Assembly (NCBI GenBank): GCA_023257515.1
Contig: JALRCA010000049.1
Location: 1 to 35,882 of the forward strand
Direction of reading: 5' to 3'
DNA length: 35,882 nucleotides
From: Aeromicrobium sp.
GTDB lineage: Bacteria > Actinomycetota > Actinomycetes > Propionibacteriales > Nocardioidaceae
The notes beneath the pieces are model-generated. The model saw only the letters and a program-made list of their open reading frames with translations, did not search any database and had not been told where the DNA came from. This document shows, piece after piece, positions 1 through 35,882 of this stretch; within the stretch, counting starts at the first letter, position 1; each line of letters starts with the position of its first letter. A program made the position numbers and the translations under genes.

Positions 1-103
1 GAGGAGGAGGGTCATCGGTGAACCTGTCTTTCGTCGACAGGTTCTATTATCGTATGACGTGGTCGCCCCGGTCGAGAGGTCGAAAGTCCTGTCTTTTCCC
101 GTG

Positions 104-215
104 ACCCTTCGACGAGCCCAGGGTCCTCAACTCCGCCGAGCCCCGGTCCCCACGTCGCGACCCTTCGACAAGCTCAGGGTCCTTCAACCAGTCCACCTTT
201 TCGACGAGCCCATCG
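104..215. repeat. REP-like repeat cluster: two near-identical copies (~104-131 and ~159-187, CCCTTCGACRAGCYCAGGGTCCT) plus a partial third copy (~196-215)
   Basis: Direct reading: 'acccttcgacgagcccagggtcctcaac' and 'acccttcgacaagctcagggtccttcaac' in an intergenic stretch; third partial 'ccttttcgacgagcccatcgc'. Confidence 0.7.
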
Positions 216-299
216 CATACCAGGCATGGTCAGGCATGCCTTGCGAAGGGTCGCTTCTCCTTCGTTGCGCCTGCGGTTGCAGGGCGCAAGAGTGGGCCC

Positions 300-476
300 A
301 TGACCGCCGCAGCTCTCGTCCTGGCCGCCGTCTCGCTCGCCTGCTACTGCGCCGGGATCGCGCGCCTCCTCGGCCCCTACGGCAATCTGCAGGTCGACCG
401 CACGGCCCAGGCGCTGCTCGCGGTCGCCGTCGCCAGCACGCTCGTGTTCGCCCTCGGTGCAGCCGCGACGTCCTGA
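300..476 (+). CDS. Small hydrophobic protein (58 aa, probable two-TM membrane protein)
   Basis: Hand-translated ORF absent from the track (too short): MTAAALVLAAVSLACYCAGIARLLGPYGNLQVDRTAQALLAVAVASTLVFALGAAATS*; two hydrophobic segments separated by a polar loop. Confidence 0.5.
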   Translation: MTAAALVLAAVSLACYCAGIARLLGPYGNLQVDRTAQALLAVAVASTLVFALGAAATS

Positions 477-612
477 CCCCACCGAAACCTCTGCAGAACT
501 TGTTCACCACCCTGGCGGCTTGTCGAGATCGTGCATAGGTTCTGAGCACGTTCGACTCGGGACCGAGGTGCGTGATGACGATCATCCTGACCCCACGACA
601 GATCGTGGACTG

Positions 613-906
613 ATGTCCGGCCCGTCGCGTGCTCCGTGGTGCGTGCAGATCTTCGCGGCCGTCTCCGAGTCGGTCGCGGCCCGCGTCACCGCCACGCTGC
701 GGCAGACCTTCGGCGAGCGCGCCTCCGTCGTCCGCGCGACCCAGGGTTCCAGGGATCTCGTGGTCGTCGAGACCGTCGACGAGAGCATCCTCGTCGCCGC
801 CGTCGAGCGCGTCGCGCACGAGGCCGACGCGGGGATCGAGCTGGTCCATCGGTCGACGACCCGGCCCATCGCTCCCCCGCCCGAGGCTCCCGCCCCGGCG
901 GCGTGA
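613..906 (+). CDS. Small hypothetical protein (~97 aa)
   Basis: In-frame ATG inside ORF 457..906; MSGPSRAPWCVQIFAAVSESVAARVTATLRQTFGERASVV... has protein-like composition. Confidence 0.5.
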   Translation: MSGPSRAPWCVQIFAAVSESVAARVTATLRQTFGERASVVRATQGSRDLVVVETVDESILVAAVERVAHEADAGIELVHRSTTRPIAPPPEAPAPAA

Positions 907-1063
907 ACGACGGGTGACGCTCACGGCCACCCCTTGACGAATCCGGGGTCGGTCGCGTTGTGTGAAGGGGTCGGACTCGGCCGGCACAGGCAGGTGTCCA
1001 CGCGTCTCCAGGCATGCGTGGCCATCGGAGTTCGACGCGCCCACCCACGGTGAGGAAGCGTCA

Positions 1064-2023
1064 GTGACCATCCGCTCGACACGTCCCGGACCCAGACGGG
1101 TCCTCGTCCCGATCGCCTCGTCCGTGCTGCTGCTCGTCGGCGGCCTGGTGCTGGCCGGCCCGGCAGCGGCCGCCCCGACACCGACGGCCACCGTCGCCGC
1201 CGCGAGCCTGAGCGGCTATCCCACGCTCCAGAGCGGCAGCTCGGGGGATGCCGTCACGGTCCTCCAGCGCCTGCTCGTCGGCCACGGCGCGTCGCTCGAT
1301 GTCGACGGCTCGTTCGGGCCCGCTACCGCGCAGGCCGTGAGCACGTTCCAGGGCAGCCAGGGGCTCGGCGCGGACGGCATCGTCGGCCCCGCGACCTGGG
1401 GCGCCCTCGTGCCGACCCTGCGCAGCGGCTCGACCGGTGGACTCGTCACTGCGCTGCAGCACGTGCTCAACCTGCGCGGCGCGGGCATCGCCGCCGACGG
1501 CAGCTTCGGGCCCGCCACCCTGGCCGCGGTCGAACAGGCCCAGGCGCGCGCCGGCCTGACGCAGGACGGTGTCCCCGGCCCGGACACCTGGCGCGCACTC
1601 GTCACCGGCGGCTCGGGCGGTGGAGGCAACGGCTCCAACCCCGAGACGACCTACCCCAACGGCCAGCTCCCCGCGAGCGCGCTGTGCGGCGTCTCCTACG
1701 CCTCCAGCTGGCGCCTCGCCTGCTACACCATCGACGACTACGAGGCCATGAACAGCGCGTTCCGAGCGGCCCGTGGCAAGAACCTGCCCATCACGCACGG
1801 CACCCTGACCGCCTACCGCACCGTGGCCGACCAGCAGTACCTGTGGGACAACTGCCCGTCGCGCTGCGCCCGTCCCGGCACCTCGAACCACGGATTCGGC
1901 ACGGCGATCGACATCTCCGTGACGATCGCCGCCGACCGCTCGTGGCTCGAGGCCAACGCCCGCTCGTACGGATTCGTCCAGGACGTCTCCGGCGAGCCCT
2001 GGCACTTCCACCACGTCCGTTGA
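1064..2023 (+). CDS. Secreted peptidoglycan-binding (two PG_binding_1 repeats) M15/VanY-like D-Ala-D-Ala carboxypeptidase
   Basis: GTG start preceded by 'gaggaag'; signal peptide (VLVPIASSVLLLVGGLVLAGPAAAA); repeats 'LQSGSSGDAVTVLQRLL..DVDGSFGPATAQAVSTFQ' and 'LRSGSTGGLVTALQHVL..ADGSFGPATLAAVEQ'; C-term 'SNHGFGTAIDIS...GEPWHFHHVR' M15 signature. Confidence 0.9.
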   Translation: MTIRSTRPGPRRVLVPIASSVLLLVGGLVLAGPAAAAPTPTATVAAASLSGYPTLQSGSSGDAVTVLQRLLVGHGASLDVDGSFGPATAQAVSTFQGSQGLGADGIVGPATWGALVPTLRSGSTGGLVTALQHVLNLRGAGIAADGSFGPATLAAVEQAQARAGLTQDGVPGPDTWRALVTGGSGGGGNGSNPETTYPNGQLPASALCGVSYASSWRLACYTIDDYEAMNSAFRAARGKNLPITHGTLTAYRTVADQQYLWDNCPSRCARPGTSNHGFGTAIDISVTIAADRSWLEANARSYGFVQDVSGEPWHFHHVR

Positions 2024-2080
2024 CGGAACCGCCGTCGACGGCCCATCCGGGGGCATGAGCCCTCCACTCGGGGAGGAACC

Positions 2081-3157
2081 ATGAAGAAGGAAGCACGACG
2101 CGCACGACACCTCGCAGCGGTCGGCCTGACCGCCGCACTCGCCGCAGCGCCACTCGCGCCGGCCGACGCGTCGACGAACGACGACTCGCTCGGCGCGGCC
2201 TACGCCGCCGCCGCGAAGCAGTACGACGTGCCGCGGGACCTGCTCGTCGCGATGGGCTGGAGCGAGACCCGGCTCGACGGCCACCACGGTCGACCGAGCC
2301 AGGCCAACGGCTTCGGGATCATGCACCTGGTGAGCCATCCCGGCCAGCACACGCTCGAGCGCGCCGCAGGCCTGACGGGCCTGAGCAAGGCCCAGCTGCG
2401 CCGCGACGACACGGCCAACATCCGAGGCGCCGCCGCTGTCGTGGACGCCCTGGCCGAGGATCGCGGCCTGTCGCGCGCGGACCGCGACGACCTGTCGTCG
2501 TGGCTGCCGCTGCTCGAGGACTACGCCGGCACGAAGGGCACGGTGACGCGCTCGTACGTCGAGGGCGTCGCTGATGTCCTCGAGGAGGGACTCCGCACGA
2601 ACGTCGGCACGGAGCGGATCACGGTCCGTCGACACGACGTCGACGAGAGCGCGGCGCTTCGCGAGCTGCCCCGCACGAAGGCGGCCGACGTCGACCAGCC
2701 CGGTGCCCTGTGGGCCCCGGCCAGCACCTCGAACTACCGCGCCGGACGCACGGCGACGATCGACCAGGTCGTCATCCACGTGACGCAGGGCTCCTACGCC
2801 GGCAGCATCAGCTGGTTCCAGAACCCCGCAGCCGAGGTGTCGGCGCACTACGTCATCCGCTCGTCGGACGGCCAGGTGACGCAGACCGTGCGCGAGGCGG
2901 ACACGGCGTGGCACGCCGGCAGCACGAACTCCCGGTCGGTCGGCATCGAGCACGAGGGCTACGTCGACGACGCCTCGTGGTTCACCGAGTCGCTCTACCG
3001 CTCCTCGGCGGAGGTCGTGAAGGGCATCGCCTCACGTCACGGCATCCCGCTCGACCGCCAGCACGTCATCGGCCACTCCGAGGCGCCCGGCGCGACGCAC
3101 ACCGACCCGGGGCCGAACTGGGACTGGGACCACTACATGGCGCTCGTCAACGGCTGA
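2081..3157 (+). CDS. Secreted N-acetylmuramoyl-L-alanine amidase (Amidase_2/PGRP) with N-terminal lytic-transglycosylase-like segment
   Basis: RBS 'ggggagg' and signal peptide; N-term 'AAKQYDVPRDLLVAMGWSETRL...NGFGIMHL'; C-term 'QVVIHVTQGSYAGSISWFQNP...SAHYVIRSSDGQVTQTVREADTAWHAG...SVGIEHEGY...VIGHSEAPGATHTDPGPNWDWDHYM'. Confidence 0.9.
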   Translation: MKKEARRARHLAAVGLTAALAAAPLAPADASTNDDSLGAAYAAAAKQYDVPRDLLVAMGWSETRLDGHHGRPSQANGFGIMHLVSHPGQHTLERAAGLTGLSKAQLRRDDTANIRGAAAVVDALAEDRGLSRADRDDLSSWLPLLEDYAGTKGTVTRSYVEGVADVLEEGLRTNVGTERITVRRHDVDESAALRELPRTKAADVDQPGALWAPASTSNYRAGRTATIDQVVIHVTQGSYAGSISWFQNPAAEVSAHYVIRSSDGQVTQTVREADTAWHAGSTNSRSVGIEHEGYVDDASWFTESLYRSSAEVVKGIASRHGIPLDRQHVIGHSEAPGATHTDPGPNWDWDHYMALVNG

Positions 3158-3169
3158 GGTCGAGTCGCT

Positions 3170-3213
3170 CGCACGTCGGGCCGGCGGCACGGTTGCCGCA
3201 GGCCCGACGTGCG
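3170..3213 (+). terminator. Strong GC hairpin, likely intrinsic terminator of the amidase gene
   Basis: 13-bp perfect arms cgcacgtcgggcc / ggcccgacgtgcg with an inner gcggca/tgccgc extension; no U-tract, as is common in actinobacteria. Confidence 0.75.
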
Positions 3214-3227
3214 GGCAGCATCGAGGC

Positions 3228-4139
3228 ATGCCGGGAACCGTGCGGGAGTGGTTGATCCTCGAGGCACCCTCCAGCGTCGGCGCGCACCACGCCGGGCAGG
3301 AACGGACCCCGATCGTGCTTCACGACCTGGGTCTCGTCCAGCGGCTCGAGGCAGCCGGCGTGCACGTCGCCCAGGTCTCCCGCCTGCCGGTGACCCCGTT
3401 CGCTGACGCCGAGCGACAGCGCGACGGCCGGGACGCCGCTCGCGTCGTCGAGGTCGCGCTGACCGTCGCGGACGAGGTCGCATCCGCGATCGCCGACGGG
3501 CTGGACGTCCTCGTCGTCGGCGGTGACTGCACGCTCAGCGTCGGCGCGGCCGCCGGGCTCCTGCGGCACGAGCCGGACCTGGCGCTCGCCTACCTCGACG
3601 GCGATGCCGACCTGGCCGATCCCGCCACGAGCTCCGGTGGCATCCTCGACGCCACCGGGGCCGGCTCCTTGCTGGACCTTCACGACCGATCGCTCGGCCA
3701 CATCGGTCCGACCCGTCCCCTGCTGCAGGGCTCCCAGATGGCGCTGCTCGGCTACGACGAGACCGATCCCGGCACGTTCGACGCCGAGCTGCTCGCCGCG
3801 GCCGGGCTCGCGATCACCGCTCCCGACCACGCCCTCCGCGCCGACCCGGCAGGCGTCGCGGCGAGGACTCGCACGTGGATGGAGTCGGCGACGGTCTCGG
3901 CCGTGCACTTCGACGTCGACTCGATCGACTCCGGCCAGCTGCCCCTGGCGAACTTCCCCCACTACGGGACCGGGATCGGGCTCGACGATGCACGTCTCGT
4001 GCTGCCGCAGCTGTGCGCGGCCACCAACCTGCGGCTGCTCAGCCTGACCGAGGTGAACCCCGGGCACGACACGACCGGGGTCTACCTCGAGCGCTACCTC
4101 GACCTGGTGACGTCGGCGCTGGCCGGCTCGGTGTCGTAG
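3228..4139 (+). CDS. Arginase/agmatinase (ureohydrolase) family protein
   Basis: Metal-binding motifs GGDCTLSVGAAAGL, LAYLDGDADLADP, VHFDVDSIDSG and C-terminal 'SLTEVNPGHD'. Confidence 0.85.
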   Translation: MPGTVREWLILEAPSSVGAHHAGQERTPIVLHDLGLVQRLEAAGVHVAQVSRLPVTPFADAERQRDGRDAARVVEVALTVADEVASAIADGLDVLVVGGDCTLSVGAAAGLLRHEPDLALAYLDGDADLADPATSSGGILDATGAGSLLDLHDRSLGHIGPTRPLLQGSQMALLGYDETDPGTFDAELLAAAGLAITAPDHALRADPAGVAARTRTWMESATVSAVHFDVDSIDSGQLPLANFPHYGTGIGLDDARLVLPQLCAATNLRLLSLTEVNPGHDTTGVYLERYLDLVTSALAGSVS

Positions 4140-4158
4140 CCGGCCCACGCGACCTCGG

Positions 4159-5169
4159 TCAGCGGTTCTGCGTCACCGGGACCAGGTCGCGCAGCATGTC
4201 GGCGATCGTGACGACGCCGAGGTCGCCGTCCTCTCGGCGCACGAGGGCGAGCTGCTCCCCCGCCTCGCGCAGCAGGCCGATCGCCTCGAGCACCGTCAGG
4301 TCCGCCTCGAGCACCGGGCACGGGCGCGCCGCCCCGGACACCGGCGCGCCGGGGTCGAGCGCGATCGTGTCGCGCACGTGCACGACGTCGAGCGGCTGCC
4401 CGTCGCGCTCCACCAGGATGCGCAGGTGCCCGCTGTCGCGGCTTGCGCGCTGCACGTCGGCGGCGGTCGCGTCGGACGGCACGGCGACCGGTCGGCTCAC
4501 GCGGGCGACGTCGCCCACCGTCAGCCGGCCGAGGTCGAGCACGCCGGCGATGCGGTCGGACGAGGTCTGGTCGAGCGACCCCACGTCGCGCGAGTGCCGC
4601 ACGAGCGCCCGCAGGTCGTCGGGATTCTGGCCCGCCGACAGCGAGTCGACGGCGTCGACCCCGACGCGGTGCAGCAGCCAGTTCGCCAGGTTGTTGAGCA
4701 GGTGGAGCAGCGGCCGCGTGAACCACATGAAGGCACGCATGGGCAGCGCCAGCAGCGTGGCCGAACGCTCCGGGTGGGCGATGGCCCAGGACTTGGGCGC
4801 CATCTCGCCGACGACGAGGTGCAGGAACGTCACGACGACGAGGGCGATCACGAAGCCCGCGACGTCCGCGCTCCAGTAGGGCAGGCCCCAGGACTCGAAG
4901 ACCGGGGTCAGACCGTAGTGCACGGCCGGCTTGGTGATCGCGCCGAGGGCCAGGACGCACAGCGTGATGCCGAGCTGGGCACCGGCGAGCAGCACCGAGA
5001 GCTCCGACGCGCTGCGCAGCGCGGCCCGTCCTGCGCGGCTCTGCGCCGCCTTCTCCTCGAGCCGGTGACGCTTGGCTGCGATGAGGGCGAACTCGATCGC
5101 CACGAAGAACGCGCTCGCAGCGATGATGACGACGGTCGCGACGAGCACGACCCACGCGTTGCCGCTCAT
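4159..5169 (-). CDS. CNNM/DUF21-CBS domain membrane protein (hemolysin-C/MpfA-like)
   Basis: N-term TM DUF21-like 'AFFVAIEFALIAAKRHRLEEKA...SELSVLLAGAQLGITLCVLALGAI', 'GEMAPKSWAIAHPE', then CBS repeats. Confidence 0.88.
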   Translation of the reverse strand: MSGNAWVVLVATVVIIAASAFFVAIEFALIAAKRHRLEEKAAQSRAGRAALRSASELSVLLAGAQLGITLCVLALGAITKPAVHYGLTPVFESWGLPYWSADVAGFVIALVVVTFLHLVVGEMAPKSWAIAHPERSATLLALPMRAFMWFTRPLLHLLNNLANWLLHRVGVDAVDSLSAGQNPDDLRALVRHSRDVGSLDQTSSDRIAGVLDLGRLTVGDVARVSRPVAVPSDATAADVQRASRDSGHLRILVERDGQPLDVVHVRDTIALDPGAPVSGAARPCPVLEADLTVLEAIGLLREAGEQLALVRREDGDLGVVTIADMLRDLVPVTQNR

Positions 5170-6548
5170 CGCTCGTCCTCCGTCCGGTCCGCATCCACGG
5201 CATCGGTCTCGACGGTGAGACGGACCGAGGACGGCACGTACTGGTCGACCTCGAGCACCTCGACGACCAGGTCGCGCACGACGGGCTCGTCCTCGAACGC
5301 CAGGTCGGCGGGATCCTGCGGGAGACGGACCCTGATGCGCTCACCCGGCTCGGGCAGCGCACCGTGCTCGGCGAGCACGAGGCCGGAGATCGTCTCGAAG
5401 TCACCGCGCGGGCACCGCACCTGCAGCAGCCGCTCGATCTCGTCGATCGGGGTGTCACCGCGCGTCGTCCAGCCGTCGCCGTCCTCGACGACCGCCGGCG
5501 GGGCGAGCGTGTCGTGCTCGTCCCAGAGATCGCCGACGATCTCCTCGACCAGGTCCTCGACCGTCACGATCCCGGCCAGTCCGCCGAACTCGTCGACGAC
5601 GCAGGCCAGCTGGTCCTTGGCCGTCTGGATCTCACGCAGCGCGTCGGGCAGCGCCATGAGCTCGGGCACCACGACCGCGGGGCGCACCACGTCGGCCACG
5701 GTGCCGCTCGGGACGGTGGTGCCCGACGGCAGCACGTCGACCAGGTGGACGACGCCGACGATGCGTTCGTCGTCGTCGAGCACGGGGTAGCGCGAGTGGC
5801 CCGTCGCCATGAGCGCACGGACCTCGTCGAGCGACGTCTCGGGCGCGATGGTGTCGACGCGCGAGCGCGGGACCAGCGCGTGGTCGACGTCGCGGCGCGG
5901 GAAGTCGAGGATGCGGTCGAGCAGCAGCGACATGTCCTCGTCGAGCTCGCCGGAGGCGCGCGACTCCGCCACGATGTGCTGCAGGTCCTGGGGTGTCGCC
6001 GACGACTCGACGTCGTGCACCGGCTCGATGCGCAGGAGACGCAGCAGCAGGTTGGACGACTGGTCGAAGAACCAGATCAACCAGCCGGTGATGGCGAGGT
6101 AGCCGAGCGTGGAGCGCGACAGCCACCGGGCCACCGGCTCGGGCCTGGCGATCGCGAGGTTCTTGGGGAACAGCTCGCCGAACAGCATCTGCACGACCGT
6201 GGCGAAGACGAGCGCACCGACGGTGCCGATCGTCACGCCCGTCGCCGTCGAGACCCCGACACCGTCGAGCAGGTCACCGACGGCGGAGCCGATGAGCGGC
6301 TCGGCGACGTAGCCGACGAGCAGTCCGGTCACGGTGATGCCGAGCTGGGCGCCGGAGAGCATGAAGGACGTCCGCTCCGTGACCCGCAACGTGCGACGGG
6401 AGGCGGCATCACCGGCCTCGGCCCGCGCCCGCAGACGCGAGCGGTCGACCGCCATGTACGCGAACTCCTGGGCCACGAAGTAGCCGGTGGCGGCGGTGAT
6501 CACGAAGACGACCAGGACACCGAGGAGCAGCGAGAGGGCGATGGTCAC
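5166..6548 (-). CDS. CNNM/DUF21-CBS-CorC_HlyC membrane protein
   Basis: 'GYFVAQEFAYMAVDRSRLRARA', 'SGAQLGITVTGLLVGYVAEPLIG', 'GELFPKNLAIARPE', CBS 'MATGHSRYPVLDDDERIVGVVHLVDVLP', 'CVVDEFGGLAGIVTVEDLVEEIVGDLWDEHD'; 4-nt overlap with the downstream paralogue. Confidence 0.9.
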   Translation of the reverse strand: MTIALSLLLGVLVVFVITAATGYFVAQEFAYMAVDRSRLRARAEAGDAASRRTLRVTERTSFMLSGAQLGITVTGLLVGYVAEPLIGSAVGDLLDGVGVSTATGVTIGTVGALVFATVVQMLFGELFPKNLAIARPEPVARWLSRSTLGYLAITGWLIWFFDQSSNLLLRLLRIEPVHDVESSATPQDLQHIVAESRASGELDEDMSLLLDRILDFPRRDVDHALVPRSRVDTIAPETSLDEVRALMATGHSRYPVLDDDERIVGVVHLVDVLPSGTTVPSGTVADVVRPAVVVPELMALPDALREIQTAKDQLACVVDEFGGLAGIVTVEDLVEEIVGDLWDEHDTLAPPAVVEDGDGWTTRGDTPIDEIERLLQVRCPRGDFETISGLVLAEHGALPEPGERIRVRLPQDPADLAFEDEPVVRDLVVEVLEVDQYVPSSVRLTVETDAVDADRTEDER

Positions 6549-6715
6549 GCGGTCTCACCGACTGACGCGACGAGGCAGGGTCGGCACGGAGCCGGGCTTG
6601 CGGGGTACGAGAGGGCCAAGGGTCTTCGACCGGGCAACGAGGTTCCTTCCACGAACGACGATGCGCAGAACGTAGCAAACCCCTCCAACGACGGCAGCGC
6701 GTCGAGGACCGCGGG

Positions 6716-6973
6716 TCAGCCGCCGAGCTGTTGCACGGCGGTCGTCAGTGCGGCCGCCTGCTCCTCCAGCTCCCGGTCCGACGGGTCGCCGTCGACCCGG
6801 GCCAGCAGGTCGTCACGCGAGATCACCTCGAGGGCGCCGAGGTGCTCGTCCCCGTCCGAACCGCTCGAGTGCGCGACCTCGACCCGGCCCTCCACGAGGA
6901 CGAGCGACGTGCCATGGGGGTCGGCGAGCAGGGAGCGGAGCTGGTCCGCCGTGACGATCTGTGGTCCGGTCAT
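6716..6973 (-). CDS. Hypothetical 85-aa protein, last gene of the DUF4132 cluster
   Basis: ATG ORF starting 40 bp after the stop of the 1586-aa gene on the same strand; acidic soluble composition. Confidence 0.6.
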   Translation of the reverse strand: MTGPQIVTADQLRSLLADPHGTSLVLVEGRVEVAHSSGSDGDEHLGALEVISRDDLLARVDGDPSDRELEEQAAALTTAVQQLGG

Positions 6974-7013
6974 CTCCGGGACGTTCCCTCCCGGGCCAGG
7001 ACCATGCGGCGAC

Positions 7014-10000
7014 TCAGCCGACGAGCTGCTCCAGGATCGTGGGGTCCTTGATCTTCTCGTCCCGCGCGAGCAGCACCACCTTGGCCACGACCTCGGCGGT
7101 GCGCGGGTCGTCGTCCGCGAAGGGCAGGAAGATCCGTCCTCTGTGCTGGGCCGAGACGGGGACGATGCACACCGCGTTCCCCGGGACCCGGTGCACCACG
7201 CCGGAGCCGAGGTGGACCGAGTACGTCCCCAGGGAGCCCTTGATCCGTGCGTGGTGACCCGCGACCTCGACGTTCGTCATCCCCAGGAGCGACGTCGTCT
7301 CGTCGACGAGTCGCCCTCGCACCTCGATCGACGACTCCGACGTCCCGGGGTCGACGCCGCTCGAGTGCGCGACCGCGGCCACGAGGTCGAGATCGCGCAT
7401 CGTCTCCGAGAACACGCGCGGCGGCACGTCGGCCAGCGGCACGCTCGACAGCGTCCCGGCGCGGTGGAACGAGACAGCCTCCAGGGTCGCGTCCTCGACC
7501 TCGGTGGGCGACCCCCAGCCGTCCAGGACGTCGCACCACGCCGTGATCCTGTGCTCGTGCCAGGTCCTGGAGAAGCCGCGCTCGACGTCGGAGACCCAGC
7601 CGCGACTCGTGAAGATCCCGCCGGCACGTCTCGCCTCGAGCTGGTGCCCCGCGTAGCGCCTCGAGCGCGTCCCGGACTCGTCGCGCTCGTTCTCGTTGAG
7701 CGTGTACAGCTCGCGGAACAGCTGCTTGAACGGTTGCTTGCGCCCCTCGGACATGACCACGTGCTGCAGGGCGGGCCAGTCGCCCGAGGCGAGCAGGTCG
7801 ACGGGATGGGCGATCCGCAGGGGCGCGGTCGCGGCCACGCGCGAGCCGTCGGCTGCGACGAGCGTCGCGCCGTCGACCGGGAACCCGGCCCGACCCTCGG
7901 CGTCGATGAGGACGAGGTCGCGGAGCATCGGGGCCAGGACGGGGTGCCGGAGCAGCTCGGCGACCTCGTCCGGCGCGAAGCGCTCGCCCAGGACGCAGGC
8001 CGACTCGAGCGACGACCTCATCCGTCTCGCCTGGGACCGCAGCGAGCTGGCCCGCGCCGTGAGCTCGGCGACGGCCGGGACCTTGGCGCTCTTGGCCGGG
8101 ACGGACGCGAGCGCGCGGCCGGCGCGCTCCACCGCGAGCTCGGGCGAGCCGGCCGCGTCGATCGAGAGCGTCACCACCAGGTCGCCGTCCCGCGCGACGA
8201 CCGGCCCGTCGGCGAGGTCGCGGACGGCCTCGGCTTCCATCGCCCACACCAGACGTTGCGGATCACGGAACCCCGCGGTGCGAGCGAGGTTCTCGAGACC
8301 GACCGACACGGCCTTGGTCTCCGAGGCGCGCCGCTGCGAGCCGGAGCTGCGGTCGGAGGCCACGAACGCCCGGAGCAGCTCGTAGCGTGCGAGCAGCGCC
8401 GACGGGTCCGGGACCGGCAGGAGTCCGAGTGCTCGCACCGAGTCCTGGTGGCGCTTGGTGCGGATGCGTGTCAGGAGCTCGTCCTCGTCGACCTCGTCGA
8501 GCAGCGCGGCCGCGAACAGCTCGGCCCGCTTGTGGCCACCGGAGGACGACGCGTACTTGGCCGCGCGCAGCACCTGCCGGAACCGGTCGAGGCCCAGCTC
8601 CGCGACCATCTCGCGGAACCACGCCACGTCCGCGGCCCCGCCCACGAGGTCCACCGCGTCGAGCGGGGTCCGCTGGCTCACCTCGCTCGCCCACTGGGCC
8701 CGAACGTCCTCGTCGACCGACCATGCGTCGTCCTTGGTGTGCGCGTGCACCCACCAGACCGCCGAGCCCAGTCCCCGCCAGCCGAGGTGCTCCTCGACCA
8801 GCCCACACCACTGCGGTGCGTAGACGGCCGTCTCCACGAGCCGGGCGTCGACGACGCCCGCCCGGCCGGCCAGGTCGCCGAGGACCTGCGCGGTGTCGCT
8901 CGCTCGAGGCTGGCTCACCCTGACCAGGTGGGACAGGCTGCTCTCGCGGGAGCTGGTCCAGGCGTAGGCGCGCGTGAACGGTCGTCGACCCAGGGCGGCC
9001 AGGCACGCGACGAGCTGGTCGGCCCCCTCGACCGATCGCAGTCCCTCGGCGGTGAGCGACAGTGCCGTCGGCAGGTCGCCGCGCGCCGACTCGGCCTCGA
9101 CGACGGCCGCCCGGACCTCGGCGACGACCGCCTGCACGCGGGCACCGGCCGCCCACGGCTGGGGTCGCAGACCCGTGAGTGCCGGCAACGCCGTCTGACG
9201 ACGCCCGTACAGGTACCGTCCTGGCCGGTTCGGCATGGCGACGAGCGCGTCGACCAGGTCGGCCCGCGTCGCCAGTCCACGGTCGAAGGCCTCGACGAGG
9301 ATCCGCGCGGGCACCTGCCAGCGGTCCGGTTGGTCCGGCACCAGCTCCGTGCCACCCACGCGCGACCCACGAGGCACCGTGACCTCGACCTGGGTCCCTC
9401 CCCACCGGTCGAACGTCCCCTCGGGCTCGTCGACGAAGCGCAGGGCACGCCACAGGCGGTCGAGCTGGTCGTCGTCGAGGAGGCCGGGGTCGACGAACCG
9501 GGGCGCTCCCGCGAACAGGTCCCGGGCGGCCGTGCGAGCGTCCTCGGACTGGACGTTGCCCCACTGGTCGATCTGGAGCCGACGTCCTCGCCGTCGCAGC
9601 ACCTCATCGGGACCGACGAGCTCGTCGAGGGGCAGTCCCGCGGCGGTGGCCTCGACGTGACGGACCACGGTCTCGGCCCACGACGGTCTCCGCGCGTGGT
9701 CGGCCACGACCTCGACGACCTGCCACACCAGACGCTCGACGTCGCGGTGCAGGGCCGGCAGACCCGACCCCACGACCGTCCTCGCGACCTTCGTGGTCCA
9801 GCGACGTCTGCCCGCGGGGAGCAGGGTCAGCACCGCGAGCTCGACCCCGCCATCGGTCAGCCGGGGCTCGATGCGTTCCCACCACGGGCCGATCACCTCC
9901 GGCAGCGGCAGGGCTCCGTCGCGACCCGTGCCGAGCCAGCGCACGTTCGCCAGGAGCTCGACGCCGTCGTAGGTCTGGACCTCGACGTCGGCGTGCTCGC

Positions 10001-11774
10001 GCAGCCAGGCGTCGAGCGAGCTGAGCACGAGCGCGAAGCCCGGGTGCAGGGGCCGCCAGAGCTCCGGCCGCGGGGCGTGGGGCCGGACCGCCGGGGTCCG
10101 GTCCGCCACGCCGAAGCGGACGACGGCCGGGACGTCCGTCGCTGCGGTCGGCGCCGCGGCATCGCCTCGCAGCTCGGCGGCCGCCCGCTGCTGCTCCTTG
10201 GTGCCGGCCGCGAGTCGTTCGATCGACGCGGCCAGTCGTGCGGGGTCCTGGTCCCGGAGCAGCTGCAGGGCCGTCGTCCGGACCGCGGACGCCTTGCTCC
10301 TCAAGGCCTCCTCGAGCTGCGAGGCCTCGTCGGTCGAGATGCTCGTGAGCGACACGAGGGCGCCACCGACGACCTCCTGCACGCTCGTCGACCGGTCCAC
10401 GAGCATCGAGAACAGTGCCGCTCGGTTGGCCTCCGGACGCTCGGCGAGGCGTCGCGCCGCCCACCACCTGCCGTCCGCGGACGCCGCCGCGATGACGTCT
10501 CGGGAGACCGGCCTGTCCCCCGACTGCATGACGAGCACGTCGGCCGCGAGGGCGCCGCCGATGCGCTGCTGGAGCGTCCCGACCACGCCGATCTCGATCT
10601 CTCGGGCCCTGCCGAGAGTGCTCGCCCGCGACCACAGCTCCGTCCGAGCCGCCTCCGAGAGGGGCACCGTCAGGGATCCGTGCGTCGGCCACGCGCGCAC
10701 CGCACTCGCATACACCTCGAGGCACGGGTCACGGAGCGCGCGCTCCAGACCCGCGGCAGCACCGGCCACGTCGACGTCGGACAGCAGGCGGGCCGCGGCC
10801 GTGCGGAGCGTCTGGTCCTCGTGGTCCAGCAGCTGCTCGGCCGCGGCGATCGCGGCCTGCACGTCACGCACCGCGATCGCCCACAACCCCACGAACGCCG
10901 TCATCGCGTCGGCGTCTCGCAGCTCGGGGAGAGTCGGCTGCCGACGGAGTGCGTCGCGCATCAGCGTCAGGACTGCGGCGACCTTCTTCTCCTCGCGGAC
11001 GCCGACCTCCTCGCCGATCCAGACCGACAACGCCCGGACGGTGCCGGCGAACCGGCCCAGGCGGTGCTCGACGACGAGGTCCAGCATGCGCTCGAAGGCG
11101 TCCGGGTGGGCGAGGTCGACGGCCTCCAGGACGGCTTGGCGCAACCCCTCCGCACGCTGGGCCGCCACGAGCAGGCGTTCGACCTCGTGCCACCCCGCGG
11201 GATCGGGCGCGGCGAGGAGCGCCGCGAAGGCATGGCGCGACGGGCCGCTGATCTCGTGCTCGCCGCGGACGCTCGCCAGGAGGGTCGAGGCGACCTCGGT
11301 GTTCCCGTGCGCCATGGCCGAGGCGAACAGCTGGCCGAGCGGCGCGAGCCCGTGGAGGTGCAGGGCCCACGACGCCTGCCATGCGATCGGCTGCGGGTAG
11401 GTGACCGAGTGCTGCAGGAGTCGCTGCAGGTCGAGCCACCGGCCGGCGCGCGAGTCGGCCGGGTCGTGCGAGCGGTAGGCCCGCCGGTCGAAGTCCCGCT
11501 GGTGCGGCTGCCCGGCCGACCACTCCCACCAGTCGGCGAGGTCGGCACCCAGCTCAGGGCTGAGGGCCCGCAACGCCTTGACCCGCTTGGCGCGACCTGC
11601 GAGGTCGAGCTCGCGCGCGACGTCCTCCCCCGGACGACGTCCCTCGAGAGCCGTCACCACGGCAACGGCGAGCTTGGGCGCCAGGAGCGACTTGATGCGC
11701 ACCCCCTTGGACCGGTCCCGCTCCGACGCGGTGAAGCCCGCCAGCGCCTCCCGCGCCGCATCGCCCGCGAGCAC
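7014..11774 (-). CDS. 1586-aa HEAT-like repeat protein with C-terminal DUF4132 (MolR/YehI-like) domain
   Basis: GTG start. Helical-repeat N-terminal two thirds; C-term 'GRKQPFKQLFRELYTLNENERDESGTRSRRYAGHQLEARRAGGIFTSRGWV', typical of DUF4132 ('QPFKQ..RE.Y.LT..E'). Confidence 0.8.
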   Translation of the reverse strand: MLAGDAAREALAGFTASERDRSKGVRIKSLLAPKLAVAVVTALEGRRPGEDVARELDLAGRAKRVKALRALSPELGADLADWWEWSAGQPHQRDFDRRAYRSHDPADSRAGRWLDLQRLLQHSVTYPQPIAWQASWALHLHGLAPLGQLFASAMAHGNTEVASTLLASVRGEHEISGPSRHAFAALLAAPDPAGWHEVERLLVAAQRAEGLRQAVLEAVDLAHPDAFERMLDLVVEHRLGRFAGTVRALSVWIGEEVGVREEKKVAAVLTLMRDALRRQPTLPELRDADAMTAFVGLWAIAVRDVQAAIAAAEQLLDHEDQTLRTAAARLLSDVDVAGAAAGLERALRDPCLEVYASAVRAWPTHGSLTVPLSEAARTELWSRASTLGRAREIEIGVVGTLQQRIGGALAADVLVMQSGDRPVSRDVIAAASADGRWWAARRLAERPEANRAALFSMLVDRSTSVQEVVGGALVSLTSISTDEASQLEEALRSKASAVRTTALQLLRDQDPARLAASIERLAAGTKEQQRAAAELRGDAAAPTAATDVPAVVRFGVADRTPAVRPHAPRPELWRPLHPGFALVLSSLDAWLREHADVEVQTYDGVELLANVRWLGTGRDGALPLPEVIGPWWERIEPRLTDGGVELAVLTLLPAGRRRWTTKVARTVVGSGLPALHRDVERLVWQVVEVVADHARRPSWAETVVRHVEATAAGLPLDELVGPDEVLRRRGRRLQIDQWGNVQSEDARTAARDLFAGAPRFVDPGLLDDDQLDRLWRALRFVDEPEGTFDRWGGTQVEVTVPRGSRVGGTELVPDQPDRWQVPARILVEAFDRGLATRADLVDALVAMPNRPGRYLYGRRQTALPALTGLRPQPWAAGARVQAVVAEVRAAVVEAESARGDLPTALSLTAEGLRSVEGADQLVACLAALGRRPFTRAYAWTSSRESSLSHLVRVSQPRASDTAQVLGDLAGRAGVVDARLVETAVYAPQWCGLVEEHLGWRGLGSAVWWVHAHTKDDAWSVDEDVRAQWASEVSQRTPLDAVDLVGGAADVAWFREMVAELGLDRFRQVLRAAKYASSSGGHKRAELFAAALLDEVDEDELLTRIRTKRHQDSVRALGLLPVPDPSALLARYELLRAFVASDRSSGSQRRASETKAVSVGLENLARTAGFRDPQRLVWAMEAEAVRDLADGPVVARDGDLVVTLSIDAAGSPELAVERAGRALASVPAKSAKVPAVAELTARASSLRSQARRMRSSLESACVLGERFAPDEVAELLRHPVLAPMLRDLVLIDAEGRAGFPVDGATLVAADGSRVAATAPLRIAHPVDLLASGDWPALQHVVMSEGRKQPFKQLFRELYTLNENERDESGTRSRRYAGHQLEARRAGGIFTSRGWVSDVERGFSRTWHEHRITAWCDVLDGWGSPTEVEDATLEAVSFHRAGTLSSVPLADVPPRVFSETMRDLDLVAAVAHSSGVDPGTSESSIEVRGRLVDETTSLLGMTNVEVAGHHARIKGSLGTYSVHLGSGVVHRVPGNAVCIVPVSAQHRGRIFLPFADDDPRTAEVVAKVVLLARDEKIKDPTILEQLVG

Positions 11775-11776
11775 GA

Positions 11777-12178
11777 TCAGCCTCCGGCCAGGGCGACGAG
11801 GCGGACGAGGCGCAGCGTCGACTCGGGTCGCATGGCCAGTCGGTCGTCGAGGTCCTCGACCTGGCCGTCGTCGAGGAAGGCGAAGTAGAGGCCGTCCTCG
11901 AACGCCTCGAGCGCGCGGGCGACCGCGTCCTCCTGCGAGGGCGGCGGGGGAAGCTCGCGGGTCTCGCGTCCGTACGCGCCTGCGTCGACGCCGCGGGCCA
12001 GGTCCGCCGGCGTCAGGATCCGGAGCGTCCGACTCGCGGTCCGGCGGCGCGCGTACTCCGCGAGCTCGTGACCCACCAGCACGGGCAGCAGCTCGCGCAA
12101 CGACACGACGTGGTCGGGCACGACCACCCGCTGCGACTCGACCTCGCGGCTGCCGACGACCCTGGACTCGACGATCAC
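11777..12178 (-). CDS. Hypothetical 133-aa protein, first gene of the DUF4132 cluster
   Basis: Stop lies 2 nt before the GTG of the DUF4132 gene, so probably cotranscribed and translationally coupled. Confidence 0.7.
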   Translation of the reverse strand: MIVESRVVGSREVESQRVVVPDHVVSLRELLPVLVGHELAEYARRRTASRTLRILTPADLARGVDAGAYGRETRELPPPPSQEDAVARALEAFEDGLYFAFLDDGQVEDLDDRLAMRPESTLRLVRLVALAGG

Positions 12179-12345
12179 CCGCTCACTCTCCCACTTCCGA
12201 GGTCAGGAACAGCGGCACTTCGACGAATCACCGTGGTAGCGCGCCCAGGTCGTCCACCGCGGCGGTCACGACGGGGCCGGATGACGGATCCTGAGCACCT
12301 GCGCCCATCCGTGCATATGTCCAGGTTCTCGGCTACCGTGCTCGC

Positions 12346-12732
12346 GTGGACGACAGGAGACGCTCCGCCGCGGTCGGGGTCGGTGCGGTGGCACTTGCCG
12401 TGACGGCACTCGTCGCGATCGGCACCGGCGACTCGGAGGCCGACGAGCGCGCCGTGTGCGTGGACCGGTCCACCGACACACGTGTCGCCGACGACGACTG
12501 CGACGACGACTCTTCCGGATCCACGACCGGGGGCGGGAACGGCCCCGGCGGCGGCCACGGCTGGTACTACATCCCGTCCGGCCGCACCGCGCCGGCCGAG
12601 GGCGAGAAGATCAGTGGTCAGGGATCGTTCACGCCCCAGTCGTCCTCCTCCGTCAGGGGCGGCGTCGCCCCCGACGGCGGCGAGGTCTCACGCGGCGGGT
12701 TCTTCTCCGGCAAGAGCTCGTTCGGCGGCTGA
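12346..12732 (+). CDS. Small secreted/lipid-anchored-like protein resembling DUF1190 (YgiB/YjfM) in layout
   Basis: GTG start; N-term hydrophobic helix, Cys pair 'CVDRSTDTRVADDDC', Gly/Ser-rich body with C-term 'RGGFFSGKSSFGG'; directly precedes the GSP-synthase-like gene (E. coli ygiB-ygiC layout). Confidence 0.7.
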   Translation: MDDRRRSAAVGVGAVALAVTALVAIGTGDSEADERAVCVDRSTDTRVADDDCDDDSSGSTTGGGNGPGGGHGWYYIPSGRTAPAEGEKISGQGSFTPQSSSSVRGGVAPDGGEVSRGGFFSGKSSFGG

Positions 12733-12735
12733 CGC

Positions 12736-13953
12736 ATGCGCCGCATGACGTCCGAGCCCCGCGAGGACTGGCTCGCGAAGGTCGAGGCCGAGGGGTTGAC
12801 CTACGCGGTCGACCGCACCGAGACCGGTCAGTCGCTGCCCTACTGGGACGAGTCGGCGTACTACGTGCTGAGCACCGACGAGATCGACCACCTCGAGCGC
12901 GTCACCAACGAGCTCCACACAATGGCCCTGCAGGCCGCCGCCCGCATGGTCGACGACCCGAGGTTGATCGAGCGGCTCGCCCTGCCGCCGGGCTCGCGTG
13001 CGCTGCTCGCCCGGTCCCTGCGCGACCCGGACGAGGTCTCGGTCTACGGCCGCTTCGACCTCGCCTGGGACGGCACGGGAGACCCCAAGCTCCTCGAGTA
13101 CAACGCCGACACGCCCGCTGGTCTGGTCGAGGCCGCCGTCTGCCAGTGGACCTGGCTCGAGGAGACCCATCCCGACCTCGACCAGTGGAACATGGTGCAC
13201 GAGCACCTCGTCAAGCGCTGGACCGAGCTGCGCGCCTCGGGCGTCGAGGTCGTCCACTTCGCCGTGGGCCAGCAGGAACCGACCGAGGACTGGGTGACCG
13301 TCGCCTACCTGCGTGACACCGCGCAGGAGGCCGGGCTCGAGACGCGTGGCACCACCATCGAGGAGATCGGCTGGCACCACCGGCACGAGGTCTTCGTGGA
13401 CTCGCAGGACCTCGCCATGACGCACTGCTTCGCGATGTACCCGACCGAGTGGATGCTCGACTCGCCCTTCGGCGAGCACCTGATCGACGGTCGCGGTGGC
13501 ACGCGGTGGATCGAGCCACCGTGGAAGCTCCTGCTCGGGTCCAAGGCGCTCCTCCCGGTCATGTGGGAGATGTTCGCGGGCCACCCGAACCTGCTGCCGT
13601 CGTACTTCGACGCGCCGTACGCGATGCGGCGCTACGTCACGAAGCCGGCGTTCGGCTGGGAGGGCGACGGTGTGGCGATCCACGGTGCGGGAGTCTCCGA
13701 GGCCGTCGAGGCGACCCACACGGCCGGTCAGGAGCTGATCTACCAGCAGTACACCGAGCTGCCCGACCTGGACGGGAACCATCCGGTGCTCGGGACCTGG
13801 GTCGTCGGCGGGCGACCCGCCGGGCTCGGCGTCCGGGAGTCGCGCGAGCTCATCACGAACACCCGCGCTCGATTCGTGCCGCACCTCATGGATGCACCGC
13901 GTTCCACCTCCGACCAGGTCGAGGCCTGGTTGGCCGAGACCCCGCACCGCTGA
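12736..13953 (+). CDS. Glutathionylspermidine synthase-like ATP-grasp protein (YgiC/YjfC family)
   Basis: 'YAVDRTETGQSLPYWDESAYYVLS', 'YGRFDLAWDGTGDPKLLEYNADTPAGLVEAAVCQWTWLE', 'IEPPWKLLLGSKALLPVMWEMFAGHPNLLPSYFD' are family-typical. Confidence 0.92.
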   Translation: MRRMTSEPREDWLAKVEAEGLTYAVDRTETGQSLPYWDESAYYVLSTDEIDHLERVTNELHTMALQAAARMVDDPRLIERLALPPGSRALLARSLRDPDEVSVYGRFDLAWDGTGDPKLLEYNADTPAGLVEAAVCQWTWLEETHPDLDQWNMVHEHLVKRWTELRASGVEVVHFAVGQQEPTEDWVTVAYLRDTAQEAGLETRGTTIEEIGWHHRHEVFVDSQDLAMTHCFAMYPTEWMLDSPFGEHLIDGRGGTRWIEPPWKLLLGSKALLPVMWEMFAGHPNLLPSYFDAPYAMRRYVTKPAFGWEGDGVAIHGAGVSEAVEATHTAGQELIYQQYTELPDLDGNHPVLGTWVVGGRPAGLGVRESRELITNTRARFVPHLMDAPRSTSDQVEAWLAETPHR

Positions 13954-13980
13954 TCGTCCCGTCGACCCGAGGAGAACCTG

Positions 13981-14400
13981 ATGGACCTGCTGGAATCCGT
14001 GGGCTACGCGCTGGCCTACGCCGTGGTCGGCATCGTCGTCCTTGGGGTCGGCTACACCGTCCTCGACCTCTTGACGCCCGGCCATCTCGGCCGACACATC
14101 ATGGAGGGCTCGCTGAACGCGGCCGTCGTGACGGCCTCGGGGATCCTCGGCCTCGGTCTCATCGTCTGGACCACGATTTGGCACCACGGCGACGCTGCCT
14201 TCGGCGAGGCACTTGGGTGGACGATCGTCTTCGGCCTGCTCGGCGTCGCCATCCAGGCTGTCGCGTTCAGGCTCCTCGACCTCGTGATGCCCGACGACCT
14301 GGCGGCCACCGCCATGGAGAAGTCGTTCCACCCGGCGTCGCTCGTCGCTGCCGCGACCCAGATCTCGGTCTCGCTCGTCGTCGTGGCCAGCATCGCCTAG
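13981..14400 (+). CDS. DUF350 family membrane protein (YjfL-like)
   Basis: Four hydrophobic segments in two tandem halves; RBS 'gaggag'; immediately downstream of the GSP-synthase-like gene. Confidence 0.85.
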   Translation: MDLLESVGYALAYAVVGIVVLGVGYTVLDLLTPGHLGRHIMEGSLNAAVVTASGILGLGLIVWTTIWHHGDAAFGEALGWTIVFGLLGVAIQAVAFRLLDLVMPDDLAATAMEKSFHPASLVAAATQISVSLVVVASIA

Positions 14401-14900
14401 GACGTGAAGCTCGACGGGAAGCCCCACCACGGCCCCTCGGAGGGGTCCAGGACCTCGCGCCTCAGGACGACGCCCTCGGTCTCCTGAGACGCCGAGACCC
14501 TCGACAAGGCGACGAACGTCCCACCGACGCCCACGAGCCGCGAAGCCTCCTCACGATCGGCCTCGACGCCGAAGGCGTCACGGACGATGCTCCGGACCTC
14601 GTCGAGGTGCGGGGTCTCCCGGCTCAGGACCCAGCGCGCGCCGCCGTGGGCGAAGACCGTGGCCGACCCCATCATCACGAGGAGGACGGAGGTCGCGGCC
14701 ACGAGCGGCAGCCCGACGAACGTCGCAAGCATGGCGACCCACGAGACGACGATCGCGACCATCCAGACGATCCACCGCGCGCGGGTGGACCGACGGTTCC
14801 GGCTCTCGACCTCGGCCGCGGCGGCGTCCCAGACCACCTGGTCGACGACAGCGGACGGCTCGTCCTCGCTCCGCTGGTCCGGGTCCATGACCGACATCAT
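14397..14900 (-). CDS. Hypothetical two-TM membrane protein
   Basis: Frame of ORF 14397..16496 starting at MM (14900) or MDPDQ (14888); 'RWIVWMVAIVVSWVAMLATFVGLPLVAATSVLLVMMGSATVFA'. The upstream part of that ORF is antisense/out-of-frame to real genes. Confidence 0.7.
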   Translation of the reverse strand: MMSVMDPDQRSEDEPSAVVDQVVWDAAAAEVESRNRRSTRARWIVWMVAIVVSWVAMLATFVGLPLVAATSVLLVMMGSATVFAHGGARWVLSRETPHLDEVRSIVRDAFGVEADREEASRLVGVGGTFVALSRVSASQETEGVVLRREVLDPSEGPWWGFPSSFTS

Positions 14901-14938
14901 GCCCTGGACCCGGTGTCCTCGACCGGCGCCTCGTCCGT

Positions 14939-15682
14939 CTACCGACCCGCGGTGACGCCTCGCACGATCTCGTCGAGGTCTCCACGCACCACCGGTCCGT
15001 GCCCGGGCACGACCACGTCGGCGGGGAGCTCGGCCAGCGCCCGAAGGCTCGAGACCATCTCCCTCTCGTCCTCGCTGAAGACGTCCGGCAGCAGCTGCGG
15101 CCTCGGCGGGCCCGGCAGGAGCGGGTGGGCGGTCACGAGCGCGTCGCCCGTGAACACGATCCCGGCCGCCTCGAGCACGTACGCGGTGTGACCGCTCGTG
15201 TGGCCCGGCGTCGACACCGCAACCGGGGACCCCGGCAGGTCGAGCGTCTCGCCGAACGGCACGGGAGCCGCGGACGGCACCGACATCCGTGCGTGCGGCA
15301 GGACGGCCTTGAGGGTCTGGGCGAACCAGGTGATGCCGGCGACGTGGGTGCACTGGCGCAGCATCTGGACCGGGGTGATCTGCTCCTCGTAGTCGCGGCG
15401 CGCGTGGGCGACCTCGGTGGCTCCGGTCAGCACGGGCACGTGGTGCTTCGCGAGCAAGCTCGGGATGCCGCCCATGTGGTCCAGGTGCGCGTGGGTCAGG
15501 AGCACGGCCTGCACGTCCTCGGGCGCTCGCCCGATGGCCTCGAGCGAGGCCAGCAGGTCGGACCCGTCGTTCGGGTAGCCGGCGTCGACCACCGTGACCG
15601 CATCCCCCTCGGCGACGAGGGCCCAGTTGACGTTCGTGCCGGTGACCAGGTGAACACCGTCGGCGACGCGTTCGATCCTCAT
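14939..15682 (-). CDS. MBL-fold metallo-hydrolase
   Basis: HxHxDH motif 'LLTHAHLDHMGGIPSL', 'VSTPGHTSGHTAYVLEAAGIVFTGDAL', 'VVPGHGPV'. Confidence 0.9.
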   Translation of the reverse strand: MRIERVADGVHLVTGTNVNWALVAEGDAVTVVDAGYPNDGSDLLASLEAIGRAPEDVQAVLLTHAHLDHMGGIPSLLAKHHVPVLTGATEVAHARRDYEEQITPVQMLRQCTHVAGITWFAQTLKAVLPHARMSVPSAAPVPFGETLDLPGSPVAVSTPGHTSGHTAYVLEAAGIVFTGDALVTAHPLLPGPPRPQLLPDVFSEDEREMVSSLRALAELPADVVVPGHGPVVRGDLDEIVRGVTAGR

Positions 15683-16626
15683 GCCCGGGTCCCCGGGACG
15701 ATCGTGTGGCGGATGCTCCCGATGCCCTCGAGGTCGAGCTCGAGGACGTCGCCGGGACGCAGCATCGTGCCGGTCTCGATCCCGGCGCAGCCCGGCAGCG
15801 TCCCGGTGCCGAACAGCTCGCCGGGGTAGAGCTGCTCGCCGCGCGACGCGTGCGCGAGCGCCTCGGCGAGCGAGTGGGCCGGGCCCCTCGTGGAGCTCGT
15901 CGCCACGACGTTCCCGTTGACGCTGACACGCGCGGCGAGGTCGGAGACGTCGACCGTCTCGGCGGCGACGAGCTCGGACGACATCGAGGACAGGAAGTGC
16001 TTGGCCTTCTGCGGACCGAAGCCGCTGCGCATCTCCTCGAGCTGGACGTTGCGGACCGAGAAGTCGTTGACGACGACGTAGCCCCCGATGGCGGCGGCGG
16101 CCTCGTCGGGGCTCGCGTCACGCAGCGGGGCGCGAAGGACGAAGCCCAGCTCGAGCTCGTAGTCGAGGCTGTCGGCGTAGTCCGGAGTGACGACCGGCGT
16201 CTCGGTCGGGACGAAGGTGAGGGCGTTGCCCATGTAGTAGATCGGCTGGCGGTACCAGAGCGCGGCGGGTTTGAACTTCGGGAACGTGGACCGGGTGGTC
16301 TTCTCGTACAGCGAGGCGAACCGGTAGGCGCCGGGTAGGTAGGTGCGGGCGATCCCGCGCGATGCCGACACGACGTGCTTCTCGTAGAGCATGAAGTCGC
16401 GGAACGACAGCGGCGCGAAGGGCAGCAGGCCGTCGCCCGCTCCCCCGGCGCCCTGCGGAGAGGGATCGCGTCGGGCGACGCCGGCCGGGATCCCAAGCGG
16501 GTCGACGTCGGCGTCGGGCCACGAGGTCCAGGCGCCGTCGACCTGGACCTCCGTGACCGGCCGACCGTCGACCAGTCGGCGGCGCGCGCGGGTCGGGCCG
16601 GAGGGACTGCGGTCGGGTGTGCTCAT
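15679..16626 (-). CDS. Fumarylacetoacetate hydrolase (FAH) family protein
   Basis: 'DYELELGFVLRAPLRDASPDEAAAAIGGYVVVNDFSVRN', 'LFGTGTLPGCAGIE', 'LRPGDVLELDLEGIGSIRHTI'. Confidence 0.9.
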   Translation of the reverse strand: MSTPDRSPSGPTRARRRLVDGRPVTEVQVDGAWTSWPDADVDPLGIPAGVARRDPSPQGAGGAGDGLLPFAPLSFRDFMLYEKHVVSASRGIARTYLPGAYRFASLYEKTTRSTFPKFKPAALWYRQPIYYMGNALTFVPTETPVVTPDYADSLDYELELGFVLRAPLRDASPDEAAAAIGGYVVVNDFSVRNVQLEEMRSGFGPQKAKHFLSSMSSELVAAETVDVSDLAARVSVNGNVVATSSTRGPAHSLAEALAHASRGEQLYPGELFGTGTLPGCAGIETGTMLRPGDVLELDLEGIGSIRHTIVPGTRA

Positions 16627-17201
16627 GGCGTCCTCCTGGAGCCGTCGAGCAGCAGGTCGACCTGCTGCTCGATCATGGTGGTCGGGTCCTCGCCGAGCAG
16701 GAGACGGCGCAGGTGCAGGGGCGCGACGACCATCTCCATCAGGAGTCGCGCATCGGTGTCAGGCGCCAGCTCTCCGCGATCGATGCCGCGCTGGACGATC
16801 ACGCCGCTCACGGCGAAGCGCTCGTCCCAGAACCGCGTCCGGGCCGCAGCGCGGTCCTCGGACCACTCGAGCACGGCCGCGGTCCGCAGGACGGCTGCGC
16901 CGCGAGGTGACGCCAGGAATCGCGCGAGGCCCTGGGCGAAGGCGATCAGGTCGGTGCGGACCGAGCCCGTGTCGGGCACGGGCATCGTCATCCGGCTCTG
17001 GTCCAGCAGCGCCTCCGCCATGAGGTTCTCGACGGACCCCCAGCGTCGGTAGAGCGAGGACGGCGCGACCGCGGCGCGCGACGCGACGTCGGGCAGGCTC
17101 ACGCGCGTCAGGCCGTCGTCGAGGCAGCTCAGGGCCGCGTCGAGCACGGCGCGCCGGACCCGGGCCGAACGCCCTCCCGGCCGCCTGTTCCTGACCTCCA
17201 C
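16623..17201 (-). CDS. TetR/AcrR family transcriptional regulator
   Basis: N-term HTH 'VRRAVLDAALSCLDDGLTRVSLPDVASRAAVAPSSLYRRWGSVENLMAEAL'. Confidence 0.9.
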   Translation of the reverse strand: MEVRNRRPGGRSARVRRAVLDAALSCLDDGLTRVSLPDVASRAAVAPSSLYRRWGSVENLMAEALLDQSRMTMPVPDTGSVRTDLIAFAQGLARFLASPRGAAVLRTAAVLEWSEDRAAARTRFWDERFAVSGVIVQRGIDRGELAPDTDARLLMEMVVAPLHLRRLLLGEDPTTMIEQQVDLLLDGSRRTP

Positions 17202-17210
17202 GCCCCGACC

Positions 17211-17234
17211 TTAACGCAAACTCGATTGCTTTAG
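17211..17234. promoter_or_regulatory. Candidate TetR operator between divergent tetR-FAH-MBL operon and esterase gene
   Basis: Inverted repeat AACGCAA-ACTCGA-TTGCTTT (6 of 7 positions symmetrical) in the intergenic region. Confidence 0.45.
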
Positions 17235-17286
17235 TGAGGCTCGGCCCCTACGCTCGGGCGAGCATCCCGGCCCGCAACGGAGGATC

Positions 17287-18603
17287 ATGTCGAGGCTGAC
17301 CAAAGATCTGTTCGTGACCTGGTCCGCGCTGACCAGGACCACGGAGCGCGCGACCCGTCGTCGCGGCGCCCGCTACTTCCTGCCCGCCCTGTTCGTGGAC
17401 CGGTTCGCGAACATGGGCTGCCTGGACAAGGCTCTCTTCACCCGGCAGCTCGAGGCCTGCCGGACGTTCGAGGACGCGGGCTGGGTCTCCTACTGGCGAG
17501 ATCTCGCCGACGGTCACCTGGCGGCCGCCGACGTCGAGCTCGCACGGCTCGGTGCGCCGTCCACGGACCGCATCCTCGCGCCCGGAGGCGAGGCCACCGC
17601 AGCAGAGCTGGGTGACGCGCTCGCGCCCGCGGTGCTCGTGCTCGCCGACCGGACGCCTGAGACGGCACGCGCCCTGCTGGACGACTTCGTCGCCGCACAC
17701 CCCGACGACCGGCCCGCCGCGGTCGCGATCGACGAGCTGGTCAAGGCCATGACCTACCTGTTCGCCGCGTCCTGGCCGGGCTGGTCACCCCAGCGGCTGC
17801 GCGCCTACGACGACTCGCAGCGCATCCTGCACGTGCTGCTCCTGGGGCTCGCGCCTCACGTGGGATTCCAGGCCGAGCGCATCGAGCTGGACATCGACGG
17901 CGAGGACGCCGTCGCCTACGGGGTGTTCCCCGGTGGCGACCACGAGTGCCCGACGATCCTCGTGTCCAACGGTCTGGAGGGCACCATCCAGGAGGCCCTG
18001 CTCCCCGCTCTGAGGCTGCGCGATCGTGGTCTCGCGATGGTCACGATGGAGATGCCCAGCACGTTCCAGTACCGCCGGCCGCTCTCTCTCGAGACCGAGG
18101 GCATGTACGACGCGGTCATCGAGCAGCTCGCCGCTCATCCGCGCGTCGACGCCGACCACATGGGGATGATGGGCATCAGCTTCGGTGCCCACTGGTCGAC
18201 CCGGATGGCTGCGCGCAGCCCTCGTCTCAAGGCCGTCGTGTCGAACGGCGGGCTCTACCACCGCAGCTTCGGTCCCGTGTCCACGCTCGGCATGCCCGAG
18301 ATCATGCTCCGGACCCTCAAGCAGACGACCGGAGCCGCGAACCTGCCGGACCTCGGCCACAAGCTCGACGCCCTGTCGCTCAAGAAGGTCTACGCGTCGA
18401 TCCCCGTCCCGGTCCTCGCGCTCAACGGTGACTCCGACACGCTCGCGAGCACGCAGGACACGATCGACCTCGCGGAGCACGCACCCCTCGGAGAGCTCCT
18501 GCTCTACCCCGGCGACGACCACTGCGCGATGGGCCACTACACGCAGTGGCTCGACACCTCGACCACGTGGCTCCAGGAGAAACTGGGCCAGCACCCGCGC
18601 TGA
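17287..18603 (+). CDS. Alpha/beta hydrolase (FrsA/DUF1100-like esterase)
   Basis: Nucleophile elbow 'GMMGISFGAHWSTRMAA'; C-term 'VPVLALNGDSDTLAS...LLLYPGDDHCAMGHY'. Confidence 0.85.
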   Translation: MSRLTKDLFVTWSALTRTTERATRRRGARYFLPALFVDRFANMGCLDKALFTRQLEACRTFEDAGWVSYWRDLADGHLAAADVELARLGAPSTDRILAPGGEATAAELGDALAPAVLVLADRTPETARALLDDFVAAHPDDRPAAVAIDELVKAMTYLFAASWPGWSPQRLRAYDDSQRILHVLLLGLAPHVGFQAERIELDIDGEDAVAYGVFPGGDHECPTILVSNGLEGTIQEALLPALRLRDRGLAMVTMEMPSTFQYRRPLSLETEGMYDAVIEQLAAHPRVDADHMGMMGISFGAHWSTRMAARSPRLKAVVSNGGLYHRSFGPVSTLGMPEIMLRTLKQTTGAANLPDLGHKLDALSLKKVYASIPVPVLALNGDSDTLASTQDTIDLAEHAPLGELLLYPGDDHCAMGHYTQWLDTSTTWLQEKLGQHPR

Positions 18604-18619
18604 TCGACTCGCCGGGACG

Positions 18620-19222
18620 TCATTCCTCGCCTCGTGCCCCGCGACGTCGGGCCGTGACGCGTGCCCGGCGCTGGAAGGCTCGAACGGTCGCCCATCCCTG
18701 GAAGGCCACGAGGCATCCCAGGATGACGACCCACGGGGTCGACGGGGAGTCAGCGCTGCCGACGCGGAGGAGCACCCCCACCAGCGCCGCGAGGCCCGCC
18801 AGGTTCGACCACGGCGAGTGGATCAGGTTCATCGCCGCCGAGTCGTCGGGGTCCCTCTCCGGCCGGTCGAGAGTCGGACCGGACGCGTCGTCCTCGGTCT
18901 CCCGTCGCAGGCCCGTCGCCGACTCCAGCCGGTCCAGCACCCGGTCGAGCCTGGGGACCAGGAAGAAGTGATCGGCCTCGTCGGTCCTCACGACCAGTCG
19001 CTTGCGTGGCACCCTGAGGGAACGACGCGCCTCGGCCAGGGACCGCACGTCGGAGAACCCGACGTCGACCTCGTCGCGTCCGCCGAGCGCCCGCTCCACA
19101 CCGTGGGGCCTGAACCGGATGCCGTCCGTCCCGACGTGGAGGCGACCACCCAGCGCGCGGTCCCCCCGCCAGTAGTTGGCCCGCACCGACCAGTCCCCTG
19201 CGTCCGTCGATTCCCGGCCCAA
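18620..19222 (-). CDS. PH/GRAM-like domain protein with C-terminal TM segments
   Basis: Protein-like only at the C-terminal end of ORF 18620..20692 ('VRANYWRGDRALGGRLHVGTDGIRFRPHGVERALGG...NLIHSPWSNLAGLAALVGVLL...'). Start TTG 19222 or GTG 19186. Confidence 0.6.
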   Translation of the reverse strand: MGRESTDAGDWSVRANYWRGDRALGGRLHVGTDGIRFRPHGVERALGGRDEVDVGFSDVRSLAEARRSLRVPRKRLVVRTDEADHFFLVPRLDRVLDRLESATGLRRETEDDASGPTLDRPERDPDDSAAMNLIHSPWSNLAGLAALVGVLLRVGSADSPSTPWVVILGCLVAFQGWATVRAFQRRARVTARRRGARGEE

Positions 19223-19480
19223 GGTCCGACCTCCTCGACGACGACCGTTGCTCGGGCATTCTCGCCGGTCGAGGAGCCTCGCGCACCCGGACTCGTCGTC
19301 GACTGACAGGACGGCTCCCGCCGCACGACGCCGTCGTGCTCGTCCGCCGGTCCAGGGCGCGTTCGACTCACGTCGGGCCAAACTCCGACGAAGGAGATCC
19401 GTTCCTCGACCATCGGACGGCGCGATGCCGGCGCCACGGCTCCTAGCGTCGAGGGGACCGATCGACACGAGGGGGACACG

Positions 19481-21073
19481 ATGACCCGCGCACGACGCGT
19501 ACTGAGCACGGCAGTGGCGACACTGGCCACGACGGCCGGCCTGCTCACCACCGGGACCACGACGGCACAGGCACGATCGGCACCACCTCCGGCGCCGCAG
19601 CTGCACTGGGGCTCGTGCGGGGAGGACCTGGCCGAGTTCGAGTGCGCCACCGCGACCGTGCCGGTCGACTACGACCAGCCGCTCGGCCGGACCACCACGG
19701 TCGCCCTGACCCGGCTGCCGGCCAAGGACGCCGAGAACCGCCTCGGCAGCCTCTTCACGAACCCCGGCGGGCCCGGTGGGTCGGGTGTCGACTTCGTGCA
19801 CAACTCGGCCGAGCTCGCCTTCAGCCCCGAGGTGAGGGCACGCTACGACATCATCGGCTTCGACCCGCGCGCCGTCGCGAAGAGCGATCCGGCCCACTGC
19901 TTCGCCAGTCAGTCCGCCGAGGACGCCGTGACCGGCTCGGTGTCCTTCGCGTTCCCGCTCACGCGCAGGGAGCTGAAGGAGCACCTGCCGCTGCGCCAGA
20001 AGATCGCCGACGCATGCGTCGAGAACGCCGGCGATGTCATGCGCCATGCGTCGACGGCCAACGTCGCCCGCGACATGGACCTGCTGCGCCGCGCCCTCGG
20101 CGACCGCCGGATGCACTACGTGGGCTACTCCTACGGCACCTACCTCGGCGCCACGTACGCGCGCCTGTTCCCGCGGTCGGTCGGGCACCTCGTGCTCGAC
20201 GGCACGTTCGATCCGGCGGCCTACTCCGGGTCCGACGGCGACGACCGTTCGCAGGGAGCCCGACTCGGTCAGGGTGCAGCCGCGTCCGAGACCTACCGGC
20301 AGTTCCTGCGGATGTGCGAGAAGGCCGGTGACGCCTGCGCCCTCAACGAGCTCGGCACTCCGAGGCGCGTCGTCGAGAAGCTGCTCGAGGACCTCAAGAC
20401 GACGCCGGTCACCGCTCCCGACGGTACGACGGTCAACTACTCCGTCGCCGTCGCGACGATCTTCCAGCAGCTCTACGCACCGTCGCTGTGGGCCGCGCTG
20501 GCCGAGAAGCTCGCCGGCCTCGCCGACCCCACGGGATCGACGTCCCCGAGTTCGCCGAAGCCCAGGACCGCGGCGCCGCCGTATTCGTCCGTCGGTGAGC
20601 CGCTCGCCAGCTCGTGCGTCGACTCCCGGCACACGCTCCGTCCCGGCCGGTACCAGCGTCTCGCCGACGCCGAGGACCGGGCCGCACCGCACTTCGGACG
20701 CCTACGGGCCTGGGTCGGGCTGGAGTGCTCGTTCGCCCAGGTGCGCGACCACGACGCCTTCCGCGGCCCGTGGAACCAGGCCGTGAGGAAGCCCGTGCTG
20801 GTCATCGGCACCCGGTACGACCCGTCCACCCCGTACGCCCACACCCGGCCGTACACGGATCGGTTCCCCGATGGCCGGATGCTGACGGTCGAGGGCTACG
20901 GCCACACGTCACTCGGCAAGAGCAGGTGCGCCGACGCGACCGTCACCCGCTACCTGGTCGATGGCCAGGCCCCCAGGGACGGCGCGCGCTGTGCGCAGGA
21001 CACCCCTCCCTTCGCACCCTCGACGGAGTCCGAGCGCGGACGGCAGCGCGCCGTGTCGTCCGACCTGTCCTGA
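19481..21073 (+). CDS. Secreted alpha/beta hydrolase (tripeptidyl aminopeptidase-like, TAP C-terminal domain)
   Basis: Signal peptide; 'LFTNPGGPGGSGVDFV', 'MHYVGYSYGTYLGATYARLFPRSVGHLVLDGTFDP', 'KPVLVIGTRYDPSTPYAHTRPY', 'VEGYGHTSLGKS'. Confidence 0.9.
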   Translation: MTRARRVLSTAVATLATTAGLLTTGTTTAQARSAPPPAPQLHWGSCGEDLAEFECATATVPVDYDQPLGRTTTVALTRLPAKDAENRLGSLFTNPGGPGGSGVDFVHNSAELAFSPEVRARYDIIGFDPRAVAKSDPAHCFASQSAEDAVTGSVSFAFPLTRRELKEHLPLRQKIADACVENAGDVMRHASTANVARDMDLLRRALGDRRMHYVGYSYGTYLGATYARLFPRSVGHLVLDGTFDPAAYSGSDGDDRSQGARLGQGAAASETYRQFLRMCEKAGDACALNELGTPRRVVEKLLEDLKTTPVTAPDGTTVNYSVAVATIFQQLYAPSLWAALAEKLAGLADPTGSTSPSSPKPRTAAPPYSSVGEPLASSCVDSRHTLRPGRYQRLADAEDRAAPHFGRLRAWVGLECSFAQVRDHDAFRGPWNQAVRKPVLVIGTRYDPSTPYAHTRPYTDRFPDGRMLTVEGYGHTSLGKSRCADATVTRYLVDGQAPRDGARCAQDTPPFAPSTESERGRQRAVSSDLS

Positions 21074-21080
21074 CCCGCAG

Positions 21081-21115
21081 CCGAGGTGGCCGACGTGCTG
21101 CGCCGGCCACCTCGG
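21081..21115 (+). terminator. GC hairpin downstream of the TAP-like hydrolase
   Basis: 12-bp perfect arms ccgaggtggccg / cggccacctcgg, 7 bp after the stop codon. Confidence 0.75.
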
Positions 21116-21141
21116 CCCACCCGTGAAGGAAGGAGAAGACC

Positions 21142-21801
21142 ATGATGTTCGAGGAACGCCGACGCCGCCGCGCTCTCGAGCGCGTCCAGCCCGGTGACGG
21201 ACGACCGCTCGCGCCGTTCCGCCGATGGCAGCTTCTGCTCCGCTCGCTGTTCCACGTCGAGCTCGTCGACGCCGACGGTCGCACTGGCGCGTGGACCGTG
21301 GACGTCCACCACGGCCGGCGTCTGCTGACCGAGGACGGCAACGGGACCGCTGACCTGTACCTCGATGGGCGCCGGCACGCGCGGTCGAGCCTGCCGGCCG
21401 TCTTCCCGGTCCCCGGTGGGGTGATCGAGGTCAAGCCGTCGGGGTTCGGCCTCAAGCGGTGCCACCTGGTCACCAGCGACGGCACCGAGCGTCAGCTCAG
21501 CCCCGACCTTGCCTCGGCCGAAGGGCGCCGCGCCCGGTACCGACAAGCCCATCCGCGGGCGAGTCGCATGGTCGGGGTCGTGTCCGTCGCCCTGCTGATC
21601 GCGCCGCTCGTCCTGCTGGTCCTCCAGGTCGCCGAGCCGGTCTCCCAGGTCCCGCCGATCGCCGAGAGTGTCGGCACGTTCTCCTCGCCCGTAGACCTGG
21701 CCTGGTGGGTGAACGCCGGACTCACGGTCTGCGCGATCGTCGCGAGCACCGAGCGCGCCCTGCGACTGCGGCACCACTGGCTGCTCGACTCGGCCGGGTG
21801 A
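21142..21801 (+). CDS. Hypothetical membrane protein
   Basis: RBS 'aaggaaggag' before ATG; C-terminal TM segments 'MVGVVSVALLIAPLVLLVLQVA' and 'WWVNAGLTVCAIVAST'. Confidence 0.75.
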   Translation: MMFEERRRRRALERVQPGDGRPLAPFRRWQLLLRSLFHVELVDADGRTGAWTVDVHHGRRLLTEDGNGTADLYLDGRRHARSSLPAVFPVPGGVIEVKPSGFGLKRCHLVTSDGTERQLSPDLASAEGRRARYRQAHPRASRMVGVVSVALLIAPLVLLVLQVAEPVSQVPPIAESVGTFSSPVDLAWWVNAGLTVCAIVASTERALRLRHHWLLDSAG

Positions 21802-21846
21802 GCAGCAGGGAAGGATGCCACTCCGCATCACTCCACCCGCAGGACC

Positions 21847-22326
21847 TCAGTCGTCCGCGGGGCGGCGCGCCCCACGGGCATCGCCTGCGGCCGCCAGACC
21901 CTCGGAGAGCTGGTCGAGCAGCGCCGGCACCCGGGCGAGGATCCGCTGGTCGCGCTTCGTGAGGGTCTCGCGGATCGCGTCGGCGATCAGCGCCGCGCGA
22001 GCGCGCCGCTGGGCGACGAGTGCGCGGTGACCGGCTTCGGTGAGCTCGATCAGGTACCCGCGTGCATCGAGGGGGTGGGGCGTCCTGGTGACGAGCGCCT
22101 GCCGTTCGAGGTCGGCGACCATCCGGCTGACGCTCTGGTGGGACACGCCCCTCGCCTCGGCCAGCTCGGCCATGGTCTGGGGACCGGTGCGGTGCAGGCG
22201 ACCGAGGGTCTCGAGCCGCGACGGGGGTACCGGGTCCTCGCGTTCCTTCGTCGCGCGGACGAATCGCCCGATGGCGGCACGCAGCTGCTCGGCCATCGTC
22301 TCCTGGTCGTCCTGGTCAGATCCCAC
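21847..22326 (-). CDS. MarR family transcriptional regulator
   Basis: wHTH 'GPQTMAELAEARGVSHQSVSRMVADLERQALVTRTPHPLDARGYLIELTEAGHRAL'; GTG start at 22326. Confidence 0.85.
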   Translation of the reverse strand: MGSDQDDQETMAEQLRAAIGRFVRATKEREDPVPPSRLETLGRLHRTGPQTMAELAEARGVSHQSVSRMVADLERQALVTRTPHPLDARGYLIELTEAGHRALVAQRRARAALIADAIRETLTKRDQRILARVPALLDQLSEGLAAAGDARGARRPADD

Positions 22327-22346
22327 GCGTCGCAGCGTATCCCAGG

Positions 22347-22433
22347 TCGTACAACACGGGTGCGTACCGGCGACACTCCCGATCATCAAGATACGCAGCA
22401 ACGTTGTACAGTAAGGACAACATGGTTGTGCAA
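22347..22433. promoter_or_regulatory. Candidate MarR operator region (multiple TTGTRCA / GTACAAC half-sites)
   Basis: TCGTACAAC (22347-22355), TTGTACA (22404-22410), ACAACATGGTTGT palindrome (22417-22429), TTGTGCAA (22426-22433) between divergent genes. Confidence 0.5.
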
Positions 22434-22447
22434 TTGAAGGAGTGGAG

Positions 22448-23116
22448 ATGGAACTGGTCAAGAACGGTCACGCATGCGTCACCCTCGTGAGTCGCGGCCT
22501 GAGGATCCTCATCGATCCGGGCGCGTTCACCCCCGATGTGCCCCGGCTGCTGGCGGAGGCAGACACCGTCCTCGTGACTCACAGCCACATCGACCACTTC
22601 GACGTGGAGGCCCTCACCACGGCCTTGGACGCGCGGCCCGAGCTGCCGTTGTTCGGACCCTCCGACGTGGTCGACGCGCTCGCCGGAACGGCGTCGGCCG
22701 CCAACGGGCACGTGACGCAGGTCGACGGTGGCGAGACGTTCGACGTCCTCGGCGCGACGGTGAGGGCGGTGGGGGGAGAGCACGCCTCGATCCACGCCGG
22801 CATCGCCGTCCCGTACAACGTCGGTTACGTCATCGACGGACTCGTCTACCACCCGGGTGATGCGCTCAGGGTGCCGCCGGTCCCCGTCCACACCCTGCTC
22901 GTGCCCGTCAGTGGGCCGTGGACGAAGGTCGGCGACGCCATCGACTTCATCGACGCCGTCGATCCGGAGCAGACAGTCCAGATCCATGACGCGATGCTGA
23001 GCGAGGTCGGCGTCAGGTCGACCACGATGTTCCTCGGCGAGAGCGGCCTCACCGGCCGTCCCATGGTCGTCCTGGGCACCGGCGAGTCCCTCGACGTCAC
23101 GGCGGGTCGTCGATGA
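22448..23116 (+). CDS. MBL-fold metal-dependent hydrolase (UlaG-like)
   Basis: 'LVKNGHACVTLVSRGLRILIDPGAF', 'LVTHSHIDHFDVEAL', 'VIDGLVYHPGDAL'. Confidence 0.88.
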   Translation: MELVKNGHACVTLVSRGLRILIDPGAFTPDVPRLLAEADTVLVTHSHIDHFDVEALTTALDARPELPLFGPSDVVDALAGTASAANGHVTQVDGGETFDVLGATVRAVGGEHASIHAGIAVPYNVGYVIDGLVYHPGDALRVPPVPVHTLLVPVSGPWTKVGDAIDFIDAVDPEQTVQIHDAMLSEVGVRSTTMFLGESGLTGRPMVVLGTGESLDVTAGRR

Positions 23117-23916
23117 TCCACGCGACCGTGCGCCACCAGGGCAGGCTCACGGGCGCCCGAGTCGAGGGCGACCGGGTGATCCTCCTGGACGCGGCGGACG
23201 CCGTGGAGGCAGCGCTGCGCGGGGGCGCGCCGTGGGGAGAGATCGACACCGCCTCGGCGCACTTCGCCAGGACGTCACCGGCGCCGGAGCACGTCCTGTG
23301 CATCGGGCTGAACTACCGCAGTCACATCGAGCAGCTCGGGCGCTCGTTACCCGAGTACCCGACCTTCTTCGCGAAGTTCGCGTCCACCCTGACCGGGCCG
23401 CGGGACGCCATCACGCTGCCCTCGGTGAGCCGTCAGGTGCAAGGCGAGGTGGAGCTCGCCGTCATCGTGGGAACGAGCTTGCATCGCGCGAATCCCTCAG
23501 AGGCAGCCGCCGCGATCGCCGGTTTCAGCGTGGCGAACGACCTGTCCATGCGCGACTGGCAGCACCGCACGTCCGAGGCCCTCCAGGGCAAGGTCTTCGA
23601 CCGCTCGACGCCGCTCGGTCCCTTCCTCGTCGGCGCCGACGACGTCGACGGAGGGCGCGAGCTCGAGCTCTCCTTCCGAGTGGACGGCGTCCTGTGGCAG
23701 ACCGGTTCGACGTCCGACATGCTCTTCTCCGCGGCCGAGCTCGTGTCCTACTGCAGCCAGTTCCTCACGCTGAGGCCCGGCGACGTGATCCTCACCGGCA
23801 CGCCCGGGGTGACGCCCGCCGCGGGCGACCTGCGACCTGGGTCCGTGCTGGAGACGGCCATCGAGGGACTCGGCGTCAGCGTCAACCCGACGGTCGCTGA
23901 GGACGTCACGTCCTGA
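23113..23916 (+). CDS. Fumarylacetoacetate hydrolase family protein
   Basis: 'HVLCIGLNYRSHIEQLGRSLPEYPTFFAKFASTLTGPRDAI', 'GEVELAVIVG', 'VANDLSMRDWQ', 'LTGTPGVTPAAGDLRPGSVLETAIEGLG'; 4-nt overlap with the MBL gene. Confidence 0.93.
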   Translation: MIHATVRHQGRLTGARVEGDRVILLDAADAVEAALRGGAPWGEIDTASAHFARTSPAPEHVLCIGLNYRSHIEQLGRSLPEYPTFFAKFASTLTGPRDAITLPSVSRQVQGEVELAVIVGTSLHRANPSEAAAAIAGFSVANDLSMRDWQHRTSEALQGKVFDRSTPLGPFLVGADDVDGGRELELSFRVDGVLWQTGSTSDMLFSAAELVSYCSQFLTLRPGDVILTGTPGVTPAAGDLRPGSVLETAIEGLGVSVNPTVAEDVTS

Positions 23917-24130
23917 TCCCTGCTTCCCGACCCCATCATCGGCGTGCGGCACCTCAGGACGACGAGCTCGTGCCGCGTTCCTCGACGGGCGGCGTCACCT
24001 CATCGACGGACACCGCGCTCGTCGAGTCGTTCAGGTCGCCCGTGCAACGCCGCCTCCCGCTCGGCACGTCGGTATCCGCGGGCTCACCGTCGACCTGACC
24101 AGGACTGCCAACCCACCGAGAAACGCGAAA

Positions 24131-24155
24131 CTCCCGAACCCTGAGGGTCCGGGAG
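24131..24155. terminator. Stem-loop, likely (bidirectional) terminator near the composition break
   Basis: CTCCCGAACCC-TGA-GGGTCCGGGAG, one mismatch. Confidence 0.55.
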
Positions 24156-24291
24156 CTTCGTGAGTCCCACGAGAGGACGTTGGTGGTGCTCGCCAAAGTC
24201 AACTTCAACACCGCGAGACACATGGTGCAAGTACCAGGCCAGGTAGGGGTATGACGTGCACGAGCCGTCCCAACACTGCCTCAGCCGCTGC

Positions 24292-24912
24292 TTAGAGGCT
24301 GAATGAGGCCAGAAGTGTGGCGCTCAGAAACCTCGGCGCATCCGCGGAAGACAGCCGCTGAGCGGCGATCTCCGCCGCCGCCGCTTGCAGCAAGGCGTGC
24401 ATTGAGGCAACCAGCCACGTGGTGGGGAGGTCCATTCGGAAGACCCCCTCGCTTCTCCCCCGCTCAATCAGATTGACCACGCGGTCCTCGAGCGGTGCGT
24501 GCAGCGCTCGGATTCGATCGGGCGCAAGTTCCTTCTGAGCGACTTCGAGGAGGGCGCGAGACTCGTCGAGTAGTTCCCAGCTCGCAGAGACCAGGCTGGT
24601 GAAAGCCGCGGGAACGTCGCCGTCGAGATCGAGCGCAGCCAGCACGACGTTGCCCCGACTGAGCACGTCAGAGAGTGCCGCATCGACAAGTTCGGCCCGA
24701 GACGTGAAGTGCCCGTAGAGCGTGGCCCGGCCGACCCCGGCCGCAGCAGCGACATCGTTCATGGACGCTTCCGGCCTCAGGCGGAAAGTGTGGACTGCCG
24801 CTTCCACAATGGCCGATCGATTACGGATGGCGTCCGATCGCGGTCCGCGGCGCCGGCCGTCGCTGCGCACCACGCCTCGGGTTGTGCGCTGCTGCGGTTG
24901 CGCTGGAGGCAT
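24292..24912 (-). CDS. TetR/AcrR family transcriptional regulator
   Basis: 'RSAIVEAAVHTFRLRPEASMNDVAAAAGVGRATLYGHFTSRAELVDAAL' HTH; likely start MPPAQPQ at 24912 (track ORF extends to 24987). Confidence 0.9.
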   Translation of the reverse strand: MPPAQPQQRTTRGVVRSDGRRRGPRSDAIRNRSAIVEAAVHTFRLRPEASMNDVAAAAGVGRATLYGHFTSRAELVDAALSDVLSRGNVVLAALDLDGDVPAAFTSLVSASWELLDESRALLEVAQKELAPDRIRALHAPLEDRVVNLIERGRSEGVFRMDLPTTWLVASMHALLQAAAAEIAAQRLSSADAPRFLSATLLASFSL

Positions 24913-24950
24913 CTTCAAAGCTCTTAACGTGGACGGGAATGTCTGGCTTA

Positions 24951-24977
24951 GTGTATCGGTTGAGCGATCTCGTACAC
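24951..24977. promoter_or_regulatory. Candidate TetR operator in the tetR/MFS divergent promoter
   Basis: GTGTA-N17-TACAC inverted repeat upstream of both starts. Confidence 0.3.
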
Positions 24978-25004
24978 CGAAGTCCAACTTAAGGAGGTGC
25001 GGTC

Positions 25005-26408
25005 ATGACGACCGCGTCCAACACCACCCCTGCGGGCGACGTCGCAGGAAATCAGCCACATCCACGACGATGGCTGGCCCTGGGCATGCTGGGCCTGGCA
25101 CAGTTCATGCTCATTCTCGACGTGACAGTCGTCGCGATCGCGTTGCCCTTGATGGGCGCAGATCTCGACATGAGTCGCGAGGCGGTCACCTGGGTCGTCA
25201 GCATCTACACGCTGACATTCGGCGGACTCATGCTTCTCGGCGGACGTCTCGCTGACCTCATCGGCCCGCGGACCCTCGTCTATACCGGACTGACCATCTT
25301 CACGCTGGCCTCGCTCTCCGCTGGCGTGGCACAGGACGGCGCCACGATTCTCAGCAGTCGAGTCGGCCAGGGAATCGGCGCAGCGCTCCTGTCGCCGGCC
25401 GCACTCTCCGTCGTCGTGCGACTGTTCGAGGGCGAGGAGCGCAACCGCGCTCTCGGTATCTGGTCAGCGCTGGGCGGCGCCGGTGCAGCTGTCGGCGTCC
25501 TGGTCGGCGGAGTGCTCTCTGCGGGGCCGGGATGGCCTTGGGTGTTCTTCGTAAATGTGCCCGCCGGCGTGCTCGTCTTCGTGATACTGCTGCGTGCTCT
25601 GCCTGAGATGCCACCGGTCAAAACACCCGGTGCGAGTGCTCGTCCCGACGTCCTGGGTGCTTTGCTCGTCACGGGTGCCACCGGAACGCTGATCTACGCC
25701 ATGATCGATGCGGGCGAGGCCGGATGGCTGCAGCCTCGGACTCTCTCACTCTTCGCCGTGTCCATTGTCCTCTACGCGGCATTCGGCGCGTGGCAGCGCG
25801 TCGCCCGTTCGCCGCTGATGGATCTTGGCCTGCTCACGCGACGTCCGGTGGCCTCGGGCACCTTCGTGATCGCCATCGCCACGGCGCTCATGGTGGCCGT
25901 GTTCTTCCTGGGCTCGTTCTACTTGCAGGATCGCGCCGATCTAGGACCGCTCGCAACAGGCCTGCTCTTCCTCCCCGTGGCCCTGGCCACCATGGCCGGC
26001 GCGCAGGTCGGCGGACGAGTCATCGGCCGCACGGGCGGGCGAGCGCTCGGCGTCGCCGGGCTCCTCGTCGCTGCCATCGGGCTCACCATCCCCGCGGTCT
26101 TCGAGACGACCGTCGGGGTTGTTCTCGGCATCAGTCTGGGCGCGGCGGGCATCGGCACGTTGTTCGTCGTGGCATCCGCGACCGCCCTGGGGCTGATCGA
26201 GCCGCACGAGGCCGGGATCGCCTCTGGCATCATCTCGACCTTCCACGAGTTCGGCGCCTCACTCGGCGCTGCAGTGGTATCGAGCGTCGCGGCAGCCAGC
26301 CTCACCGGCGAGACCGGGTCCGGCTTCGCGTCGGCCTTCGGTGTCGCTGCGGCCGCGGCCGTGATCTCCGCCGTTGTGGCCGGACTGGCACTGCCGAGTC
26401 GGAAGTAG
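25005..26408 (+). CDS. MFS transporter, DHA2-like 14-TM drug efflux family
   Basis: RBS 'aaggaggtg'; 'LAQFMLILDVTVVAIALPLMGADL', 'WVVSIYTLTFGGLMLLGGRLADLIGPR', 'SRVGQGIGAALLSPAALSVV', 'WPWVFFVNVPAGV'. Confidence 0.93.
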   Translation: MTTASNTTPAGDVAGNQPHPRRWLALGMLGLAQFMLILDVTVVAIALPLMGADLDMSREAVTWVVSIYTLTFGGLMLLGGRLADLIGPRTLVYTGLTIFTLASLSAGVAQDGATILSSRVGQGIGAALLSPAALSVVVRLFEGEERNRALGIWSALGGAGAAVGVLVGGVLSAGPGWPWVFFVNVPAGVLVFVILLRALPEMPPVKTPGASARPDVLGALLVTGATGTLIYAMIDAGEAGWLQPRTLSLFAVSIVLYAAFGAWQRVARSPLMDLGLLTRRPVASGTFVIAIATALMVAVFFLGSFYLQDRADLGPLATGLLFLPVALATMAGAQVGGRVIGRTGGRALGVAGLLVAAIGLTIPAVFETTVGVVLGISLGAAGIGTLFVVASATALGLIEPHEAGIASGIISTFHEFGASLGAAVVSSVAAASLTGETGSGFASAFGVAAAAAVISAVVAGLALPSRK

Positions 26409-26538
26409 CCAGACGGGGTGCGTGGTCGCCGTCTTCGCAGGCGGCCACGCACCTCGTACCAAGTGCGGTGGCGGATCGTTCATCAGCCCTCAGCGCCAAC
26501 CCTCGGAAACGCTCATGGCCGCGCGAACCGGAGGCATC

Positions 26539-27346
26539 ATGGAGTCGCAAGCAAGCAGCCAGCTCAGCAGTGACGGTCCACTCCGCATCCTGCTGAACGG
26601 TCACACGCCTACGGGCGACGACCTACATCACCCGGCTCTGATCAACTACGGGCATTTCACTTCGATGCAGGTCCGCTCAGGCAAGGTTCGTGGCCTCCAC
26701 CTGCACCTCGAGCGGATCGAAAGATCCCACCGAGAGCTGTTTGGCCACGGGATCGACCTAGACCACGCACGCGACCTGATGCGCCTCGCCGCAGACGGCA
26801 TGCCCGACTCCTACCTACGCACCACGTTCTTCGAGCAGAACCCCGGTCAACTGTCCGTCATGACCGTGCAGAGACCTCCGGTTGCCGCCAATACCGAACC
26901 GGTCTCTCTGCTACCCGTCGAATACCAGCGACCTGTCGCCCACCTCAAGCACGTCGGGACGTTCTGCAAGATCTTCCACGCCGTCCAGGCCGAACGCGCA
27001 GGCTTCGACGACGCACTCCACATCAGCTTCGACGGCTTCATCTCCGAGACAACAGGCGAGAACATTGGCTTTCTACGACGGCACTCGGGTGGTATGGCCG
27101 ACGCAGCCCTCGCTTCCCGGCGTCACATGGCATCTCCTCGAGACGGCTCTGACTACCAACAAATTGCATTCCGCGAGGGAGCCGGTGAACCTCAGGGACG
27201 TCGGCCAATTCACCGCCGCGTTCCTTACGAACTCGGTGGGTGTGTCGCCCGTTGGTCGGATTGGGACGGTGCAGATGGGAGACGTGACGCAGATCGTCAC
27301 TGAGCTTAGCTCCGTCTACGAGCAGATCGCCTGGGATGACATTTGA
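26539..27346 (+). pseudogene. Class-IV aminotransferase (PLP, BCAT/ADCL-like), interrupted by an apparent +1 frameshift near 27070
   Basis: RBS 'ggagg' and ATG 26539. Frame A 'LLNGHTPTGDDLHHPALINYGHFTSMQVRSGKVRGLHLHLERIERS...HLKHVGTFCKIFHAVQAERAGFDDALHISFDGFISETTGENIGF' continues only in frame B: 'FYDGTRVVWPTQPSLPGVTWHLLETALTT...'. Confidence 0.8.
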
Positions 27347-27704
27347 CCCCCGGCCGTTCCTGACCCTCGAACGCCCCCGGAGACACCTCTCATGGGAAAA
27401 GAAGGAACCACGGCCCTCAAAGGACCGTGGTTCCAACGATCTACTTTTGGTAGTCCTGGCCCAGGCGAATCCCAACACCGCTGCCCTCCTGTCAGCCCCT
27501 TCCGCTCGCTCGGCTGAATCGCCCGCGGAGAGACGGGGCCGCGCGCGTCTGAGTTCGCGGCAACTGGCCGAGATCGAGGACTTGTACGTGCGAGGCTGGA
27601 GCACGAGGCGGATCGCCCGCCACTTTGACATCGGCAAGACGACTGTCCTGAATGTGCTCAAGCGACGGGAAGTCGAGTTGCGCCCACAGGGACGAACCAC
27701 TTAG
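27336..27704 (+). CDS. Stand-alone helix-turn-helix protein resembling the C-terminal DNA-binding domain of serine recombinases; true start uncertain, probably downstream of the 27404-27434 hairpin
   Basis: 'RLSSRQLAEIEDLYVRGWSTRRIARHFDIGKTTVLNVLKRREVELRPQGRT' is Hin/resolvase-HTH-like; the first ~40 residues look non-protein-like. Confidence 0.5.
   Translation: MTFDPRPFLTLERPRRHLSWEKKEPRPSKDRGSNDLLLVVLAQANPNTAALLSAPSARSAESPAERRGRARLSSRQLAEIEDLYVRGWSTRRIARHFDIGKTTVLNVLKRREVELRPQGRTT
27404..27434 (+). terminator. Strong stem-loop downstream of the aminotransferase
   Basis: Perfect 10-bp arms GGAACCACGG / CCGTGGTTCC, followed by 'aacgatctacttttgg'. Confidence 0.65.
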
Positions 27705-27714
27705 CGAAGCTTCC

Positions 27715-30700
27715 TTACAGTCGCTCGGACTTCGCGATCGCGTCACCCACGCCGTAGACGCCCAGTTCGAGCAAGGCATCCAGCACATTCAGTAGGGCCG
27801 CCCGATGTTCCCTGTCGCGCGACTGAGCGAGCCCGCGAACCACCAGTTCGCTGATGTAGTGAGCATCTCCCGCGGCGCCCGTGCGAAGGTCCGCAGCATC
27901 TGCGCCGAACAGGTTGATGAACCGCTGCGCAGCCTTCAAAACCAAGTCATCGACCTTGTCTGGCGCGTGCTGCAGGGTCAACAAGAGCTGTGGTGTGGCG
28001 TGGTCGTAAGCCGGCGAGTCGATCAACGCAGCGAGTAGGTCGGCAAAGGGACGAAGCTGGTGATTGCGCAGATGGGGAGCAACTCTGGCGACCGCCTCAA
28101 GCACGGCGGCATCTTCGTCGTTCATCAGCGTTCTGAGGGTGGTCATTGCGAGCGCCGCGTTCGACGTCCGGTCAACGCGATTCGCACATACTTCAGCCAC
28201 TCCCTTGCGGGACATGGCATCACCTTCGAGCGCCTTCGTGAGCAAGTCCGGACGGCCCCACTCAAGCCCAGCGAAAGCTGCCAGGACTCCCCCAGCTTCC
28301 CGTGCCTCGGCGTCTTGCGAGGCGAGCATGCGCTCGATAACCGGCGTGACAACGTCCGGATCGACGTTGCCGATGTAGAGCATCAGGCGTTGCACCATTC
28401 CGGCTGCCAGGATTCGGTCGTCGGCATCGATCAGCTTCTCAAACGCCGAGGCGGCATCCGGGCGGGCATGGCGAAGGGCAGCCGCGAGCGTGTGGGCGGC
28501 GCTCGACCTGACGAAGAGCACAGGGTCGCTCGCGAGCGTGTCGAGATGCGGTCGGACTAGCTCAGTACGTTCACCTTCGGCGTCGTAGACCAACAAGTCA
28601 CCCAGAGCCTCCGCAAGGCTGCCACGACCCGTGTTGATGGCGTTGTTGTGCATGTCAGCGGCAGCTCTACCGTCGTCCCCGTCGCGAGTGAAGATGGGCG
28701 AGTCATCCTCGGGGTCGGGCGAGTGGAGGGCACGCTCGAGCAGCAACTCGACGAGATCAAGCGGAACGTCGCTGTAGTAGCGCCGAAGAGAGTTGCCCAG
28801 CCATCGGTCGACGTCGTCGTGTCCGAGCGACGCAAGATGCCGCACAGCGTCGAAGATCAGTGGTGCGGCTTCGTCCGATCGCTCAGCGTCTGCGAAGCCC
28901 ATTAACAGGCCGTCGGCGAACGCTGCATTGAGCTCGGGCGTGACATTGAGGGCCAGCAGGGCGAATCGCTTCGGATCGGCCTTGGCTTCCTCGCGCAGAA
29001 CGTGGGACAACTCCCGAGCACCGCCCGTGAAGTTACTCCAATCCGTTCGATCATCGTTGTGCCTTATCATGGCCTTAAGCCATTGGTCGTCGGACATCTT
29101 GGCGGCTGCCTCTGACCCGATCGGAGAGCCGATCATGCCCCCAGTTACGCCACGAGGTTCGGCAGGTGCGTCTTCGTCGAACTTGCGGCGGTACTCGCCC
29201 AGCCTGCGGGTTCCGGCCTCGGTCAGCCTGTCTTCCTCGAGAGCTGACATGAACGTGAACGCCGACCGTCCGAAGCTATACCGATTCTCATAGGCGTTTC
29301 GCAGGTCTCGGAACAAGTCCTCAAGTTGCTGATGAACGTCGATGGGAAGGTGGGGTGCGATCGCCTTCACTAGTTCTCGTGCTGCCCAATCCGAGTCGGC
29401 CATGTAACCGCAGTCGAGTCGAGCGCCGCCTTCGAGGAGAAGCGTTGCGGCCCACTCGGCGAAGGTGGCTTCACCGGCCGTCAGCGCACGGTAGAGCAAG
29501 AACTGCGCCGCGTCGTGAGGATCCTCGGCGAGTTCCTCAAGCAGCGGACGAACCTCACCAGGCGCCGTCCGGGCGAGTGCTTCCAGTGCATGAACCGCCC
29601 CAGCAAAGAGCGCGTCATCGAGGTCCCTGTCATCCAGTTCGTCGACCTCGAACCGCGCACAGAAGTGCCGATCCCGGATCGGATCATCTGGGCGAGGCTC
29701 ATACGCAGTGGCCGCCATGACTCGACGCAGGTACGGGACGACTGTCTGCACGAAAGCCAGCGGTTCAGCTGCAGCAGCTTCGCGGACCAGCTCGGAGGCC
29801 CCGTACTCACGTAGACCGAGCAAAACGACCTTGCCACTTTCACCGATCGCGAGGGCGTCGGCATGCTCGATGAACCGAGCCTCGATCAACTCGATGGCCC
29901 AGAGTGGCTGCCTCTTCGCCAGGTCGTGAACCGCCAACCACAGCTCGTGCTCCGCCGCGTCAAATCCGCCCTCGCTGACTGCTGCAAGGATGAGATCGAA
30001 GAGGTTGCGGCTCAGGAACGGATCGGAGAAGCGAGCGATCCAGCGCAACCAGTTCAGATACTCCGGAGCGGATTGGCGACCACCGAGTAGTTCAGCCACC
30101 TCATCAGGCATCTCTCTCACCGCGCTCATCATGAGATTGACTGCGCGTTGCTGCAGTGTTGAGTCGCCGCTATCAAGCCAAGATGCGACGGTGCCGTCCT
30201 CGTAGAACCGCCTGAACCAGGGAACGCGTCGGGTGTGCAGCCAGAGCTGCTCCTCGTAGCTCGGCCTCGTTGCTGCTACCTCGAAGATGACCTCAGCGTC
30301 CTCACTGCTGGGCGCACCGAGGTTGGAGAGTACGGCGAGCGCCGTCTCCTTGATGTGGAAGCGCACCCGATCACTGGTCAGAACGGCTACTGCCTCCACC
30401 CTGAAGCGCTCCGGCTCTCGCTCATAGAGGTGCTGTAGGACCTGGCGAACCTGGCCTCTGCGAAACAGCTCCTGCTCGTCGCGCAACAGGAAGTCGGTCA
30501 GCGACTCGGACCGTGACACCCACTGGCGCGCGAAGGCGTAGTCGAAGAATGTCTCGTGGAAGAAGGCGATTCGGTCGCCGTCACGAGCGAGCACGTGCTC
30601 AGAAACGAGGACGTTGGCATCCTCGATGAGCTCATCTTCGTCGAGAATTTCGACGGGAACCGACAACGTCTGCCGATCGCTCGCCGCGTTCGCGACCCGA

Positions 30701-32175
30701 CTCAGCACCGCGTTGAATCGGACGCCGGCTCGCTTCGCACGGGTCATCTGGCGCTTGCGCTCCCAGTAGGCCTCGAACAGTGAGCCCCGAGATTGGAAGG
30801 CGAGTGCTTTGTCTTGGCTCGCGATCGAGTTGAGAAGGACGAGGTGCATCGGCGTCTGCAAGATCGACCGCTGTGAGGAAGTCAACTTCGTCGCGTCGAG
30901 GTCCATCGCCGTCACGGCTGCGTCGACCACCGGAGCGGCAAGCAGGCCAACTGGGACCTTCACGGCGTCTGGCCGATTCGTCAGCGAACGAATCCGGTGG
31001 TCGTTGTCGATGTCGAACTCGCGGCACGCCAGAAGGACTTTGAGTCCGCTTACAGACAGTGCCTCACCGATAAGATCCATGACCACGTCGAAGCTCTCGG
31101 GCATGCGACCGGACGCCAGACTGACGGCGTCCAACTGGTCGACCACGAGATAGGCATCGCGACCGTCCGCCGCAAGAGCAAGAACCACTGCCGGCGATGT
31201 CTCTAGGCCGAGCTGTCGGCCAAGGTCACTAGTAGATGCAAAGGATTCGAGGCGGTCGAGGCGCAACGCGAGCACGTGCGCACCCGAAGCCTCGAGCTTC
31301 TCGACGGACTGTTCCAGGACAGCGCTCTTGCCGCCTCCGGCGGCACCGGCCACTAGAGCAACCCGACGATCGCTTAGTGCTGCGATTGCCTCACTGGCCT
31401 CGCTGCGCTCAATGCGTGGCTGCAACAGTTCGCGTTGGACCGAATCGCGCCAGCTGTTAGTCACCGCGCGAACCTGCTCCCACGCACTCCGGCGTGAGTC
31501 GGCCGTCAAGGGGTGAATGCCCTTGGCCGCGAGGAGCTGTAGAAGTTCAACGCGCGTCAGTCGACGGCCCAAGTTCTCGAGCAGGATGTCACCGATGGCG
31601 AGGGCGATGAGTTCGCCGGTAGCGCCCCCTAGTTGACGCCCGGCCAGCATGGCGTTCATCCGTACGATGTCGCCCTCGCCCTGGACCGATAGCCACATCC
31701 CTCGGAGGGTGGCCCACGCCTTCTGCGGACTACCGAGGACGGAATCCGCTGCTAGTTGGTTGAACACATCCTGCAGTTCGTTTGTCAGCCAGGACTGGGT
31801 GAACTCAACGAGGTCGGCTGACTTTCGTGCCCGTTCAGCCAACTCTTGCAGCGGCCGACATGGGACCAGGGAGACGAAGTGAAAGTCGCGGCCAGCAGCG
31901 ACGTGTTCGGAGGCCGCCTCGAACACCTTGAGGTCAGCAAGAGCCTTCACAGACCAGCTATTGCTGTTGCCATTCTGACGTTTGAGCTGGTGAACCTCGG
32001 TTGCCGTACTGCTCGCAAAGGTAAACTCCGACCCCTTGCCGACTTCGGTATCCACATCTTCAAGCGTCAGCGAATGGCGATCATCGGCGATGCAGTAGAG
32101 CGCATGCCGAACTGCCCAGGCGGCCTCGTACTTGTTACCGAGCTTGTCGGCCTCACCGCCCGGCCTCGGACTCAT
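27715..32175 (-). CDS. 1486-aa multidomain NTPase: N-terminal QxK-type (PD-(D/E)XK/Cap4-like) nuclease-like domain, STAND/NACHT-like P-loop ATPase, long C-terminal HEAT-like helical repeats; predicted Avs/bNACHT-like defence protein
   Basis: N-term 'GNKYEAAWAVRHALY...LTLEDVD...ATEVHQLKRQ'; Walker A 'GAAGGGKSAVLEQ' (~31347-31324); Walker B 'AYLVVDQLDAVS' (~31155-31120); sensor-like 'KVLLACREFD'; NACHT-type winged-helix 'RIAFFHETFFDYAFARQWV' (~30561-30519); ~900 residues of repeated helical pairs. Confidence 0.75.
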   Translation of the reverse strand: MSPRPGGEADKLGNKYEAAWAVRHALYCIADDRHSLTLEDVDTEVGKGSEFTFASSTATEVHQLKRQNGNSNSWSVKALADLKVFEAASEHVAAGRDFHFVSLVPCRPLQELAERARKSADLVEFTQSWLTNELQDVFNQLAADSVLGSPQKAWATLRGMWLSVQGEGDIVRMNAMLAGRQLGGATGELIALAIGDILLENLGRRLTRVELLQLLAAKGIHPLTADSRRSAWEQVRAVTNSWRDSVQRELLQPRIERSEASEAIAALSDRRVALVAGAAGGGKSAVLEQSVEKLEASGAHVLALRLDRLESFASTSDLGRQLGLETSPAVVLALAADGRDAYLVVDQLDAVSLASGRMPESFDVVMDLIGEALSVSGLKVLLACREFDIDNDHRIRSLTNRPDAVKVPVGLLAAPVVDAAVTAMDLDATKLTSSQRSILQTPMHLVLLNSIASQDKALAFQSRGSLFEAYWERKRQMTRAKRAGVRFNAVLSRVANAASDRQTLSVPVEILDEDELIEDANVLVSEHVLARDGDRIAFFHETFFDYAFARQWVSRSESLTDFLLRDEQELFRRGQVRQVLQHLYEREPERFRVEAVAVLTSDRVRFHIKETALAVLSNLGAPSSEDAEVIFEVAATRPSYEEQLWLHTRRVPWFRRFYEDGTVASWLDSGDSTLQQRAVNLMMSAVREMPDEVAELLGGRQSAPEYLNWLRWIARFSDPFLSRNLFDLILAAVSEGGFDAAEHELWLAVHDLAKRQPLWAIELIEARFIEHADALAIGESGKVVLLGLREYGASELVREAAAAEPLAFVQTVVPYLRRVMAATAYEPRPDDPIRDRHFCARFEVDELDDRDLDDALFAGAVHALEALARTAPGEVRPLLEELAEDPHDAAQFLLYRALTAGEATFAEWAATLLLEGGARLDCGYMADSDWAARELVKAIAPHLPIDVHQQLEDLFRDLRNAYENRYSFGRSAFTFMSALEEDRLTEAGTRRLGEYRRKFDEDAPAEPRGVTGGMIGSPIGSEAAAKMSDDQWLKAMIRHNDDRTDWSNFTGGARELSHVLREEAKADPKRFALLALNVTPELNAAFADGLLMGFADAERSDEAAPLIFDAVRHLASLGHDDVDRWLGNSLRRYYSDVPLDLVELLLERALHSPDPEDDSPIFTRDGDDGRAAADMHNNAINTGRGSLAEALGDLLVYDAEGERTELVRPHLDTLASDPVLFVRSSAAHTLAAALRHARPDAASAFEKLIDADDRILAAGMVQRLMLYIGNVDPDVVTPVIERMLASQDAEAREAGGVLAAFAGLEWGRPDLLTKALEGDAMSRKGVAEVCANRVDRTSNAALAMTTLRTLMNDEDAAVLEAVARVAPHLRNHQLRPFADLLAALIDSPAYDHATPQLLLTLQHAPDKVDDLVLKAAQRFINLFGADAADLRTGAAGDAHYISELVVRGLAQSRDREHRAALLNVLDALLELGVYGVGDAIAKSERL

Positions 32176-32227
32176 ATCGACCCCAGACAGCAGGCGCGAG
32201 AGCTAGCGTCCCCGACACTCGTCAACA

Positions 32228-32947
32228 TCACCAGGTCTCCTCGGCCAACGGTGAGCCGTTGAGCTGATCGCGCCGGCTCCGCCAATCGGGCAGGTACTTG
32301 TCCATCAGCTTCGTGAAGCGCACACCGTGGTTGCGCTCAAAGTAGTGAGTCATCTCGTGGACCACGATGTACTCGAGGCAGTCGGGGTGCTTCTTCGCTA
32401 GCTCGACGTTGAACCACAGATGACGGCTCTCGCGATTGCATAACCCCCACTTGGTCTTCATACGTCGGATCGTCCACTTGGGCACCGACACTTCGAGCGC
32501 CTGCTCCCAGGCGCTGATCACAGCGGGGAGAGCTTCGCGAAGTTGCTGACGGTGCCACCGATCGAGTGCCGTTCGGCGCTGCTCGGCCGTGGTGTCTCTC
32601 GGCGTGTAGAGCACCAGTCGGTCGCCGTCGATCTCGAAGTGGGTGTGGCCGGGTCGCTCGACAACCTTCAGTCGCTTTCGGAGTCCCCACACGTAGTGGG
32701 ACTCCCCCGTGATCATCTCGCGTGCGGTTTGTCGTGGTGCGGTCTTGAGCTGCTCGCGCTGGCGCTTGATCCAGGGCAGTCGCTGGATGACGGCGAGCCG
32801 GACCTGATCATCATCGAGTCGCTCAGGTGCCGCGACGCGCACGCGTCCGAGCGGTGGGTAGACGCCAATGTGAAGGTTCTTGATGTCCTTGTAGACGACG
32901 TCGATGTCGATCCCTCGGACGGATAGGTAGGCGCTAGCTGTACTCAT
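32228..32947 (-). CDS. YgjP/DUF45 (M48-like, SprT-type) zinc metalloprotease associated with type I R-M
   Basis: 'YIVVHEMTHYFERNHGVRFTKLMDKYLPDWRSRRDQLN' (HExxH); overlaps the hsdR 3' end by 14 nt. Confidence 0.9.
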   Translation of the reverse strand: MSTASAYLSVRGIDIDVVYKDIKNLHIGVYPPLGRVRVAAPERLDDDQVRLAVIQRLPWIKRQREQLKTAPRQTAREMITGESHYVWGLRKRLKVVERPGHTHFEIDGDRLVLYTPRDTTAEQRRTALDRWHRQQLREALPAVISAWEQALEVSVPKWTIRRMKTKWGLCNRESRHLWFNVELAKKHPDCLEYIVVHEMTHYFERNHGVRFTKLMDKYLPDWRSRRDQLNGSPLAEETW

Positions 32948-35882
32948 GGCGCGCCTTCACGAGTTCAAAGAGTTCATCGAGCTTCGCCTGGTCGAAACCA
33001 TCACCAAGGTTGACGCGAATGGCGTTCTTGACCTTGCGCTCCTTGATCGGGTTACCGACCCAAGCGTCCGGCTTGGTATGCCGGACGATGGTGTCGATCT
33101 CAATGGCGAGGTGCTCATCAGGGAAGAAGAAGTCGACCAGGGCGCGCTTAGCGCCGTTGTCGGCCCAGTCTGGGTACTTGGTGTCTGACTCCTTGGCGCC
33201 GAGTTGTTTCGCGGCGTCGAGGAGCTTGGCGAGGTACTCCTGGTAGTCGGTGGCTTGCTGACGACGTGCCTCGATGATGGCGTCGAGCAACTCGCTCATC
33301 CGGTCGTAGTACTTCGGGTTCATGGCGCGCTCGTCGATGATCACCTTGCGCATGTTGTTGGTGATCGTCTCGGCCACGGCCTCGGGGCTGTTCTTGATGC
33401 CTGCGGGCAGCTTGTCGATCGCACCGGCGCCGAGCTTGACGATGAGGTCGATGAGTCCGGTGTCTTCGAAGTTCGAGACAGTCTCGGATGCGCTGGCCTG
33501 GATGTAGGTGTCGAGCAGAAACCGCATGCCGGCTTCGTACTGCTTGAAGTCGACATCCTCGCCGGCTCCGAGCTTCACCTCTGCCCGGACATCGATGTAG
33601 TGGGCGATCTCCTTCTTGATCGCTTCTGCCTCGGCTTCGCTGTAGCCCGCCTCCGTCATCTCGTTCGCGAGGTTGGCGAAGGCACGCGTCACGGCAGCGA
33701 CCGCCTTGTAGAGCTCGACGCGTTTGGGCTCGTTGATCTTGAGCTGCTCGGCGTTGCCATGCTCCATCGCACAGAAGTACTGCTGGTACTGCAGCGTGTT
33801 CTTTGGAGGAGCGACAGGCTCGACGAGAGCACGGACGCGCTCCAGGGCGTCGTCGAGGTCTTCGCACGCCTTCTCGATGCGGTCACTGAGCAGACCGTCG
33901 ATGTCCTTCTTCTCGTACCCGTCCAGCGCTCCCGACGTGTAGTCGCTGATCGCGTCCTCGAGCGAGTTGAAGAGGTCCTGGTAGTCGATGATGTAGCCGT
34001 AGTCCTTGTCGTCACCGTCGAGACGATTGACTCGGCAGATTGCCTGGAAGAGGCCGTGGTCGCGCATCTTCTTGTCGATGTAGAGGTAGGTCGCGCTCGG
34101 AGCGTCGAAGCCAGTGAGGAGCTTGTCGACCACAATCAGGAGTCGCATCTGGCCGGGGTTCTCGACGAACTGCTCCTTGACGGCCTTCTCGAACTCCTCG
34201 ACCTTGCCAACTGCAGTGTCCTCGGGTTCGTCGAAGTAGTCAGCAAGCATCTTGCGGTAGATGTCGTACTGACGGATCTTCTCGGTCTTGCCTTCGCCCG
34301 AGTCCTCCTTGGAGATGTCGCTTGCGTTCGGGACGTAGCTGGTAACGATGGCGCACTTGCCCTTGAAACCGGCGTTGCAGAACAGCTCGTAGAACTTGCA
34401 GGCCTGGTAGATGCTGGAGCCGACAAGCATGGCGTTGCCGTGCCCATCCATCAGGCGAGGCTTGGTCTCCATGTCGAGCAGGATGTCGTTCACGATCTGC
34501 TTGGCCCGCGGCTCACTTGAGACGACCTTCTGCATGGTGCCCCAGCGCTTCTTGAGCTCGGCTTTCGAGAGGTCGGTCATGCCCTTGGTCTTGACCTCGA
34601 ACCACTTGTCCACCTGGGCGGGTGACGTGAGGTTCTGATCGATGTTGCGAGCCTCGTAGCGCAAGTCCAGTACGACGCCGTCCTCGACGGCCTCATCGAA
34701 CTTGTACGTGTGGATGAACGAACCGAAGGTTTCAATGCTGGTGGCCTTGTCGGCCTTGAGCAGTGGGGTGCCAGTAAAGCCGATGAACATCGCCCCGGGC
34801 AGGAACTGCTTCATGGCCGTGTGCATCTTGCCGGACTGGGTGCGGTGAGCCTCGTCGACGAAGACAAAGACGTTGCCCTTCGCCTTGAAGTCCTTCGGGA
34901 TCTTGGCGTTCAGCTCGGCAATGAAGTCCTCGCTAGCATCGTCGAGCCCCGGGTCGTCGTCGCCCCCTCGGAACTTGTGGACCAGAGAGCAGATGAGCCA
35001 CTCCTGTGTCTGGTTCAGCGTGCCCAGGAGGTCAGCGCCACTCGACGTCCGGTAGATCTGCTCGTTGACGCCGTTGAACACATTCTCAATCTGATCATCA
35101 AGCTCGGTGCGGTCGGTGATCAGCAGGACCCTCGCATCATCCTGATGTTCCCGAATCCACTTGGCGAGCCAGACCATCGTCAGGCTTTTGCCGGAGCCTT
35201 GGGTGTGCCAAATGATGCCGCCTTCGCGCTTCGCGATGCGCTCCTGAGCGGCCTTGACGCCGAAGTACTGGTTGTGGCGCGGGCCCTTCTTGACGCCTGC
35301 GTCGAAGACGATGAAGTCGTGAATCAGTTCAAGGAGTCGAGGCTTGTCGCACAGCTGCAGTAGGGCGCGGTCGAGCGGGTCGGCGACCTCTGACGGTTCC
35401 TTCCACTCCAGCCAGTACTTCTCAGGCGTATCGATGACGCCGTAGCGCAGGCCCTCGACATCGTTGCCGGCGAAGACGAACTGCACGGTAGAGAAGAACG
35501 GCCGGATGAACTGCTTGTCCTGGTTGCCGAGGGTCTGACGGATACCTTCAGACACCCCTACATAGGAGCGCTTGAGTTCGATGGTTGCCAAGGCAAGGCC
35601 GTTGACGTAGAGCACGACGTCAGGGCGCTTGGTGTGCTGGCCGAGCACCGTGACTTCTTCGACCACGACGAAGTGGTTGGCGTCCGGGTTCGCCCAGTCG
35701 ATGAGCCAGACCGTCTCTGTCTGCTGACCGATGCCAGGCTTCACGTGTACGCCGTAACGGAGCAGTTGATAGACGTCCCGGTTTGCCTCGTGCAGGTCAT
35801 GACCGGCACCGACCGAGGCAGCCTTGCCAAGCTGGTCGAGAGTTCTGGTGATGAGGTTGTCGTCGTAACCGCGGGCTCGCAG
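32934..35882 (-). CDS. hsdR: Type I restriction enzyme R subunit (HsdR), 5' end truncated by the window edge
   Basis: Frame is open upstream of the track start (35744) to the edge: '...GYDDNLITRTLDQLGKAASVGAGHDLHEANRDVYQLLRYGVHVKPGIGQQTETVW'. Nuclease 'DVVLYVNGLALATIELKRS'; Walker A 'HTQGSGKSLTMVWLAKWI'; DEAH 'VFVDEAHRTQSGKMH'; 'GFTGTPLL'; 'DKLLTGFDAPSATYLYIDK'. Confidence 0.95.
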   Translation of the reverse strand: MRARGYDDNLITRTLDQLGKAASVGAGHDLHEANRDVYQLLRYGVHVKPGIGQQTETVWLIDWANPDANHFVVVEEVTVLGQHTKRPDVVLYVNGLALATIELKRSYVGVSEGIRQTLGNQDKQFIRPFFSTVQFVFAGNDVEGLRYGVIDTPEKYWLEWKEPSEVADPLDRALLQLCDKPRLLELIHDFIVFDAGVKKGPRHNQYFGVKAAQERIAKREGGIIWHTQGSGKSLTMVWLAKWIREHQDDARVLLITDRTELDDQIENVFNGVNEQIYRTSSGADLLGTLNQTQEWLICSLVHKFRGGDDDPGLDDASEDFIAELNAKIPKDFKAKGNVFVFVDEAHRTQSGKMHTAMKQFLPGAMFIGFTGTPLLKADKATSIETFGSFIHTYKFDEAVEDGVVLDLRYEARNIDQNLTSPAQVDKWFEVKTKGMTDLSKAELKKRWGTMQKVVSSEPRAKQIVNDILLDMETKPRLMDGHGNAMLVGSSIYQACKFYELFCNAGFKGKCAIVTSYVPNASDISKEDSGEGKTEKIRQYDIYRKMLADYFDEPEDTAVGKVEEFEKAVKEQFVENPGQMRLLIVVDKLLTGFDAPSATYLYIDKKMRDHGLFQAICRVNRLDGDDKDYGYIIDYQDLFNSLEDAISDYTSGALDGYEKKDIDGLLSDRIEKACEDLDDALERVRALVEPVAPPKNTLQYQQYFCAMEHGNAEQLKINEPKRVELYKAVAAVTRAFANLANEMTEAGYSEAEAEAIKKEIAHYIDVRAEVKLGAGEDVDFKQYEAGMRFLLDTYIQASASETVSNFEDTGLIDLIVKLGAGAIDKLPAGIKNSPEAVAETITNNMRKVIIDERAMNPKYYDRMSELLDAIIEARRQQATDYQEYLAKLLDAAKQLGAKESDTKYPDWADNGAKRALVDFFFPDEHLAIEIDTIVRHTKPDAWVGNPIKERKVKNAIRVNLGDGFDQAKLDELFELVKARHEYS

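Follow-up and report, generated by a model that had tools for sequence, protein, structure and literature searches.

A putative NLR-like immune receptor encoded at the end of a type I restriction operon, a probable interchangeable second layer of anti-phage defence

Introduction

Bacterial defence by restriction–modification (RM) and by NLR-like STAND proteins is generally handled as two distinct systems. Among STAND proteins, some of which are regulators, the Avs (AVAST) types 1–5, especially Avs4 (PDB 8dgf) and Avs2, share an N-terminal effector, a central STAND NTPase and a long C-terminal repeat sensor, and the bNACHT and NLR NACHT proteins are built around a NACHT-like NTPase with a winged helix. 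On the restriction side, PrrC is a suicidal ABC-ATPase anticodon nuclease encoded within the type I EcoprrI operon. For BREX and BREX-related loci, embedded nucleases have been proposed as a backup, with effectors that include REase, OLD-ABC, HEPN, HKD and Schlafen proteins (PMC12839542). Our literature search on STAND genes in restriction operons found none. Here, we describe a protein encoded in a 35,882-nucleotide stretch of Aeromicrobium sp. DNA (the window) that, judged from its sequence and modelled fold, looks like a large putative bacterial immune receptor, in which a domain predicted to cut DNA is followed by a molecular switch of the NLR type and an extended arm of HEAT repeats as the putative sensor.

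Results

Gene and domain architecture

The protein is encoded by a single open reading frame on the minus strand (27715–32175, ATG start, 1486 aa), exactly where the earlier note had placed it. Full-length homologues align with it, its start is kept in relatives (MSPRPGG...), and the genome carries one full-length copy. All motifs quoted in that note are present, namely LTLEDVD (aa 36–42), EVHQLKRQ (60–67), GAAGGGKS (277–284), LVVDQLD (343–349), LLACREFD (381–388) and FFHETFFDYAFA (538–549), and they exceed chance, as their key residues are invariant in homologues of 27–78% identity retrieved by an unbiased search, those of the nuclease motifs in all members that bear the nuclease. For structural comparison, AlphaFold2 models were built for two segments, aa 1–640 (pLDDT 89.8, pTM 0.83) and aa 560–1486 (pLDDT 91.1). 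Beyond the stop codon, a terminator-like hairpin of 14 pairs (27404–27434, minus strand) matches the consensus only, such sites being no more numerous in the region than expected by chance.

The N-terminal domain (aa 1–170; 31666–32175, minus strand) had been proposed to be a PD-(D/E)XK-type nuclease with a QxK core, and both the model and the alignments bear this out. Residues 15–102 follow the alpha-beta-beta-beta-alpha-beta order of the PD-(D/E)XK core in the model (helix 15–30; strands 35–38, 51–54 and 59–65; helices 76–81 and 84–93; strand 97–102), with the (D/E/Q)xK signature on the third strand. E17, E39, E50, Q63 and K65, the last two forming the QxK, are invariant across all nuclease-bearing relatives down to 27% identity; within LTLEDVD, E39 is the conserved acid and the aspartates vary. 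Profile searches gave weak matches to the N-terminus of PDB entry 9n00 (0.0012), an N-terminus that in turn resembles the Lamassu effector LmuA (1e-7), and to the defence nuclease HamA (8zue; 0.0037). Because the LmuA and HamA resemblances are weak profile matches, we leave the domain as a plain PD-(D/E)XK nuclease. Pfam nuclease models did not match it, and DUF4297/Cap4 was rejected as a name since no Pfam match appeared even at E 5. A helical linker in the model (aa 171–255; 31411–31665, minus strand) joins the nuclease to the NTPase.

The central region (aa 256–555; 30511–31410, minus strand) is a NACHT-like STAND NTPase with a winged helix, as the earlier note had read it. Its Walker A motif (GAAGGGKS; 31324–31347) retains G277, G280, G282 and K283 invariantly, its Walker B motif (LVVDQLD; 31129–31149) D346, Q347 and D349, including the acidic pair, and the sensor-1-like LLACREFD (aa 381–388; 31012–31035) A383, R385 and D388, of which R385 is the sensor arginine. 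In the winged-helix motif FFHETFFDYAFA (30529–30564; all four motifs on the minus strand) most columns are invariant, among them H540, the winged-helix histidine, E541 and D545. Foldseek searches of the PDB with the aa 1–640 model returned Avs4 bound to a phage portal first (E 2.5e-11), followed by NLRP3 and NLRC4, and the matches to Avs4, NLRP3, NLRC4 and NOD2 span E values from 1e-11 to 1e-6. The whole-chain TM-score against Avs4 is low (0.28), which we attribute to a domain orientation that differs or lacks prediction. The region matches the Pfam model nSTAND_NTPase5 at 7e-5 and 23.1 bits, below the curated cutoff of 34, and the NACHT Pfam model is absent among matches at E ≤ 1.

The remainder of the chain (aa 560–1486; 27718–30498, minus strand) is modelled as helix nearly throughout, forming a HEAT-like alpha-solenoid that we regard as the putative sensor. 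The roughly 900 residues of helical repeats noticed earlier thus correspond to about 900–930 residues of HEAT-like repeats in the model. Foldseek aligned it with importin-beta, Kap121 and CAND1, which are generic HEAT proteins, and profile matches were obtained to PP2A-A HEAT repeats, alphaRep and 9n00; Avs structures were absent from the top 50 fold matches of this segment. In its predicted structure, the 1486-aa protein is Avs/NLR-like.

Relation to described systems

The window protein shares the three-part Avs architecture, but its C-terminus is modelled as a HEAT solenoid and none of the PADLOC Avs models reaches it at E ≤ 1, which agrees with the earlier suggestion that it may fall outside the named Avs types. 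Avs2 was rejected as a name, its profiles matching distant members only, at ~1e-5 and within the NTPase. Compared with bNACHT and other NLR NACHT proteins, the NTPase and winged helix are alike by fold (NLRP3, NLRC4, NOD2), whereas the window protein lacks a NACHT Pfam match and has a much longer HEAT sensor.

Two further entries are related at a distance. PDC-M54A (PDLC04700/04702), an unnamed PADLOC phage-defence candidate of similar length (1621–1657 aa) and with its NTPase in a similar position, matches the window protein at 2e-10 (36 bits), although only over aa 255–590 of 1486, and distant members of the family (L021 and L023) at up to 3e-25 (86 bits); our search of the literature on PDC-M54 found nothing. 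PDB entries 9n00, 9n01 and 9yix, deposited as an 'AAA family ATPase' of 1523 aa, have about the same length and the same domain order, with homology across the NTPase (4e-33), parts of the solenoid (1.5e-19) and, weakly, the nuclease (0.0012). Its N-terminus is LmuA-like. The 9n00 protein is nevertheless distant, and some conserved N-domain residues, E39 among them, are not kept in the alignment; no publication on it was found in the literature. Hence the earlier description of an undescribed Avs/bNACHT-like protein stands for the architecture, whereas 'undescribed' was too strong because PDC-M54A matches the NTPase and the structure of a homologue of roughly equal length is already available.

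A type I restriction operon ending in the STAND gene

Upstream of the STAND gene, the minus strand encodes a YgjP-like metallopeptidase of 239 aa (ygjP, 32228–32947; PF01863, 7e-57) and hsdR, the type I restriction subunit (32934–35882), which is cut at the contig end. The two genes overlap by 14 bp, and 52 bp separate the end of ygjP from the STAND start. The window contig shares an exact 141-bp overlap with a second contig (C38) on which hsdM, hsdS and a TIGR02391-like gene lead up to the first codons of hsdR. Joined, the two contigs give the order hsdM–hsdS–ymh/HEPN-like–hsdR–ygjP–STAND, in which HsdR is intact and has SWI2/SNF2 and HSDR_N domains of its own, the ymh/HEPN-like gene bears an RNPLSH motif (TIGR02391, 2e-9), and the STAND gene is last.

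The STAND gene is not a constant part of this operon: in six orthologous operons its place is empty or taken by other cargo. Behind ygjP, sister hsdMSR–ygjP operons hold a Gabija-like pair, a PHP/SMC-like ATPase, a GIY-YIG cassette or a Tn7-like transposon. The 'PHP-like' label in one of these (L061) reflects a weak match (0.0055) only, because the PHP Pfam model was not detected in that cargo.

Distribution of relatives

Relatives of the STAND gene are likewise found in other modification-based operons, five linked cases in all. Co-directional, tightly spaced linkage to hsdM–hsdS–hsdR occurs in the window with its overlapping contig and in two further type I loci (L013, L023); the other two are a type III operon (L007) and a BREX-related operon with DUF1156 and DUF499 (L021). 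Linkage to modification operons requires at least four changes on the tree; one STAND family has been recruited into them repeatedly. Since only 5 of roughly 30 loci show restriction or modification linkage, the association is recurrent, not obligatory. Two close relatives, L002 (77%) and L015 (70%), had no RM operon detected in the sequence examined, and in L002, the closest, an RloC-like AAA_13 gene adjoins the STAND gene. In L026, a TIR domain (Pfam TIR_2, 4e-22) replaces the nuclease while the NTPase and solenoid stay the same.

Among 299 genomes of the family, about 8 full-length copies were found, the window's included. Members of the STAND family are sporadic and horizontally moved, and several lie in or beside defence systems. 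Large ORFs beside the gene in L047 and L048 were considered as defence genes and rejected, being apparently housekeeping genes or spurious frames. The STAND protein had no match in phage records, and a phage or prophage origin was rejected on that ground, the sole IMG/VR pattern match not being a relative.

Discussion

We consider it probable (about 0.68), by analogy with Avs proteins and from sequence and modelled structure, that the protein is an autonomous NLR/Avs-like phage-sensing STAND nuclease that ends a type I RM operon and is co-expressed as a backup of restriction. Because its relatives also sit in other DNA-modification defence operons, the module appears to be an interchangeable second layer of anti-phage defence. 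In the resting cell, the NACHT-type nucleotide switch would keep the protein off. The HEAT solenoid would then bind a cue of infection, which by the example of Avs1–4 is most likely a conserved phage protein; ATP binding and the winged helix would thereupon release the receptor to oligomerise. Such an oligomer would gather several PD-(D/E)XK domains and cut DNA indiscriminately, halting phage replication and probably costing the cell; both the oligomer and the indiscriminate cleavage are borrowed from Avs proteins, whose hallmarks are terminase or portal recognition, tetramerisation and DNA cleavage. The restriction enzyme would form layer one, and the STAND nuclease would back it up against phages that escape restriction through, for example, modified DNA or anti-restriction proteins, while remaining an autonomous module that moves between operons.

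A less probable reading, possible and not favoured, is that of a bacterial NLR guarding type I, type III and BREX-related enzymes: in the manner of PrrC and EcoprrI, the STAND protein would monitor the RM complex or a bound phage anti-restriction protein, its HEAT arm sensing the protein or the stalled or inhibited complex, and fire its nuclease suicidally once restriction is blocked. Like PrrC, it is encoded by a nuclease gene inside a type I restriction operon, although PrrC is an ABC-ATPase anticodon nuclease and the window protein a predicted STAND/DNase-like one. The shared operon and tight spacing in five cases over type I, type III and DUF499 systems speak for this guard model, as do the HEPN-like ymh gene between hsdS and hsdR and the RloC-like gene beside the closest relative. 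Against it, close relatives have no detected RM neighbours, the equivalent operon also exists without the STAND gene, and the model asks one sensor to respond to three kinds of enzyme that are unrelated to each other; moreover, the sensor is conserved like the rest of the protein in unlinked and linked members alike (78/77% in L002, 71/68% in L007).

It is considerably more doubtful that the protein is an integral restriction component, in other words a nuclease/ATPase that takes part in type I restriction directly, as a substitute or helper, and no abortive system triggered by a sensor. Its position directly behind hsdR–ygjP would suit such a role, but the intact HsdR, an architecture whose fold is that of an NLR-type switch and the majority of relatives that are unlinked to restriction systems all argue against it. 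Least probable is a non-immune regulator of transcription or signalling (MalT/SWACOS-like) lying near defence genes by chance: such regulators exist among STAND proteins, but no DNA-binding output domain is seen here, the effector position holds an invariant nuclease site or a TIR domain, and the distribution is horizontal and sporadic with defence neighbours. A housekeeping or other non-immune NTPase was rejected on fold, effector swap and distribution.

Returning to the autonomous backup nuclease, a parallel is offered by the BREX auxiliary effectors, as the DUF499/DUF1156 locus that holds L021 belongs to the same kind; the text of that study leaves NACHT and DUF4297 unmentioned (PMC12839542). 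The STAND genes found here are hosted for the most part by restriction systems of type I or type III. At the 3' end of hsdMSR–ygjP operons, one module takes the place of another, STAND nucleases and Gabija-like pairs among them. If the layers cooperate, this would explain how the cell keeps a backup for restriction that phages have blocked; the operon is also defined enough for single-gene deletions to separate the guard model from simple co-expression. Were the guard model true, the slot behind hsdR–ygjP would be a general docking place for second-layer effectors. The operon context was absent from the earlier note, and the recurrent embedding of the STAND gene in such operons is the more interesting finding of this analysis.

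A nuclease-STAND protein related in fold to Avs4

The STAND gene, a single-copy gene in its own genome, spans 27715–32175 (− strand) and encodes 1486 aa from an ATG start. All motifs quoted in the earlier note are present in the translated ORF. A genome-wide search with short peptide patterns found 25 relatives, most of whose reading frames align with the protein over its full length (27–77% identity). In these alignments residues of the Walker A and Walker B motifs, the sensor and the winged helix are invariant, as are E39, Q63 and K65 of the N-terminal domain among nuclease-bearing relatives, which indicates at the sequence level that the motif pattern is real and under selection. A TIR domain replaces the nuclease in the Frankia relative (locus L026), and the reading frame at L029 lacks the nuclease. 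Elsewhere, a 29-codon remnant with 79% identity to the protein start (L052; G592:C1:1971262-1971348) may mark the place where a copy was lost. Two distant homologues (L053 and L054) are both split at ~aa 1043–1050 (query numbering) into two overlapping reading frames, which reflects a genuine two-protein form or else a frameshift common to both.

The AlphaFold2 model of aa 1–640 (21 sequences; pLDDT 89.8, pTM 0.83) has the PD-(D/E)XK core order at aa 15–102, and its best Foldseek PDB match is Avs4 (2.5e-11), followed by NACHT structures of NLRP3, NLRC4 and NOD2. The C-terminal helical repeats proposed from sequence were borne out by the model of aa 560–1486 (pLDDT 91.1), which is nearly all helix and matches the HEAT solenoids of importin-beta, Kap121 and CAND1. 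Both searches gave low TM-scores, an effect of comparing long chains that are flexible; the matches of these predicted structures thus speak to the class of fold and not to a close relationship. Sequence profiles additionally identified one solved homologue spanning all parts of the protein (9n00/9n01/9yix; 4e-33, 1.5e-19), a 1523-aa 'AAA family ATPase', for which our literature search found no publication.

The proposed placement outside the named Avs types agrees with PADLOC (models from 2023), where no Avs model matched and the protein hit the unnamed candidate PDC-M54A (aa 255–590, 2e-10). Pfam yielded nSTAND_NTPase5 alone, sub-threshold, and NCBIfam no relevant match. Distant relatives matched PDC-M54A at 3e-25 and, within the NTPase, Avs2 at ~1e-5. 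Given these outcomes, it looks as if the protein works like an Avs, yet is not filed as one.

Association with a type I restriction-modification operon

In the window, hsdR is truncated at the contig end and overlaps the YgjP-like metallopeptidase gene ygjP by 14 bp; 52 bp separate the ygjP end from the STAND start. Contig C38 of the same genome (L070) carries hsdM, hsdS and a 241-aa gene at its end, and there breaks off after 95 codons of hsdR. Its final 141 bases match the end of the window's contig exactly, the pattern that a single locus would show if the assembler had cut it in two. On this sequence overlap, the operon is hsdM-hsdS-ymh-like-hsdR-ygjP-STAND. The 241-aa product (L070 9084–9809, +) matches TIGR02391 (ymh) at 2e-9, slightly below cutoff, and contains RNPLSH, an R-x4-H motif of the HEPN-domain type; our own reading is that it is a HEPN protein. 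An orthologous operon (L062 12310–13041, −) encodes a 73% identical protein with the same motif, likewise between hsdS and hsdR. PrrC is the built-in RNase of EcoprrI, and the ymh-like protein may by analogy be such an RNase in these two type I operons.

A convergent small ORF (window 27336–27704, +) encodes a recombinase-type helix-turn-helix (HTH_38) and is possibly a mobile-element remnant at the island edge. An apparent transposase upstream of hsdM (L070:3790-4755, +; DDE/IS481-like by eye) fits the picture of a defence island that is mobile.

Six genomes of the same family as the window's keep the operon (HsdR 65–88% identical) and differ in the gene behind it. The genes following ygjP are a PHP-like/SMC-like ATPase (L061; weak matches), a three-gene set including a GIY-YIG-like protein (L062; by eye), a Gabija-like combination of a GIY-YIG-like protein (by eye), an OLD/GajA-like ATPase and a UvrD helicase (L063), HsdM- and HsdS-like genes (L065), or a Tn7-like TnsA/B/C set (L066; TnsB domain confirmed); at L064, ygjP was not found in the operon. 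The 3' end of the hsdMSR-ygjP operon is thus a site of defence-module exchange.

Recurrent linkage and mode of action

Restriction/modification linkage was found at 5 of ~30 STAND loci, compared with a background that we roughly estimate at <0.1% per gene, on the assumption that ~3800 genes include one or two operons of this kind. At several loci, neighbouring genes were identified from reading-frame calls and partial scans. The other operons read hsdM-hsdS-hsdR-ygjP-STAND (L013, Geodermatophilus), hsdM-rhuM-hsdS-STAND-fic-hsdR (L023, Aegiribacteria), SNF2 helicase - N6/N4 methyltransferase - type III Res - STAND (L007, Rothia) and DUF1156 methyltransferase - TPR - DUF499 - STAND - DUF4209 (L021, Armatimonadetes). 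The last corresponds to the DUF499-centred BREX-related systems of PMC12839542. In each of the linked operons the STAND gene is co-directional with its upstream neighbour, at most ~80 bp away. The STAND tree requires at least four changes of linkage and does not follow taxonomy, with the window protein (Nocardioidaceae) clustering with Arthrobacter and Rothia. Between L013 and the window, HsdR is 78% and the STAND protein 51% identical, so that, by sequence, the two appear to have separate histories. Embedding in modification-type operons is recurrent, not universal.

There are close STAND relatives with no restriction genes detected in the available sequence (some contigs are short), and orthologous restriction operons without the STAND gene occur, which suggests that each part can function separately. 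In alignments of linked with unlinked members, the sensor and the remainder of the protein are conserved to the same degree. This separability and even conservation favour a sensor that acts autonomously and whose co-expression with restriction provides a second layer; a dedicated guard of HsdR is the less likely but possible explanation. By analogy with Avs and NLR proteins, such a sensor would detect its trigger, oligomerise and cleave DNA, with a presumably abortive outcome for the cell.

Further genes lie near STAND relatives. The TIR-STAND gene (L026:4429-8709, +) lies beside probable Wadjet III genes (9028–14602, −), two of them JetD- and JetC-sized; JetC3/JetD3 models matched members of the neighbour set. 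Two large proteins (L024:14526-17960, L009:16788-21116) each appear to combine an REase-like domain at the N-terminus with an AAA/STAND-type NTPase, and may represent additional families of nuclease-STAND proteins within these islands. One kilobase past the window protein's closest relative lies an AAA_13 (RloC/PrrC-like) gene (L002:7648-10038, +).
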